Assembly: GCA_013359255.1 (NCBI GenBank)
Contig: JABWCF010000009.1
Location: 1-64,000, forward strand
Reading direction: 5' to 3'
From: Flavobacteriales bacterium
GTDB lineage: Bacteria > Bacteroidota > Bacteroidia > Flavobacteriales_E > Vicingaceae
Length of the DNA: 64,000 bases
The notes beneath the pieces are model-generated. The model saw only the letters and a program-made list of their open reading frames with translations, ran no database searches and was not told the origin of the DNA. Shown piece after piece: positions 1 through 64,000 of the stretch (positions within the stretch are counted from its first letter, which is position 1; every line of letters starts with the position of its first letter). Made by a program: the position numbers and the translations under genes.

Positions 1-60
1 CTCTATGATGGGCCATGTTTCTCTCATCAATTAATACAATCCTCTTAGTACTCTGCTCCT

Positions 61-106
61 TTTTATAAACAAAAAGCCCCGAATTCGGGGCTTTTTGTTT
101 ATAAAA
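61..106. terminator. bidirectional intrinsic terminator
   Basis: A perfect inverted repeat with 23-bp arms (61-83 and 84-106) has a GC-rich core AAAAAGCCCCGAA/TTCGGGGCTTTTT flanked by A and T runs on both sides, so it can terminate transcription in both directions. It separates whatever lies upstream of the window from the collagen-like gene at 170. In bases 1-60 I see no supportable gene. Confidence 0.9.
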
Positions 107-118
107 ATAAATCAAAGG

Positions 119-150
119 TTTGGCATTTTAAATTTTGTGTTGTACTTTTG
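119..150 (+). promoter_or_regulatory. Bacteroidota-type promoter of collagen-like gene
   Basis: A -33 TTTG (119-122) and a -7 box TACTTTTG (143-150, consensus TAnnTTTG) are separated by 20 bp and lie 19 bp before the ATG at 170. This is the standard vegetative promoter layout of the phylum. No experimental start is known. Confidence 0.6.
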
Positions 151-169
151 GTACACTTAATTACTTATT

Positions 170-1510
170 ATGAGAATATTAACCTATGCAAAAGAGTTCC
201 TACCAGTTGTAGGATTGTTGTTAATTATGAGCATTTCTAATGCCCAAAACAATGTAGGTGTTGGAACAAACTCTCCTGATGCAAGTGCAGCACTTGATGT
301 TACAGCAAATGACAAAGGTGTACTTGTACCCCGTTTATCAACTATTCAAATAAATGCCATACCTAATCCTGCCACAGGATTATTAGTATATGATACCAAT
401 GTAGGATGTTTCTTTTTTAATTCAGGAACACCCGGTGCTCCAGTATGGACAAACCTATGTACAGGAGGAATTCCTGGAGCCACAGGAGCCACAGGATCAA
501 CCGGACCACAAGGTATTGCCGGAGTTACAGGACCTACAGGAGCTAACGGTGTTACTGGTGCTACCGGAGCCAATGGAGCCAATGGAGCCACAGGATCAAC
601 CGGACCACAAGGTATTGCCGGAGTAACAGGTGCTACAGGTGCTAATGGAGTTACAGGAGCTACAGGACCGCAAGGTATTGCCGGAGTAACAGGGCCCACA
701 GGTGCTAACGGTGTTACGGGGGCTACCGGAGCCAATGGAGTTACAGGAGCTACAGGACCACAGGGTATTGCCGGAATAACAGGGCCTACAGGTATCAACG
801 GTGTTACGGGGGCTACCGGGCCGGTAGGTTGTGGCACCAATAATCAAGTAATTAAATCAAATGGAACCGCAGGTGTTTGTAGTATTATTACTGATAATGG
901 TCAAGTTGGTATTAATACAATTGCTCCAACAGATATGTTACATGTGGTTGGTAACATGCATTTAACGGGCTCTTTTGAGCCAGCCAACTTGCCAGGAAGT
1001 TCAGGTCAGATTCTTGTTTCTCAAGGAGCAAATGTTGCCCCCATTTGGTCAAATTTTGCAGGATACGTTCAGACGTTTCAATACACTACTACTGCAAATA
1101 TTCAACAAATTGCAGCAGGAGTTTTTTCTCCATTAGTCTTGACAGGTTTGTCTCATACTGTTAATGTTCCTGCGGGAAAAACTTACAAAGTATTTCTTAC
1201 TGCATTTGGTACTGCCAGTAAGTCAAACAATGCACAAGATCAGGCAATGGTTCAATATATGGTTTATCAAGCAGGGGTATTAACAAATTCCTTTCAAAGA
1301 GTAACTATTCAAGATGAACAGTCATATTTTCCTCAAGAACCTTGGTCTGTAAGCCATACAGCAACTTTAGTTGGTCCCACTTCAGTAACATTTGATATTC
1401 GTGGAGCAAATGTGGGTGCTGCTGGATTTCCTACAGGTACTGTAAATTTATGCCAACCAACTGGTTTTGTCGGACAAGGTATGATGAATATTGTTGTGAT
1501 AACTGAATAA
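170..1510 (+). CDS. collagen-like repeat secreted protein
   Basis: A 446-residue secreted protein. Residues 1-26 form a signal peptide ending SNAQ. Residues 27-97 are the N-terminal block common in Bacteroidota cell-surface proteins ([26 protein letters not shown]). Residues about 100-221 are uninterrupted Gly-X-Y triplets, mostly GATG, GPTG, GANG and [10 protein letters not shown], with Thr in the Y position where animal collagens have hydroxyproline. Residues about 225-446 form a non-repetitive, probably beta-rich C-terminal domain. The protein is a paralogue of the product at 1891. It is probably exported and displayed at the cell surface or on appendages; its actual role is unknown. No C-terminal type IX sorting domain is apparent. 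Confidence 0.85.
467..831 (+). repeat. tandem Gly-X-Thr coding repeat
   Basis: About 365 bp of imperfect tandem repeat built from 9-nt units (GGA-NNN-ACA type) and a longer recurring unit encoding [10 protein letters not shown], seen four times. Such DNA is prone to slippage, so repeat number may vary between strains. It also opens long spurious frames on the opposite strand. Confidence 0.85.
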
Positions 1511-1519
1511 AAGTATATT

Positions 1520-1810
1520 ATGAAATATCTATTTATACTCTTTTTTATGCTATCAGTTAGTAGCTCTTCATTATGTTTTAGCCAAAATGCAAATACTGTT
1601 ATTTCCTCTAGTACAACAACTGTTCAGCTTCCCTATTCAAATACAGAAATAACCACTAATACAGAAGAACTTATTCAAAATCAACCAAGAAAAATGGGTG
1701 AATTACCAGTACCTATAAAACAAACCAATAATAAGGAAACGACAATAAAACAAGAAGAGTATCTTGAAAACAGAGAAACTCCAGTAAATACCATTACTCC
1801 AAAAAACTAA
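1520..1810 (+). CDS. small secreted protein, unknown
   Basis: A 96-residue protein with a signal peptide of about 21 residues ending LCFSQ, followed by a low-complexity, Thr/Asn/Gln/Glu-rich mature chain without recognisable domain. It starts 9 bp after the collagen-like gene and ends before a terminator-like hairpin, so it is probably co-transcribed with that gene. No function can be assigned. It could be a partner or linker for the surface collagen-like proteins, but that is only inferred from position. Confidence 0.6.
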   Translation: MKYLFILFFMLSVSSSSLCFSQNANTVISSSTTTVQLPYSNTEITTNTEELIQNQPRKMGELPVPIKQTNNKETTIKQEEYLENRETPVNTITPKN

Positions 1811-1831
1811 GAACCTCCTTATCTATTTATT

Positions 1832-1863
1832 AAAAATGCGACTTTTTGAGTAGCATTTTTGTT
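1832..1863 (+). terminator. probable intrinsic terminator
   Basis: Arms AAAAATGC (1832-1839) and GCATTTTT (1853-1860) enclose a loop with an additional ACT/AGT pairing and end in a T-rich tract. It lies 22 bp after the stop of the small secreted protein, so it would close the 170-1810 operon. Confidence 0.55.
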
Positions 1864-1871
1864 TAGCTTTG
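1864..1871 (+). promoter_or_regulatory. -7 promoter element
   Basis: TAGCTTTG matches TAnnTTTG, 19 bp before the ATG at 1891, the same distance as for the paralogous gene at 170. The best -33 candidate (TTG 1846-1848) is closer than usual, so only the -7 box is claimed. Confidence 0.45.
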
Positions 1872-1890
1872 TTCTGTAAATAATACAATT

Positions 1891-3948
1891 ATGAGAAATG
1901 TATTTTTTTTCTTATTTATTCTGCTTGCAACCATTATCTCTGCTCAAAACAATGTGGGTATAGGAACCAATACTCCCGATGGTAGTGCCGTTTTAGATGT
2001 TACATCCAATGATAAAGGGGTTTTAGTGCCTAGATTATCTACTATTCAGATAAATGCAATACCTAACCCTGCCACAGGATTATTGGTATATGATACCAAT
2101 GTAGATTGTTTCTTTTTTAATTCCGAAACGCCCGGAGCACCAGTTTGGACCAACTTATGTTCAAGTGGTCTCCCTGGTGCTACAGGCCCCACAGGGCCAC
2201 AAGGTGCTGCCGGTGTTACGGGGCCAACGGGTGTCAATGGCATTACCGGAGCCAATGGTACAACCGGAGCCACAGGGCCACAAGGAATTGCTGGTGTTAC
2301 AGGACCAACGGGTATCAACGGTGTTACAGGTGCTACCGGAGCTAATGGTGCTACAGGACCTACAGGGCTACAAGGAATTGCCGGAGTTACGGGACCAACA
2401 GGTATCAATGGTGCTACAGGTGCTACTGGAGCTAATGGAACTACAGGGCCTACTGGACCACAAGGCATTGCCGGAGTTACGGGAACTACTGGAGCAAATG
2501 GTGTTACCGGAGCAACAGGAACTACTGGTGTAGCCGGAATAACAGGATCAACCGGATTAACAGGACCAACAGGACCAACTTGGACACTTTCTACCATTAC
2601 GTATAACTCTAATGGAACAATAACACTTAATGGAACTGCAGGGTCTGGAGGACCTATTACCACTTTAGGAGGAGCTTGGTTAACTGTGGGAAATACAGGT
2701 ACTACTCCTGCCACTAATTGGATTGGCACCAATGATAATCAGGATTGGGTTTGGAGAACTAACAACACAGAAAGGGCTAGAATTGAAGGAGGAGGCAGAA
2801 CCACATTTAATTATGTTGGCTCAGGAGGTTTTGAAGTAGTAGGTTCTGGGGCAACCGGAGCCAATGTGGCATTATTAGGGTTTACTGATTGGAATACGAA
2901 TACCGCTATGGGAGTTTATGGAAACTCTACCGGAGCAGGGACTTCATCGGCAGGGTATTTTTACAATCAGAATGCGGCTAATACCGGAGTAGCACTTACA
3001 GCTTTCCATCAGGGTAATGGCAATGGTTTGTTTGCACGAAATAGTGGTGCTACCTCTTTTTCTGTACGAGGCACTAACGTCAATGCTAGTGGTACAGGCT
3101 TGTTGGTAAATGGAAACAATTCCACTTCGACCTATTTGGTTGGGGGAAGTGGTGGAGCCTTTAATGGAACAGCTCTAGGTTTATTTGCTTATGGAAGAAC
3201 AGTTCTTTCTGGAGTGGGCTTAATAGCCGTTGGAAATAACATAGGCACAATATACACACCTGTTGGTGGTGCTGGTGTTGGAGCAACCGGATTAAACTGG
3301 GGCGTAGTAGGCTATGCCACTCAACAGAATGATGTAAATCCATTGGGAAATCAAGCAGGGGGAGTGGGTTCTGCCGGAGGGTATTTTGAAGTAATGAATG
3401 GTGGAGTGTCTACCAGTTGGGCATACATTGGTACCCGAGATGGTGGAGTAGCAAGAAAAATTTCCGGAAACGGCACGGTAAATACAATTGTAAAAGACTT
3501 AAACGATAAACTTGTGCTACTAAGTTGCCCAGAAGCACCAGAAAACTTTTTTCAGGATTTTGGAACAGGGCAATTAGTAAATGGAGTTGCAAAGATCACA
3601 TTAGATCCCGTTTTTTCTAAAAATATAGAAGTAAATGAAAAACATCCTTTACGTGTCTTTATTCAGTTAGAAGGAGATTGCAAAGGTGTTTTTGTTTCAG
3701 ATAAAACAAAAGATGGGTTTATCGTTCGCGAATTAGATGGCGGAAATTCAACTGTTCAATTTACATGGTTTGTTACAGCCAACAGAGCCAATGAGATTTT
3801 AAATGATGGCACAAAGGCCAATTACGCTGAAGAACGCTTTGCTCCTGCAATGGGACCTCTGCCTAAGACTAAAGTAGAAACAAGAGATGCAGAGCCTATT
3901 CAACATATGGCTCCCGTTATTAACAACAAAAAAATAGGGAATCGTTAA
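1891..3948 (+). CDS. large collagen-like repeat secreted protein
   Basis: A 685-residue secreted protein with signal peptide 1-19 (..IISAQ) and an N-terminal block (20-90) nearly identical to that of the 446-aa protein at 170, followed by Gly-X-Y triplets at about residues 93-230. The next roughly 330 residues are Gly/Ala/Asn-rich ([23 protein letters not shown] types), as in the head-like repeats of phage tail-spike and surface proteins. The C-terminal 130 residues ([24 protein letters not shown]..) resemble the conserved tail seen in such Bacteroidota proteins. Probably a surface-exposed or appendage protein; function unknown. A strong terminator follows. Confidence 0.85.
2167..2580 (+). 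repeat. tandem Gly-X-Thr coding repeat, second copy
   Basis: About 414 bp of 9-nt-based imperfect tandem repeats encoding GPTG, GATG, GANG and [10 protein letters not shown] units. The units match those at 467-831, so the two genes may exchange repeats by recombination. Confidence 0.85.
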
Positions 3949-3970
3949 TCATATTCTAGTGCTAAAAGAA

Positions 3971-4004
3971 AAGCCCGATAAATGATTATCGGGCTTTTTT
4001 TTTT
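3971..4004. terminator. terminator between convergent genes
   Basis: Arms AAGCCCGATAA (3971-3981) and TTATCGGGCTT (3986-3996) pair perfectly around a 4-nt loop, followed by a T tract to 4004. It lies between the stop of the plus-strand collagen-like gene and the stop of minus-strand gyrB and can serve both. Confidence 0.9.
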
Positions 4005-4015
4005 AAGCAATCTGT

Positions 4016-5980
<1,965 letters not shown>

Positions 5981-6000
5981 TTACTTTTTTTAAGTGAACA

Positions 6001-6008
6001 CAAAGGTA
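6001..6008 (-). promoter_or_regulatory. -7 element upstream of gyrB
   Basis: On the minus strand the bases read TACCTTTG (TAnnTTTG consensus), 35 bp before the gyrB ATG. A CAAA at 6024-6027 (TTTG on the minus strand) is only 15 bp further upstream, so the -33 assignment is weak. Confidence 0.4.
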
Positions 6009-6100
6009 ATAAAAACAGACTATCAAACAGCATTAAAACCCTTGTAAAATAAGGGCGTTTATTAACAATTAATCAACAAGAAAACAATTGTTTTTTAATT

Positions 6101-7771
6101 CTAAAATGAGTAAGTTAGGCCACCCAACACATTAAATCGCATGGTGGTGTAATCTTGCCAACGTTGATAGCCCTTTGATAGGAGGTTATTAAAGTTAACA
6201 AAGGCAGAAATGCGTTTCGTGTAACGGTATTCAATACCGATGTTTGCATCTATCCAACCTTCAATCCTAACAGCATTCTGAACCATTTCGAATCCGGTAG
6301 TAGTTTCAACTCTTTCAAAAGTGCGAACATATTGTTTGTCTATTCCGAAAATATCTAGTCTAATAATTATTTTATCTGCCAAATCGTAAATGGAAGAAAT
6401 GTTGGCTTTAAAATTAGGTCTGTGCCAAACTTCTTTTTGATTTCTGGTAGCAAACATATTGTAGTCGGTTGTAATTAAAAACCTTAGTTTTTCTCTGTTT
6501 TGAAAAGATATTTCAGTTCTTAGGTTCGTAACATCAACCGTATCGTATACTAAATCGAATTTGTTACGAAGTATTTCGGAGTAATCTTTTACAAACATGG
6601 CCATTCCGGCTATTTGACTGTAATTGGCTGCTACATTGAAAGAAACTTTTGAGCTGAAATTTCCTCTGATACCAATATAACCATGGTAACGTGTGTTTTC
6701 ATTAATCAGGTTAAGTGATGAACGAACAAAAGGATTTTGTTGTACAAAATAATCGAAGTTGGTTCTTTTTAAATTTCCTGTAATTCCTAAGTAGGGAATT
6801 ACAATTTCTGAGATTAGATTGTACCGGAATTCGGCATTGGGGTAAAATCTGAACTTAGCCACATTAGCTAATTCTGCTGTTATATTTAAGCCTACATTTA
6901 ATCGCCATTTACGCGACATGCTGGTTATTCCTGGCTGAATGCTGATAATAGAATTTGAAAGAGTATCTGTAGCACTCGAATATTTATTGTAATCGATGGT
7001 GGTTTTTAAGTGGTAGTAATCGAAATCAAAATAGCGGCCTATATTGGCATCTATTTTGGCATAATGTTCTCCGGTGTTGTATAAATCGTAAATGTATTTG
7101 TAGTTCGATTTTATATCGTAGCGGTAAACCGATGAGTCCGCAAGATTACTAAGCAATCCGACCTTTCCTCCGAATGAACTGTAGTTTTGTTTCAATCCGG
7201 ATTTATCAATAATTTCGGGCGAAACCAAGGAGTCCATACCGTAATAGTGTACTACATTTCTACTGTAAAATCCATCGCCATAGAGGGTATGCCTTTTTAA
7301 GAATTTTTTTCCGTAAATATTTAGTTTATTTTCGCTGAAACTGCTGTAGTCAATATTGCTTATTCCATTCGAAGAAAAATGCTTTGCATTTATTCCAAAG
7401 GAGTATGATTTATTCCGCACAGAATTGTAATATATTTCTGCCAGTGGAGTGGTATTGTTTCCAATGCCAGCCTTTATGTAACTGTGATAAAGTTTTACCA
7501 AAGGCTCTCCTTTTATCTTTGCTGGCTCAATAGATATTATACTAAAAGGCACAATGGCTCTTGTATTTAAGAATAAATAATTTAATGAAGGAATAATTTT
7601 TCCGGTATCGCTGATAGAAGGATTATCTTTTATTTTAAAGGCATCGGAAATAACGGGTTCGTATGGTTTTACTACAATAAAGGTGTCATTTACATTTTGA
7701 AGAAATGCATTTTTACTGTAGAATAATCCTATAAGTAACAAAAACAAGTATGAAATTTTATTTTTTTTCAT
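6101..7771 (-). CDS. outer-membrane beta-barrel protein
   Basis: A 556-residue protein with an N-terminal signal peptide (ends about NAFLQ), a short plug-like segment with VVKPYEPVISDAFK, then alternating hydrophobic/polar strands and many Tyr/Asn residues to a C-terminal aromatic, GGLTYSF, typical of an outer-membrane barrel assembled by BAM. It resembles the barrel half of TonB-dependent receptors but is shorter and has no recognisable TonB box or full plug. It starts 4 bp after the stop of the 1022-aa TPR gene, so the two are an operon and probably work together in the envelope. Transported substrate, if any, unknown. Confidence 0.75.
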   Translation of the reverse strand: MKKNKISYLFLLLIGLFYSKNAFLQNVNDTFIVVKPYEPVISDAFKIKDNPSISDTGKIIPSLNYLFLNTRAIVPFSIISIEPAKIKGEPLVKLYHSYIKAGIGNNTTPLAEIYYNSVRNKSYSFGINAKHFSSNGISNIDYSSFSENKLNIYGKKFLKRHTLYGDGFYSRNVVHYYGMDSLVSPEIIDKSGLKQNYSSFGGKVGLLSNLADSSVYRYDIKSNYKYIYDLYNTGEHYAKIDANIGRYFDFDYYHLKTTIDYNKYSSATDTLSNSIISIQPGITSMSRKWRLNVGLNITAELANVAKFRFYPNAEFRYNLISEIVIPYLGITGNLKRTNFDYFVQQNPFVRSSLNLINENTRYHGYIGIRGNFSSKVSFNVAANYSQIAGMAMFVKDYSEILRNKFDLVYDTVDVTNLRTEISFQNREKLRFLITTDYNMFATRNQKEVWHRPNFKANISSIYDLADKIIIRLDIFGIDKQYVRTFERVETTTGFEMVQNAVRIEGWIDANIGIEYRYTKRISAFVNFNNLLSKGYQRWQDYTTMRFNVLGGLTYSF

Positions 7772-7775
7772 TCAA

Positions 7776-10700
7776 TTATTTTGTTTCGTTGTATTTTATT
7801 TCAAATCCGTTGCTTTCATTTTCGTTTGATTTTCGGCCTGTCTTTCCTGCTTCATTTTCTTCTATAATTCGCAATTTTTCTTTGGCCACATCTACTAATT
7901 CATCAGTTCCTTTATGGTTTTCAATAACCATCTTTAGGGTTTGTTTTGCCTGATATATTTCGTTCATTGCAACGTAATTATCGGATAGTAATATAAATCC
8001 TTTGGCAACCCAATACTCGTACGATGAAAATTTATTTACTAATTCAAATATTGTTTTTTCAGAGTTTTTGTATTCGCCTTTTGCATAAAGAATATTTGCA
8101 ATGTTATATTTTGCTTCAGCCCCAAATTTACTGTTGGCATTTTCTATATACCTGAACTGTTCCAATGCCTTTGCATCATTATTTAATGCCTGCGATGATT
8201 TGGCATAGAGTAAATGAGCTTCCTGTTTTATTGATTCATCAATCTTATCCTTACTTACAATAACAGAACAATAGTTTATCGTTTCCTGATAGTTGTTAAG
8301 GGCAAAATGTATTCGCATGGAGGCAAGCTGTGCATTAAAGATATGGTCGGGTAATTCGGCTGTTTTTTCTAAGGTATTAAACAAAGTAAGTGCTTGTTGC
8401 AATTGGTTGTTTTTGTAATAAATGGTGGCTGCATGGAGCAAAGCTAAATCGGTAAATTTATTTTTAGGAAATGCAATAACATGATTAAATCCGATAAGTG
8501 CTTCATTGAGATAACCAGCTTTATATTCGCAGTCGGCCTTGTAGTAGTGTGCATTTAAAGAAAAGTTGCCTTTTGGATATTTTTCGAGGTAAGAGGCAAA
8601 TCCTTTTACCGCTTTCTCGCAGTTTCCGGCAAAATAATTTTTTTCGGCCACTTCGTATAATGCCGAATCGAGCGATGATTTTGATTCGTTTGCAAAGGGC
8701 ACTGATTTAATATAATTTTCGTATCCGGCAATATCTTCATTGTCAATATATATTTTCTTGATTTTTAAGAGAGCTTCTTTGGCTTCGGTGGTGCCAGGAT
8801 AATCACTTACTACCTTTTTAAAAGCGTTTAATGCAAGTTCATCTTGTTGTTTGTTGTAGTAAATTAGTCCTATTTTGTTGTACGCTTTTGAAATATAGCT
8901 GGAAGATGGGAATGCATCTATTACCTTTTTAAATGCATCGAATGCTTTTTCTTGCTGGTTCATCATTTGGTAGGCTTCTCCTAGTTCGTAATAGGCATCG
9001 TCTGTATAATGAGAATTCGGGTAACTTTTTATAAGAGTGAGCAGCAAACTCGATTTTTCTTTATTGTTTTTTTCAACTCCATTTGCCATTGCACTCTGAA
9101 ACATGGCATAATCAACATCTAATAAGCCAACAAATATGGCTTTATCGTAGTATTCTATGGCTATGTTATATTGTTTGGTAATAAAATAGCAATCGCCTAT
9201 TCGATTGTATGCATCATTCAATTTGACCGATTTGGGCAACTTATCATTCTGAGTATATTTTCTAAACCAAGTAATGGCCTCTGTCCATTGTTTCGTTTTA
9301 AAATAATTATAACCTAATGCATAATTAGCAACATGATAATGTTCGAAATTAACGGCTCCTGGCTCGAAAAGAAAATCTTTAAACCCCTGAATGGATTTAT
9401 TGAATTCACTTAAACGAAAATAGGCTTCGGCTTTCCAATATACTGTGGCGGCAGCAATGTTTTTATCTGTTTTTACGGCAAGAGATTTATTAAAATGTTC
9501 AATTGCTTCAGTGAATTTTAAATCGTTAAAAAGTTCAATGCCGCGGTAGTACGAAATTTTCTGATAAGCATCGTTTAGTTTTACTCCTCTGTTTTTAATA
9601 CGTTCTAAGGATTCTAATGCGGCTTTGTAATTTTGGGTTGTAAAATAAACACCCACCAAATATTCATAGGCTTGATCTAATTTTTTGGAGTTTGGATAGG
9701 TATTTATGTATTCTTCGAAAGCGAGTATGGCATCGTTAAACGGGTGAAAGCTTATTTCGTACGAAAGTTTTGCGTAGGTAAACAAGGCATCTTCTTTTAT
9801 CACTTCGTTAAAATTCATTTTCGATGCACTTCGAAAAGCATCTTGTGCGTACTTTTTATTTCCTTCTTTTAAAAAACATTCTCCTAAATGGTAGTAAGCG
9901 ATTTGGGCAAGACTATCATTTCCGTTCGTTACGGCTTTAAACTGCGGAATAGCATCGGAACATTTCCCGATTTTGTAGTAACAATACCCCGCCACATAAT
10001 AGTCATCTCGATTTATTTTTGTGGCCGTTTGCTTGTATCTAATAAGGAAGGGTATTGCTTCATCAAATTTATTAAGTTGGTAGTATGATTGGGCAATCAA
10101 CTTGGCAATGTCGCCCGAACGTTTTGGATTGGCTGTGTCCATAAGTGGTTTGGCTACCAATATTAACTCCTCGTATTTGTTTTGAAGAAATAATATCTGT
10201 GCCATATAATACGGCACAATGCGAGAAAACTGTTCGTCCGATTCTAATTTTTTTAAATGCTGGTAAGCTGTTTCGTAGTTCCCGTTTATATACGAAATGT
10301 GAGCATAATAATAGGTTGCCGCAGGAGCATATTCGCTTTCGGTATCTTTCACATCGTAAAAAAGTTTAGATGCCGTTGCGTAGGTTTCTTTCATAAAATA
10401 GGCATAACCTTGCTTAAATTTATACTCTAGGTTTTCGGAGGCAGTAAGTTCATAAGTGTCTACTTTATTGAACCAGAAAAGCACATTATCCCATATTTTT
10501 TTTCTGAAATAAAATTTCCCTAACTGGAAATTGGCAAGGTTTGCTTTAGGGCTTTCCGGGTAAATTTCTATAAATTTTTTTAGTGCCAACTCTGCATCGG
10601 CATTAAAAAGCTCTAATGCACATATTGCCGAATAATACTCCGCATTTATTCTCACTTCCGAATACTTATCGTTTGTTTTTTCAATTACCTCGTTAAACTT

Positions 10701-10844
10701 TTTTTGTGCGGCACTATATTTTTCTTTATCAAATAATTCGAGGGCATTTCGATAATCCTTATCGGCACTAAAATAAACAGCCGTTTGTTGGGAATAAAGT
10801 ATTCCTGAAAGAAATAGATACGATATAAAAAACAGTTTATGCAA
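7776..10844 (-). CDS. large periplasmic TPR-repeat protein
   Basis: A 1022-residue protein with a signal peptide (LFFISYLFLSGILYSQ) followed by about 20 tetratricopeptide-like repeats through the whole length (recurring A-x-Y-x-L-G / A-x-x-x-F-x-x-x-Y-P signatures, as in YESFL-like and YbgF/Tol-Pal-associated proteins). The C-terminal 50 residues are charged and Glu/Asn-rich. Exported to the periplasm, probably a scaffold for protein-protein contact. It is followed at 4 bp by the beta-barrel gene, and the divergent neighbour is an FtsE-like ATPase; I recall the same three-gene neighbourhood in other Bacteroidota. Exact function unknown. Confidence 0.8.
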   Translation of the reverse strand: MHKLFFISYLFLSGILYSQQTAVYFSADKDYRNALELFDKEKYSAAQKKFNEVIEKTNDKYSEVRINAEYYSAICALELFNADAELALKKFIEIYPESPKANLANFQLGKFYFRKKIWDNVLFWFNKVDTYELTASENLEYKFKQGYAYFMKETYATASKLFYDVKDTESEYAPAATYYYAHISYINGNYETAYQHLKKLESDEQFSRIVPYYMAQILFLQNKYEELILVAKPLMDTANPKRSGDIAKLIAQSYYQLNKFDEAIPFLIRYKQTATKINRDDYYVAGYCYYKIGKCSDAIPQFKAVTNGNDSLAQIAYYHLGECFLKEGNKKYAQDAFRSASKMNFNEVIKEDALFTYAKLSYEISFHPFNDAILAFEEYINTYPNSKKLDQAYEYLVGVYFTTQNYKAALESLERIKNRGVKLNDAYQKISYYRGIELFNDLKFTEAIEHFNKSLAVKTDKNIAAATVYWKAEAYFRLSEFNKSIQGFKDFLFEPGAVNFEHYHVANYALGYNYFKTKQWTEAITWFRKYTQNDKLPKSVKLNDAYNRIGDCYFITKQYNIAIEYYDKAIFVGLLDVDYAMFQSAMANGVEKNNKEKSSLLLTLIKSYPNSHYTDDAYYELGEAYQMMNQQEKAFDAFKKVIDAFPSSSYISKAYNKIGLIYYNKQQDELALNAFKKVVSDYPGTTEAKEALLKIKKIYIDNEDIAGYENYIKSVPFANESKSSLDSALYEVAEKNYFAGNCEKAVKGFASYLEKYPKGNFSLNAHYYKADCEYKAGYLNEALIGFNHVIAFPKNKFTDLALLHAATIYYKNNQLQQALTLFNTLEKTAELPDHIFNAQLASMRIHFALNNYQETINYCSVIVSKDKIDESIKQEAHLLYAKSSQALNNDAKALEQFRYIENANSKFGAEAKYNIANILYAKGEYKNSEKTIFELVNKFSSYEYWVAKGFILLSDNYVAMNEIYQAKQTLKMVIENHKGTDELVDVAKEKLRIIEENEAGKTGRKSNENESNGFEIKYNETK

Positions 10845-11020
10845 GAATAATCGCTTTGCTATGGTAAGGGGTAAAATTATACAGTATTAAAGACTACCCT
10901 CAGAAAGGAGGGGTAAGTTATCAACGAAAAAATGTTGAAATTATTTTAAACAAGGGGTTCCTCTCTCTTCTGAAATACGAAACTTTATCGTTGGCAGAAA
11001 AAACTTCTACCCCTTCTATT

Positions 11021-11686
11021 ATGTCTGATACTATTATTTCTCTCAGCGATGTAAGAATTTTTCAGGATACAAATCTTATCCTTTATGAAGTAAACATAGA
11101 GATAAAAAAAGGGGAGTTTATCTATCTTATTGGAAAAACAGGAAGCGGGAAAAGTTCTTTTTTAAAAACCTTGTATGGCGAATTATCCTTAAAAGAAGGG
11201 CATGGTACTGTTTGTGGGTTTGAGCTTTTTAAATTGAAAAGAAAAAATATTCCATTTTTAAGAAGAAAAATAGGCATTGTTTTTCAGGATTTTCAATTAC
11301 TAACCGACCGCTCGGTTGAAGAGAATTTATTTTTCGTATTAAAAGCAACAGGGTGGAAAGATAAAGCTAAAATAAAACATAGAGCTATAGAGGTATTAGA
11401 AAGCGTAGGGCTTGGAACAAAAGCCTATAAGATGCCACACGAACTTTCGGGTGGTGAGCAACAACGTATTGCTATTGCACGAGCTTTGCTTAACAATCCG
11501 GAATTAATTTTGGCCGATGAGCCTACCGGCAATCTCGATCCGGAAACATCCGAAGAAATTATGAAACTTTTATTCAAGATAAGTAATGAGGGAAAAGCTG
11601 TAATTATGGCTACGCACGATTATTCGATAATGGACAAATTTCCTTCTCGTACAATGAGATGTGAAGCAGGAAAACTAATACTATAG
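11021..11686 (+). CDS. ftsE: FtsE-like ABC transporter ATPase
   Basis: A 221-aa ABC ATPase of the FtsE/LolD class. Walker [12 protein letters not shown]-loop VFQDFQLL, signature [15 protein letters not shown], Walker [14 protein letters not shown] and switch His in MATHDYS are all present. FtsE pairs with the FtsX permease to control cell-wall hydrolases at the division site; no ftsX is adjacent. The frame is open from a TTG at 10991, but the ATG at 11021 ([11 protein letters not shown]) gives the normal family start and is chosen. It is divergent from the TPR gene and converges on the phosphatase gene with only 3 bp between stops. Confidence 0.85.
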
Positions 11687-11689
11687 AAA

Positions 11690-13777
11690 TTAAATTTTAA
11701 CACCAATGATGCAGATATCATCTAACTGCTCGTATTCTCCTTTCCATTTTTCGAAGTTATCCTGAATAGCTGAAAATTGTTCTATCATTGGTAAATAAGA
11801 TAATTCGGATAACATTTTTTTCAGGTTTCTTGTTTTAAATTTTTTTCCTGTTTCTCCTCCAAACTGGTCGGCATACCCATCGGTAGAAAAATACAAAGTG
11901 TCTCCTTCGGCTAAATCGACCGTGTATAAATTAAAAGGTTTTTCATGACCAAAATAATTTCCTACCGGAATATTATCGTACTGCAGAGTGAGTATTTCTC
12001 CGTTTTTAGCAATATAATTTTTATGATTTGCCGAGGCATAGTATAATTTTTTAGACTTAACATCTATTCTTCCTAAGGAAATATCCATTCCATCGGCTCC
12101 CTGGTAATCCGGGTCGGACGATTTGAGTGATACAACAATTTTTTCACGCAATACATTAAGTGCCTCATTGGGCATTTGTATTTTCATTTCATTTACAATT
12201 TGATTGATGTAATTAATGCCTAATAAACTCATAAATGCTCCGGGCACTCCGTGCCCTGTACAATCCGCTACTGCAAAATAAAAATTATCGTTTGTTTTGT
12301 GTGCCCAATAAAAATCACCGCTTACAATATCCCTAGGTTTAAAGAAAATAAAACTGTCTTTAAATGATTCGGTAAAAACCTCTTTGTTTGTTAGCAATGC
12401 CTGTTGTATTTTCTGGGCATAGTTAATGCTATCTACTATTTCTTTGTTTTTGGCTTCTATTTCTTGTTTTTGTAATGTAAGCAAATTGTTTGCTTTGTTT
12501 TTTAGTTGATATCTACTGTAAAGCACAAAGGTTAAAATAGCAATTACAACAAGGATTCCTCCCGAAAAGTAAATCATGCTCTGTTTTCTGCTTATTTCCG
12601 ATTGTTGTAACTGATTGTTTAGTTCCAGTTGTTTTATTTGACTTTCTTTTCTTTCACTCTCATATTTTTCTTCTAATTGAGAAATATATGTACTGGAAGT
12701 GTTATACAAAGAATCTTTTAACAATATATATCTTTTATAGTAATCGAATGCTTTTTGGTAGTTGTTCTCTAACAAGTACACATTAGAAAGAATTTGACTG
12801 GCATCGAGTACAATTTCTTTCATTCCTAATTGTTCGGCACTGCTAATTCCTTTTAATGCGTATTCCTTTGCTTTAGGAAATTTTTTCCAATCGTACATTA
12901 GACGAGAAAGAGTAATATTGGTTTGTGCCATACCAAATTTGTCTCCAATTTTTTGCCTAATCAGTAAAGCTTCAGTTAAATATTTTTCGGCTGTATCGCG
13001 AGCATTAAAGCGATTCATTATTCCTCCAATGTTGTTAAATAGTTGTGCTCTTAATTTAAATTCGTTTTCAGGACAATTTTGCAACGCATCTTTATAATAG
13101 CTTAAGGCATCTCTTAATTTTCCGTTTTTATCTTTTATTAAACCTATGCTATTGTATATTACCGCTATGTGTTTATTATCTTTTTTTGCTTTAGCAATTT
13201 TAACAGCTTCTTCAAAATTCACCATTGCTTTTTCATATTGGCCAATATCGTTGTATATTAGCCCTATGTTTATCATACAATCGAGAATTAACTTATTGTT
13301 TTTTATTTTCTCGGAGATTTCTTTGCATTTAATAAACCAATTAATTGCCTCTAAATAATCGCCTTTAAAATAAAAACAATTGCCTACTGTGGTGTAGGTT
13401 TCTGCCAGAAATTGATCTTCGTTAAGTTGCTTATAAATAGTTATTGAACGGTATAAATTATTTTGGGCATTTTGATAATCTGCTTTGTTTAAATAGCACT
13501 CTCCTATTTTTTGGTAGCTTCGGCCAATTAAAAATTTGTTTTCTATTTTTTGAGCTAATTTTAGTGCATCATTGGCGTACCTTAAAGCCTCTTCACTCTT
13601 AGTATTCACTGTTTCTGATGCAAGTTGTAATACAACTTCAATTTTATCTTTATCTGATTTAGATTTTTGTAAAGCCTGTAATAAACTGTCTATCGTTTGA
13701 TTTGAAGCAAAAAGACTATTGGCTGAAAATAAAAAAATAAGTACAGAATAATATATTTTTTTTTCTTTAACCTTCAT
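11690..13777 (-). CDS. TPR sensor with SpoIIE-type PP2C phosphatase
   Basis: A 695-aa membrane signalling protein. Signal peptide at the ATG start (MKVKEKKIYYSVLIF..), about seven TPR repeats in the periplasmic part, one transmembrane helix (IYFSGGILVVIAILTFVLY), a short coiled coil, and a cytoplasmic SpoIIE/PP2C phosphatase with the metal-ligand motifs GDFYWA, ADCTGHGVPGAFMS and FSTDGYADQFGG. Such proteins in Bacteroidota are thought to dephosphorylate anti-sigma-factor antagonists or gliding/secretion regulators. An upstream in-frame TTG (13801) would add eight residues ahead of the signal peptide and was rejected. Target unknown. Confidence 0.85.
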   Translation of the reverse strand: MKVKEKKIYYSVLIFLFSANSLFASNQTIDSLLQALQKSKSDKDKIEVVLQLASETVNTKSEEALRYANDALKLAQKIENKFLIGRSYQKIGECYLNKADYQNAQNNLYRSITIYKQLNEDQFLAETYTTVGNCFYFKGDYLEAINWFIKCKEISEKIKNNKLILDCMINIGLIYNDIGQYEKAMVNFEEAVKIAKAKKDNKHIAVIYNSIGLIKDKNGKLRDALSYYKDALQNCPENEFKLRAQLFNNIGGIMNRFNARDTAEKYLTEALLIRQKIGDKFGMAQTNITLSRLMYDWKKFPKAKEYALKGISSAEQLGMKEIVLDASQILSNVYLLENNYQKAFDYYKRYILLKDSLYNTSSTYISQLEEKYESERKESQIKQLELNNQLQQSEISRKQSMIYFSGGILVVIAILTFVLYSRYQLKNKANNLLTLQKQEIEAKNKEIVDSINYAQKIQQALLTNKEVFTESFKDSFIFFKPRDIVSGDFYWAHKTNDNFYFAVADCTGHGVPGAFMSLLGINYINQIVNEMKIQMPNEALNVLREKIVVSLKSSDPDYQGADGMDISLGRIDVKSKKLYYASANHKNYIAKNGEILTLQYDNIPVGNYFGHEKPFNLYTVDLAEGDTLYFSTDGYADQFGGETGKKFKTRNLKKMLSELSYLPMIEQFSAIQDNFEKWKGEYEQLDDICIIGVKI

Positions 13778-13843
13778 GCTTTTTTCGAAATAACGGTGCA
13801 AGTTACAAAATTTTTATACTCAAATCATAAAAAACAGAGTTCC

Positions 13844-14953
13844 TCATTGTAATGCATTGATAACTTGTGAAATTGCTATATCTGAAGAATAACTATTTTC
13901 TAAATTCTGACTTCTTTGCTTAATCTCCATTTCCGAAAAATTTTGACTGAGCAATTCGTTTATTTTTTGTTTCATCTCTTTGGAATTATTGGCTATTTCA
14001 CAATTTTTTTCTAATCCGGTATTTTCAACCATTGGGGTATTTACCAAACAAAATCTGCCGGTATATAATGCAACTAAAAGCTTAAGTTTTACTCCTGTGT
14101 TCTGAAAAGTTGGAAGCACATTAATATGTGCATTGCTAACCAGTTTCCAAATTTCTTCGGTATCAACATCGGGGAGCAATTGAATGTTTTTATATTTTTT
14201 TACGGCATTTTTTAATTCATTAGAAGGTGCATTCCCCGCAATAATTAATGTTGCCCCCAAATCGTTAAAAATTTTCTCTGTTAAATACATGGCGGCCTCG
14301 TTATTTTCTGAAACAGCCAAGTTTCCGTGATATAAACAAAAGGCACTTTTTCCGGGTGTGCTGATTACGTAGTTAAAAGGATGAAACGGAGGAAGGATTT
14401 GTACGTTATTATGAAAAGATAAAAAATAATTCTTATCGTTGGGTGATATGGCAAATACAAGGTTGGCGTACTGAAGTTTTTGCTCAAACCTTTTTAGCTT
14501 GAAAGCTTCCAATTTAAAGAATATTTTTTTGAAAAGGTTTTTCTCTGAACATGCTAAACCTCGATAGTAATCACTCTCTACATTGTGCATACGTACTATC
14601 TTTTTTCTTTGTTGCAGAGCTTTATGGTTTAATAAATAACAACAGTGTATTCCTTCAAAAAAAATGGGAGAGGAGTCTTTTAATACATTTTTCAATAGCT
14701 GATTATTGCTTCTGGTTACAACAATATAGGGGAAAAATGAAAACTGGTAAAGCAATCCCGACTTTCTTTTATAGTAAAAAACTTCTTTGCATAACTCGTT
14801 TAATTCGTTCTGCTCTCCCCTACCATACTCAAAACAATGTAGTGTTACGCTAATTCCATTTTCTTTTAGTTTTTTTAATTTATAGTATATATCTATTACT
14901 CCTCCATAACTAGGCGGAAAAGGTACATCAAAAGATATTAGATGAATATGCAT
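13844..14953 (-). CDS. glycosyltransferase, GT4-like
   Basis: A 369-aa glycosyltransferase of the GT-B fold. The N-terminal domain opens MHIHLISFDVPFPPSYGG, the classic donor/acceptor loop of group 1 enzymes, and the C-terminal half has LYHGNLAVSENNEAAMYL and the ADP/UDP-sugar-binding type segment LLPTFQNTGVKLKLLVALYTG. The chosen ATG (14953) lies 1 bp after the TGA of the upstream glycosyltransferase; an in-frame TTG at 14971 was rejected. Together the two genes form a pair, probably for a surface polysaccharide or glycolipid. Sugar specificity cannot be read. Confidence 0.8.
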   Translation of the reverse strand: MHIHLISFDVPFPPSYGGVIDIYYKLKKLKENGISVTLHCFEYGRGEQNELNELCKEVFYYKRKSGLLYQFSFFPYIVVTRSNNQLLKNVLKDSSPIFFEGIHCCYLLNHKALQQRKKIVRMHNVESDYYRGLACSEKNLFKKIFFKLEAFKLKRFEQKLQYANLVFAISPNDKNYFLSFHNNVQILPPFHPFNYVISTPGKSAFCLYHGNLAVSENNEAAMYLTEKIFNDLGATLIIAGNAPSNELKNAVKKYKNIQLLPDVDTEEIWKLVSNAHINVLPTFQNTGVKLKLLVALYTGRFCLVNTPMVENTGLEKNCEIANNSKEMKQKINELLSQNFSEMEIKQRSQNLENSYSSDIAISQVINALQ

Positions 14954-14954
14954 A

Positions 14955-16055
14955 TCAGATAAAGGTTGCAAAAATAGCCTTTAACTTTATTTCTTCTTTT
15001 TGCCAGCAAAGATTTTGGGCTGCTACCTTTGCATTTGTGCTCCATTGATTAAGTTCTTTTTTATGACTAAGCATTTGATTTAAAGCTGATGCTATTTCTG
15101 TTTCGGTATGTTTACTTAAAACAATTCCTATATTATATTGTTCTACCATTTTTTTCATTTCGGGCAAAGGCGAAACCAATACCGGTAGTCCGGCATGTAT
15201 GTAATCAAATAATTTATTAGGGAGTGCAAAACGGTAGTTTAACCCCATGTCTTCTTCTAATGAAACGCCTATCGTGGCTTTACAGGTGTACTCGCGTAAA
15301 TTCATAAAAGAAACTCTTCCGACAAATACCACCTTATGACTTAGATTTTTTTTTGCAACCCGTTCTTTCAACTCATTCGTAATATCGCCATCGCCAATAA
15401 TGTGCAATATGGCATTCTCTACCAAGGGCATTGCTTCTATTAGTTTTTCGAGCCCCCTACCCATATTCAAGGCCCCCTGATAGAGCACAATATTTTTTTT
15501 ATTATTATCTTCCAATGTTGTGCTCTCAATATACTCGGGCAAATTTCTTATTACTTTAAAATCTGTATTATATTTCGTTTTGTATATTTTGGCTATGGAA
15601 TCACTCACTGTAAATGCATTTTTAATACGAGGCAAAATGAAGCGCTCTATTTTTTCCCATATTTTTTTTATTCTTGGTCGATTAATTAATTCTGGAACCT
15701 CCGTAAAATATTCATGACTATCATACACTAAGGGTATTCGTTTTATCCGAGATACAAGAAAGTTGGCCGGCAAAGTGTCTAAATCGTTAGAAAGCAACAC
15801 ATCGGTATTTGTAAAAAGCAAATAAAAAAATAAACGAATATTATAAAAAGCATAAAATAAAAAGCCTTTGTTTATTGGCAATAAAAATCGTTTAGTGGAA
15901 TACAAACGCGGTTGAAGCAAAAAATCAGAAGGCCATTTTCTTCCTACCAGTGTAACCTTAAAACCCATAGAATGCAAGGTTGTACATGTCCTATGAACAC
16001 GCTGATCTGTAACCAAATGGTTGGTAACCGATACCACCACATGCTTTTTTTTCAT
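14955..16055 (-). CDS. glycosyltransferase family 4 protein
   Basis: A 366-aa group 1 glycosyltransferase. Features: N-terminal VVVSVTNHLVTDQRVHRTC, a short hydrophobic membrane-associating segment (FLFYAFYNIRLFFYLLF), YDSHEYFTEVPEL, donor-site VLYQGALNMGRGLEKLIEAM and GDGDITNELK, and the C-terminal FALPNKLFDYIHAGLPVLVS with the conserved Glu/Asp region. It is the first gene of the two-gene glycosyltransferase operon and is divergent from murB. Probably acts at the cytoplasmic face of the inner membrane; acceptor unknown. Confidence 0.85.
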   Translation of the reverse strand: MKKKHVVVSVTNHLVTDQRVHRTCTTLHSMGFKVTLVGRKWPSDFLLQPRLYSTKRFLLPINKGFLFYAFYNIRLFFYLLFTNTDVLLSNDLDTLPANFLVSRIKRIPLVYDSHEYFTEVPELINRPRIKKIWEKIERFILPRIKNAFTVSDSIAKIYKTKYNTDFKVIRNLPEYIESTTLEDNNKKNIVLYQGALNMGRGLEKLIEAMPLVENAILHIIGDGDITNELKERVAKKNLSHKVVFVGRVSFMNLREYTCKATIGVSLEEDMGLNYRFALPNKLFDYIHAGLPVLVSPLPEMKKMVEQYNIGIVLSKHTETEIASALNQMLSHKKELNQWSTNAKVAAQNLCWQKEEIKLKAIFATFI

Positions 16056-16157
16056 AACGCTAAAATAGTATTATATGGCCAAATAGAATCAGAAAACTAT
16101 TGAAGTAGGATTTTTATTGCAAAAACAATTATATGATACGGAATCGTAAATTCGCAT

Positions 16158-17174
16158 ATGAAAATTAAAGAAGAGATTTCGTTAAAACCCTATAATACTT
16201 TTAATATCAGTGCCAATGCAAGGTATTATACCGAATTAGAAAGCACCGAAAATATTTACGAATTTATTCATGAAAAAAAATTTCAAAATATACCGCAATT
16301 AATTCTTGGCGGAGGTAGTAATATTCTTTTAACCGGCAATTTTGATGGTATTGTTTTAAAGAATCAATTAATGGGCGTTCGCCTTATACAAGAAACACCG
16401 GAACATTATTTTATTAAAGCATCGGCCGGAGAAAACTGGCATCGTTTTGTTTTGTATTGCATAGAAAATAACTACGCAGGATTAGAAAATCTTTCGCTAA
16501 TTCCTGGCTGCGTGGGAGCTAGCCCTATGCAAAATATAGGTGCTTATGGCGTAGAAGTTAAGGATTTAATACATGAAGTAGAAACTATTCATTTGGGCAG
16601 TGGGCAAACACAAGTATTTGATAATCCTTCGTGCAAATTCGATTACCGAAGCAGCGTTTTTAAAACCTCTTATAAAAATCAATTCATAATTACATCTGTA
16701 ATTTTTAAACTAAATAAAAAACCGAATTATACCATTACATACGGGTCTATTGAAGAAGAATTAGATAAAATGGGCATTAAAGAACTAAGTATTCGGGCAA
16801 TATCCGATGCCGTTTGCCGTATTAGAAAAAGCAAGTTACCCAACCCATCCGAAATAGGAAATGCCGGAAGCTTCTTTAAAAACCCTGTAGTGCCTATAAA
16901 AATAGCAGAAGAGTTGAAAGAACATTATCCTGATATTCCCATTTATACAGTAAACCCTACAAATTGCAAATTAGCAGCCGGGTGGCTTATAGAAAAATGT
17001 GGATGGAAAGGAAAAACAATAAAAAACTGTGGAGTACATACGAAACAAGCTCTTGTATTAGTAAACTACGGCAATGCCAGCGGAAAAGACATTCTTGAAT
17101 TAGCCAACCGCATCATTGCCTCCGTAAAAGACACATTTCATGTTGAACTTGAAAAGGAAGTAAACATTATTTAA
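16158..17174 (+). CDS. murB: UDP-N-acetylenolpyruvoylglucosamine reductase
   Basis: The FAD- and NADPH-dependent second step of UDP-MurNAc synthesis for peptidoglycan. 338 aa, the length of the E. coli-type (type I) enzyme. FAD-binding LGGGSNILLT and LSLIPGCVGASPMQNIGAYGVE; YRSSVFK; the catalytic Ser in NAGSFFKNPV; and type I-specific LAAGWLIEKCGWKG before the C-terminal Glu region. A TTG-started gene follows at 27 bp, then a SanA-like gene, probably a three-gene envelope operon. Confidence 0.97.
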   Translation: MKIKEEISLKPYNTFNISANARYYTELESTENIYEFIHEKKFQNIPQLILGGGSNILLTGNFDGIVLKNQLMGVRLIQETPEHYFIKASAGENWHRFVLYCIENNYAGLENLSLIPGCVGASPMQNIGAYGVEVKDLIHEVETIHLGSGQTQVFDNPSCKFDYRSSVFKTSYKNQFIITSVIFKLNKKPNYTITYGSIEEELDKMGIKELSIRAISDAVCRIRKSKLPNPSEIGNAGSFFKNPVVPIKIAEELKEHYPDIPIYTVNPTNCKLAAGWLIEKCGWKGKTIKNCGVHTKQALVLVNYGNASGKDILELANRIIASVKDTFHVELEKEVNII

Positions 17175-17201
17175 ACCGCTTATTTAACTTACTTTTTACC
17201 A

Positions 17202-18089
17202 TTGATACAATACCTTAACAAAGAAAAAATTGATATCGAAAAATGGAACCGGTGTGTTGCTTCTTCTCAATGCAGCCTGCCCTATGCCTACACTTATTAT
17301 CTAGATACCGTATGTAAAAATTGGGGCGGATTAGTATTAAACCATTACGAAGCCGTAATGCCCTTACCTTATGCTTTTAAATTTGGCTTACCTTATATCT
17401 ATCAGCCTTATTTTACACAACAACTTGGCATTTTTACAGCTAATGATATTGATAAAAATTTAATTCAAGCTTTTTTAAAAAATATACCCAAAAAATTCGT
17501 GTATATTTCCACTCAACTCAATCATAAATGCTTTGCCGCACAAGGTATAAAATCTATAAAAACCAGAAAAAATTGCATATTAAATCTCAATAAACCCTAC
17601 CAAGAATTATATTCCCGTTTTACAGAAAACACCAAAAGAAATATAAAACAAGCCGATAAAAATAACCTGCAAATTAAAATAAACGCCCTTCCTGCCACTG
17701 AATATGCCCTCTTCTACAAAATAAACAACCCAATTGAACATTCTAAAAAAACACATCTTTTATTGGAGAAAATAATAAACATCACCTCAAAAAACAATAT
17801 GGGCGAAACATGGAGCGTTCATTCCATACAAGGCCAAATACTTGCATTTGCACACTTACTAAAAGAAAAAAACAGAATCATATACATTGCACCAGCCACC
17901 AACCCGGAAGGAAAAAAACAAAAAGCCATGTTTCTTTTAATTAACGAGTTTTGTAAAAAGAATGCAACCCACCGTATTCTACTAGACTTTGAAGGTTCTG
18001 AAATTCCAAATGTGGCACGATTTTATGGGGGATTTAACGCAGAAACAGAGTTGTACCCTCTTTACACTAAAAAGATATTTTCAATTTAG
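17202..18089 (+). CDS. FemAB/GNAT-like acyltransferase family protein
   Basis: A 295-aa protein that looks like a Bacteroidota FemAB/GNAT-fold acyltransferase: N-terminal half with LPYAYTYYLD..GGLVL and MPLPYAFKFGLPYIYQP, central ENTKRNIKQADKNNL (substrate loop), and C-terminal AMFLLINEFCKKN..LDFEGSEIPNVARFYGGF. Substrate unknown; murB next door hints at cell-wall chemistry. The start is TTG at 17202 (MIQYLNKEKID): no ATG occurs before residue 49, which would delete the first strand, so the rare start is favoured. Confidence 0.6.
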   Translation: MIQYLNKEKIDIEKWNRCVASSQCSLPYAYTYYLDTVCKNWGGLVLNHYEAVMPLPYAFKFGLPYIYQPYFTQQLGIFTANDIDKNLIQAFLKNIPKKFVYISTQLNHKCFAAQGIKSIKTRKNCILNLNKPYQELYSRFTENTKRNIKQADKNNLQIKINALPATEYALFYKINNPIEHSKKTHLLLEKIINITSKNNMGETWSVHSIQGQILAFAHLLKEKNRIIYIAPATNPEGKKQKAMFLLINEFCKKNATHRILLDFEGSEIPNVARFYGGFNAETELYPLYTKKIFSI

Positions 18090-18114
18090 AAACTACGATA
18101 AGAAAAAGTAATTC

Positions 18115-18783
18115 ATGAGGTATTTAAAAAAAATATTTTATTTCATTAAAAGAAAAAAATGGTATTTTATAACCCCTGCTCTTTCATTTATTCTGTTAAG
18201 TCTTTGGGCTAACCTAAGCATCACAAGTCAAACAAAAAACTTTTTATATTCCGATATAAACACCGTTCCAAGCCATAAAGCCGCATTAGTATTAGGCACA
18301 TCAAAATACCGAAGCAATGGAGAAAAAAATTTATACTTTTTATACAGAATACAGGCGGCTGCATTGCTTTACAAAACCCATAAAGTAACCTACATTATAG
18401 TAAGTGGCGATAATAGCACCATGCAATACAATGAACCCAACACCATGAAAAAAGAACTCATTAAATTAGGCATACCCGATTCCGTAGTTTACCTAGATTT
18501 TGCCGGTTTCAGAACCCTCGATTCCGTGGTGCGTTGCAAAGAAATTTTCGACCAAAAGGAGTTTATTATTGTTTCTCAAAAATTTCACAACGAACGGGCT
18601 GTTTTTTTAGCAAGGAAACACCATATCGAAGCCATCGGATTTAATGCAAAAGATGTTGATGCCTATTACGGATTTAAAACCAACCTGCGAGAATACTTTG
18701 CCCGCATCAAAGTATTTATTGATTTAATTACCGGAAAAGAACCCAAATTTTTAGGCGAAAAAATAGAATTGGGAAAAAACTAA
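18115..18783 (+). CDS. SanA/YdcF-like DUF218 membrane protein
   Basis: A 222-aa protein with one N-terminal transmembrane helix (WYFITPALSFILLSLWANL) and a periplasmic DUF218 domain: AALVLGTSKYRSNG, IIVSGDNS, FAGFRTLDSVVRCKEIF, and IIVSQKFHNERAVFLARKH. In enterobacteria SanA affects envelope permeability to vancomycin at high temperature; the chemistry is not known. It ends the murB operon. Confidence 0.85.
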   Translation: MRYLKKIFYFIKRKKWYFITPALSFILLSLWANLSITSQTKNFLYSDINTVPSHKAALVLGTSKYRSNGEKNLYFLYRIQAAALLYKTHKVTYIIVSGDNSTMQYNEPNTMKKELIKLGIPDSVVYLDFAGFRTLDSVVRCKEIFDQKEFIIVSQKFHNERAVFLARKHHIEAIGFNAKDVDAYYGFKTNLREYFARIKVFIDLITGKEPKFLGEKIELGKN

Positions 18784-18895
18784 ACCACCCGAAACACTTA
18801 GTAGACTGTCTGCCTGCAATATCTAACTTTTTTCTGAAAGATTTACAACTAATAAACGATTTAATGCCTTTTATTGAAATCAAGTAAATGGTAAA

Positions 18896-18924
18896 GAGTA
18901 AATGCACTACATTTACTCGAGTAA
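18896..18924. promoter_or_regulatory. TTACTCGAGTAA palindrome and hairpin
   Basis: TTACTCGAGTAA (18913-18924) is a perfect 12-bp palindrome. Its left half also pairs with GAGTAAAT at 18896-18903 (ATTTACTC at 18911-18918), so two overlapping inverted repeats are present, 18 bp before the ATG at 18942. The same palindrome family recurs at 63944-64000. Best read as a binding site for a dimeric regulator of the gene at 18942. Confidence 0.5.
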
Positions 18925-18941
18925 TTTAATACTTCTGTTCT

Positions 18942-19316
18942 ATGGCTACACGAAATTACCCAAGTAAAAGAAAATTTGCTGGTCTGTGGGAATGTCCCAT
19001 CTGCAAAAAAAGCATAAATATTCGTGGTAAAAGCGGTCATTTAAAATTTGTCCATGACCAATTTTTACTTTCAAAAAAGCATGATCCTTTTCCGACTATA
19101 GAACGGCCTATTGTCTCATACGACATACCATTTGAAGAAGCAGATGTAAAGAACCTTCTTTTAAATCTAACGCTTATTGCTTCAAAGGAGATTCCAAATG
19201 ACCTTTTGAGCAAACGTAAAACCTATCTCAAAATGGAATATTACATTCGGGAATTTGAAATTAAGTACACATGCACGCTGGAAAATGCCTTTAAAAAATT
19301 CCCTGAATTAAAATAG
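18942..19316 (+). CDS. small zinc-finger-like protein, unknown
   Basis: A 124-aa, basic, probably DNA- or RNA-binding protein. Residues 17-39 hold C-x2-C-x12-H-x4-H (WECPICKKSINIRGKSGHLKFVHDQ split over two strands and a helix), a C2H2-like zinc finger rare in bacteria. The rest is charged and helical with no recognised domain. It stands alone between the murB operon and the convergent bioD end, with a palindromic site just upstream, which suggests an independently regulated accessory gene. Confidence 0.6.
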   Translation: MATRNYPSKRKFAGLWECPICKKSINIRGKSGHLKFVHDQFLLSKKHDPFPTIERPIVSYDIPFEEADVKNLLLNLTLIASKEIPNDLLSKRKTYLKMEYYIREFEIKYTCTLENAFKKFPELK

Positions 19317-19389
19317 CACAGTTCAGTTCACAGTCTCTTTTCAACATTTTTTGATGTCTTTCTGATTTTGACGGCATTTTTCTTATTTT

Positions 19390-20028
19390 TTATGGTTTGA
19401 CATTTAATTGATTTATTGGAAACTTTTCAGCATACATTTTAATGAACTTTTTATTTATAACCGGTTCCTGATTTACTCTGTAAATACATTTCATGGCTGA
19501 ATATTTAATAATGAATTCTTCGCTGGTATTAACCGGTTTGCCATTAAATATTATTCCTGCAACAGGAATTTTTCTACTTTTCAGGATTTCGCAGGTGAGC
19601 AGGGTGTGATTGATGCTGCCGAGATAATTTCTTGAAACGAGAATTACTTCCGCTTTCAGTTTTTTAATGAGGTCTATCATCAAAAAATTGTTATTTATAG
19701 GAACCATAAGCCCACCGGCCCCTTCTATAATAAGTGTGTTATTATGGGATGGCGGAATAATTTTTTCAAAATTTATGTATGTGTTATCCTGTTCGGCTGC
19801 GGCATGTGGAGATATGGGTTGGGTTAATCGAAATGATTCAGGATAAATGACTGAATGATTGTTGCTGATTAAATTTTTCACTTTTATTGTGTCGGAATTT
19901 TCCAAATCGCCCGCCTGAATTGGTTTCCAGTAGTCTGCTTTGAGTGCTTCAACAAGTATGGCAGAGATAACGGTTTTTCCTACCCCTGTTCCAATACCAG
20001 TTACAAAATATTTTTTTATTTTATTCAT
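19390..20028 (-). CDS. bioD: dethiobiotin synthetase
   Basis: ATP-dependent carboxylation of 7,8-diaminopelargonate with CO2 to dethiobiotin, the penultimate step of biotin synthesis. 212 aa with P-loop TGIGTGVGKTVISAIL, substrate-binding KPIQAGDLENSDT, SPHAAAEQ and EGAGGLMVPI. The protein is slightly shorter at the C terminus than E. coli BioD. It overlaps the dihydroorotase gene by 8 bp and is the last gene of the long minus-strand series. bioA is 6 kb upstream in the same series; bioB, bioC, bioF are not in the window. Confidence 0.93.
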   Translation of the reverse strand: MNKIKKYFVTGIGTGVGKTVISAILVEALKADYWKPIQAGDLENSDTIKVKNLISNNHSVIYPESFRLTQPISPHAAAEQDNTYINFEKIIPPSHNNTLIIEGAGGLMVPINNNFLMIDLIKKLKAEVILVSRNYLGSINHTLLTCEILKSRKIPVAGIIFNGKPVNTSEEFIIKYSAMKCIYRVNQEPVINKKFIKMYAEKFPINQLNVKP

Positions 20029-21370
20029 GTAGAAAGGTTAATCTTTGCCCTGAAATAAATTCAGAGAAATTACCTTTCTCATAAACAAGATTTCCATTGA
20101 CAAATGTGTGTGTTATTTTTGATTGAAATGTTTGTCCTTCAAATGGCGACCATCCGAATTTATACAAGATGTTCTCTTTACAAACTGTGAAAGGAGAATT
20201 TAAATCAACTAAAACCAAGTCGGCAAAATATCCTTCTCGGATAAATCCACGATTTATTATTTTGTATAAAATCGCAGGATTATGGCACATCTTTTCTGCA
20301 ATTTTTTCAAGAGTTATTTTTTCTTTATGATAAAATTCGAGCATTGCAACAAGTGAATGTTGTACCATTGGTGCTCCGCTTGGGCATTTCAGATAGTTTC
20401 TTCCTTTTTCTTCAATTGTATGTGGTGCGTGGTCGGTAACAATGATGTCTATTCTGTTATCCAATAGAGCTTTCCACAAGCCCTCTTTGTCTGCTTTTGT
20501 TTTGATAGCAGGATTCCATTTTATTTTTGAACCAAGGGTTTTATAGTCATCATCGCAAAACCATAAATGGTGAATACATACTTCTGTTGTAATCTTTTTT
20601 TCTGATAACGGAATATTATTGAGGAAAAGTTCGGCTTCCTTTGCTGTGGAAAGATGTAGTATGTGTAAGCGTGTGTTGTGTTTTTCTGCTAACGCTATTG
20701 CCTTTTTAGTGGCTATAAAACAACATTCTTCGTTTCTGATAAGTGGATGACATTCTATCGGAATTTGTTCTTTGAATATTTTTTGAATAAAATCTGTGTT
20801 CTTTTCAATAGTTGCATCATCTTCGGAGTGAATGGCGAATATTCCTTTACATTCGGAAAATACTTGTTCGAGATATTCTGCTTTTTCTGAAATCAAATTA
20901 CCGCTTATTTGAAAATTAACTCCATCATCGGAAATTCCGCAAACATTTTTTAAATCAGTTCTCACAACCGTGTGCAAGTTGTTACTATCTATACCCATAA
21001 AGAATGAATAATTGGCATAAGATGTTGATGCTGCATAATCGAACTTTTGTTGCAATAAAAATTGTGTTAGGGCATTGGGATTGGTATTCGGCATTTCAAA
21101 ATATGACGTAATACCTCCGGCAACGGCTGCTCTTGATTCAGTTTCAATATCTCCCTTATTTGTAAATCCGGGTTGCCGAAAGTGAACGTGTGTATCTATT
21201 ATTCCGGGTAATAAATATTTTCCTGTTGCATCTATGGTATGAATATTTTCAGAAAATATCAGTGTGCCAGCAATTTTTGATATGATTCCATTTTCAATGA
21301 GAACATCTCCGGTGAAGATTTTCCCTTCATTGATAATTTTTGCGTTTTTAATGAGTGTTCGTTCTTTCAC
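20021..21370 (-). CDS. pyrC: dihydroorotase
   Basis: Zinc amidohydrolase that cyclises carbamoyl-aspartate to dihydroorotate in pyrimidine synthesis. 449 aa, class I length. Metal-binding DTHVHFRQPG, EMPNTNPN, ISDDGVN, AIHSED, LHILHLSTAKE and the catalytic VTDHAPHT are visible. It begins with GTG (21370) overlapping the TGA of the metallophosphoesterase as GTGA, implying translational coupling, and its end overlaps bioD by 8 bp. Some class I members are allantoinase- or hydantoinase-like, but the motifs fit dihydroorotase. Confidence 0.9.
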   Translation of the reverse strand: MKERTLIKNAKIINEGKIFTGDVLIENGIISKIAGTLIFSENIHTIDATGKYLLPGIIDTHVHFRQPGFTNKGDIETESRAAVAGGITSYFEMPNTNPNALTQFLLQQKFDYAASTSYANYSFFMGIDSNNLHTVVRTDLKNVCGISDDGVNFQISGNLISEKAEYLEQVFSECKGIFAIHSEDDATIEKNTDFIQKIFKEQIPIECHPLIRNEECCFIATKKAIALAEKHNTRLHILHLSTAKEAELFLNNIPLSEKKITTEVCIHHLWFCDDDYKTLGSKIKWNPAIKTKADKEGLWKALLDNRIDIIVTDHAPHTIEEKGRNYLKCPSGAPMVQHSLVAMLEFYHKEKITLEKIAEKMCHNPAILYKIINRGFIREGYFADLVLVDLNSPFTVCKENILYKFGWSPFEGQTFQSKITHTFVNGNLVYEKGNFSEFISGQRLTFLHE

Positions 21371-22128
21371 TTTATTTCAATAATTAAATTTGTTTTAAAT
21401 CCTTTTTGCTCCTGGTGTTGCACATAACCAAGCTGATTAGTGAGCATCATGGTATTACCGATTTTAAATCCGAGTGTGTTGTGATGGTGATGTCCGTATA
21501 TCCAATATGCTGCATTGGAGTTGAAAATAAAATCATACAATTCCACAGCGAATGCCTGATTGATTTCACTATTCTTATATTGTTCGGGATAGTTGAAGAA
21601 TGTGGGCGCATGATGGGTTACCACTACTTTCGTTTTGGAATCATTAGTGTTTAAAGCGGTTTTTAAAAAAGCATAATCGGTTTGATGCAAACTGTTAAAT
21701 TGTGCCGGAGTAATCTTTTTATTTTGAATTTTTATTACTGAAAAATCAGAAACACTTTGTTGTATGTTCCATTCGTTTTGCGGGCTGATAAAACTCCACA
21801 GGGTGCTGAAAATAAGATTTACACTTTTATAAGGAATGATTTGGTTGTTTACCAAAAAGACATTGTGGCGAATTTTTTCATACAACGGATTTTTAACATC
21901 CTTCAAATCGTAATGATAATATTCGTGATTGCCCGGAACCCAAAACACACTTTCGTAATTTGCAGAAACAAAATCAAAAAAGTCTTTATGCTTGTCCATA
22001 AGAGCAAATGGAACAACATCACCGGCAAGCAATAGAATTTCTCCCGAAGTTTGAATCGGATTTTTATCAAGGAAATTTTTGTTTTCCTTAAATTCCAAAT
22101 GTAAATCGGAGCAGTATTGAATTTTCAT
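21367..22128 (-). CDS. calcineurin-like metallophosphoesterase
   Basis: A 253-aa cytosolic phosphoesterase with the dimetal motifs DLHLEF, LAGDVVPF, VPGNHEYYH, VVTHHAPT and IYGHHHHN in family order. Substrate unknown (nucleotide, phospholipid or nucleic-acid esters are all possible). The ATG lies 1 bp after the stop of tsaC and the end overlaps dihydroorotase by 4 bp, so it is embedded in the bicarbonate-related operon. Confidence 0.88.
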   Translation of the reverse strand: MKIQYCSDLHLEFKENKNFLDKNPIQTSGEILLLAGDVVPFALMDKHKDFFDFVSANYESVFWVPGNHEYYHYDLKDVKNPLYEKIRHNVFLVNNQIIPYKSVNLIFSTLWSFISPQNEWNIQQSVSDFSVIKIQNKKITPAQFNSLHQTDYAFLKTALNTNDSKTKVVVTHHAPTFFNYPEQYKNSEINQAFAVELYDFIFNSNAAYWIYGHHHHNTLGFKIGNTMMLTNQLGYVQHQEQKGFKTNLIIEIK

Positions 22129-22129
22129 A

Positions 22130-23092
22130 TTATTTTTTATTAGCCGCTCTTTCTAATCTATCATTAATCGCTATTCCAATACCAACATTAGGAACACGTT
22201 CAGCAATTATTCTATCCAATTTTAAACTGTCGAGTTGATGCAAAGCTTTATAAAGGTTGTGGGCTGCTTCATCAAGATTTCCGCTTGCTGACAATACTTC
22301 CTGATTTTTTTCAACGATTACAGGACAAAGATTTTTAAATGCAAGAATTCCTGTACCACTACGCGATACTGTTTTTAGCAATTCATCTACATTATTGGTA
22401 AGATATAACGGTGTATGCGGAGCATAATGTGATGGAAGCATTCCTGAACTGATCGGTCTTGCAGTATGTTTATTGTTTATTTCAACTTTACCTGCTATTT
22501 TCTTTATTGCTTCGGGGCTTATTGATCCAACACGATAAATTACTGGTGTATCATTATCAAAGCCTACAATAGTTGATTCTAAACCCAAAGTACAGGGTCC
22601 ACCATCAAGTATGTAGAAGATTTTTCCGAAAAGCTGTTTTTTTACATGCTCGGCAGTGGTGGGACTTATGTATCCAAATGGATTTGCGCTTGGAGCTGCA
22701 AGCGGAAAGTCGAGCTGGCGCAAGAGCTTTATAGTTGTTGGATGACTGGGTATCCTTATAGCAACATGCGGAAGACCTGCGGTTACTATATCGGGGATTA
22801 AATGGTTTTTCGGGAGTAATAATGTGAGCGCACCGGGCCAGAAATGTTCAGCAAGTTTTTTTGCTATTGCCGGAATGTTTTTTACATATTTATTTATATG
22901 TATTGTATCGTGCAGGTGGATGATAAGCGGATTAGTGAGAGGACGTTTTTTTATTTCATAAATTTTATTTACAACGCAAGGGTTCAGTGCATTGCCAGCT
23001 AAACCATAAACGGTTTCCGTTGGAATAGCAATTACTTTATTGTTTTCGAGCAGGGCTACTGCGGTTTCAATATCTTTACCTATGTATGTCAT
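22130..23092 (-). CDS. tsaC: threonylcarbamoyl-AMP synthase (Sua5 type)
   Basis: Makes L-threonylcarbamoyl-AMP from threonine, ATP and bicarbonate for the universal tRNA modification t6A37. 320 aa, so the long Sua5 form: YrdC domain at residues 1-200 (IAIPTETVYGLAGNAL, KKRPLTNPLIIHLHD, FWPGALTLLL, VAIRIPSHP, PLAAPSANPFGYISPTTAEHV) followed by the Sua5 C-terminal domain (GMLPSHYAPHTPLYL). It is 5 bp from the DUF6671 gene and 1 bp from the phosphoesterase. Confidence 0.95.
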   Translation of the reverse strand: MTYIGKDIETAVALLENNKVIAIPTETVYGLAGNALNPCVVNKIYEIKKRPLTNPLIIHLHDTIHINKYVKNIPAIAKKLAEHFWPGALTLLLPKNHLIPDIVTAGLPHVAIRIPSHPTTIKLLRQLDFPLAAPSANPFGYISPTTAEHVKKQLFGKIFYILDGGPCTLGLESTIVGFDNDTPVIYRVGSISPEAIKKIAGKVEINNKHTARPISSGMLPSHYAPHTPLYLTNNVDELLKTVSRSGTGILAFKNLCPVIVEKNQEVLSASGNLDEAAHNLYKALHQLDSLKLDRIIAERVPNVGIGIAINDRLERAANKK

Positions 23093-23097
23093 TCCTT

Positions 23098-23958
23098 TTA
23101 AGGATTGCAGAAATCACAAAATGTTGGTTCACTGTATTTTTGATTATAAGGGTATTCAATTTCTTTTTTATGATTGCATTTTTTACACTGGTAAATATGT
23201 TTTGCTATTCCTCTTGTTGGAAAAAAACAGTTTTCACAAGGCAAACCATTTATCCACTCTGTAATTTCAAATCCGAGCCAACCACATTCCGGGCATAAAC
23301 TTTTTATTTTACTAAGAAGGTTGATAGTAGCTTTTTCAATCACTTTCATTCTTTTAGGATTATATATAGCTCGCATATCGGGTTCTAACAGTGCTTTACC
23401 GTCCAGTGATTCAGCAATACTTTTATTTACGGCTTCTTTAAGTATTTTTTCAGATGTGATTCCTTTGAATAAGATATCGCTATTGTCGCCTCCTGTATTA
23501 GGTCTTACTGCCAATCCGTGCGATGGGAAACCACATTGTTTAGCAAACTTTAGAGCTTCTTTTACAGATGATACTTCCGAGTGGCTATGATTTGTATCGG
23601 TAGAAATTTCCCATCCTGCAATTTCTATATCATTGATGGTATCTATTAACAATACCAGTTCAACATTTGCGGGGGCAAAAAAAATAGTAGGATGTGATCC
23701 AAAACTTCCTTCGCTTGCAATTGCGATTGATTCTCCTGTTTCTTCAATTGCTTTGAGTGCCTTATAACGGGCTGCTTCCAATTGAGTTCCTTTGCGGTCA
23801 ATATCACGGGTAAATGTTCCGAATGTGTCGGTGTCTATTGTGTCAAGCAGTTTTAGGTTCATTCCTGTTTGAGCAAGAACAGGAAAAATAACTTCATCCT
23901 TTTTGTGCTTTGTTATAAGCACAGCCGTTCTGTTTGCGAATAAGTCGGGATGTTTCAT
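23098..23958 (-). CDS. DUF6671-like zinc-ribbon protein
   Basis: A 286-aa conserved protein I recognise only as DUF6671-like. Residues 1-190 carry FANRTAVLITKHKKDEVIFP, DTFGTFTRD, EASRYKAL-type motif (LEAARYKALKA) and ASEGSFGSHP; the C terminus has two zinc ribbons (CPECGWLG..CENC and CKKCNH..CDFC). ATG 23958 is used rather than the TTG at 23967. It starts 5 bp after accC and ends 5 bp before tsaC. A truncated paralogue of its first 30 codons lies upstream of carB (29857-29949). Function unknown; the operon position suggests a link to bicarbonate/carbamoyl chemistry. Confidence 0.75.
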   Translation of the reverse strand: MKHPDLFANRTAVLITKHKKDEVIFPVLAQTGMNLKLLDTIDTDTFGTFTRDIDRKGTQLEAARYKALKAIEETGESIAIASEGSFGSHPTIFFAPANVELVLLIDTINDIEIAGWEISTDTNHSHSEVSSVKEALKFAKQCGFPSHGLAVRPNTGGDNSDILFKGITSEKILKEAVNKSIAESLDGKALLEPDMRAIYNPKRMKVIEKATINLLSKIKSLCPECGWLGFEITEWINGLPCENCFFPTRGIAKHIYQCKKCNHKKEIEYPYNQKYSEPTFCDFCNP

Positions 23959-23963
23959 TGCTC

Positions 23964-25258
23964 TCAAAATTTAAAATCTTCCATGAATTTCGTTGTAAAA
24001 TTACCCTGCCTGAATTGCTCGTTCTCCATAAGTTTAATATGAAACGGAATAGTTGTTTTTACGCCCTCAATTACATATTCGCTCAATGCACGGTGCATTT
24101 TTGTAATCGCTTCTTCTCTCGTTTGTGCAACAGTAATAAGTTTTGCTACCATCGAATCGTAATTGGGAGGCCATGTCCGCCAGGAGTATGAAGATTAGTG
24201 ATCTTTCCTGGGGATGGTCGAAAGTTTTGGTATGGATCTTCCGCATTTATTCGGCACTCAATAGCGTGAAGTTTTGGAATATAGTTTTTGCCTGAAATAG
24301 GAATGCCGGCAGCAATTTTTATCTGTTCTTTTATCAGGTCATAATCAATCACTTCCTCGGTTACAGTGTGTTCTACCTGAATACGGGTATTCATTTCCAT
24401 AAAATAAAAGTTGCGGTATTTATCAACTAAAAATTCAATGGTTCCGACACCTTCATACTTGATGCTTGTACAAGCTTTAACTGCGGCTTCTCCCATATTT
24501 TTACGCAGTTCTTTTGTCATAAATGGCGAAGGTGATTCTTCCACCAATTTTTGATGCCTGCGTTGAATAGAGCAATCTCTTTCTGATAAATGACAAGCGG
24601 TTCCGAATTGATCTCCTGCCACTTGAATTTCAATATGTCTTGGCTCTTCAATGTATTTTTCCATGTACATACCATCGTTACCAAAGGATGCTTGTGCTTC
24701 CATTTTGGCTGATTCCCATGCATTTTGCAATTCACTTTCATTCCAAACAATTCGCATTCCTTTTCCGCCCCCGCCTGCGGTAGCTTTCAATATCACCGGA
24801 TAACCTGTTTCTATTGCAATTTTTTTCGCTTCATCCATATTCTGTAATAATCCATCAGAACCGGGGATTACGGGCACTCCGGATTTTTTCATGGTGTCTT
24901 TTGCCGTTATTTTATCGCCCATTTTTCTGATATGCTCCGGTGTTGGACCAATAAATTTTACGCCATGTTGCAAACATATTTCAGCAAATTTTTCATTTTC
25001 AGATAGGAATCCGTATCCCGGATGTACCGCATCGGCATTTGTAATTTCTACGGCAGACATTATTCTTGGAATATTCAGGTAGGATTCTTTGCTTGGCGGT
25101 GGACCAATACACACTGCTTCATCGGCAAATCTTACATGTAAACTTTCTTTATCGGCAGTAGAATAAACCGCAACTGTTTTAATGCCCATTTCCTTACAGG
25201 TGCGTATTACTCTTAAAGCAATCTCGCCACGGTTGGCTATTAATATTTTTTTAAACAT
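23964..25258 (-). pseudogene. accC: biotin carboxylase, frameshifted by internal deletion
   Basis: Biotin carboxylase of acetyl-CoA carboxylase (ATP + HCO3- + biotin-BCCP). From the ATG at 25258 the frame is intact through [33 protein letters not shown], the ATP-grasp domain ([14 protein letters not shown]) and [27 protein letters not shown], then runs to a stop after LPITIRW (24146). A second frame resumes at [16 protein letters not shown] and continues with the normal C-terminal end [18 protein letters not shown] to 23964. About 13 family residues between GGHG and PPNYD are missing; a 40-bp deletion would explain both the loss and the shift. The rest is well preserved, so the lesion is recent or an assembly error. 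Confidence 0.9.
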
Positions 25259-25269
25259 ATTTTTTATTT

Positions 25270-25764
25270 TTACGATGGGTCAATTAAAAACAATGGGCTA
25301 TCGTATTCAACAGGGTTTGTGTCATCCATAAGAATTTTTACAATTTTTCCTGATACTTCTGATTCTATTTCGTTGAATAGTTTCATGGCTTCAATAATGC
25401 AGAGGGTTTGTCCTGTTTTAACTGTATCTCCTATATTTACGAAGGGAGGCTTTCCCGGACCTGATGTTCGGTAAAATGTACCAATCATCGGTGCTTTGAT
25501 TGTAATGTAGTTTGCTTCATTTGAATTTCCCGAAGGTTTCTTTTCTGCTTCAACGGTTTCTTGCTGAGTTGAAGTTTCAGCAGTTTGAATAACCTGAACG
25601 GTTTGTTGGGGCATAGTAATTGCAGGTGCTTCCACAACCCGAACTTCTTGCGATGCGGATGGATTTTTAATTGATATTCTGAAATCCTTTAACTCCAATT
25701 CTATCTCACTAACGCCTGATTTGGCAACAAAGCGGATAAGATTTTGTATTTCATTTATTTTCAT
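25270..25764 (-). CDS. accB: biotin carboxyl carrier protein
   Basis: Carrier of the carboxybiotin group in acetyl-CoA carboxylase. 164 aa: N-terminal [20 protein letters not shown], Pro/Thr/Gln-rich linker, and the biotinyl domain [22 protein letters not shown] with the biotinylation site [15 protein letters not shown] 25764 lies 2 bp after the bioA stop; an in-frame TTG at 25770 is rejected. accC follows after 11 bp. accA and accD are not in the window. Confidence 0.95.
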
Positions 25765-25766
25765 AT

Positions 25767-27020
25767 TCAATCATTTTTGTTAAACCATTTTTTTATGATA
25801 CCAAGAATTTTTCGCAATTCGTTTTCCTGAATAATATAAGGTGGCATCAGATAGACAACATTTCCGATTGGTCTGAGCCAAACGCCATTTTCGTAAGCTA
25901 AAGTTTGAAACCCCTCTAAATGTTTTTTGTCATATACTTCAATTGCTCCCATTGCACCAAGTATTCTCTTTTCTTTTATAAATGTTGATTGTATGGACGA
26001 GAATTCTTCCTGGATTATCAATTCAATATTTTTGATCTTCATCAGGTAATTTTCACGCTCAAATACTTCAATGCTCCTCAAAGCAACTGCACAGGCAAGC
26101 GGGTTACCCATAAATGTTGGGCCATGCATAAATGCCTTGTTATATTCTATATCCAGGAAACTGCTAAACACTTTTGAATTAGCTATTGTAGCAGCATGGC
26201 CAATGTAACCGGCAGTTAGGGCTTTACCTAAAATCATTATATCAGGAATTACACCAGCATATTCTGAAGCAAACAATTTTCCGGTACGTCCGAAACCCGT
26301 GGCTACTTCATCGAAGATTAAAAGGACTTCATACTTATCGCACAACTCCCGTGCAGCTTTCAAGTATAAAGGAGAATATATTTTAAAACCTCCAGCACAT
26401 TGAACAATTGGTTCAAGAATGAAAGAGGCAATACATTGATGGTGTTTTTTTAATAGTTCTTCCAGCAAGTCAACATCTGTAGCAATAGTTTTTGCATCAG
26501 CAAAAAAGCCACCTCTTGGTGTGTGTAAAAAATATCCTTTATTTAATATTCTGGAAAAAGCCGTAGTGAAATCAGAATCATCGCTAACTTCCATCGCTTT
26601 AAACGTATCGCCATGATAGCCATTATTTAATGAAAGGATTTTATCTTTCCCCACAATATTCTTGTTTGACCAATATTGAAACGCCATTTTCAAAGCAACT
26701 TCAACAGCTACGGAACCACTGTCTGAAAAGAATACATGGTTTAATCCTTTGGGGGTAATTTTCACTAATTTATCAGCCAGTTGAATTGCCGGACGATGGG
26801 ATAGGCCTCCCAGCATCACGTGGGAAATATTATTGGCTTGTTCAATTAATACCTGGTTAAGTTCGGGATGATTATACCCATGAATTACCGACCACCATGA
26901 TGAAATACCGTCTATAAGTTCATGTTCGTTTTCCAAATACAGAATAGCACCATTCCCCTTTTTTACAATCGGGACGGAAGCAACGTCTTTCATTTGCGTA
27001 TATGGGTACCAAAGGGTCAT
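25767..27020 (-). CDS. bioA: adenosylmethionine-8-amino-7-oxononanoate aminotransferase
   Basis: PLP enzyme that makes 7,8-diaminopelargonate, the substrate of BioD, using SAM as amino donor. 417 aa, class III aminotransferase: WYPYTQM at the N terminus, DGISSWWSVIHGYNHPEL typical of BioA, FSDSGSVAVEVALKMA, NNGYHGDT, FDEVATGFGRTGKLFA and the PLP-lysine in GKALTAGYIGHAA (aldimine Lys of the L-x-K-A-L-T motif). It overlaps carB by 4 bp and is followed by accB at 2 bp, so biotin synthesis and biotin use are coupled in one transcript. Confidence 0.95.
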   Translation of the reverse strand: MTLWYPYTQMKDVASVPIVKKGNGAILYLENEHELIDGISSWWSVIHGYNHPELNQVLIEQANNISHVMLGGLSHRPAIQLADKLVKITPKGLNHVFFSDSGSVAVEVALKMAFQYWSNKNIVGKDKILSLNNGYHGDTFKAMEVSDDSDFTTAFSRILNKGYFLHTPRGGFFADAKTIATDVDLLEELLKKHHQCIASFILEPIVQCAGGFKIYSPLYLKAARELCDKYEVLLIFDEVATGFGRTGKLFASEYAGVIPDIMILGKALTAGYIGHAATIANSKVFSSFLDIEYNKAFMHGPTFMGNPLACAVALRSIEVFERENYLMKIKNIELIIQEEFSSIQSTFIKEKRILGAMGAIEVYDKKHLEGFQTLAYENGVWLRPIGNVVYLMPPYIIQENELRKILGIIKKWFNKND

Positions 27021-29833
27021 TTGCTTAGATAGAGATTTCGTTCCGATCGTATATTTAGAAAAAATTCATCCTGAAGTGAATCAATAAAATAAATTGCTTC
27101 TCCTGTTGATTTCATTTCAGGCCCTAATTCTTTATTTATTTCAGGAAATTTATTGTGAGAGAATACAGGGATTTTTATGGCGTAACCTTTCTTACGGGGT
27201 GAAAATTTAAAATCTTTTAATTTGTTATGCCCCAACATAATTTTGGTTGCGTAGTTTACATAAGGCTCATCATACGCCTTGGCAATAAAAGGAACAGTGC
27301 GTGATGCACGGGGATTAGCTTCTATTACATACACCTTCTCATTCTTAATAGCAAACTGAATGTTGTTAAGCCCAACTGTATTAAGAGCAAGTGCTATTGT
27401 ACGTGTGTGCTGTTCAATTTGCTGTATTACATTGTCACTCAAATCAAAAGGAGGAAGTACTGCGTGCGAATCGCCTGAATGAATGCCGGCAGGTTCTATA
27501 TGCTCCATTATCCCAATGATATGCACATCTTCTCCATCGCATATAGCATCTGATTCAGCCTCAATCGCATTTTCAAGAAAATGGTCTATCAAAACCTTAT
27601 TGCCGGGATAATCCTTAACCACATTTACTACATGTTGCTCTAATTCTTCTTCGTTGATAACAATTTTCATGCTTTGTCCACCTAAAACATAGGATGGGCG
27701 TACCAAAAGCGGAAAGCCAAGTCTCTTAGATATTTCAACTGCTTGTTCGGCATTTTCGGCAACATCAAAATCAGGGTATGGAATATTCAGTGTTTTTAAT
27801 AAAGAAGAAAATCGTCCACGATCTTCAGCAACGTCTAATGCTTCATAGGTGGTGCCAATAATCTTTATACCATAGCGGTGAAGCTTTTCTGCCAGTTTAA
27901 GGGCAGTTTGTCCACCCAACTGAACAATCACTCCTTCGGGTTTTTCATTTTGAATAATGTCGTAAATGTGCTCCCAAAATACAGGTTCAAAATATAGCCG
28001 GTCGGCAGTAGTGAAATCGGTTGAAACGGTTTCAGGATTGCAGTTAATCATTATTGTTTCGTAGCCACATTCCTTTGCAGCAAGCACTCCGTGAACACAG
28101 GAGTAATCAAATTCTATTCCTTGCCCGATACGGTTAGGTCCTGAACCAAGCACTACTATTTTTTTCTTGTTAGAAGGTATTGCTTCGTTTTCATCTTCAA
28201 AAGTGGAATAGAAATAGGGTGTTTGGGCTTCAAATTCTGCTGCACAGGTATCAACCATTTTGTATACACGCTTTATTCCAAATCCTATTCTTTTTTTATA
28301 CACTTCGCTTTCAAGACACCTTAGTAAATGAGCTATCTGCCTGTCGGCATATCCTTTCTGTTTGGCCTCATATAATAAATTATGGGGGATATTTTCAATG
28401 GTAAAAGTTTCTATTTCCCTTTCAAGTATAACCAGTTCTTCTATTTGATTTAAAAACCAATTGTCAATAAGAGTTAATTTATGAATGGTGCTACCTGGAA
28501 TACCCATTTTAAAAGCATCGTAAATATGAAAAAGCCGATTCCAGCTTGGGTGCTCTAAACTGTATAGTATTTCTTGTTGATTAGTGAGTTCTTTGCCATC
28601 TGCTCCTAATCCATTGCGCTTAATTTCTAAACTCTGACACGCCTTTTGAAGGGCCTCCTGAAAACATCGGCCAATACCCATAACCTCTCCAACCGATTTC
28701 ATTTGGAAGCCAAGTCTCCTGTTTGCTCCTTTGAATTTATCAAAGTTCCACCTGGGGATTTTTACAATCACATAATCCAATGTGGGTTCAAATAGCGCAG
28801 AGGTTGTTTGGGTAATTGGATTTTTTAACTCATCTAAATGATAACCAATTGCAAGTTTTGCTGCTATTTTGGCTATTGGATAACCTGTTGCTTTACTGGC
28901 AAGTGCAGATGACCTGGAAACTCTTGGGTTTATCTCAATGGCAATAATTTCTTCTTTTTCATCGGGACTAACAGAAAATTGCACATTGCATCCTCCTGCA
29001 AAATTTCCAATAGAACGAATCATTAGAATAGCCAAAGTTCGCATCTTTTGAAAGGTACTATCCGACAAAGTCATTGCCGGTGCCACTGTGATAGAATCTC
29101 CGGTATGAATACCCATAGGATCAAAATTTTCAATTGAGCAGATGATTGTTACATTATCATTACTGTCACGCAAAAGCTCCAGTTCATATTCTTTCCAACC
29201 TACAACAGCTTTGTCTATTAAAACTTCATGAATAGGTGATGCGTGCAGTCCTCTTGTTAAGCAAGCGTCAAAATCTTCCTTTTTATATACAACAGCACCG
29301 CCTGTTCCTCCAAGTGTAAATGATGGTCGTATAACCAGCGGGAATCCATATTCCTGAGCAATTTCCTTTCCGGTAAGAAACGACCGGGCAATTTTTGAAG
29401 GAGCCATCCCAACACCAATTTCTTCCATTTTTTGGCGGAACAATTCACGATCTTCAGTAACTTTTATAGCGTCAACATCAACTCCTATCATTCGCACACC
29501 GTATTTCTCCCATATTCCGGTTTCCTGACATTTGAGGGCAAGATTAAGTGCGGTTTGTCCGCCCATTGATGGCAATACAGCATCAATTTTTCTTTCTTCA
29601 AGTATTTTTATAATTGATTCTGTTGTTAATGGCCACAGATAAACATGATCCGCTGTAATTTTATCTGTCATGATAGTGGCCGGATTGGAATTGATAAGAG
29701 ACACTTCAATGCCTTCTTCTCTCAATGACCTAGAGGCCTGCGAGCCGGAATAATCAAATTCACATGCTTGACCAATAATAATTGGTCCGCTGCCAATGAT
29801 GAGAACTGATTTTATAGAATGATCTTTCGGCAT
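27017..29833 (-). CDS. carB: carbamoyl-phosphate synthase large chain, short form
   Basis: Makes carbamoyl phosphate from bicarbonate, ammonia (from CarA glutaminase) and 2 ATP. 938 aa with both ATP-grasp halves: IIGSGPIIIGQACEFDYSG and, in the second half, VLGSGPNRIGQGIEFDYSC; paired FPLVIRPSFTLGG and FPLLVRPSYVLGG; EINPRVSRSSALASKATG and EANPRASRTVPFIAKA. The chain ends shortly after PEMKSTGEAIYF with EFFLNIRSERNLYLSK, so the C-terminal allosteric (MGS) domain of about 120 residues is absent. I recall short CarBs in other Bacteroidota. No carA in the window. It overlaps bioA by 4 bp. Confidence 0.95.
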   Translation of the reverse strand: MPKDHSIKSVLIIGSGPIIIGQACEFDYSGSQASRSLREEGIEVSLINSNPATIMTDKITADHVYLWPLTTESIIKILEERKIDAVLPSMGGQTALNLALKCQETGIWEKYGVRMIGVDVDAIKVTEDRELFRQKMEEIGVGMAPSKIARSFLTGKEIAQEYGFPLVIRPSFTLGGTGGAVVYKKEDFDACLTRGLHASPIHEVLIDKAVVGWKEYELELLRDSNDNVTIICSIENFDPMGIHTGDSITVAPAMTLSDSTFQKMRTLAILMIRSIGNFAGGCNVQFSVSPDEKEEIIAIEINPRVSRSSALASKATGYPIAKIAAKLAIGYHLDELKNPITQTTSALFEPTLDYVIVKIPRWNFDKFKGANRRLGFQMKSVGEVMGIGRCFQEALQKACQSLEIKRNGLGADGKELTNQQEILYSLEHPSWNRLFHIYDAFKMGIPGSTIHKLTLIDNWFLNQIEELVILEREIETFTIENIPHNLLYEAKQKGYADRQIAHLLRCLESEVYKKRIGFGIKRVYKMVDTCAAEFEAQTPYFYSTFEDENEAIPSNKKKIVVLGSGPNRIGQGIEFDYSCVHGVLAAKECGYETIMINCNPETVSTDFTTADRLYFEPVFWEHIYDIIQNEKPEGVIVQLGGQTALKLAEKLHRYGIKIIGTTYEALDVAEDRGRFSSLLKTLNIPYPDFDVAENAEQAVEISKRLGFPLLVRPSYVLGGQSMKIVINEEELEQHVVNVVKDYPGNKVLIDHFLENAIEAESDAICDGEDVHIIGIMEHIEPAGIHSGDSHAVLPPFDLSDNVIQQIEQHTRTIALALNTVGLNNIQFAIKNEKVYVIEANPRASRTVPFIAKAYDEPYVNYATKIMLGHNKLKDFKFSPRKKGYAIKIPVFSHNKFPEINKELGPEMKSTGEAIYFIDSLQDEFFLNIRSERNLYLSK

Positions 29834-29856
29834 AGTGTTTTCAAAGTTTAATCGTT

Positions 29857-29949
29857 TTAAGTGTGAGCAAGAACAGGAAAAACGACATCTTCCTTCTGTC
29901 CTTTGTTATCGGACACCGTTCTGCTTTTGAATATGTCGAAATGTTCCAT
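29857..29949 (-). pseudogene. 30-codon remnant of the DUF6671 gene
   Basis: A frame of 30 codons (ATG at 29949, TAA at 29857) reads M-E-H-F-D-I-F-K-S-R-T then QKEDVVFPVLAHT, clearly parallel to MKHPDLFANRT..KKDEVIFPVLAQT at the start of the DUF6671 protein at 23958; nucleotide matches extend over most of the 93 bp (for example TTTTTCCTGTTCTTGCTCA). The remaining 250 or so codons are absent. It lies 23 bp before carB. A real tiny protein is possible, but a truncated duplicate is the simpler reading. Confidence 0.75.
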
Positions 29950-29956
29950 TTTTTGT

Positions 29957-30070
29957 TTAAAACAGATTTAACTTTGTCATAAAAAGATACAAGAGAATGA
30001 TGAGATTGATTATAGATATTATCAAAGCGGTCATTGCTGTTGTTGAATGTTTTTTATGTCCATAGTTCAT
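29957..30070 (-). CDS. 37-aa single-helix membrane miniprotein
   Basis: ATG at 30070 to TAA at 29957 encodes 37 residues: a polar, His/Lys/Thr-rich start (MNYGHKKHSTTAMT) then one strongly hydrophobic helix (ALIISIINLIILLYLF) and a short basic tail. It lies 81 bp after purE and 7 bp before the DUF6671 remnant, inside the operon. The length and composition look like a transmembrane miniprotein, but it may be chance. The rest of the purE-carB spacer (30071-30151 and 29834-29856) shows nothing. Confidence 0.4.
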   Translation of the reverse strand: MNYGHKKHSTTAMTALIISIINLIILLYLFMTKLNLF

Positions 30071-30151
30071 TTTATTCGGTTTTTTATCAATTCATTTGTT
30101 TTAAAATCGTCTGTCATTTCATGAATTTGTTGCACTTCCTTTCCCTGAAAC

Positions 30152-30682
30152 CTATTTCCCATTAGAGTTCAAATATTCAGCATATCCTACTTTTTCAAGC
30201 AGGGTATATTTTTTTGTGACCTCGACAGCAAGCGATTGTTTATATTCTAGTAACTTCTTAAACAACTGCTCGTCAGCAGTAGCAAGAATTTGAACCGCAA
30301 GAATTCCAGCATTTTTTGCACCATTTACTGCAACGGTTGCCACGGGAACTCCTGCCGGCATTTGTACAATTGATAACAATGAATCCCATCCATCAATGGA
30401 GTTGGAGGACTTAATGGGAACGCCTATTACCGGTAAAGGAGTTGTGGATGCTACCATTCCCGGCAGATGAGCTGCACCACCTGCTCCGGCAATAATCGCA
30501 CGAACACCTCTCTGATGGGCTTGTTCGGCAAATTGAAACATTCGTTCCGGAGTGCGGTGAGCAGATACAATAGTTATTTCAAATGGAATATCAAACTGCT
30601 CACATATCTCAGCAGCTTGTTTCATTATTGGCAAGTCAGAATCGGAGCCCATTATAATACTTACGATTGATTTTGTTTTCAT
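30152..30682 (-). CDS. purE: N5-carboxyaminoimidazole ribonucleotide mutase
   Basis: Moves the carboxyl group made by PurK from N5-CAIR to CAIR in purine synthesis. 176 aa, class I Pur[57 protein letters not shown] and the [19 protein letters not shown] loop. It overlaps purK by 4 bp (ATGA), so the two are translationally coupled. No other purine genes are in the window. Confidence 0.97.
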
Positions 30683-31842
30683 GCTCTTATTTTTAAGGTT
30701 TGTTGTATAATCTTTGCTTTACTTTCTAAGTTGATAATATCATTGTCAATTATAGTAACATGTCCCATTTTACGAAAAGGACGTGTTTCATTCTTGCCAT
30801 ACAGATGAATATTTGCTCCTTCTATTTTAAGGCACTCCTGTAAACCATCATATACCGGTAGTCCGCTAAATCCCTGTTCTCCTAAAAGGTTAAGCATTAT
30901 GGAAGAGGAAATTAACTTTGTACTTCCTAAAGGCAGTCCAAGTATTGCACGCAATTGTTGCTCGTATTGAGATGTATGTGCAGCTTCAATTGTTTGGTGT
31001 CCACTATTATGCGGACGAGGTGCAACTTCGTTAATGTATATTTTATTGTTTTTATCAAGAAACATTTCAACGGCCAAAATTCCAGTGATATCAAAAGCAG
31101 AAATTACGGCTATAGCAAGGTCGCATGCATCTTTGGCAATTTCGGGAGCTATGGGTGCGGGGCTGATTAAATACTCAACGAGATTGGCGATGGGATTAAA
31201 AACCATTTCAACCGGCTGGTAAGTCATAATTTCTCCAAGTTTATTCCTAGCAACTATAACTGAAATTTCCTTTTGTATATCAATAAGTTCTTCTACTATA
31301 CTTTCACCATCGAGTAAATGAATTAAATCTTCATTTCTTTTTATCACCGATACACCTTTGCCATCATACCCAGCTCTGCATAATTTCTGAACAAATGGAA
31401 GTTTTTGAATCCCACCTTCAATGGCTTTGATAATGCTAATTTTGTCCGTATATAATGTATAATGAGGTGAAGGAAAATCGTACTTATCGTAAAAGCTTTT
31501 TTGAAGTCCTTTGTCTTTTATGATTTGCAATTTACCGGGTTCAGGATAAATTTGTTTGCCTTCTTTTGCAAGTTGTATAAGAGCATCGGTATTAACATTT
31601 TCGATTTCTATAGTAAGGACATCGACCAATTTCCCGAATGAATAAACATCATCATAATTTTTGAAATCTCCCTTTATAAATGTGTTGCATACAGAAGATG
31701 CTGAGCAATCTTCTGATGGATCGAGAACGAATGTGTTCATACCCCACCTGCTTGCAGCAGTGATAAGCATTTTCCCAAGTTGACCTCCACCAAGTATTCC
31801 TATTTTTATTTCGGATAAATGTATTTGATTTAATGTATTCAT
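30679..31842 (-). CDS. purK: N5-carboxyaminoimidazole ribonucleotide synthase
   Basis: ATP-grasp enzyme joining aminoimidazole ribonucleotide with bicarbonate. 387 aa: N-terminal [69 protein letters not shown] and [16 protein letters not shown]. Partner of the adjacent purE. A receiver-domain protein lies 9 bp upstream. Together purK/purE form the bicarbonate-using step of purine synthesis, here separated from the rest of the pathway. Confidence 0.97.
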
Positions 31843-31851
31843 TCCTGGCCT

Positions 31852-32331
31852 CTATATAATTTGGTTCTTGAAATAGTCGTTAATAAGTTCAATAATAGTG
31901 TCGCTATTGACTGGTTTTTTGAAAATGCCAATGGCATTCTTTTGTCTTTCATTTATGATTTTTTCGTCAATTTTCGAAGTGATGTAAATTATTGGGAGTT
32001 TCTTTTTTCTGCATTGTTTTTTTAATTTTTCAAGTTCTTTTATGAATGATGTATCAGTATCTGCAATAACAAGGTTTGGCAAATTAGTTTTCTGGCGAGA
32101 AAGCGCTCGGAGAACAGTGCTTCGGAAAGGCACGTAGTCAAGAAAATTGATGTTCGGGAGAGCTTGTGCCCGATGAACCATAAAGCCATTGCTTTCCAAT
32201 TTTTTTTGAATGTCCATCCAAAGGATACCATCTTGTTCAAAAATTAAGATTCGTTTGCTATTATTTTTTACATGTTCCAATCCGAATGTTTTGGTTACGG
32301 AAAATATGTCATTCTTTTTTTCTGAAATCAA
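31852..32331 (-). CDS. receiver-domain (response-regulator-like) protein
   Basis: A 159-aa single receiver domain without output domain. After a 28-residue leader, KRILIFEQDGILWMDIQKKL replaces the usual acidic pair, PNLVIADTD holds the probable phospho-Asp, IIYITSKID supplies the Thr/Ser switch and IFKKPVNSDTI the conserved Lys-Pro. The weak acidic pocket suggests reduced or altered phosphorylation. The frame opens with a TTG (32331) overlapping the DUF2490 gene by 23 bp; no ATG occurs until residue 39, so the start is uncertain. No histidine kinase is nearby. Confidence 0.7.
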   Translation of the reverse strand: MISEKKNDIFSVTKTFGLEHVKNNSKRILIFEQDGILWMDIQKKLESNGFMVHRAQALPNINFLDYVPFRSTVLRALSRQKTNLPNLVIADTDTSFIKELEKLKKQCRKKKLPIIYITSKIDEKIINERQKNAIGIFKKPVNSDTIIELINDYFKNQII

Positions 32332-33025
32332 GGTTATAAAAAATTGCTGCCTGTAAATAGTGTTTTGTAATAGTGTTTACTGTTTGAGCAAGGTAGCCAA
32401 CTTGGATATTTGCGTTTGGTGAAAACTGGTATCCTATTGCTCCATATAATCGGTTTCTATCAAATGGTGTGGATGATAAATGAATAAATACTTCATCATA
32501 AAAACTCAAGAACAAGGTGTTTTTTTCCATTTCTTTTTTATTGAGAGGTACAGTAATTCTAAGTAAATATCTTATCCTGCTAAGGTATCTGTTATTGCTA
32601 TTTGACTGCATCCATCTTTGTTCAAGGCGATAGCGGTGTTCAAACAAACATCTACCTATATTGTTACGCATAAGAAACTGTTGCCAAATACGGTTTTCCG
32701 AAACCTGAACACCCGATAATTGTTCTTTATCAAAAACATAATTTCCAACATAAGCATATCCAATACTTGTAAAAGCAGAGTTGTTTATGTGATAATTAAT
32801 GCCACCACGCAAAAGCAGTTGTTCGGTGTTTGGAGTAATTTCAAAACTGCGGTATTGTGCTTCGGCATGAATACTCCATTTATCATGCAGGCGTGTTTGG
32901 TTGAAACACATCAACCAATTACCAGTTGTGCCTGATGGCGACTGAGAAAAAGCAGGAAGATTAATCAATAACAAAAGGTAAAACGCACTTCCTGTTTTCA
33001 ATAGATTTCTGTAGTTACAGCACAT
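32309..33025 (-). CDS. DUF2490 outer-membrane protein
   Basis: A 238-aa predicted outer-membrane barrel of the DUF2490 family. Signal peptide after the ATG at 33025 (KTGSAFYLLLLINLPAFSQ), then GTTGNWLMCFNQTRLHDKWSIHAEAQYR and alternating strands to LQAAIFYNLDFRKKE. An upstream in-frame TTG (33073) would bury the start deep in terC; ATG 33025 leaves an 11-bp overlap. Function of the family unknown; its presence between a TerC-like membrane protein and a receiver protein is common operon packing rather than a clue. Confidence 0.75.
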   Translation of the reverse strand: MCCNYRNLLKTGSAFYLLLLINLPAFSQSPSGTTGNWLMCFNQTRLHDKWSIHAEAQYRSFEITPNTEQLLLRGGINYHINNSAFTSIGYAYVGNYVFDKEQLSGVQVSENRIWQQFLMRNNIGRCLFEHRYRLEQRWMQSNSNNRYLSRIRYLLRITVPLNKKEMEKNTLFLSFYDEVFIHLSSTPFDRNRLYGAIGYQFSPNANIQVGYLAQTVNTITKHYLQAAIFYNLDFRKKE

Positions 33026-33773
33026 TTTTGGGCAATTTATCTTCTCCTTCTTTATAGTGTTCATGAATTGCAACCGGATTTTTATTTTTAAGTGCTCTCA
33101 TTTGAAACACACTTACCATCATTGAAAACGCCATCGAAAAATAAATATATCCCTTTGGAATTTCTATGCCAAAACCTTCACTTACCAATGCAAATCCAAT
33201 AAGCAATAAAAATGAAAGAGCCAGAATTTTAAATGATGGGTGCTTGTTTACAAAATTGCTAATTGGTTCTGCGGCTAGGAGCATTATTAGAACCGTAACT
33301 ATAATGGCTGCATACATTATCCAAATTTCCTTTACCATTCCTATTGCGGTAATAATACTATCAATTGAAAACACTAAATCCATTATTAATATCTGCAACA
33401 TAACCTGTGCAAACGTAGCCGCTTTTATATTTTTAGTTTGGTCTCCTTTTTCACCTTCCATTTTATGATGTATTTCGGTGGTGCTTTTATACAATAAAAA
33501 TAATCCGCCAACTATTAATATCAGATCTTTGATGGATATGCCTTGATTAAAAAGTATAAATAAATCTGCATTTAATTTCATTATCCACACCACACTTGCA
33601 AGCAACACTAATCGCAACACCATAGCCAGTATTAAGCCGTAAAACCTTGCCTTTTTTTGTTGGTTCTGAGGTAGTCTGTTGGCTAAAATGGATATGAAAA
33701 TCACATTGTCAATTCCGAGAACAACTTCTAAAGCTATCAGCGTTGTGAGTGAAATTATGATTTGATAATCCAT
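33015..33773 (-). CDS. TerC-family integral membrane protein
   Basis: A 252-aa protein with about seven transmembrane helices and the TerC/YkoY signatures IALEVVLGIDNVIFISILANRLP and LMDLVFSIDSIITAIG, two Asp-bearing helices of the family. TerC proteins are implicated in metal (Mn2+) export in the bacteria studied and were first found in tellurite resistance operons. It lies 12 bp after the carbonic anhydrase and overlaps DUF2490. A role in ion balance during bicarbonate uptake is a guess. Confidence 0.9.
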   Translation of the reverse strand: MDYQIIISLTTLIALEVVLGIDNVIFISILANRLPQNQQKKARFYGLILAMVLRLVLLASVVWIMKLNADLFILFNQGISIKDLILIVGGLFLLYKSTTEIHHKMEGEKGDQTKNIKAATFAQVMLQILIMDLVFSIDSIITAIGMVKEIWIMYAAIIVTVLIMLLAAEPISNFVNKHPSFKILALSFLLLIGFALVSEGFGIEIPKGYIYFSMAFSMMVSVFQMRALKNKNPVAIHEHYKEGEDKLPKNVL

Positions 33774-33785
33774 AGAAATTTATCT

Positions 33786-34445
33786 CTATTCATTTATCAA
33801 TGTTGAATTTATAATCATTGTTTCAGGATAAAACTCTACCTCTCCAGTAGTAATATTATGGCTACCTCCAACAATTCCAATAGCACCTGATTCAATCATT
33901 TCTTTTAAAATCGGGCTTCGTTCCATTATGGCTTTAACAGTTCTTTTTACATTGATAGTGGCCACTTTTTCTACAAATTCAGAATTGTTGGAGTTGCGAT
34001 TTTCTTTTGTTGTTATTTCATCATCAACGGCAGGTCGTATTTTAGTTAACAATGCTGTCAGGTTGCCCATTTCTACATGGTCGCAAGCACCTTTTACCGC
34101 ACCGCATTTTGTATGCCCCAACACAACAATGATTTTAGACCCTGCCACTTTACAGCCAAATTCCATACTACCCAAAATATCTTCATTGATAATGTTTCCT
34201 GCGATACGTACACTAAAAACATCACCAAGCCCTTGGTCAAAAATTAGTTCGGCAGAGGTTCTGCTGTCAATGCAACTAAGAATTACCGCAAAGGGGTGTT
34301 GTCCGTCTGATGTTTCATTTGCCTGTTGTAAAAGATTGCGGTTTACTTTAAGATTGTTTACAAATCTTTTATTGCCTTCTTTTAATAAATCTAATGCCAT
34401 AGCAGGTGTAATGGCCGTTTGCATTTCTTTGGTTAGTGTTTTCAT
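33786..34445 (-). CDS. beta-class carbonic anhydrase
   Basis: Interconverts CO2 and bicarbonate. 219 aa with the zinc ligands in CIDSRTS and HTKCGAV (Cys, His, Cys) and the catalytic Asp-Arg dyad in the first motif; also DVFSVRIAGNI and SMEFGCKVAGSKIIVVLGH. A predicted cytosolic enzyme without signal peptide (starts MKTLTKEMQTAITPAMALDLL). It follows the SulP transporter by 27 bp, a pairing often seen for bicarbonate uptake systems. Confidence 0.96.
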   Translation of the reverse strand: MKTLTKEMQTAITPAMALDLLKEGNKRFVNNLKVNRNLLQQANETSDGQHPFAVILSCIDSRTSAELIFDQGLGDVFSVRIAGNIINEDILGSMEFGCKVAGSKIIVVLGHTKCGAVKGACDHVEMGNLTALLTKIRPAVDDEITTKENRNSNNSEFVEKVATINVKRTVKAIMERSPILKEMIESGAIGIVGGSHNITTGEVEFYPETMIINSTLINE

Positions 34446-34472
34446 TTTTTTTGTTTTTTAATTGTTAGTAGA

Positions 34473-36020
34473 TTAAGCGGGATTTATAAAATTGATTTTC
34501 TCAACGGTGATGTTTTTTGTTTTGGCATTACTCTCATAATTAATTATCAGCTCTATTACATCATAATTAATTGATTTGGATTTTGAGCAGTCGATAATAA
34601 CTTTTGAGTTTTTAGGTATAGCATCCAAGGTTTGAATAACACTTGCTTTATTAAAAAATGAAACCTCTTCAGCTAAAACAAGATGATGCACCTCCTGTCC
34701 ATTTTCATTTGTTGTAATATCTTTCATGTGATGTGAATTACGATAACTATGACGTAAGGTGTAGAAGATGCCAAAAAGAACGCCTATAGTAATTCCTTTT
34801 AATAAGTCGGTGGTTAAAATAGACACGACCGTAGCTGTGAATGGTATAAACTGCTCCCAACCTAATTTATACATTTGTTTAAACAAAGCGGGTTTGGCTA
34901 ATTTGTAACCAACCATAAATAGAATGGCTGCTAAACTTGCCAATGGTATCATATTCAAAACACTTGCAATTGTAAGAGCGCTTATCAGTAAAAAAAATCC
35001 GTGCAAAATTGCCGACAGTTTTGTTTTACCACCAAATGCAATATTGGCTGAGCTACGAACAATAACCTGTGTAACAGGTAATCCACCAATTAAACCGGAA
35101 ATTACATTTCCTAAACCTTGCGCTTTTAATTCTCTATTTGTTGGCGTAATTCTTTTATCGGGATCCATTTTATCGGTAGCTTCTACACAAAGGAGCGTTT
35201 CTAAACTGGCTACAATAGCCAATACAATAGCTATCTTCCAAACCTCGAAATTTGATATTGCAGAAAAATCAGGGAAAGTAAATTGGCTAAAAAAACCTGA
35301 AATTGAGCTTGGTACTGGTATGGCTACTACTTGTTTTGCATTTAAACTAAAACCAAGTATTCCGTTTTGATATAAATTAAACATTACAATTCCCAAAACA
35401 ACAACTACAAGGGGACCGTTTATCATCCCAAATATTTTATGTTTTTTGGTTAATACGGTGTCCCAAAGTATCAGTATGGTTAATGAGATAGTTGCTATTA
35501 ATAATGCTCCGGGAGTTACAAAATGAAATGCTTTAAAAATTTCAGAAAATGTATTTTCTCCATCAGCTTGAATAAAGGAATCATCCCCAACTGCATCTTT
35601 GTCCCATCCTAATGCGTGAGGTATCTGTTTTAATATAATTAACAAACCTATACCAGTCAGCATACCTTTAATAACTGAAGAAGGAAAGAAAAAGGCTATA
35701 AAACCTGCTTTTGCATAACCCAATAAAAGTTGTATAATTCCTGCTAAAACAACCGCTGTTAAAAATGCTTCCCAAGAACCCCCAAGTGAGGCAATAGATG
35801 TTAAAACTATCACAGCTAACCCTGCTGCTGGACCACTCACCCCCAACGGAGAACCACTGGCAACACCTACTACAATACCTCCAATAATGCCTGCTATAAT
35901 ACCTGCAAATAGAGGTGCGCCAGATGCGAGGGCAATACCTAAGCATAATGGAACTGCAACAAAGAATACAACAATACTTGCAGGTAAATCGTTTTTTAAA
36001 TCTTTTAAAAGATGTTTCAT
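34473..36020 (-). CDS. SulP-family anion (probable bicarbonate) transporter
   Basis: A 515-aa SulP/SLC26 transporter with 12 or so hydrophobic helices: LPASIVVFFVAVPLCLGIALASG, VGVASGSPLGVSGPAAGLAVI, GLPVTQVIVRSSANIAFGGKT. The last 85 residues form a short STAS-like domain (VIIDCSKSKSINYDVIELI). SulP proteins carry sulfate, bicarbonate or other anions; being co-transcribed with a carbonic anhydrase, and followed by bicarbonate-using enzymes, argues for Na+- or H+-coupled bicarbonate uptake as in BicA. First gene of the operon, divergent from a TetR regulator. Confidence 0.9.
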   Translation of the reverse strand: MKHLLKDLKNDLPASIVVFFVAVPLCLGIALASGAPLFAGIIAGIIGGIVVGVASGSPLGVSGPAAGLAVIVLTSIASLGGSWEAFLTAVVLAGIIQLLLGYAKAGFIAFFFPSSVIKGMLTGIGLLIILKQIPHALGWDKDAVGDDSFIQADGENTFSEIFKAFHFVTPGALLIATISLTILILWDTVLTKKHKIFGMINGPLVVVVLGIVMFNLYQNGILGFSLNAKQVVAIPVPSSISGFFSQFTFPDFSAISNFEVWKIAIVLAIVASLETLLCVEATDKMDPDKRITPTNRELKAQGLGNVISGLIGGLPVTQVIVRSSANIAFGGKTKLSAILHGFFLLISALTIASVLNMIPLASLAAILFMVGYKLAKPALFKQMYKLGWEQFIPFTATVVSILTTDLLKGITIGVLFGIFYTLRHSYRNSHHMKDITTNENGQEVHHLVLAEEVSFFNKASVIQTLDAIPKNSKVIIDCSKSKSINYDVIELIINYESNAKTKNITVEKINFINPA

Positions 36021-36045
36021 AAGAGTGAGTTTTAAGATTATGCGA

Positions 36046-36107
36046 CAAATATAGTAATAATATTTTAATAGATAGTATTACTATTATTAAAAATATGTTT
36101 ACATTTG
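36046..36107. promoter_or_regulatory. divergent SulP/TetR promoter region with operator
   Basis: On the minus strand TATATTTG (36053-36046) is a -7 box for the SulP operon; on the plus strand TACATTTG (36100-36107) is one for tetR. Between them ATAGTATTACTAT (36072-36084) is a perfect palindrome around a central T, and TAGTAATA (36052-36059) repeats its arm TATTACTA (36076-36083) in inverted orientation. The arrangement fits a TetR dimer site controlling both directions. Confidence 0.5.
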
Positions 36108-36125
36108 TATTTAAACAATAAAAAA

Positions 36126-36800
36126 ATGGAACTATCCTTGAAAATAAAGATGAATGAAAAGCTGTTTCTTCGTAATCCTGAAGAAACGGAATTAGGCAGA
36201 AAAATTATAGAGTATAGTATTGTGCTTATTCACAAGATTGGATTTGAAGCATTTACTTTTAAAAAATTAGCGGAGGAAATAACAACCACAGAAGCAGGAA
36301 TTTACCGCTATTTTGAAAATAAACACCGCTTACTACTTTATATAGTGGATTGGTATTGGAGTTGGCAAGAATATCGTTTAATTTTTCATTGCAACAACAT
36401 AAAAAATCCGGAAGCAAAAATTAAAAAAGCTATACATCTATTATCTGCCCATGTTGAAGATGATATGACTACCGATCACATAAATGAAAAATTGCTTTAT
36501 GAAATAGTAATGTGTGAAGGCGCTAAATCATTTCTTACCAAACACGTTACAGAAGACAATAAGGCAAAGCTATTTAAGCCGTATAAAGATTTATGTGCAA
36601 AAATTGCAGGTTTTATAAAGGAATACAATCCGAAATATAAATACCCACATTCATTAGCATCCACCATTATAGAAATGGCTCATTCACAAAAATTTTATAT
36701 GCAGAATCTTCCATCACTGACTGATTTTGGAGGAGCGAAAGATGAAAAAAAAATGGTTTCCTTTCTTGAAGATTTGATTTTTTCGAGTATAAAGGTTTGA
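36126..36800 (+). CDS. TetR/AcrR-family regulator
   Basis: A 224-aa regulator. N-terminal helix-turn-helix: RKIIEYSIVLIHKIGFEAFTF then KKLAEEITTTEAGIYRYFENKHRLLLYI; the C-terminal ligand domain is helical with Trp/Tyr-rich start (VDWYWSWQEYR) and unknown effector. ATG 36126 is used; the earlier TTG (36105) falls in the -7 box. Divergent position to SulP/carbonic anhydrase and the intervening palindrome suggest that it represses or activates that operon and itself. Confidence 0.88.
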   Translation: MELSLKIKMNEKLFLRNPEETELGRKIIEYSIVLIHKIGFEAFTFKKLAEEITTTEAGIYRYFENKHRLLLYIVDWYWSWQEYRLIFHCNNIKNPEAKIKKAIHLLSAHVEDDMTTDHINEKLLYEIVMCEGAKSFLTKHVTEDNKAKLFKPYKDLCAKIAGFIKEYNPKYKYPHSLASTIIEMAHSQKFYMQNLPSLTDFGGAKDEKKMVSFLEDLIFSSIKV

Positions 36801-36993
36801 AAATCTAAAAAAAATATTGGCTATTTAAAATGCCCTTTTGACGAATATCATAGAAGTCGGTTAAAAACGGGGATATTTTTGTTGGAACTTGGGGGCATCG
36901 GCATTTGCTTTGATGTTACCTGATTATACTATTTATATTAATGAAATAATACAACAGAAATCTAAAAAGATAACCTTATAATAAAAAAATATC

Positions 36994-37245
36994 ATGACAG
37001 AATTTGACGACCGTATAGAAGGCGAAATCAAAACGCACGAAAAAGAAATGATGAGAAAAGCAGTCATCCAAAAATATGGCAGCAAAGATTTGATTGAGCG
37101 CATTCATTATGTAAGGTCAACGTATGAGAAAGACCATTGGTCTGAGAAAGAAATGTTTGAAAAGCTTATCGAGCTTGGGCTGAATGGAACAGACAGCCTG
37201 AATGACGTTAAGGAGGCATTCAATAATCCCTCTTATTCAAAATAA
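36994..37245 (+). CDS. small charged protein, unknown
   Basis: An 83-aa acidic/basic mixed, helix-rich protein (EIKTHEKEMMRKAVIQKYG; WSEKEMFEKLIELGLNG) without recognised domain or export signal. It opens the plus-strand stress island, 107 bp before the TerB-like gene. The 193 bp upstream (36801-36993) contain no gene; I see no consensus promoter there that I would defend. Confidence 0.55.
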   Translation: MTEFDDRIEGEIKTHEKEMMRKAVIQKYGSKDLIERIHYVRSTYEKDHWSEKEMFEKLIELGLNGTDSLNDVKEAFNNPSYSK

Positions 37246-37352
37246 AATGTAATTAAGGACAAATATAAAAAACTGATTTATGTCAGATCTTCCATTGACA
37301 TCGATCATTTGTTAGTAACTGGTATAGGAATTTCTTTGTAAAAAACAAAAAA

Positions 37353-37778
37353 ATGGAAACACAAGTAAACGTAAAAAGCAAAGGATTGAATTACAAACAA
37401 TTCTATAAAGAATTTGGTCATTTATTGTATGCAATAGCCAGTTCAGACGGTAAAGTTCACAAAAAGGAAGTGAATGCACTGCGCGAATTTGTATTAAAGG
37501 AGCTTGCTCCATTTGAACCGACCTCAGATTCATCGGGAATGAATCAGGCATTTTATACTCAGTTTGAGTTTGAAGATTTGGCCGATAAACACATTTCTGC
37601 ATCTGAGGTATTTATGTCTTTTGTGCAGTATCTGAAAAATAATGCACCGCTCATTAACGAACAATTAAAAAGTTCAATTATAAAAGCTGTGGAAAAGGTT
37701 GCCCATGCGTTCAAAAAAACAAATAAGCTGGAGCAGGAAATGGTAGATAAGCTAAAAGAAGAAATTGCAGTATTGTAA
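37353..37778 (+). CDS. TerB-like helical protein
   Basis: A 141-aa helical protein with similarity in pattern to the TerB/DjlA-N fold: YKEFGHLLYAIASSDGKVHKKEVNALREFV, where the acidic metal-binding loop D-G-K-V-x-x-x-E is characteristic. It lies 15 bp before the first universal stress gene, so it belongs to the stress island. Function unknown; TerB-like domains bind metals and sit in stress-associated operons. Confidence 0.6.
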   Translation: METQVNVKSKGLNYKQFYKEFGHLLYAIASSDGKVHKKEVNALREFVLKELAPFEPTSDSSGMNQAFYTQFEFEDLADKHISASEVFMSFVQYLKNNAPLINEQLKSSIIKAVEKVAHAFKKTNKLEQEMVDKLKEEIAVL

Positions 37779-37793
37779 ATATAAATTCAAAAA

Positions 37794-38651
37794 ATGAACT
37801 TTATTGTACCAACTGATTTTTCAACCAATGCCAAAAATGCTGCTCAATATGCTGCCGCTTTGGCACAAGCAACAAATTCCGGTATTCGGTTATTGTATAT
37901 TGTAAGCCCTCCGCTTATTGGCTCTGATAAGCGTAACTTTTCATATAAGAAAAAGGTTACTGATGCAATCAAGGAAGCGGAAATAAAATTGGAAGAGTTA
38001 TGTAGGGAAATAAAAATAAAGTACACCAATATAAAATGTGATTACATTGTAAGAGTGGCTGAGACTGTAGATGGAATTATTGCTGCGGCAGTTGGTAACA
38101 AAGCGGATTTCATTATTATGGGTACACGGGGTGCGGGGCTAATAAAAAAAACCTTTTGGGGAAGCAATACAGCAACCGTAATTGAAAATTCTTCGCTGCC
38201 AGTACTAGCGATACCGGAAAGAGCGCCCTTTTTACCCCCCAATAAAATTGTGTTTGCCACTAATTTTCATGATAGTGATTTGAAGGATATAAAACAACTC
38301 TCAGCAATTGCTTCCGCATTCTGTGCTGATATAATTGTCGTTCATGTCGTTGAAAATAACGAGAGAATAGAATCGGAATTTTCCATGATAGAATATTTCT
38401 CAGGGCTTGTCGGGAAAGCAACAGCTTATCCAAAAATTTCTTATCGTGTTTTTAGAAATGAAAACACAGAAAAAGGAATTGAATTGTTTATTGATTCGGT
38501 TGGAGCGGATCTGCTTGCTTTATCAACAAGAGACAGAAATCCTTTTGAAAAGCTCTTTAACAAGAGTATTACAAAAGAGCTTTCTTTTCACAGTAAAATA
38601 CCATTGCTTGCATTCAGGGTGCAGGAAACGAACGGAGATTCTGATTTTTAA
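37794..38651 (+). CDS. double-domain universal stress protein (1 of 5)
   Basis: A 285-aa protein with two UspA domains. Domain 1 (1-145) opens NFIVPTDFSTNAKNAAQYA and keeps the ATP-binding motif G-x2-G-x9-G-S-N (GTRGAGLIKKTFWGSNTATVI..LPVLAIP split). Domain 2 opens IVFATNFHDSDLKDIKQLS but replaces the ATP motif with RNPFEKLFNKSITKELSF..IPLLAF. Cytosolic; role in stress survival or dormancy inferred from the family. First Usp of the island. Confidence 0.9.
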   Translation: MNFIVPTDFSTNAKNAAQYAAALAQATNSGIRLLYIVSPPLIGSDKRNFSYKKKVTDAIKEAEIKLEELCREIKIKYTNIKCDYIVRVAETVDGIIAAAVGNKADFIIMGTRGAGLIKKTFWGSNTATVIENSSLPVLAIPERAPFLPPNKIVFATNFHDSDLKDIKQLSAIASAFCADIIVVHVVENNERIESEFSMIEYFSGLVGKATAYPKISYRVFRNENTEKGIELFIDSVGADLLALSTRDRNPFEKLFNKSITKELSFHSKIPLLAFRVQETNGDSDF

Positions 38652-38684
38652 AACCAAATTAGTGATCACTTCAATACAAAAAGT

Positions 38685-39119
38685 ATGATAGAAATCAATA
38701 ATGAAAATATTTTAGTATTTACGCTCCGTGTGATACTTGGCTTGCTTTTCTTTTTTCAAGGATATGATAAAGTATTTAAAGTTAAAATTCCTGGTGTAAT
38801 AGCATTTTTTAGAAGCGAATTAGGCAACATCAAAGTTCCCGATTCCGTTCTGAAGCTTTCAACCTATTATACCTCGTATGTTGAGTTTTTATGTGGAGCC
38901 TTACTCGTAGCAGGGTTGTTCACTAAATACGCCTTATATCTGCTGGGGCTTGATCTTATTCTTGTAGTTGGGGCATTCAGTTTGATTAAGCCAATGTGGG
39001 ATATGCAGCTTCTGTTTCCAAGATTAATGCTGTTAAGCATTTTGCTTTACCTGCCCGAAGAATGGAATATGATTTCAGCAGACTATATATTAAATTATTT
39101 TTTCCATATATACCAATAA
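38685..39119 (+). CDS. DoxX-family membrane protein
   Basis: A 144-aa, four-helix membrane protein of the DoxX type (LRVILGLLFFFQGYDKVFK; YYTSYVEFLCGALLVAGLFTKYALYLLGLDLIL). DoxX-like proteins occur in quinone/thiosulfate oxidoreductases and in oxidative-stress membrane complexes, but many have no known activity. It lies 4 bp before the second Usp gene. Confidence 0.8.
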   Translation: MIEINNENILVFTLRVILGLLFFFQGYDKVFKVKIPGVIAFFRSELGNIKVPDSVLKLSTYYTSYVEFLCGALLVAGLFTKYALYLLGLDLILVVGAFSLIKPMWDMQLLFPRLMLLSILLYLPEEWNMISADYILNYFFHIYQ

Positions 39120-39123
39120 TAAC

Positions 39124-39978
39124 ATGAGAACAATTCTTGTACCAACCGACTTTTCCGAATGCTCTGCTGATGCAGTAAAGTATGCCATCCATTTTGCTGA
39201 AAAAACCGGAAGAAAATTGTTATTTTTTCATTCCACCTTTTTGCTCATCCCTACCAGGAGTTCCAATGTAGCATACTTAAATGCAGTGAAGTCCGATAAA
39301 GAAGCAAAATTGAAAACTTTGTCCGGATTCATAGAAAAAATTTATCGTTCGCTTAATATTAAAAGAGATGAAAAGAACACAAAATTTCTCGTCAAACGCG
39401 GACACTCAGTTATAGAAAGTATTAACGAAATTATCGATGAACAATTTATTGACTTAATAATCATTGGGACACATGGAGCCACCGGCTTTAGGAAAGTTTT
39501 TGTTGGAAGCAACACAGCAAACGTAATTGAACAATCCTATTGCCCGGTTCTTGCCATTCCGCATAAATATAAGTTCGTGGGCATTAAAACAATTGCTTAT
39601 GCTTCCTCCGATTTGGATAACCTAAACAAGGAATTGAAGAAAATTATTCCGGTAGCGCAAAAATTGGAGGCTTCGCTTGAAATATTTCATATTACGGCTG
39701 GTGTTGAATCTTTGGTTAAAAAGGATGAAAAATATAATTCAGAGATATTTATGAAATCACTCTCCCGCCATTTTAAATTTTATAACATGAGTTTATATGT
39801 GATCGATGGCGGAAAGAGTATTTTATCCCAAGCGATAGAAAATTTTGTAAAACACAACAAGCCCGATATACTTGTCATGCTGACACAAAAGAGAGGTTTC
39901 TTCGAAAAGATATTTAATACAAGTCAAACGAAAGAAATCTCTTATAAATTGAGTGTTCCTCTTATGGCAATAAAATAA
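39124..39978 (+). CDS. double-domain universal stress protein (2 of 5)
   Basis: A 284-aa double Usp. Domain 1: RTILVPTDFSECSADAVKYA and nucleotide-binding GTHGATGFRKVFVGSNTANV, PVLAIPHKY. Domain 2: IAYASSDLDNLNKELKKI, without the glycine motif, ending GFFEKIFNTSQTKEISYK and VPLMAIK. Paralogue of the genes at 37794, 40428, 41274 and 42971. Confidence 0.9.
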   Translation: MRTILVPTDFSECSADAVKYAIHFAEKTGRKLLFFHSTFLLIPTRSSNVAYLNAVKSDKEAKLKTLSGFIEKIYRSLNIKRDEKNTKFLVKRGHSVIESINEIIDEQFIDLIIIGTHGATGFRKVFVGSNTANVIEQSYCPVLAIPHKYKFVGIKTIAYASSDLDNLNKELKKIIPVAQKLEASLEIFHITAGVESLVKKDEKYNSEIFMKSLSRHFKFYNMSLYVIDGGKSILSQAIENFVKHNKPDILVMLTQKRGFFEKIFNTSQTKEISYKLSVPLMAIK

Positions 39979-39996
39979 ACCCTAAAACAATATATA

Positions 39997-40407
39997 ATGA
40001 AAATGCTAATTGATAAAAACAAAAAGTTAAATACAATTCAAAATGAATTTGAAAAAATATTTCCGTTTTTGAAAATTGAATTTTACAAAAGGGCACATTC
40101 TCAGGGAGAAGGTTCTGCAAAGAAAAACACGTTGGACGTTGAACTAACGATTGGAGAGGTACAAAAAAAGAATGCGTCCGGCACAATTGAAATTCACAAG
40201 CTGATGACTGTTGCCGAACTGGAAAGCGCATTTACTGAAGTATTTGGATTAGCGGTACAAGTGTTCAGAAAGTCAGGCAAGGTTTGGTTGCAAACAACGA
40301 CAACCGATGATTGGACACTTGCAGAGCAAGATCAAAGAGCAAGTGAAAAAGTGGCTACTGCCGAAGAAAATATAATTGACTCAATGGATCGCCAGGAATT
40401 GGAATAA
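39997..40407 (+). CDS. conserved-looking hypothetical protein
   Basis: A 136-aa cytosolic protein placed between two Usp genes (gaps 18 and 20 bp). It shows FEKIFPFLKIEFYKRAHSQGEG, a middle strand set with TIGEVQKKNASGTIEIHKLMTVAELESAFTEVFGLAVQVFRKSG.. (broken here over several strands) and an acidic tail SMDRQELE. No domain is recognised. Tight embedding suggests a stress-linked accessory function. Confidence 0.6.
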   Translation: MKMLIDKNKKLNTIQNEFEKIFPFLKIEFYKRAHSQGEGSAKKNTLDVELTIGEVQKKNASGTIEIHKLMTVAELESAFTEVFGLAVQVFRKSGKVWLQTTTTDDWTLAEQDQRASEKVATAEENIIDSMDRQELE

Positions 40408-40427
40408 TAATCTTTAAAAAAGCACCG

Positions 40428-41261
40428 ATGAAAGCAATACTTGTACCAACTGATTTTTCTACAAATGCGAATAACGCATTAAAATATGCCAACGCATTTG
40501 CGCAAGCTGCAAAAAATAAATTAGTATTACTGAATGTTTATAAGCCCATAGTAGGGAAGTATAATATTATACCCGGAATAATTGCAGAAGAAACTGCGAC
40601 AGCAAAAATGGAGAATCAAAAAAAGCTAAAAAACTTGCATAACAAATATGTAAAGGTAGCTTGTGCGGAGTTGGTAAACGTTGGCGATCCAATAGATGAA
40701 ATTATTAACACATCTAAAAAAAATAGAACTGACATCATCATCATGGGCACACACGGTGCAACTGGCCTGCAAGAGGCTCTTTTTGGCAGCAATACAGCAA
40801 AACTGATTTCAAAATCTAAACTACCTGTACTTGCGATCCCGCAGCGTTATCGTTTCAAAAAAATAAAAACAATTGTTTACGCCTCCGACCTGAAAAACCC
40901 AGTGAATGAGTTAAAACTCCTTATTCCAATAGCCAAATCACTCAACGCAACAATAGAAATTTTAAATCTTAATTATGGTTGGGATAAAAATGAAAATAAA
41001 AGGAAGACACTTGAAGGGAAAATAAAATCGTTGAGCTATAAAAAAATAAAACTTGTTGAGCAAAAGGCAAACATTGAGCAGTCCATGTCAGCGCAGATCA
41101 AAAAATATCTAAAAAAACGAAAGCCCGAAATTTTTGCTATGTTCCCTGAAGAAAAATCCTGGTTTGATAAAATATTTATTAGCAGCAAAACCGAAGAACT
41201 TGCGTACCAGTTAAAAGTTCCATTGCTTTCAATTAGAAAATCCATTGTTAACGCAAAATAA
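40428..41261 (+). CDS. double-domain universal stress protein (3 of 5)
   Basis: A 277-aa double Usp. Domain 1: KAILVPTDFSTNANNALKYAN with GTHGATGLQEALFGSNTAKL and LPVLAIPQRYRF. Domain 2: TIVYASDLKNPVNELKLLIP, ending SWFDKIFISSKTEELAYQ and VPLLSIR; no ATP motif. Middle of the Usp series. Confidence 0.9.
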   Translation: MKAILVPTDFSTNANNALKYANAFAQAAKNKLVLLNVYKPIVGKYNIIPGIIAEETATAKMENQKKLKNLHNKYVKVACAELVNVGDPIDEIINTSKKNRTDIIIMGTHGATGLQEALFGSNTAKLISKSKLPVLAIPQRYRFKKIKTIVYASDLKNPVNELKLLIPIAKSLNATIEILNLNYGWDKNENKRKTLEGKIKSLSYKKIKLVEQKANIEQSMSAQIKKYLKKRKPEIFAMFPEEKSWFDKIFISSKTEELAYQLKVPLLSIRKSIVNAK

Positions 41262-41273
41262 AATTTAAACGCC

Positions 41274-42098
41274 ATGAAAATTCTAATCCCGACCGATTTT
41301 TCAAAATTGTCAAAAGTGGCTGTTCACTATGCCGTTAAAATGACAAAAAAACTCGATGCTGAATTCATTTTACTACATGTAGTGCATATTGATGCCCCTC
41401 CTCGTGCTGCGGTTGCTGTTAAAATTAAAAGCATAGAGGATGCGATGGTTGATAATGCAAAGCAGGATTGTATTCAACTAATTAATGATATTAAATCAGA
41501 GAATAGAGGCAAGCTCAACATATCCTGCAAAATTATAAAAGGATATCCTGTTGAAAGCGTGGTGGGGAATTTTGCACATCATAATGATATTTCACTCATC
41601 ATTATGGGAACCAAAGGTGCTACGGGATTAAAAAAGGTTTTGATGGGCAGTAACGCAACGGCAGTAATAAATAACAGCGACATTCCTGTAATTACCGTTC
41701 CTGAGTTTGCACGGTTTAAAAACCTGAAACGTATTGTTTATGCTACCGATATGACGAACATAAATACAGAAATGAAAACACTTGTTCCATTGGCAAAACT
41801 GTTTGATGCAACTGTACATATTTTACATATTATTTCACCAAAATCAAAAAAGAAAATTGACAAAAACAAAATAATCACCGATGTAACCACGAAAATGAAA
41901 TATCCGAAAATCACCTTTCATATTTTAATGCATGATGACATTACAGAGGGTATAGATGAATACATTGCCGGTACAAAAGCCGATATGCTGGCTATGTTCA
42001 CACATAACCTGACATTTTTTGAAAGACTGTTTGGCAAGAGTGTTACCCGTCAGATGGCTTTTCAAAGCTGGATTCCCTTATTGACAATGAAAAAATAG
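41274..42098 (+). CDS. double-domain universal stress protein (4 of 5)
   Basis: A 274-aa double Usp. Domain 1: KILIPTDFSKLSKVAVHYAV with GTKGATGLKKVLMGSNATAV and IPVITVPEFARF. Domain 2: IVYATDMTNINTEMKTLVP, ending TFFERLFGKSVTRQMAFQ and IPLLTM. The downstream VKOR-like gene starts 5 bp later. Confidence 0.9.
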   Translation: MKILIPTDFSKLSKVAVHYAVKMTKKLDAEFILLHVVHIDAPPRAAVAVKIKSIEDAMVDNAKQDCIQLINDIKSENRGKLNISCKIIKGYPVESVVGNFAHHNDISLIIMGTKGATGLKKVLMGSNATAVINNSDIPVITVPEFARFKNLKRIVYATDMTNINTEMKTLVPLAKLFDATVHILHIISPKSKKKIDKNKIITDVTTKMKYPKITFHILMHDDITEGIDEYIAGTKADMLAMFTHNLTFFERLFGKSVTRQMAFQSWIPLLTMKK

Positions 42099-42103
42099 AG
42101 ATT

Positions 42104-42529
42104 ATGAATAACTACGTTACAGCAATATTGATTACCGCAGCAATTGGCATCGTCAATACGATTTATCTATCATGGTGCTGTATTACAAAAAGAGATGTAA
42201 AATGCTTATTTCTGCCTCCTAAACAATGTCTTAAAGTGCAATACAGCAAATACAGTCGCACAATGGGTATTCCCAATCCTTATCTTGGTTTAGCTATGCT
42301 TCTTGCAATCATAATTCTAACATTTCTATTTATTGAGGCTATTCTCCCCTTTTGGACAATATTTGCAATTGTATCAGCTGGGGTTCTCTTTTCATTCTAC
42401 TTTTTATTCATACAGGCATTTATTCTCAAAGCATTCTGCACCTGGTGTGTGTTGTCAGCCATCGTTTTTACCGTGCTTTTTGTTTTATCACTTCTACAAA
42501 TGATTTTATTGCATCCTAACCAAATTTGA
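42104..42529 (+). CDS. vitamin K epoxide reductase-like membrane protein
   Basis: A 141-aa, four-helix membrane protein. A periplasmic-side Cys pair (Cys34, Cys42), a GIPNPYLGLAML helix start, and the quinone-side redox motif C-T-W-C (residues 112-115, AFCTWCVLSA) match VKOR family proteins, which couple disulfide formation to quinone reduction. A DsbA-like partner is not adjacent. Located between Usp genes, it may maintain periplasmic disulfides under stress. Confidence 0.75.
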   Translation: MNNYVTAILITAAIGIVNTIYLSWCCITKRDVKCLFLPPKQCLKVQYSKYSRTMGIPNPYLGLAMLLAIIILTFLFIEAILPFWTIFAIVSAGVLFSFYFLFIQAFILKAFCTWCVLSAIVFTVLFVLSLLQMILLHPNQI

Positions 42530-42534
42530 AAATT

Positions 42535-42963
42535 ATGAAAAACCGTCACATAAATACAAGCAGGATTATTGGCATGTTACTTTTTTTACTTTATGCTATG
42601 TCCTGCTCTAACGATAAGCCACAGGCGAACGAGAATGAAAAAATTAGCGCATCTGATTCAACCGAGATAAAATTTCAGACGATGAAAGAAAAATATAGCC
42701 AACTGGTCAAAGAAAAAATAATTGAGGCAGATAAAAAGATTGAAGATCTGAATGAGCAACTTGATAGGGAGAAAGGAAAGCTAAAAAACAAACTCAAAGA
42801 GGAAATAGCCGAATGGCAGGCAAAAAGAAAAATACTCAAAGAAACCTGGGACAAAATTGAAAAAATTACCAAAGATAATTGGGAGAGCTTTGAAAAAGAA
42901 ATGAAAGACGCATTAGGAATGGAGCAAGATAGTGTAAAAGCAAAGCAAACAAATAACAAATAA
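42535..42963 (+). CDS. coiled-coil lipoprotein
   Basis: A 142-aa predicted lipoprotein. Signal sequence with lipobox L-Y-A-M-S-C after a hydrophobic stretch (IIGMLLFLLYAMSC), then a Lys/Glu-rich coiled coil across residues 50-125 (KIIEADKKIEDLNEQLDREK). ATG 42535 is chosen over an in-frame TTG at 42526 that overlaps the upstream stop. Envelope spacer or scaffold; function unknown. Confidence 0.75.
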   Translation: MKNRHINTSRIIGMLLFLLYAMSCSNDKPQANENEKISASDSTEIKFQTMKEKYSQLVKEKIIEADKKIEDLNEQLDREKGKLKNKLKEEIAEWQAKRKILKETWDKIEKITKDNWESFEKEMKDALGMEQDSVKAKQTNNK

Positions 42964-42970
42964 TATTTTC

Positions 42971-43807
42971 ATGAAGAAAATTCTTGTGCCAACAGACTTC
43001 TCAATCCTTGCTGATTATGCAGTGCATTACGCAATGAAGCTGGCAAAGGAATTTAATGCTTCTATCATTCTTTATCACTCTTTCATTCCATTTGAAAGCG
43101 GTTTTTACCCCCTCGCTCAAAGTAAAAAGGAAAACAAGGAGACAGAGGATAATTTAATTAAGCGTCTTGCTAAAATTAAGGACGAACTTTTGAAATCAAA
43201 CAAAAATGTTCCTGTTTCCGTTCATGTTGATCGGGGGCCGGAAAGTTTTCAATTAGTAGAGTTTTGCAAGAAAAAGAAAATTGACTTAATAGTAATGGGA
43301 ACGAAAGGCGCAAGTGGACTAAAAGAGGTTGTTATTGGAAGCTTTACTGCCGATACAATGACTAAAGCTCCTTGCCCTGTATTAGCGATTCCGCAAAAAT
43401 GTAAGTTTAAAATACCTAAAAAAATAACTTTCGCATCCAATTATCACAAAAAAGACATTCAGTCTATCAAACTCCTTTTAAAATGGAATGAACCGTTTAA
43501 GGCAAAAATCAATATCCTGCATATAGATGATGGGGAACTCATACCCGCAGCGGAAGAAGAAGTATTCGGGAATTATAAAAGAAAAATTGAAAAGCAGTGT
43601 GAAGACATTTCTCTTTCTTTTCAGCATATTGATGGTAAGGACATCTCAAAAGCAATTTTACACATTACCTTAAACGATAAAACAGATATTTTAAGTTTAT
43701 CTCCAATAAAAAGAGAAGGAATTTGGACCCGCTTGTTTCATAAAAGCATAACAAAAACTACCGCATACCATCTCCGTATGCCTGTACTTACAATTCCGAT
43801 TAAATAA
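42971..43807 (+). CDS. double-domain universal stress protein (5 of 5)
   Basis: A 278-aa double Usp. Domain 1: KKILVPTDFSILADYAVHYAM with GTKGASGLKEVVIGSFTADT, where Phe replaces the Asn of the G-S-N motif, then CPVLAIPQKCKF. Domain 2: KITFASNYHKKDIQSIKLL, ending GIWTRLFHKSITKTTAYH and MPVLTIPIK. The most divergent of the five; ATP binding in domain 1 may be altered. Confidence 0.9.
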   Translation: MKKILVPTDFSILADYAVHYAMKLAKEFNASIILYHSFIPFESGFYPLAQSKKENKETEDNLIKRLAKIKDELLKSNKNVPVSVHVDRGPESFQLVEFCKKKKIDLIVMGTKGASGLKEVVIGSFTADTMTKAPCPVLAIPQKCKFKIPKKITFASNYHKKDIQSIKLLLKWNEPFKAKINILHIDDGELIPAAEEEVFGNYKRKIEKQCEDISLSFQHIDGKDISKAILHITLNDKTDILSLSPIKREGIWTRLFHKSITKTTAYHLRMPVLTIPIK

Positions 43808-43835
43808 AAATGAATTTATATTTTAACATTTCATA

Positions 43836-44324
43836 ATGACACCAGATGTTTTGCTATTATCACTCGCTTTAATCCTTTGTATCATTGGGATGGCAGGATG
43901 TATTATTCCGGGGCTGCCCGGCACTCCGCTTAACTACGCAGCGATGCTTATAGTACAATGGAGATTAAACACCTTTGAAACCTATACGCTCCTTATTTTC
44001 GGAATACTCACCATTGCTGTATTAGTTATTGACTATCTACTACCTGTTTGGTTTGCAAAAAAATTCGGAGCTACGAAGCAGGGAATATGGGGAAGCGTTA
44101 TAGGAATGTTAGTCGGAATATTTTTTACTCCAATTGGAATGATTTTGGGAATGTTGATTGGTGCAATTGCCGGAGATATTTTGGCAGGTAGAACTTCCGG
44201 GGAGGCAACCCGGTCTGGTGTTGCAACATTTTTTGGAACGCTTTTATCCCTTGGATTAAAATTAGGAGTTTCAGCGGTAATCTCAGTGCTTGCTTTTTAC
44301 GAAAGTTTTCGTTTCTTTTTTTAA
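43836..44324 (+). CDS. DUF456 membrane protein
   Basis: A 162-aa integral membrane protein with four to five helices and glycine-rich hairpins (GMAGCIIPGLPGTPLNYAAML; GIWGSVIGMLVGIFFTPIGMILGMLIGAIAGDIL), typical of DUF456. No function is established for the family. It lies 9 bp before ppsA. Confidence 0.85.
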   Translation: MTPDVLLLSLALILCIIGMAGCIIPGLPGTPLNYAAMLIVQWRLNTFETYTLLIFGILTIAVLVIDYLLPVWFAKKFGATKQGIWGSVIGMLVGIFFTPIGMILGMLIGAIAGDILAGRTSGEATRSGVATFFGTLLSLGLKLGVSAVISVLAFYESFRFFF

Positions 44325-44333
44325 ATATTATTT

Positions 44334-46745
44334 ATGACTATGGATTACATATTACTTTTCAACCAAATTAGTATTGCCGATATTGCCAAAGTTGGCGGTA
44401 AAAATGCTTCGCTCGGTGAAATGTACAATCAGTTAAATCCAAAAGGGATTGGCATTCCTAATGGCTTTGCATTAACAGCAGATGCGTTTCGGTTATTTCG
44501 TAAGCAAAATGATATAGATCAACAACTAAATGATTTGTTGTTATCGTTAGATACGGAGCATTATTCAAACCTTACCACAATTGGCGAAACGGCAAGAACC
44601 TTGATTTTATCCGGAACATTTCCAACCGAAATTATTGATGCGATCAATGAAGCATATAAAACACTTTCCAATGATTGTGAAATTCAAAATTTAGATGTAG
44701 CTGTTCGCAGTAGTGCTACTGCCGAAGATTTACCAACTGCAAGTTTTGCAGGAAGAATGGAATCCTTCCTCAATATTAGCGGAGAAAAACAATTACTTGA
44801 AGCCGTTCATCGCTGTTACGCTTCTTTATTTACCGATCGTGCCATTAAATACCGTCATGATATGGGCTTTACCGGAATAGATGTTGCTATTTCGGTTGGT
44901 GTGCAGCAAATGGTGCGAAGCGATAAGGCATCATCGGGCGTTGCATTTACAATTGACCCGGATAGCGGATTTGAAAATGGTATTGTCATAAACAGCAGTT
45001 GGGGATTGGGCGAAAACATTGTACAGGGCCGGGTAACCCCCGATGAATGGCTTGTGTTTAAACCCACACTTTTTGACAAGCAATTAAATCCAATTCTAAA
45101 AAGTCATTGTGGAAGAAAAGAATTTACAATGCTGTATGTTGAAAATGCGACTAATGCATCAGCCGAAAAAACTATTGCAAATATTGATACATCTACAGAG
45201 AAGCAGAAAGAATTTTCACTTACAAAAAATGAAGTTATTCAGCTTGCCCAATGGTGTTACAAAATTGAACAACACTATGGTAAAGCAATGGATATTGAAT
45301 GGGCAAAAGACGGATTAAATGGTCAACTGTACATTGTACAGGCAAGACCGGAAACCGTACACGGAAAAAAGAAGAAAAAAGTACGGGAAATATTTACGCT
45401 CAAAGAAAAAGGTAAACTCCTTACGAAAGGAATTGCATTAGGTGATAAAATAGCTACAGGAAAAGCCCGGATTATTCTCCATCCGCAAGATGGAGACCAA
45501 TTGCAAAAAGGAGAAATATTGGTGACAGATATTACTAATCCTGATTGGGATCCGGTATTGAAAAAGGCAGCAGCTATCATTACCAATAAAGGTGGCAGAA
45601 CAAGCCATGCAGCAATTGTTGCAAGAGAATTAGGAACAGTTGCGGTGGTAGGTTGCGGAAACGCTACTGACGTTATTAAAGATGGACAGGAAATTACCGT
45701 TTCTTGTGCCGAAGGAAAAGAGGGGAATATATATGATGGTATTTTAAAATGGGATATAAAAGAACAGGATTATAGCCATTTGCCAATGCCCAAAACTAAT
45801 CCCATGTTTATTCTTGCCGACCCTGACCGGGCCTTCGAGCTAACCAATTATCCAAACAAAGGCGTTGGCTTATTGCGTTTAGAGTTTGCCATCAGCAACA
45901 GCATTCGCATTCATCCTTTAGCTTTAATTGAACCTGAAAAAATAACAGACGAAAAAACAAGAACAGAAATAAACGAACTAACAATAGATTATACTGATGG
46001 TAAAACTTATTTCATTGACAAACTTGCCGAAGCGGTATCAATGGTTGCCGCAGCATTTTACCCCAAAGATGTAATTGTGCGAATGAGTGATTTTAAAAGT
46101 AATGAATATGCAAATTTGATTGGCGGAAAATATTTTGAACCTCAGGAGGAAAACCCGATGATTGGCTTGCGAGGAGCATCCCGCTATTACAGCGATTTTT
46201 ACAGGAAAGGCTTTGCATTGGAATGTGATGCTATGAAAAAGGTGCGGAATGAAATGGGAATGACCAATGTAAAACTGATGATCCCCTTTTGCCGTACGAT
46301 AGAAGAAGGCGAAAAAGTAATTGCGGAAATGGCTGCAAACGGATTAAAACAAGGCGAGAATGGACTTGAAATATATGTAATGATAGAAATACCAAGCAAT
46401 GTTTTATTAGCGGATGAGTTTGCAAAATTGTTTGATGGTTTTTCCATCGGCTCCAATGATTTAACGCAACTTACTTTAGGTTTGGATAGAGATTCTGCGT
46501 TGGTTAGTTATTTGTTCAACGAAGAAAATCCCGCAGTAAAAGGGTTAATAAAAGAAACTATTCGGGCTGCAAAACGAAACAACATAAAAGTAGGTTTGTG
46601 CGGACAAGCTCCAAGTGATATTCCCGCCTTTGCGAAGTTTTTGGTGGAAGAGGGCATTGATAGTATTTCGTTCAATCCTGATGCGTTAATTAAAGGAATT
46701 GAAAATATTATAGAGGCAGAGAAATATGAAAGCATTAGTTTATAG
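44334..46745 (+). CDS. ppsA: phosphoenolpyruvate synthase
   Basis: Converts pyruvate + ATP + water to PEP + AMP + phosphate. 803 aa, normal length. N-terminal ATP-binding domain (VGGKNASLGEMYNQL; AVRSSATAEDLPTASFAG), central swivelling domain with the phospho-His in GGRTSHAAIVARELG, and C-terminal TIM barrel (LMIPFCRTIEEGEKVI; SIGSNDLTQLTLGLDRDS; GLCGQAPSD). ATG at 44334 or 44340. Between Usp/DUF456 and acs genes it points to gluconeogenic, low-energy carbon use, as in hypoxia regulons. Confidence 0.95.
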   Translation: MTMDYILLFNQISIADIAKVGGKNASLGEMYNQLNPKGIGIPNGFALTADAFRLFRKQNDIDQQLNDLLLSLDTEHYSNLTTIGETARTLILSGTFPTEIIDAINEAYKTLSNDCEIQNLDVAVRSSATAEDLPTASFAGRMESFLNISGEKQLLEAVHRCYASLFTDRAIKYRHDMGFTGIDVAISVGVQQMVRSDKASSGVAFTIDPDSGFENGIVINSSWGLGENIVQGRVTPDEWLVFKPTLFDKQLNPILKSHCGRKEFTMLYVENATNASAEKTIANIDTSTEKQKEFSLTKNEVIQLAQWCYKIEQHYGKAMDIEWAKDGLNGQLYIVQARPETVHGKKKKKVREIFTLKEKGKLLTKGIALGDKIATGKARIILHPQDGDQLQKGEILVTDITNPDWDPVLKKAAAIITNKGGRTSHAAIVARELGTVAVVGCGNATDVIKDGQEITVSCAEGKEGNIYDGILKWDIKEQDYSHLPMPKTNPMFILADPDRAFELTNYPNKGVGLLRLEFAISNSIRIHPLALIEPEKITDEKTRTEINELTIDYTDGKTYFIDKLAEAVSMVAAAFYPKDVIVRMSDFKSNEYANLIGGKYFEPQEENPMIGLRGASRYYSDFYRKGFALECDAMKKVRNEMGMTNVKLMIPFCRTIEEGEKVIAEMAANGLKQGENGLEIYVMIEIPSNVLLADEFAKLFDGFSIGSNDLTQLTLGLDRDSALVSYLFNEENPAVKGLIKETIRAAKRNNIKVGLCGQAPSDIPAFAKFLVEEGIDSISFNPDALIKGIENIIEAEKYESISL

Positions 46746-46840
46746 CATTCTCAGGTTTGTAATACCAATTAGGATTCTTGAAGGCTTCATAGGATAATTG
46801 AGATTTGGAAAGTAATAATAAACAATTAAAAATAAATAAA

Positions 46841-47596
46841 ATGGAAACAACATTCAAAAATAAAGTAGCTATTATAACCGGTGGCTCATTCGGAATTGGT
46901 AAAGCTACTGCCATTGCATTCGCAAAAAAAGGGGCCAGAGTTGCAATTGCAGACTTGGTGGAAGATGCAGAAACAGTAAATGCAATCAAAGCACTGGGAG
47001 GTGAAGCAATTTTTATTAAATGCGATGTGTCGAAAACAGAAGATGTAAAAGCAATGATAGGAAAAACAATCTCCACTTTTGGAAGGTTAGATTATGCTTT
47101 CAACAACGCAGGCATTGAAGGAAGCAACGGGACTACGCAGGAATGTACAGAAGAAAATTGGGATAAAACCATAGCCGTAAACCTGAAAGGTATTTGGCTT
47201 TGCATGAAACATGAAATCCCTGAAATGCTCAAACAAGGCAAGGGGATAATCATCAACTGTGCATCCATAGCAGGATTAGTTGGGTTTCCTGGCTTACCTG
47301 CTTATGTAGCATCTAAACACGGTGTAATAGGATTAACAAAAACATCTGCATTAGAATGTGCTAAACTTGGAATCAGAGTGAATGCCGTTTGTCCGGGGGC
47401 AATAAAAACGCCAATGATTGACAGGATTACCGGGAACAAAAAAGAAGTGGAAGCACAATTTGCAGGTATGGAACCAATTGGGCGACTTGGTCAGCCTGAA
47501 GAAGTTGCCAATGCTGTGCTGTGGCTGTGCTCTGATGAAGCATCATTTGTAACCGGACACGCAATGACAGTAGATGGCGGTTGGGTGGCACAATAA
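46841..47596 (+). CDS. short-chain dehydrogenase/reductase
   Basis: A 251-aa classical SDR. Cofactor loop TGGSFGIGKATA, NNAGIEG, catalytic Ser and Tyr-x-x-x-Lys in CASIAG..YVASKHG, and C-terminal MTVDGGWVAQ. The Asp after beta-2 (VAIADLVEDAE) suggests NAD(H) preference. Substrate unknown. ATG 46841 is chosen over the TTG at 46805. Confidence 0.92.
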   Translation: METTFKNKVAIITGGSFGIGKATAIAFAKKGARVAIADLVEDAETVNAIKALGGEAIFIKCDVSKTEDVKAMIGKTISTFGRLDYAFNNAGIEGSNGTTQECTEENWDKTIAVNLKGIWLCMKHEIPEMLKQGKGIIINCASIAGLVGFPGLPAYVASKHGVIGLTKTSALECAKLGIRVNAVCPGAIKTPMIDRITGNKKEVEAQFAGMEPIGRLGQPEEVANAVLWLCSDEASFVTGHAMTVDGGWVAQ

Positions 47597-47633
47597 CACC
47601 CATTCATTAAAATTAGATTTATAGACACAACAT

Positions 47634-48296
47634 ATGCAGAAGATAAACAAATACAAAGCGCACCCCTGGCACGGAATTGATCCGGGATCAAATGCACCTG
47701 ATGAAGTGATAGTTTACATAGAGGTTGTCCCTACAGACACCGTGAAATATGAAATAGATAAAACAAGCGGTTTCCTGATGATTGACAGGCCTCAGAAATT
47801 TTCAAATGTTGCCCCAGCTCTCTATGGATTTATACCGCAAACTTATTGTGGCGAATTAATAGCAGAATATGATTCTAAGAAAACAGGGAAAAGAATAGGA
47901 AAAGGCGATGGCGACCCATTAGATATTTGCGTGTTAAGCGAGCGCCATATCTCCAATGGTGATATCCTGCTTCACGCAATTCCAATCGGTGGATTAAGAA
48001 TGATTGATAAAGGAGAAGCAGATGATAAAATAATTGCCGTGCTCAAAGGTGATGAGGTTTATGCTTCATGGTCAGATATAGAACATGTTCCCGAAACAAT
48101 AATTAACAGATTAAAACATTATTTTCTTACTTATAAAAACATTCCAGGCAAAGAGGCCTCTGGGATAGAAATTGCAAGTGTTTTTGGAAAAGAAGAAGCG
48201 CATGCGGTGATAAAAAAGTGCATTGAAGATTATCGACTCAACTTTGAAGCAATAGAATTAAAAATTAAAAAGATCAAACATGAAAATCGAAATTAA
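47634..48296 (+). CDS. ppa: inorganic pyrophosphatase, family I
   Basis: Hydrolyses the PPi released by acetyl-CoA synthetase and other ligases. 220 aa with YGFIPQTYCGELI, the metal-binding GDGDPLDICVLSER and IGGLRMIDKGEADDKIIAV motifs. Its last 17 bp overlap the start of acs, so PPi removal is translationally tied to acetate activation. The chain is longer than the E. coli enzyme (about 175 aa) in the N- and C-terminal parts. Confidence 0.93.
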   Translation: MQKINKYKAHPWHGIDPGSNAPDEVIVYIEVVPTDTVKYEIDKTSGFLMIDRPQKFSNVAPALYGFIPQTYCGELIAEYDSKKTGKRIGKGDGDPLDICVLSERHISNGDILLHAIPIGGLRMIDKGEADDKIIAVLKGDEVYASWSDIEHVPETIINRLKHYFLTYKNIPGKEASGIEIASVFGKEEAHAVIKKCIEDYRLNFEAIELKIKKIKHENRN

Positions 48297-50193
48297 TTCG
48301 CTAAAGGATTATCAGCATGAATATGAAAAGAGCATTTTTTCACCGGAAGAATTTTGGGAAGAAAAGGCAAACGACTTTGTTTGGAAGAAAAAATTTGAGA
48401 AAGTTTTGGAGTGGAATTTTGATGTTCCTGTTAACAGATGGTATATAGGAGGAAAGCTGAATATTACCGAAAGCTGCCTTGACCGTCATCTTGAAAAAAG
48501 TAGTGATAAAATTGCTTTCATTTGGGAGCCAAACAGCCCTTCCGAAAAATCAATACACATTTCTTACAGGGAGTTATTTTCAAAAGTTTGTCGTTTCGCC
48601 AACGTATTAAAAAACAATAATGTTAAAAGGGGCGACCGTGTGTGCATCTATCTGCCTATGATACCAGAATTGGTTGTAGCTATGCTCGCCTGCGCGAGAA
48701 TTGGCGCAATACACTCAGTCATATATGCAGGTTTTTCTTCCGGTTCGTTGGCAAATCGTGTACTTGATGCAAAAGCAAAGATAGTAATCACTTCAGATGG
48801 AGCTTATCGCGGAGAAAAAATAATTCCATTGAAAGCCATCACAGATGAAGCACTTGCCAATTGTCCGGAAGTTGCAAGGGTAATTGTAGTAAAACGAACA
48901 GGAGAAGATGTTGCAATTATTTCCGGTAGGGATGTGTGGTGGCACGATGAAGAAACGAAAACAACCGATAACTTTCCTGCTGAAGTAATGGATGCCGAAG
49001 ATGTATTATTTATTTTATACACATCCGGTTCAACTGGAAAACCGAAAGGCATTGTTCATTCCTGCGCTTCATACATGGTGTATGTGGATTATACTTTCAG
49101 AAATGTTTTTCACTGCGAACAGAATTATGTTTACTGGTGCACTGCCGACATTGGATGGGTTACAGGGCATTCATATCTTGTTTACGGTCCGCTGCTGTCA
49201 GGAATTACCTCTGTAATGTTTGAAGGTATTCCAACCTACCCAAATGCGGAGCGTTGGTGGGGATTGGTTGATAAACATAAAGTGAATGTTTTCTATACTT
49301 CACCAACAGCTATTCGTACTCTTGAGATGCTTGGGCTTGATCCTATTACTAAACATGATTTGGGGTCATTAAAACTTCTCGGCACAGTGGGCGAACCCAT
49401 CAATGAATCTGCATGGCAATGGTATCACAAAAACATCGGCAAAAGAAAATGTTTTATTGTGGATACATGGTGGCAGACCGAAACAGGCGGAATTGTTCTT
49501 TCTCCGCTTTTAAATGTGTCGGAAGCGAAACCCGGCTTTGCCATGCACCCCTTACCGGGAATACAACCTGTAATTGTAAATGAAAAGGGAGAGGAACTGA
49601 AAGAAAATGATGTGGAAGGAAATCTTTGCATCAAATTTCCCTGGCCGGGGATTTTACGAACCGTTTATGGTGATCATGAAAGGTGTAAGAAAACATATTT
49701 CAGCGATTATCCGGATTTATATTTTACAGGGGACGGGTGCAAAAGAGATAATGACGGACATTACAGAATAACAGGCCGGGTGGATGATGTTATAAAAGTA
49801 TCCGGGCATTTGATGGGAACTGCGGAAATCGAAAACGCCATCAACGGCCATCTTATAGTGGTAGAATCGGCGGTAGTGGGATTTCCTCACGCGATCAAAG
49901 GCAATGCAATATGCGCTTTCGTGGTAACTTACGAACACCCCGAACATCCTGAAAATCTAAAAAAAGAAATCCTTGAACAGGTAAAGAATACTGTCGGCCC
50001 GATTGCTAAACCCGAAAAGATTTATTTTGTAAAAGGACTTCCTAAAACCCGTTCGGGAAAAATCATGAGAAGAATACTGCGGAAAATTCTTGAAGGAGAA
50101 AGGCAAAACTTCGGAGATACCAGCACCTTGATTGATCAGGAAATTATTGGCGATATTCTGTCTTCAATTTCTGATGCGACTTTGGTTAACTGA
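48280..50193 (+). CDS. acs: acetyl-CoA synthetase (AMP-forming)
   Basis: Activates acetate to acetyl-CoA with ATP, releasing AMP and PPi. 637 aa, ANL superfamily: N-terminal WEEKANDFVWKKKFEKVLEW, P-loop LYTSGSTGKPKGIVHS, DTWWQTETGG, YFTGDGCKRDNDGHYRITGRVDDVIKVSGH (broken across A5-A8 motifs) and the acetylation-site lysine in PKTRSGKIMRR. It overlaps ppa by 17 bp. Strong sign of acetate scavenging together with ppsA. Confidence 0.96.
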   Translation: MKIEINSLKDYQHEYEKSIFSPEEFWEEKANDFVWKKKFEKVLEWNFDVPVNRWYIGGKLNITESCLDRHLEKSSDKIAFIWEPNSPSEKSIHISYRELFSKVCRFANVLKNNNVKRGDRVCIYLPMIPELVVAMLACARIGAIHSVIYAGFSSGSLANRVLDAKAKIVITSDGAYRGEKIIPLKAITDEALANCPEVARVIVVKRTGEDVAIISGRDVWWHDEETKTTDNFPAEVMDAEDVLFILYTSGSTGKPKGIVHSCASYMVYVDYTFRNVFHCEQNYVYWCTADIGWVTGHSYLVYGPLLSGITSVMFEGIPTYPNAERWWGLVDKHKVNVFYTSPTAIRTLEMLGLDPITKHDLGSLKLLGTVGEPINESAWQWYHKNIGKRKCFIVDTWWQTETGGIVLSPLLNVSEAKPGFAMHPLPGIQPVIVNEKGEELKENDVEGNLCIKFPWPGILRTVYGDHERCKKTYFSDYPDLYFTGDGCKRDNDGHYRITGRVDDVIKVSGHLMGTAEIENAINGHLIVVESAVVGFPHAIKGNAICAFVVTYEHPEHPENLKKEILEQVKNTVGPIAKPEKIYFVKGLPKTRSGKIMRRILRKILEGERQNFGDTSTLIDQEIIGDILSSISDATLVN

Positions 50194-50201
50194 AATAAAA
50201 C

Positions 50202-50300
50202 CCAATGACAGAACCTGCCATTGTGCTATGGATATTACAATGGATTACATTGGCGGAAAATGGAAAACTATGGTACTCGGATATCTTACGATAAATAGAA
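50202..50300 (+). pseudogene. HxlR-type regulator remnant
   Basis: Between acs and the protease a stretch reads N-D-R-T-C-H-C-A-M-D-I then TMDYIGGKWKTMVLGYL, the core of the winged-helix HxlR family (C-x-x-x-x-x-x-DxIGGKW-x-x-x-I/V-L-x-x-L). Only about 30 codons remain and they run in frame into the protease gene without a stop, so the regulator appears to have lost everything after its first helices. Confidence 0.6.
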
Positions 50301-50323
50301 TCATTAAAAAAGAAACGATAATT

Positions 50324-51412
50324 ATGAAAGGATCATTCAAGCTCGGAAATATTGCAGGAATTGGCATATTTATACACTGGACATTTTCATTACTCATTGC
50401 TTACATAATTTTTAGTAACTATCGGGCAGGGCATAATGCCGAACAAATTGTATGGTCAATAATTTTCATACTAAGTATTTTTATTACGGTCTTTCTGCAC
50501 GAGCTCGGTCACGCACTTGCTGCAAAAAAGTACAATATAAAAACTAAAGACATAACGATTTTACCCATTGGCGGATTAGCTCGTTTGGAAAGAATTCCGG
50601 AAAAACCTTCTGAAGAATTAGTAGTTGCTATTGCAGGCCCACTTGTAAATATAGCATTAGCTGTAATTACAGGGCTATTTATTACAGTTCCTGATTTAAA
50701 AGAGTTAACTGTTCAATTAACTGGTGGCATAAACCAAAGTAATTTCTTTTTAAACTTTTTTATAGTAAATATTTGGCTGGCAGTATTTAATTTAATTCCG
50801 GCATTCCCAATGGATGGCGGTAGAGTGCTGAGAGCATTCCTTGCCATGAAATTTCAAAGACACATTGCAACTAATATCGCTGCACGTATTAGCCAGTTAC
50901 TTGCAGTCGGCTTTGTTTTTCTCGGTTTTTTTTCAAACCCTTTTTTAGTGTTTATTGGTCTGTTCATTTTTTTGGGTGCTCAGGCTGAAGCACAATACAC
51001 GCAGGCTAAATCAATGCTTTCAGGATATAAAGTCAAAGATGCATTGATGAAAGAATATAAAACCATTGATGTAAACGCTACGGTGAATAGTGCGGTAGAA
51101 ATACTATTAAACGGACAGTGTAAGAATTTTCTTGTAACTGAAAATTCAAATTCAGTAGGGACTCTAAACCGCGATGAAATAATAAAAGCCTTGACTGAGC
51201 AAGGCGGTAATGAAATTATTCGCAATATAATGAACAGGGATTTGATTTTTCTTAATCCGGAATCTCCTTTGGAAAATGCCTATCAGCAAGCGCAGCAGCA
51301 TAAATCAACCCTGATGCCTGTAGTGGTAAACAATCATCTCATAGGCACATTAGACACAGAAAATATTTTGGAATTTATCATGGTAAAAGATGCACAGGGA
51401 AAAAGAGCATAA
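50324..51412 (+). CDS. site-2-protease family (M50) protein with CBS pair
   Basis: A 362-aa intramembrane zinc protease. HExxH zinc motif in FLHELGHALAAKKY, third ligand region in FNLIPAFPMDGGRVLRA, six hydrophobic segments, then a C-terminal CBS pair (VKDALMKEYKTIDVNATVNSA..; IMNRDLIFLNPESPLENA). The same S2P-CBS architecture occurs in the Rip3-like proteins of mycobacterial dormancy regulons. ATG 50324 (MKGSFKLGNIAGIG) is the family start; the open frame upstream is the HxlR remnant. Substrate unknown. Confidence 0.9.
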   Translation: MKGSFKLGNIAGIGIFIHWTFSLLIAYIIFSNYRAGHNAEQIVWSIIFILSIFITVFLHELGHALAAKKYNIKTKDITILPIGGLARLERIPEKPSEELVVAIAGPLVNIALAVITGLFITVPDLKELTVQLTGGINQSNFFLNFFIVNIWLAVFNLIPAFPMDGGRVLRAFLAMKFQRHIATNIAARISQLLAVGFVFLGFFSNPFLVFIGLFIFLGAQAEAQYTQAKSMLSGYKVKDALMKEYKTIDVNATVNSAVEILLNGQCKNFLVTENSNSVGTLNRDEIIKALTEQGGNEIIRNIMNRDLIFLNPESPLENAYQQAQQHKSTLMPVVVNNHLIGTLDTENILEFIMVKDAQGKRA

Positions 51413-51430
51413 AACAATAGCCAAAAAACG

Positions 51431-52441
51431 ATGGATTCATTAACGCATACGCTTTTGGGTGCTGCTATTGGCGAGGTAATACTTGGTAAAAAAATTGGAA
51501 GAAAAGCCATGCTTTACGGTGCTTTGGCAGGGAATATTCCTGATTTGGATGTATTAGGAATATTTTTTTTAAGCGACTCACAGCAATTATTATTTCATCG
51601 GGGTATTACACATTCTTTTTTCTTTGCAATAATCATTTCTTCATTAGCAGGTTGGTTTTCCGGAAAATTGTTTATAAATAACAAAGTAAGCACAGCAAAT
51701 TGGGGATTGTTGTTTTTCGCAGGAATTGTATCCCATCTTTTGTTGGATTCGCTTACCTGTTATGGTATGGGATGGCTTGAACCCTTCAGCAATCACAGAA
51801 TATCCTTTAACACGATTTTTGTTGCCGACCCATTTTACACTTTGCCCTTGCTACTGTGTGTGTCAATTGCAATCACTGCAAAAAACAATTCGCCACAGCG
51901 TATAATATGGAATAAAACAGGGTTATGGATTAGTTCTTTCTATTTATTATTTACAATCCTGAATCACGAATACGTATACTATGTGATGGAAAAATCATTT
52001 AAAGAACAAAAATTGTTTTCAGATGACTTTACCGTAACACCAACACCCCTTAATAATTTTTTATGGATAGGATATTCAAAAGGTAATGAAGGAACATGGA
52101 TTGGATATTATTCTGTTTTTGACAAAGAAAAAAAGGTAGATTATTTCAGAGTACAACGTAACGATTCATTGTTAATTCCCTTTGAAAATAACGAACCGGT
52201 AAAACATTTAAAACAACTTTCAAAAGGAAATTATATTATTTCTAAGGAAGATTCAGTCATTTACTTTAACGATTTACGTTTCGGACAAGTAAGCGGTTGG
52301 AATAATGCTGACGCTCCTTACGCCTTTAAATTTAACCTCAGTAAAAACGCTGATAATAAAAGAGCACTGAATAGAACAAAATATGAAACATCAACTTGGG
52401 CGGTACTCGCATCGTTGGTAAAAAGAATTAATGGAAAGTAA
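51431..52441 (+). CDS. YdjM-like (DUF457) membrane metal-dependent hydrolase
   Basis: A 336-aa membrane protein starting MDSLTHTLLGAAIGEVILGKK, with NIPDLDVLGIFF and HRGITHSFFF (the conserved Asp/His pattern of LexA-regulated YdjM and predicted metal-dependent hydrolases) and LLDSLTCYGMGWLEPFSN. Four to five helices and a C-terminal soluble region. Function unknown; in Bacteroidota often adjacent to lipid or stress genes. Confidence 0.85.
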   Translation: MDSLTHTLLGAAIGEVILGKKIGRKAMLYGALAGNIPDLDVLGIFFLSDSQQLLFHRGITHSFFFAIIISSLAGWFSGKLFINNKVSTANWGLLFFAGIVSHLLLDSLTCYGMGWLEPFSNHRISFNTIFVADPFYTLPLLLCVSIAITAKNNSPQRIIWNKTGLWISSFYLLFTILNHEYVYYVMEKSFKEQKLFSDDFTVTPTPLNNFLWIGYSKGNEGTWIGYYSVFDKEKKVDYFRVQRNDSLLIPFENNEPVKHLKQLSKGNYIISKEDSVIYFNDLRFGQVSGWNNADAPYAFKFNLSKNADNKRALNRTKYETSTWAVLASLVKRINGK

Positions 52442-52470
52442 ATTAATTATCAAGTTACCTTAAATATAAA

Positions 52471-53643
52471 ATGGTAAACCAACCCGAACAAAAAATACAC
52501 AATAGTAACAATTCATCAGAAAGGGTTGAATTAGTTCATAGTGGAGATGATTATTTTAGTCGGCTGCGTAATATTATTCGCCAAGCAAAAACTGAAATTC
52601 ACTTTCAAACATACATTTTTGATAATGATTCTATCGGCAATGAAATAGTTGAAGCTCTTAAAGAAGCTGCCTGTCGCAACGTGAAAATTTTTATATTATT
52701 GGATGGATATGGATCCTATTCTTTTCCTGATAAAGTTGTAAATGAACATAAGCTAAAAGGAATCAATATCCGTTTTTTTTCTCCATTTTTTTCCGCTAAT
52801 AATTTCTACATTGGCAGAAGATTGCATCATAAAATAGTTGTAGCCGATGAAAATATCGCATTAATTGGTGGCATAAACATTGCCGACAAATATCACGGAT
52901 CAGCTACGGAACAACCCTGGCTTGATTATGCAGTACAAATAGAGAGTACAGCTATTGCTGAACCTCTTCGGCAGTTATGCGAAAATATTTATTTAAAGAA
53001 GAGGCGATATAGAAGAAAATCAATACAATCAGATTTTTATAGTGAGAATGGAACATCGGTTAAAATACTGCGTAACGACTGGGTTAAACAAGGAAATGAA
53101 ATTCATAAGGCCTATATTAATTCTTTAAGAAAAGCTGATAAAGAAGTGATTATTGTGGCGAGTTATTTTTTGCCGGGCAGAAGACTGTCAAACGAATTGA
53201 AAAAAGCGGCAAAAAAAGCAGTAAAAGTTAAAATCATTCTTTCTGGAATTTCTGATTTGCCAATTGTAATGCGGGCTACTCAGTATCTTTATGCATCGCT
53301 TCTTAATCAGGGGATTGAATTATTTGAATGGAAAAAATCTGTTTTACACGGAAAATTAATGGTTATTGATAATGAGTGGTCAACCATTGGTTCTTTTAAT
53401 CTAAACCATTTAAGTTCTTATGGAAGCATTGAAATGAATGCAGAAATAAATTCACAGGAATTTTCCGAAAAACTTTATACTCATTTAATGGGTGTCATTG
53501 AACAAAGTGAGAAAATAACAGTTGAAACGCTTAAAATAAGGAATGGTGTAGTTACAAGGCTTAAAAGCTGGTTTGCGTATCGATTAGTCCGCATAGCATT
53601 AATAATTGTTACTTATATTCCATATAAGAGATTTTTAAAATGA
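52471..53643 (+). CDS. phospholipase D-family protein, cardiolipin synthase-like
   Basis: A 390-aa protein with two HKD motifs: HHKIVVADENIALIGGINIAD and HGKLMVIDNEWSTIGSFNLNH, each H-x-K-x4-D, as in bacterial cardiolipin synthases (phosphatidyl transfer to make cardiolipin). No N-terminal transmembrane pair as in ClsA, so the ClsB/C type is closer; the C-terminal basic hydrophobic end (LVRIALIIVTYIPYKRFL) would anchor it. It ends 1 bp before the exchanger gene. Confidence 0.85.
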   Translation: MVNQPEQKIHNSNNSSERVELVHSGDDYFSRLRNIIRQAKTEIHFQTYIFDNDSIGNEIVEALKEAACRNVKIFILLDGYGSYSFPDKVVNEHKLKGINIRFFSPFFSANNFYIGRRLHHKIVVADENIALIGGINIADKYHGSATEQPWLDYAVQIESTAIAEPLRQLCENIYLKKRRYRRKSIQSDFYSENGTSVKILRNDWVKQGNEIHKAYINSLRKADKEVIIVASYFLPGRRLSNELKKAAKKAVKVKIILSGISDLPIVMRATQYLYASLLNQGIELFEWKKSVLHGKLMVIDNEWSTIGSFNLNHLSSYGSIEMNAEINSQEFSEKLYTHLMGVIEQSEKITVETLKIRNGVVTRLKSWFAYRLVRIALIIVTYIPYKRFLK

Positions 53644-53644
53644 A

Positions 53645-54658
53645 ATGATGAATAATATATATTTACATATTGCCGGATTTTTAGTTTGTGCCGCGATTAT
53701 TATTTATAGCGGGACCAAACTTTCCTTTTACGGAGATAAAATTGCCGAGCTTACAGGTATGGGCAAAGCATGGGTAGGGCTTATTTTAATGGCATCAGTT
53801 ACTTCATTGCCTGAATTAATAACAGGGATTAGTTCAGTAGCCATTGTTAAAGCACCCAACCTTGCAGCCGGAGATATTTTTGGCAGCTGTGTATTTAACC
53901 TGCTCATCCTTTCTGTTTTAGATGCCAGAATAAAACAACCTCTTTTTTCAATGGTCAAATCAAGTCATATCGTAGCAGCCATTTTCGGAATTATTTTATT
54001 AACGGTGACAGGTATGGCAATTTACTTGTCGGATGAAATACCGTCCGTATTATGGATAAGCAGTTTTTCTTTTGTCCTGTTTGGAGTTTATTTAGTCTCT
54101 ATCTGGGGCATTTTTAAATATGAACATGCCGCTTTGATTGAACCTCCGCCATTGGAAATTCCTCAAACATCTTCTCATTCTGCTGACCTAAAAAAAGTTA
54201 TTGGCGGCTATGCGCTACATGCCTTAATTGTAATTGGCGCAGCTATATTTCTTCCCTATTTTGGAGAACACATTGCAGCATCCACAGGTTTAGGAAATGC
54301 CTTTTTTGGTACACTATTTATTGCTGCGGCAACATCTTTACCCGAATTGGTAGTTTCCTTAGCTGCGTTACGAATGGGCTCGTTGGATATGGCTGTTGGA
54401 AATTTATTGGGCAGCAATGTGTTTAATATGTTTATACTCGGCATTGATGATGTTTTTTATCGGGAAGGTTCCTTGTTTAATGCCATTTCCCCTTCTCATT
54501 TGTTATCGGTATTTGTTACTATTATTATGACTGCTGTAGTAGGTTTAGGGCTTCTTTTTAAACCAAAGAAAAAACAACTATGGCTTTTAAGCCTTGATAC
54601 TTTTATAATTGCCATCCTATACATGGCTCTTATGACCTATTTATTTATTAAAAGATAA
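53645..54658 (+). CDS. Ca2+/cation antiporter (CaCA family)
   Basis: A 337-aa antiporter with two inverted halves of five helices, each bearing the alpha-repeat signature: SVTSLPELITGISSVA..GDIFGSCVFNL and AATSLPELVVSLAALRMG..GNLLGSNVFNM (YrbG/NCX-like; exchange of Na+ or H+ for Ca2+). Starts MM at 53645/53648. Adjacent to a P-type Ca2+-ATPase-like gene, forming an ion-extrusion pair. Confidence 0.9.
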   Translation: MMNNIYLHIAGFLVCAAIIIYSGTKLSFYGDKIAELTGMGKAWVGLILMASVTSLPELITGISSVAIVKAPNLAAGDIFGSCVFNLLILSVLDARIKQPLFSMVKSSHIVAAIFGIILLTVTGMAIYLSDEIPSVLWISSFSFVLFGVYLVSIWGIFKYEHAALIEPPPLEIPQTSSHSADLKKVIGGYALHALIVIGAAIFLPYFGEHIAASTGLGNAFFGTLFIAAATSLPELVVSLAALRMGSLDMAVGNLLGSNVFNMFILGIDDVFYREGSLFNAISPSHLLSVFVTIIMTAVVGLGLLFKPKKKQLWLLSLDTFIIAILYMALMTYLFIKR

Positions 54659-54670
54659 AGTAACAGGAAA

Positions 54671-57298
54671 ATGAACTGGCATTTACTCCCTCTTACCGAA
54701 ATATCTCAGTTGTTAAATACAACACCGTCCGGCATTGATAATTTAACTGCCTCGCAGCGGTTGGTTGAGCAAGGGAAAAATCAGATCACTGACAAAAAAA
54801 AGAAAACCGTTTTTCAGATGCTGTTGCATCAGTTAACGGATTTTATGATTCTCATTCTTATTTCAGCGGCAGTTATATCAGGTATTATAGGCGATGTAAC
54901 AGACACTGTAATTATTCTTGCCATCATCATTCTTAATGCAGCTGTTGGAATGATACAGGAATATCGTGCCGAAAAAGCAATGGAGGCATTAAAACAAATG
55001 GCCGCTGCCAACGCCCGTATTTTGCGTGAAGGAAAAACTGTTGATATTCCTGCTTCTGATTTAGTACCGGGAGATGTAGTGATGCTTGAAGCCGGAAATA
55101 TTATTCCTGCTGATATTCGCTTTTTTGAAACACATCAAATTAAAGTAGATGAATCTGCTCTCACAGGTGAATCGCATAATGCAGAAAAAAATTCCAATGA
55201 ATTGCCTGAAGGAGATTACCCCCTTGGTGACAGAATTAACATGGGCTTTAAAGGAACATTTATTACAAATGGCCGTGCGCTTGCTTATGTGGCCGCGACA
55301 GGTATGAACACTGAACTGGGGCGGATTGCAAAAATGATTCAAACCGATGAAATTTCGACACCACTACAAAAAAGATTAGCTGCATTTGGCAAACGATTGT
55401 CAGTTGGAATACTGATTATTTGCACAGTAATATTTCTTATTGGCTGGCTGAGGGGTGAAGAAATATTAACCATGTTGTTAACTTCCATTTCACTTGCAGT
55501 TGCAGCCATACCGGAAGCATTACCTGCATTAGTAACCATAGCACTTGCATTTGGTGCAAAACGATTAGTGAAAAGCAATGCGCTTATCCGTAAGCTACCT
55601 GCTGTCGAAACACTTGGCTCCGTTACGTACATCTGCTCGGATAAAACAGGAACGCTTACACTCAATAAAATGACGGTGCAGGAAATTTTTGAAACAGAAG
55701 TACACAACTTAAATTCTGTGTTTTCAGATGGCAGTCCTTTACTGAATGCAATGGCATTGAACAATGATGTTTCAAAAGACAATAACGGAAAATGGTTAGG
55801 CGATTCAACAGAAGTTGCATTGGTTCAATATGCTTTCGATAATAATTTAGAGAGAAGCGATTTGGAAATAAAGTTTCCGAGAATTGCGGAGTTGCCCTTT
55901 GATTCTACAAGAAAGTGCATGACCACATTGCATGAAACTAAAAATGGGACCATTGCAATAACAAAAGGAGCGGTAGATGTATTATTCGGAAAACTGAACA
56001 CCGAACAGCGGTCACTTATTCCTGAATTTGAGAGCAAAGCAAATGAGATGGCTGAAAAAGGTTATCGGGTTTTAGGTTATGCAATTAGAATACTTCCGGC
56101 TTTACCCGACAACATAAATGCTAATGAAATAGAAACATCATTAACGCTTATTGGGTTTGCCGGAATGATCGATCCTCCGCGTGAAGAAGCAAAACAAGCA
56201 GTAGCAGAATGTAAGCAAGCAGGAATTATTCCTGTGATGATAACTGGTGACCATAAACTCACCGCCAAAGCCATTGCAGAACAATTGGGAATACTTTCCT
56301 CGGAAGAAGACATCGTATTAAGCGGTTCCGAACTCGCCAAATTAACTCTTGATGAGTTTGAAAAAATTGTAGAAAGAGTGCGTGTGTATGCACGAGTAAA
56401 TCCTGAACAAAAACTAAAAATCATACGTGCCTTACAAGACAAGCATCACTTCGTAGCTATGACAGGCGATGGTGTGAATGATGCACCCGCACTAAAAAAT
56501 GCCGATATCGGTATTGCGATGGGTATAAACGGAACCGAAGTATCCAAGGAAGCATCACACATGATTTTATTGGATGATAATTTTGCCACCATTGTTATTG
56601 CCGTAAAACACGGACGAAGAATATTTGACAATATTCTAAAATTCATCAAATACATTATGACCGGGAATTCAGGAGAAATATGGGCAATTTTTCTTGCCCC
56701 ATTCTTCGGTCTGCCAATTCCGTTATTGGCAATTCATATTCTGTGGATTAATCTTGTAACTGATGGACTGCCAGGCTTAGCCCTTGCTTCCGAACCATCG
56801 GATGCCAACATTATGAAACGAAAGCCAAGAGATCCACAACAGAATATTTTTGCAGGAGGCATGGCATTACACATTTTATGGGTAGGTCTTTTAATGGGTG
56901 TAGTAACCATTGGAATGCAGGCTTATGCAATACATAGCGAAAATTCACATTGGCAAACAATGGCTTTCTCTGTGCTTTGCTTTAGCCAGTTGGGACATGT
57001 AATGGCAATTCGTTCAGAGGGAGAATCCATTTTAAAAATAGGCGTGTTTTCTAATAAGCCATTATTGGGTGCATTATTTCTAACTGTTGTCCTTCAGTTA
57101 ATGATAATTTATACTCCTTTCTTTAATGAGATTTTCAGAACGGAGCCCCTAACTATTTACGAATTAGGAATAACGCTCGCGGTTTCATCTGTTGTTTTCT
57201 GGGCGGTTGAAATTGAGAAATGGATAAAAAGAAAAATGATGATAATAAAAACAAACTTAACTTTAACTAACAACTGCTCTAACAATGGTGTTCGCTAA
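54671..57298 (+). CDS. P-type cation-transporting ATPase (P2A-like)
   Basis: An 875-aa P-type ATPase. Actuator TGES, PEALPALVT in the membrane core (Ca2+ pump-like M4), phosphorylation site DKTGTLTLNKMTVQ, and hinge TGDGVNDAPALKNAD. The N-terminal cation-ATPase domain and C-terminal six helices are present, length as for PMR1/LMCA1 type Ca2+ pumps. In DosR-type regulons a related ATPase (CtpF-like) also neighbours Usp proteins. It starts 12 bp after the exchanger. Confidence 0.92.
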   Translation: MNWHLLPLTEISQLLNTTPSGIDNLTASQRLVEQGKNQITDKKKKTVFQMLLHQLTDFMILILISAAVISGIIGDVTDTVIILAIIILNAAVGMIQEYRAEKAMEALKQMAAANARILREGKTVDIPASDLVPGDVVMLEAGNIIPADIRFFETHQIKVDESALTGESHNAEKNSNELPEGDYPLGDRINMGFKGTFITNGRALAYVAATGMNTELGRIAKMIQTDEISTPLQKRLAAFGKRLSVGILIICTVIFLIGWLRGEEILTMLLTSISLAVAAIPEALPALVTIALAFGAKRLVKSNALIRKLPAVETLGSVTYICSDKTGTLTLNKMTVQEIFETEVHNLNSVFSDGSPLLNAMALNNDVSKDNNGKWLGDSTEVALVQYAFDNNLERSDLEIKFPRIAELPFDSTRKCMTTLHETKNGTIAITKGAVDVLFGKLNTEQRSLIPEFESKANEMAEKGYRVLGYAIRILPALPDNINANEIETSLTLIGFAGMIDPPREEAKQAVAECKQAGIIPVMITGDHKLTAKAIAEQLGILSSEEDIVLSGSELAKLTLDEFEKIVERVRVYARVNPEQKLKIIRALQDKHHFVAMTGDGVNDAPALKNADIGIAMGINGTEVSKEASHMILLDDNFATIVIAVKHGRRIFDNILKFIKYIMTGNSGEIWAIFLAPFFGLPIPLLAIHILWINLVTDGLPGLALASEPSDANIMKRKPRDPQQNIFAGGMALHILWVGLLMGVVTIGMQAYAIHSENSHWQTMAFSVLCFSQLGHVMAIRSEGESILKIGVFSNKPLLGALFLTVVLQLMIIYTPFFNEIFRTEPLTIYELGITLAVSSVVFWAVEIEKWIKRKMMIIKTNLTLTNNCSNNGVR

Positions 57299-57387
57299 TA
57301 CTGACGAACAAAGAAAACATTGATAAAATATTTACAATGCTAATACATGAGTTCAAAAAATAAAATTGTTGTAAATAAAACATTTGG

Positions 57388-57549
57388 ATGAGAATGAACA
57401 GTCTGAATCTGGAAACATTTCAACTACTAATGAGAGATAAAGAAAATGCACCGAAGGAAAAAGCAGGATATGGCAGCTTGGGATTTATCTTTGTGGTTAT
57501 TGCACTTGTTCTCACAATATTGCTTGGAATAAAAATTCTCTTTGGTTAA
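57388..57549 (+). CDS. 53-aa single-pass membrane miniprotein
   Basis: ATG 57388 to TAA 57549 encodes 53 residues: amphipathic, charged N terminus (LETFQLLMRDKENAPKEKAGYG) then a clear transmembrane helix (FIFVVIALVLTILLGIKILFG). Plus strand, 89 bp after the P-type ATPase; a regulatory subunit or escort of the pump is conceivable. In the rest of the 386-bp spacer I see only the minus-strand tail described at 57591. Confidence 0.5.
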   Translation: MRMNSLNLETFQLLMRDKENAPKEKAGYGSLGFIFVVIALVLTILLGIKILFG

Positions 57550-57590
57550 TCAACAGCTAACAAACAATTCTGAAACAAAAAGTAAAATTG

Positions 57591-57683
57591 TTATACTACT
57601 CCTGAATAAATCATCTTCTGCGGATCAACTTTAGCGCCTGAAGGATCTCTGTCAACGTGAAATGTAAATGCCGGTCTGTACGC
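57591..57683 (-). pseudogene. possible 3' end of an unidentified gene
   Basis: A minus-strand frame ending TAA at 57591 reads A-Y-R-P-A-F-T-F-H-V-D-R-D then PSGAKVDPQKMIYSGVV. The composition looks coded (Pro, Gly, Asp, Gln mixture, no low complexity), but no start or domain is found and it overlaps the end of the XRE gene in another frame. Either chance or a gene end left at the boundary of the accessory element. Confidence 0.2.
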
Positions 57684-57684
57684 T

Positions 57685-57945
57685 TTACATCTGATTATTT
57701 CTCGTTCTATTAAGAAGTTCGGAAATATCCACTTCCAGCGCTTCTGCAATCTTTGCCAATGTTTCCAGAGAAGGTTGCACTTTATTCCCGCACCATTTAG
57801 AAACCGTTCCCGGTGTTACTTTTAATTCCTTGGCCAGCCAGTTATTCGATCTGTCCTTTTCAGCCAGAACAACCCGGATTCTATTAAGTGGCTTTTTAGC
57901 TGTTTTTCCCATATTAGGGTCAAATATATAGTCGAATTTTTTCAT
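57685..57945 (-). CDS. XRE-family helix-turn-helix regulator
   Basis: An 86-aa protein, nearly all HTH_3: KPLNRIRVVLAEKDRSNNWL then AKELKVTPGTVSKWCGNKVQPSLETLAKIAEALEVDISELLN. Start ATG 57945 (MKKFDYIF) or ATG 57912 (MGKTAKKPLN); the second is closer to typical family starts and lies just below a minus-strand TATATTTG box. It faces the plus-strand accessory genes across a palindrome-rich spacer, the layout of an element's repressor. Confidence 0.85.
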   Translation of the reverse strand: MKKFDYIFDPNMGKTAKKPLNRIRVVLAEKDRSNNWLAKELKVTPGTVSKWCGNKVQPSLETLAKIAEALEVDISELLNRTRNNQM

Positions 57946-57952
57946 GAAAATT

Positions 57953-58045
57953 GGTTGTAAAAAGATTATAAATAATTACTAAAACATAATTATTGATTCT
58001 TTAATGAATAATATTGTTTATATTTGGAACTATTATTTTACAACC
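57953..58045. promoter_or_regulatory. nested inverted repeats between XRE and plus-strand genes
   Basis: GGTTGTAAAA (57953-57962) is the inverse of TTTTACAACC (58036-58045); inside them AATAATTA (57971-57978) mirrors TAATTATT (57987-57994). A plus-strand -7 box TATATTTG lies at 58019-58026. The symmetric set suggests operators for the XRE protein on both sides of the divergent promoters. Confidence 0.45.
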
Positions 58046-58081
58046 ATTTATTGTAGAAAAAAGACAAAAAATTGGAATATT

Positions 58082-58393
58082 ATGATTAATAATATGAATG
58101 AAAGGGAACTTATCCTAAGCCTTATCAAAGACGATCTCGTTAATGTACGACTGGTACATGGACTTGAAAACCTGGGATTGGATTCCGGCAACTATTACCT
58201 GCACTTGAGCGAAACCATTTTTAAGCTGATAGGAATAACCGTTGATGAGGAGGATTTCTTTGAACAGTACATAGATGAATGCAAGACGGTTATTAATATA
58301 AATATTTTCGAATATCCCGAATTATTAAACAGTCTTGCGCTCAGCCTATACAATAAACTCATAGAACATAAATCCGAAACCCATGAACCGTAA
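58082..58393 (+). CDS. small accessory protein, unknown
   Basis: A 103-aa acidic, helical protein (NERELILSLIKDDLVNVRLVHGLENLG; HLSETIFKLIGITVDEEDFFEQYIDEC) without recognised domain. ATG 58082 or 58094 are plausible; the longer frame from 58004 would start ahead of the -7 box at 58019-58026 and is rejected. Ends 11 bp into the next gene. Confidence 0.55.
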   Translation: MINNMNERELILSLIKDDLVNVRLVHGLENLGLDSGNYYLHLSETIFKLIGITVDEEDFFEQYIDECKTVININIFEYPELLNSLALSLYNKLIEHKSETHEP

Positions 58394-58574
58394 AACAATT
58401 AAGAAAATACTTGCTGCCACTGCTTACATAATTCTATTGCCCCTGATTGCAATAGAAATACTGATAAAAAATCCTGCCCATTTTACTCAACAGATTCGGT
58501 TGGGTTTCCAGGTACTGCTTTTTATCGTTGATTTGGGAAGTCATAAAATAGCCGGAGATAAAAAAGGTCTCTAA
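58383..58574 (+). CDS. 63-aa membrane protein
   Basis: A 63-aa protein with one or two hydrophobic stretches (ILAATAYIILLPLIAIEILIK and GFQVLLFIVDLG) and charged ends. It overlaps the upstream gene by 11 bp, which implies co-translation. Unknown function. Confidence 0.5.
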   Translation: MNRKTIKKILAATAYIILLPLIAIEILIKNPAHFTQQIRLGFQVLLFIVDLGSHKIAGDKKGL

Positions 58575-58635
58575 CTTAAAAATCGGTAATTCCCAAATAG
58601 GTTTTATCCTTCCTTTTACTTAATTCCAATTAAAC

Positions 58636-58707
58636 TTGCTATTTAAGGTTAAATAACTATCTTTGATGACCTTTTGATGTATTATAAACCCCAATTTTAG
58701 GGGTTTA
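58636..58707 (+). promoter_or_regulatory. AbiE operon promoter with inverted repeat
   Basis: TTG (58636-58638) and TATCTTTG (58658-58665), 19 bp apart, form a Bacteroidota-type promoter. Downstream TAAACCCC (58685-58692) and GGGGTTTA (58700-58707) form a perfect 8-bp inverted repeat 19 bp before the abiEi ATG. Type IV AbiEi antitoxins are known to autorepress by binding inverted repeats in their promoters, so this is the likely operator. Confidence 0.6.
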
Positions 58708-58726
58708 TGTCACAAAGTAAAGATAA

Positions 58727-59527
58727 ATGGCCACCAGCTCCTACATATCCGTTAACCTTACGCAAAAGCAGCTTGAATTTTTGCAGCTGCTGGATTATCA
58801 TGAAATAGACATTTTTACTATTGATACAATTGAAAAATCAATAGGTAAAAAAGTAAAAAATCTCAACGAGATATTAGAAAACCTTGTTCAGAAAAAATTA
58901 CTCTCACGAATTGAAAAAGGAAAATATTGCCGGTATAACTTCCGGGATGAAATGACCATCAGCAATTACCTGGCAGAAGATGGTATCGTTGCCTATTGGT
59001 CCGCTTTAAACAGGCATGGCCTTACCGAGCAGTTTCCCAATACCATATTTGTACAAACAGCTAAAGATAAGAGAGAAAAGAAAGTGTTCGGTGTGGATTA
59101 CAAATTCGTTCGTGTTGCAAAAAGAAAACTTACAGGATTTGATATTCATGGAGCCGGCAACCATCAATTCAGGATGAGCAGTATGGAAAAAACGATAGTG
59201 GATTGTTTCGATCTGCCTCAATACTCAGGCGGATACGCTGAATTGATCCGTGCGTTTAACAATGCCAAACTGGATGCAAAAAAAATGGTTAAATACTGTA
59301 AGGCTATCAATAACATAGCAGCAACCAAACGAATTGCATATTTGGCCGAACTGTTTCAAAAACCGGACTTCGGTGTTTTCCTAAACTATGCAAAGAAAAT
59401 CCTGAATGAAAAATACAACCTGTTTGATTCTATTGGCAGGGAGGAAGGGGAATACGTTAACAAATGGAAGCTACGTCTGAATATCAGTGAGGAAGATATT
59501 TTAGAGATATGCAATAAAATGTATTAA
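58727..59527 (+). CDS. abiEi: AbiEi-like antitoxin / transcriptional repressor
   Basis: A 266-aa AbiEi-family protein. N-terminal winged helix (QKQLEFLQLLDYHEIDIFTI; LNEILENLVQKKLLSRIEKG, YCRYNF) followed by the AbiEi_4-type body (GIVAYWSALNRHGLTEQFP, MEKTIVDCFDLPQYSGG). In known systems it represses the operon and blocks the AbiEii toxin. TAA overlaps the toxin ATG by one base (TAATG), so the two are coupled. Confidence 0.85.
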   Translation: MATSSYISVNLTQKQLEFLQLLDYHEIDIFTIDTIEKSIGKKVKNLNEILENLVQKKLLSRIEKGKYCRYNFRDEMTISNYLAEDGIVAYWSALNRHGLTEQFPNTIFVQTAKDKREKKVFGVDYKFVRVAKRKLTGFDIHGAGNHQFRMSSMEKTIVDCFDLPQYSGGYAELIRAFNNAKLDAKKMVKYCKAINNIAATKRIAYLAELFQKPDFGVFLNYAKKILNEKYNLFDSIGREEGEYVNKWKLRLNISEEDILEICNKMY

Positions 59528-60390
59528 TGATTTCACAAAGAGAAATAGAACATCTTTCAGAAGAACTGAATCTTTCCAAAAGCACGATAGACAAAGATTG
59601 GGTTTTAGGACACTTCCTGGATGCAATTTACTCCATTAGTGAACTTAAAAAAGTGTTGATTTTTAAGGGAGGCACTTGCTTGAAAAAGTGTTACCTGCCG
59701 GATTATCGTTTCAGCGAAGACCTTGATTTTACTGTCACTGATAAAGATTTTGTATTTACGGATAAGATGCTTGATAAAGTGATTAAACTTGTTAATAAGC
59801 GCACAGGTATCGCTTGCCATGTTGTTTCGCTAACGGATTTGATTTTTAAAAATCAGAAAACAGGTTATGAAGCCATTATAAAATATTGGGGAGCAGATCA
59901 TCCCAAAAATCAAATCCCTCCCTCCCCGGATAGATGGCAGACATCCATCAAAATTGAAATTATTCTTTACGAGCTGATGGTATTCCCGGCAGCAAAGAAA
60001 AAATTATTCCATCCTTATTCAGACAAACTAACACCTCATGCACAGAAAATAGCCTGTTATTCCATAGAAGAAGTTATCACAGAAAAAATACGTGCATTGA
60101 TCCAGCGGAAATATACCGCTCCCAGGGATTATTATGATATCTGGTACTTAAGCGGTAATTACGATGACCTGGACAATAAAAAAATTGTAAGTGCATTTTA
60201 TAAAAAAATGAAATACAAAAACATTGAGTTTACTGGAGTTGACCAGCTTATTAACTCAGACAGTGAAAGAATATTAGAGAAAAACTGGAAAAATAGTTTG
60301 AGCCATCAGATACCTGAAGGAAAATTACCTGATTTCACGACTGTTATTTCAGAAGTGAAAAAATACTTTAAGATCCTCTTTACAAAATAG
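59527..60390 (+). CDS. abiEii: AbiEii-like nucleotidyltransferase toxin
   Basis: A 287-aa AbiEii/AbiGii-type nucleotidyltransferase (DUF1814). Core LIFKGGTCLKKCYLPDYRFSEDLDFT: the GG..K motif and the D-x-D of the polymerase-beta fold; later KIEIILYELM, EEVITEKIRALIQRKYTAPRDYYDIWYLS. Members inhibit growth, some by modifying tRNA or using GTP; target here unknown. A third gene follows after 1 bp. Confidence 0.88.
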   Translation: MISQREIEHLSEELNLSKSTIDKDWVLGHFLDAIYSISELKKVLIFKGGTCLKKCYLPDYRFSEDLDFTVTDKDFVFTDKMLDKVIKLVNKRTGIACHVVSLTDLIFKNQKTGYEAIIKYWGADHPKNQIPPSPDRWQTSIKIEIILYELMVFPAAKKKLFHPYSDKLTPHAQKIACYSIEEVITEKIRALIQRKYTAPRDYYDIWYLSGNYDDLDNKKIVSAFYKKMKYKNIEFTGVDQLINSDSERILEKNWKNSLSHQIPEGKLPDFTTVISEVKKYFKILFTK

Positions 60391-60391
60391 A

Positions 60392-61255
60392 ATGCCGCAG
60401 AAAAGAAAAAAAAGGAGAGAGCCTTTAAAAATCGGAGAAAATCCGAACGAATGGGAATTTGAAAAATATGAATATGACCTGGATATTATTGACATATATC
60501 GTCAGTTAGAGAAGCTGTTAAATACCTCCTCTGAATTAAGACCTGATATAAACAAAAAAGAGTATTTAGAAAACCTTAAATACAGTATTGAGTATTACTG
60601 CAAGTTCAGAAACATTAATTTTAATCTTCACTTCAATACCGGAGATATTATTATTCCTTCTACCGAGGAATATTATGTGAATACATTAGGTATGGCTCTT
60701 ATCTGCTGGGATTTCTATAAAATACGAGCTCTGTTAAATCACCAGAAAGAAAAATATCTTGGAAAAGAAGATTTTGTGAAGATGGTGGAATTTGGAGCCT
60801 ATTCCATCATGGTTAATAATTCTCCCTTTGCAGACATAAAAGAGCGCCAACAGCTTATTATGCAGTGGGTAGAGGAACAGCAGCAAGATAAAAAGCAATC
60901 AGGAAAAATCATACAAGGCAAAAAAACGAAACCGGCAGAAATTAAAAAATGGAAAGATCTCTTTTTAGACAAGGCTCAGGCAGAAAGTATTATTAAAATA
61001 CTTAAGACGCATGAGGTAGTAAACAAAGACGGAACCTGGATCGGCCTCACAGACAAGAACACAGAAATATTAGCCTTAATAGATGTTCTGCGGGAAAAGC
61101 GATACATTAAAAAATATTCTCAAACCTTAACAGCCAAACTTTTCTGTGAAAAATTTGAGTTGAATCTGAGTGATCGTTCCCTTCGCACCAAAACCCAGGC
61201 ATATTACGATAATCTTTCTGAATACCAGTGGATCATTCCCGATCTGAAATCCTGA
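60392..61255 (+). CDS. third gene of the AbiE operon, unknown
   Basis: A 287-aa soluble protein beginning MPQKRKKRREPLKIGENPNEW, with a basic, coiled middle (QQQDKKQSGKIIQGKKTKPA) and a C-terminal part NKDGTWIGLTDKNTEILALIDVLREKRYI..LSDRSLRTKTQAYYD that resembles tails of mobile-element proteins of Bacteroidota. No enzymatic motif is visible. It starts 1 bp after the toxin stop and is therefore part of the operon. A role as a second regulator, toxin target selector or unrelated element gene is possible. Confidence 0.6.
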   Translation: MPQKRKKRREPLKIGENPNEWEFEKYEYDLDIIDIYRQLEKLLNTSSELRPDINKKEYLENLKYSIEYYCKFRNINFNLHFNTGDIIIPSTEEYYVNTLGMALICWDFYKIRALLNHQKEKYLGKEDFVKMVEFGAYSIMVNNSPFADIKERQQLIMQWVEEQQQDKKQSGKIIQGKKTKPAEIKKWKDLFLDKAQAESIIKILKTHEVVNKDGTWIGLTDKNTEILALIDVLREKRYIKKYSQTLTAKLFCEKFELNLSDRSLRTKTQAYYDNLSEYQWIIPDLKS

Positions 61256-61283
61256 TTATTATTACTCTCTCTTATCAAAATTT

Positions 61284-61350
61284 ATTGCCAAGTATTGCCG
61301 AACGGCAAAAACGGCAATGAATGGCAATCCTCATTTAACAATTTTGGCAA
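61284..61350. promoter_or_regulatory. phased TTGCC/GGCAA site cluster
   Basis: Six half-sites within 67 bp: ATTGCC (61284), ATTGCCG (61294), CGGCAA (61303), CGGCAAT (61312), GGCAAT (61323) and TTGGCAA (61344). Two form the perfect inverted repeat TTGCCG-AA-CGGCAA (61295-61308). Spacing is about one helical turn. It lies 24 bp before the HTH gene, the place expected for excisionase or initiator binding. Confidence 0.5.
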
Positions 61351-61373
61351 AGTTAAATTAAACGGACAGCCTA

Positions 61374-61679
61374 ATGGCTGTTAAAAACCTTGTCAAAATG
61401 AACGAACAATTAATCGTTACCCTGAAAGTTGGTGAGCTAAAGAACATCATAGATGAAAGTGTCACCAATGCTCTTACAAAAGTCCCGCAAAAACCGGAAG
61501 AAGAAACCCTCCTGAAGCGGAAAGAAGTAGCCCAAATCTTCGGAGTTTCACTTGTCACCCTTAATCAATGGATGCGTGATGGTAGGATACCCTGCCATCG
61601 TATTAACACGAGGGTATTTTTTAAACGCACGAAGGTGATGGAAGCCTTAAACACCGTGAAAAAATACGGCAGAAGATGA
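61374..61679 (+). CDS. excisionase-like HTH (MerR/HTH_17) protein
   Basis: A 101-aa protein with an N-terminal coil (VTLKVGELKNIIDESVTNAL) and a C-terminal helix-turn-helix of the excisionase class: LLKRKEVAQIFGVSLVTLNQW then MRDGRIPCHRINTRVFFKR. Such proteins sit next to primase/Rep genes in Bacteroidota mobile elements. ATG 61374; an internal ATG (61398) is also possible. It overlaps the primase gene by 4 bp (ATGA). Confidence 0.85.
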   Translation: MAVKNLVKMNEQLIVTLKVGELKNIIDESVTNALTKVPQKPEEETLLKRKEVAQIFGVSLVTLNQWMRDGRIPCHRINTRVFFKRTKVMEALNTVKKYGRR

Positions 61680-63718
61680 AGACGGATTATAAATACCAAT
61701 TTGAAAAAGCTCCGGCTAAAAAGGGTAAATGCCCCAGCTGCGAACACAAAGGCGAATTTCGCTATTATGTTGGTTTACCACGTGAGTATGGCAAATGCGA
61801 ACGTGTGAATAATTGCGGCTATCATAAAAAGCCCGATGAAGCTGTTAGGGTCAATAATGAAATACCAATGAAAAAATTGGAGCCAAAAATTATTTTTCCG
61901 GATGCTGAGTTATGCCGTCTTGCTATTAACAATCAGGCTTCCAGCTTTCACCTTTTCTGTACAGGAGAGAAATTGAATATTTCAAAAGCACATCTTGAGA
62001 AATGGAACGTTGGCAGCAGGTTGAATGAACGTAAGAATAGTATTGAAACCGCTTATGTGTATCAGAACATCCATCAGAAATATCTTAACATCCGGTATTT
62101 TGAATATTCCAACAATGGGAAAAGAAATAAGAATAAAAATCCTTATTCCTTAAAAGCTCCCGACACCAACACTAAATATTCCATTTGTTTGTACGGAGAA
62201 CACTTGTTAAGCAAGGATAAAATCATTTGCCTTGTAGAAAGTGAAAAGACAGCGGTTATTGCCAGTTTCTTTTATCCTGATTTTGACTGGCTCGCTACCG
62301 GGGGCAAAAGCGGATTAACCGATGAGAAAATTCATGTGCTGTTTAATCGTGAGATCTATTACCTGAATGATGCTGACAAGGCAGGAAATAAAAATAGTAC
62401 CATTGATAAGCTAAAAGGCTATCAGCTCAATTTTAAGAAGATTGATTTATTTCCTGAGCGGAACGATGGTTATGATATAGCAGATGCAATCATTGATGGA
62501 ATACAACCTGAAATAAAACCTTCAGCCAAAACCAATTCTGTAAGCTATGATCCGGTTCCTGTACAGGAAATACCCCATAAGAAAATTTCAGCCTTCGAGA
62601 AAGTAGAAATCTATTTACGGGAGCTATACGACATACGCTATAATGAGGTTTCCAATGAAATAGAATGTAAAGCTAAAGAAGAAGGCGGGTTTAAAAAGAT
62701 CAACGAAAACAATATTTACCGGCTCCTGCAACACAATAATATTAAATTTTCACTCACTAATATCTCTGCATTGTTACGTTCCGACTTTGTTCCGGTGCAT
62801 AACCCATTTAAAGATTATTTTGAAGGCCTGCCTACATGGAATGAAGAAACAGGCGAGGATTATATAGATAAATTGTCCGGCTATATAAAAGCGAAAGATC
62901 AGCAGCGCTTTAAAAAACATTTTAAAAAAATGCTGGTGCGCTGCATTGCCTGTGGCTTGATGGATGATGTATTCAACAAACATGCTTTTATCCTGGTGCA
63001 TGAAAAACAAAGCACGGGCAAAACAACCTTTTTGCGCTGGCTATGTCCTCCCGCTCTTAAAGAATATTATACCGATACATTTATTGTCGGAAAAGACGGG
63101 GAAATGAGCTTGTCGGATAATATGTTTATTAACCTGGATGAGTTATCTACTTTAAGTAAACAGGACATTAATGCGTTAAAAAGTTCTTTCAGCAGGGTAA
63201 ATATCCGCCAGCGAAGGCCATTTGACCGGACCATGTCCAATATGCCCAGGAGAGCCAATTTTGTGGGATCAACAAATAAGGCAGAATTTTTAACGGATGA
63301 AACCGGATCGGTACGTTGGCTCTGCTTTGAAATTGAGAGTATAGACTGGAATTACAATAAGGATATTGATATTAATTCAGTATGGAGCCAGGCCTATTCT
63401 CTCTTTAAAGCCGGATTCAAGTACGAATTAACCGCAGATGAGATCATAGAGAATGAAAGCGCCAATAAGGATTACCAGATCACTACAGCAGAAATAGAAT
63501 TAATACAAAAGCATTATACCCCTGCCACCAAGGAAAAACACGAAGTTTTTTACACTTCTTCAGAATTTCAAAATAATCTCTCGGAGAAATATCCTCACAT
63601 ACAATTGAACACGAATAATATTGGGAAAGCCCTCAAAGTATTAGGATTTATGAAAAGCCAAAAATACAATGGCAACTATCCGATTAAAGGATATTACAGC
63701 AATTTTATAACAGAATAA
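61676..63718 (+). CDS. primase-helicase of a mobile element (VirE/VapE-type)
   Basis: A 680-aa replication protein. Residues 15-50: zinc finger of the primase type (CPSCEHKGEF..CERVNNCGYHK); about 170-250: Toprim-like region (IICLVESEKTAVIASFF, YYLNDADKAG); about 370-600: superfamily-3-like helicase of the VirE/VapE family, with degenerate P-loop HEKQSTGKTTFLRW, Walker B MFINLDELS and sensor NFVGSTNKAEFL; C-terminal tail for winged-helix binding. Such proteins start replication of integrated elements. Overlaps the HTH gene by 4 bp. Confidence 0.88.
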   Translation: MKTDYKYQFEKAPAKKGKCPSCEHKGEFRYYVGLPREYGKCERVNNCGYHKKPDEAVRVNNEIPMKKLEPKIIFPDAELCRLAINNQASSFHLFCTGEKLNISKAHLEKWNVGSRLNERKNSIETAYVYQNIHQKYLNIRYFEYSNNGKRNKNKNPYSLKAPDTNTKYSICLYGEHLLSKDKIICLVESEKTAVIASFFYPDFDWLATGGKSGLTDEKIHVLFNREIYYLNDADKAGNKNSTIDKLKGYQLNFKKIDLFPERNDGYDIADAIIDGIQPEIKPSAKTNSVSYDPVPVQEIPHKKISAFEKVEIYLRELYDIRYNEVSNEIECKAKEEGGFKKINENNIYRLLQHNNIKFSLTNISALLRSDFVPVHNPFKDYFEGLPTWNEETGEDYIDKLSGYIKAKDQQRFKKHFKKMLVRCIACGLMDDVFNKHAFILVHEKQSTGKTTFLRWLCPPALKEYYTDTFIVGKDGEMSLSDNMFINLDELSTLSKQDINALKSSFSRVNIRQRRPFDRTMSNMPRRANFVGSTNKAEFLTDETGSVRWLCFEIESIDWNYNKDIDINSVWSQAYSLFKAGFKYELTADEIIENESANKDYQITTAEIELIQKHYTPATKEKHEVFYTSSEFQNNLSEKYPHIQLNTNNIGKALKVLGFMKSQKYNGNYPIKGYYSNFITE

Positions 63719-63730
63719 TTCCCCAATACA

Positions 63731-63874
63731 TTACTTCGTTACTAAATTCTTCTAAAAGCATTGACTTCACTGTATAATTAACTTAGTAATGTTATTCTTT
63801 CAACCTTACTAAGTACCTTACTTCATTACTAAAAAATCGCCCTCCATTTTGTTAGTAACGTAGTAAACTTAGTA
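63731..63874. repeat. iteron-like TTACTTCGTTACTAA repeats
   Basis: TTACTTCGTTACTAA (63731-63745), TTACTTCATTACTAA (63818-63832) and an inverted copy TTAGTAACGTAGTAA (63852-63866) differ at one base each. Shorter CTTAGTAA (63782-63789) and TTACTAAG (63806-63813) pair with each other, and ACTTAGTA recurs at 63867-63874. They sit just downstream of the primase-helicase gene in AT-rich DNA, as an origin-like iteron array would. Confidence 0.55.
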
Positions 63875-63943
63875 GCTTACTTTACTGATATTTCAAAAAA
63901 TTATAAAGAGAATTTTTTCGTTTTGTAAAAAATAAAAAATCAA

Positions 63944-64000
63944 TTTACTTGAGTAAAAGAATTATAATAACTCGAGTAATTTATACGCATTTACTCGAGT
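63944..64000. promoter_or_regulatory. ACTCGAGT palindrome cluster at the window end
   Basis: TTTACTTGAGTAAA (63944-63957), AACTCGAGTAA (63969-63979) and TTACTCGAGT (63991-64000, cut by the window end) share one palindromic core. The first is a 14-bp near-perfect inverted repeat. The family also occurs at 18913-18924. Probably operators of a gene starting beyond the window, or part of the origin-like array. Confidence 0.5.

Follow-up and report, generated by a model that had tools for sequence, protein, structure and literature searches.

In staphylococcal SaPI elements, the C-terminal domain of Rep recognizes iterons directly downstream of the rep gene, and in SCCmec elements the direct repeats that follow the Cch2 operon are bound by this protein (both according to the accessible sections of PMC7581432). 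The SaPI initiator is a self-loading helicase (same source). The primase-helicase alpha of phage P4 has a winged-helix origin-binding domain (accessible sections of PMC10516667). For SaPIs, it is known already that the origin can directly follow the gene of its initiator. Here, we describe a repeat cluster behind a primase-helicase gene of a Flavobacteriales bacterium, found in a stretch of 64,000 nucleotides that was analyzed as a whole and is called the window below. The arrangement is best read as an iteron origin that the initiator helicase encoded next to it recognizes, similar to those of the staphylococcal SaPI and SCCmec elements.

Like the SaPI rep-ori, this locus has iterons directly downstream of a helicase gene; unlike it, the element resides in the Bacteroidota, the N-terminal half of its protein carries a zinc ribbon and DUF6371, and its recombinases are large serine recombinases. 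With SCCmec it shares a replication helicase, repeats downstream of it and then large serine recombinases, which the CcrB, CcrA and CcrC models match weakly. However, all these matches are far below the family cut-off, the best one reaching 75.6 bits against 900. SCC elements insert in rlmH, whereas the island described here lies in a tRNA-Met gene and carries toxin-antitoxin genes and stress cargo. The likeness to P4 alpha would concern the predicted winged helix; the P4 domain was not among the structural matches listed for this protein, which included the RFX and ASFV tail domains, and the repeat words of P4 differ from those found here. The Flavobacterium and Cellulophaga phages FPSV-S1, lotta8-2 and phi17:1 have a VapE helicase that is 34-44% identical and repeats in the gap behind its gene (borderline for phi17:1 in the repeat test described below, 4/300), but VirE-N and VapE are encoded there by separate genes, the genome is that of a phage and the repeat words are different.

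The initial annotation had pointed to three near-identical 15-mers, one of them inverted, to a mirrored pair of 8-mers and to an AT-rich setting directly after a replication gene, and all three observations were borne out. The 15-mers are TTACTTCGTTACTAA (63731-63745), TTACTTCATTACTAA (63818-63832) and, in inverted orientation, TTACTACGTTACTAA (63852-63866), the latter two each being one base off the first. They are the sole matches with up to two mismatches in the 64 kb; 100 shuffles contained 0.20 such matches on average and 2 at most, so that none (0/100) got to three. The mirrored 8-mers CTTAGTAA (63782-63789) and TTACTAAG (63806-63813) sit within 13-base inverted arms (63781-63793 and 63802-63814). 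The cluster starts 12 bases past the stop codon of the primase-helicase gene and extends to approximately 63885, including TTAGTA (63869-63874) and TTACTTTAC (63877-63885). The word TTAC builds the whole cluster, with forward copies starting at 63731, 63739, 63806, 63818, 63826, 63877 and 63882 and inverted copies at 63786, 63855 and 63863. Read along the plus strand, it consists of a forward iteron pair (TTACTTCG and TTACTAA, 63731-63745), a single inverted iteron on the minus strand whose spacing to the neighbors is conserved (CTTAGTAA, 63782-63789), a forward triple (TTACTAAG, TTACTTCA and TTACTAA, 63806-63832), a group of inverted iterons on the minus strand (TTAGTAAC, GTAGTAA and TTAGTA, 63852-63874) and the partial forward iterons TTACTTTAC (63877-63885). 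The A+T content is 63% in the primase-helicase gene, 70% from 63719 to 63880 and 86% in the 65 bases from 63881 to 63945, a stretch that is a candidate unwinding region. DnaA boxes have the motif TTWTNCACA; two exact copies were present in 4001 bases (at least two were found in 23 of 200 shuffles), none of them inside the repeat cluster, so that the box cluster expected of a DnaA-type origin is absent.

The gene preceding the cluster (61676-63718, plus strand) encodes the primase-helicase and putative initiator. Pfam returned a zinc ribbon (Zn_ribbon_16, residues 5-60), DUF6371 (residues 105-232), a VapE-like helicase (residues 393-601) and DUF5906. The helicase core is of the VapE/D5-like kind (PF05272, E 1.4e-31; PF19263, E 8.5e-7), a Walker A-like stretch (HEKQSTGKTT) is present, and PHROG annotates relatives of the protein as DNA helicase or primase. 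Among solved structures, 7pds ('Similar to D. nodosus vapE') is the closest in sequence, matching across the helicase core (E 4.4e-16). The zinc finger and the helicase of the initial annotation were found again by Pfam, whereas its Toprim domain was not, DUF6371 being returned; a Toprim label would rest on a motif alone. The start of the primase gene is overlapped by a gene for an excisionase-like HTH_17 protein (61374-61679, plus strand; Pfam and PHROG, TIGR01764 below cut-off).

The full-length model of the primase was discarded (mean pLDDT 45). A model of the C-terminal 106 residues, built from eight sequences, reached a mean pLDDT of 83, and its elements from residue 605 onwards are ordered helix, short strands, helix, helix, strand, strand, which is the order of a winged helix. 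VIA-align compared it to RFX5 (Z 8.6, 77 residues, 3.0 Å) and the RFX1 DNA-binding domain (Z 7.2, 70 residues, 2.3 Å), Z values of 7-8 being a range that unrelated models can also give, as well as to many winged-helix regulators (Z 5-7) and the ASFV PrimPol tail domain (Z 5.6). The latter has been likened to the P4 origin-binding domain and the Rfx1 domain (accessible sections of PMC10516667). Foldseek returned nothing at E 0.001 for this model, its top match being an RFX5 complex (E 0.062, not significant alone), and a sequence search of the C-terminal alignment against the PDB gave chance-like matches only. The C-terminus of the protein (residues ~605-678) is predicted to be a winged helix, which would suit a dsDNA-binding domain, as far as a fold can speak for a function.

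Four relatives of the primase were present in the genome collection (L010 93%, L011 89%, L013 51% and L012 49%). In the two closest, L010 and L011, the protein is complete and the repeat cluster is preserved, whereas the neighboring non-coding array has been rearranged. L012 and L013 have TTAC clusters at the equivalent place with changed words, in elements carrying tyrosine-type integrases (judged by eye). VapE relatives, many of them less than 50% identical and phages included, were analyzed with a de novo repeat test, in which the recurrence of 7-mers on either strand within 250 nt behind the VapE stop was compared to 300 dinucleotide shuffles; no word was preselected, and a locus passed when at most 1/300 shuffles reached the observed score. 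Altogether, 20 of 29 loci passed: 17 of the 26 distinct loci and all three IMG/VR viral contigs. These loci are partly dependent (L010, L011 and the window; L014 and L015 of one genus; L061 and L062). Dropped before counting were L054, whose downstream DNA is identical to that of L011, L005 (same place as L055), L009 (a match to residues 149-239 only) and L004 and L053 (own). Of the phage and plasmid records with matches, the analysis covered 3 of 480 and 3 of 77, respectively. For 11 of the 17 passing loci, no other stretch of the same locus matched the score; in the contig of the window, 4 of 153 other stretches score equally high.

The test was failed by L012 (70/300), L058 (143/300), L064 (33/300), L006 (60/300), L007 (234/300), L068 (41/300) and L069 (47/300), and L067 (4/300) and L070 (3/300) were borderline and counted among the nine not passing. 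The non-passing loci include a Prevotella plasmid (L069) and two Cardinium plasmids (L068 and the borderline L070), and this speaks against an origin, since plasmids are where one would most like to see it at this place. A query with the single primase protein gave no match in viral contigs, and a distant DNA search with the region gave none in 50,697 phage records. The repeat words differ between the loci: TTACTAA in the window, TAGGTAA in L014, L015 and L055, GTAGTAA in L056, L057 and L059, GTGTAAC in phage FPSV-S1, TGGAACA in phage lotta8-2 and GTGGTCA in L072. Related elements mostly have them as direct repeats with a spacing of 8-12 bases. More than 10 copies of a 10-base unit (ACACATTTAC) follow the putative origin region of the related element L015 (3218-3353).

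The spacing of the repeats is conserved as well. Counting the positions of TTAC (>) and GTAA (<) from the VapE stop, the layout is 12> 20> 67< 87> 99> 107> 136< 144< in the window, 26> 34> 79< 100> 110> 119> 169< 178< in L014, 25> 33> 79< 101> 111> 120> (137<) 171< 180< in L015, 6> 51< 72> 83> 92> 109< 118< in L055 and 2> 9> (29>) 56< 77> 88> 117< in L012. The common rule (forward, 45-48, inverted, 19-22, forward, 8-12, forward) fits seven of the 29 distinct loci from five lineages, namely the window, L010, L011, L012, L055, L014 and L015, and was found in 0/500 shuffles for each of them. It was derived post hoc from the loci that it fits and therefore describes a conserved spacing and is no blind prediction. 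L012 follows the rule, but its copies have no long exact words in common; L013, L056 and L057 have TTAC words that do not follow it. RFX proteins recognize an X-box with the half-site RGYAAC, which was counted post hoc 32 times over the 29 loci against 15.6 expected; an X-box reading is not claimed, since FPSV-S1 and lotta8-2 have no such half-sites despite clear repeats.

The cluster is part of an integrated island. The empty site was recognized in another genome of the genus (G005), where the flank 10189-18804 directly adjoins the flank 70126-75514 and the two meet at the 3' terminus of a tRNA-Met gene. The joins are CTTTGTAGCG (empty), CTTAGTAGAC (left) and TTTAGTAGCG (right), and the core GTAG common to all of them delimits an island of 51.3 kb (approximately 18805-70130). 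The left end (attL, core GTAG) was located at 18795-18819 on the plus strand by the empty-site comparison and a left-end 21-mer, of which the carrier genomes G000, G730 and G622 have a single copy each when up to three mismatches are allowed, while the reversed control occurs in none. Each of the two serine recombinases combines a Resolvase with a Recombinase domain; a zinc ribbon follows in the list of matches for both, but is below cut-off in the second, whose gene extends into the tRNA gene. An excised circle is plausible, given the integrated island, the two serine recombinases and the recognizable empty site in a congener. The cargo, judged by eye from the open reading frames, includes an ion-pump ATPase, universal-stress proteins and genes for biosynthesis, among them carbamoyl-phosphate synthase, purE/purK and biotin genes. 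An AbiEi/AbiEii toxin-antitoxin pair lies inside the replication block (58727-60390); DNA alignment shows that L011 has this pair and L010 lacks it. Another AbiEi-like gene, an orphan, is located between the two recombinases (L002 11726-12550). The island of L010, the closest relative, ends at a tRNA-Glu gene (17087-17159) and that of L011 at tRNA-Met, and related recombinases may therefore use different tRNA genes.

One island lacks the primase. A contig of G622 (L102) shares the island core: it has both serine recombinases, the AbiEi-like gene, the repressor and a relative of the open reading frame 58004-58393, together with the CTCGAG-type palindromes and the palindrome array. It aligns to the contig of the window at 57709-58469 and then again from 63934, showing the absence of one block that holds the primase, the repeat cluster, the AbiE genes, the HTH_17 gene and the open reading frame 60392-61255. 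No TTACT or AGTAA word was found in the 800 bases preceding the palindromes of L102, and G622, which is 99% complete, contains no primase match genome-wide at E 10, while the same query does match other genomes. This pattern of presence and absence, a single case, indicates that the iterons travel with the primase and the array with the recombinases. Beside the island core, L102 encodes a WYL-domain regulator and, after it, an operon of three genes that includes an ATPase-like protein of 905 aa (6965-12660); none of the PADLOC models matched the three genes, which are possibly a defence system.

Three CTCGAG-type palindromes (63945-63956, 63970-63979 and 63991-64002, the last one passing the window end) are kept in L102 and belong with the recombinase side and not with the iterons. 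The adjacent array, just past the window (contig C5 64040-64815, corresponding to L002 8040-8815), consists of about 30 degenerate palindromes in steps of about 25 bases, with the cores CTTAAG, CCTATAGG and CTTATAAG. It is also present in L010 (10420-11320), L011 (10420-11320) and L102 (5690-4900, minus strand), and is thereby kept in four islands with the same recombinases, in L102 even without primase and iterons. A spacing-aware score reached 53 in the contig of the window, 50 in L010 and 48 in L011, whereas the shuffles peaked at 33, 36 and 37 and other stretches at 28, 31 and 33, respectively; in L102 it was 37, compared to 27 and 32. A density scan of 20 further loci (15 recombinase and five primase matches, some of them short contig ends) revealed no comparable array, and no credible match to known RNA families was found in Rfam. 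Both strands of the array fold well (z -7.0 and -9.9, 20 shuffles each), and T-G and C-A mismatches at the five innermost positions are about equally common (31 and 26), so that nothing favors an RNA over a double-stranded site. The array and the three palindromes could perhaps be a second, unnamed kind of cis element, independent of the primase, that might act on the excised circle as a loading or segregation site for a dimeric DNA-binding protein, a suggestion that we regard as doubtful.

The iterons together with the A+T-rich stretch are very probably the replication origin of the island, and the primase-helicase encoded upstream its initiator. The proposal of an iteron-like origin in the initial annotation is supported. 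A lack of conservation of the repeats in relatives, which the annotation had named as refuting it, was not seen: the repeats are kept in L010 and L011, reappear with a changed word behind distant relatives and are missing in L102, where the primase is missing. The analysis shows the repeats, their fixed place with a changing word, the layout found in five lineages, the joint absence with the primase in one island and the predicted winged helix, whereas replication, excision and binding are inferred. The island would first be excised by the recombinases, and the C-terminal winged helix of the primase-helicase would bind TTAC-type iterons of either orientation. Its helicase core could form rings on the two oppositely oriented iteron groups, and these rings would melt the neighboring A+T-rich DNA; the N-terminal part of the protein would prime, and a host polymerase would copy the circle.

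Alternatively, the repeats could be operators, at which the primase-helicase or the HTH_17 protein regulates the operon or the downstream recombinase genes. Their place between primase and recombinases and an adjoining sigma-70-like site on the minus strand would suit such a function; however, promoter-like sites are not in excess (2 against a shuffle mean of 2.5), repeats still follow the helicase gene in phages and viral contigs whose downstream genes are different, L102 has recombinase genes but no repeats, and ten TTAC-type words in both orientations exceed the usual operator. We consider operators unlikely. With even lower probability, the repeats act in the transcript, as an RNA structure or a terminator behind the primase gene. 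The plus strand folds better than shuffles (z -4.1, 1/200 as good), but this is expected of any set of inverted repeats, no terminator-like site was found, Rfam returned for the surrounding 2.1 kb two matches on the other strand far below their gathering scores, and an RNA hairpin does not need the direct repeats 8-12 bases apart seen in related elements. That the repeats are attachment or recombination sites of the two serine recombinases present in the element is barely credible, since the attachment sites with their GTAG core sit at the island ends and L102 retains both recombinases without the repeats; we give a transfer origin (oriT) the same low probability.

Three points seem new: that the iteron origin extends to VapE elements and phages of the Bacteroidota, that the spacing is conserved, and that presence or absence is block-wise. 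In mostly non-subscription literature, no paper was found that joins VapE and iterons, which is weak evidence, none that links VapE, replication origin, primase and satellite, and nothing related on virulence-associated protein E and replication origin in Bacteroidetes. A review of integrative mobilizable elements covers Bacteroides NBU1, and the word 'primase' is absent from its accessible sections (PMC5704250).

The iteron origin proposed here can be tested in the wide range of Bacteroidota mobile elements and phages that have VapE-type helicases. Each helicase family has repeat words of its own, and the position of these words is fixed; the pairs of helicase and repeat are therefore a natural data set on origin recognition by winged-helix initiators, and they could allow the prediction of origins from helicase genes. 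A replicating stage, if real, would help to explain the persistence and spread of the 51-kb island.
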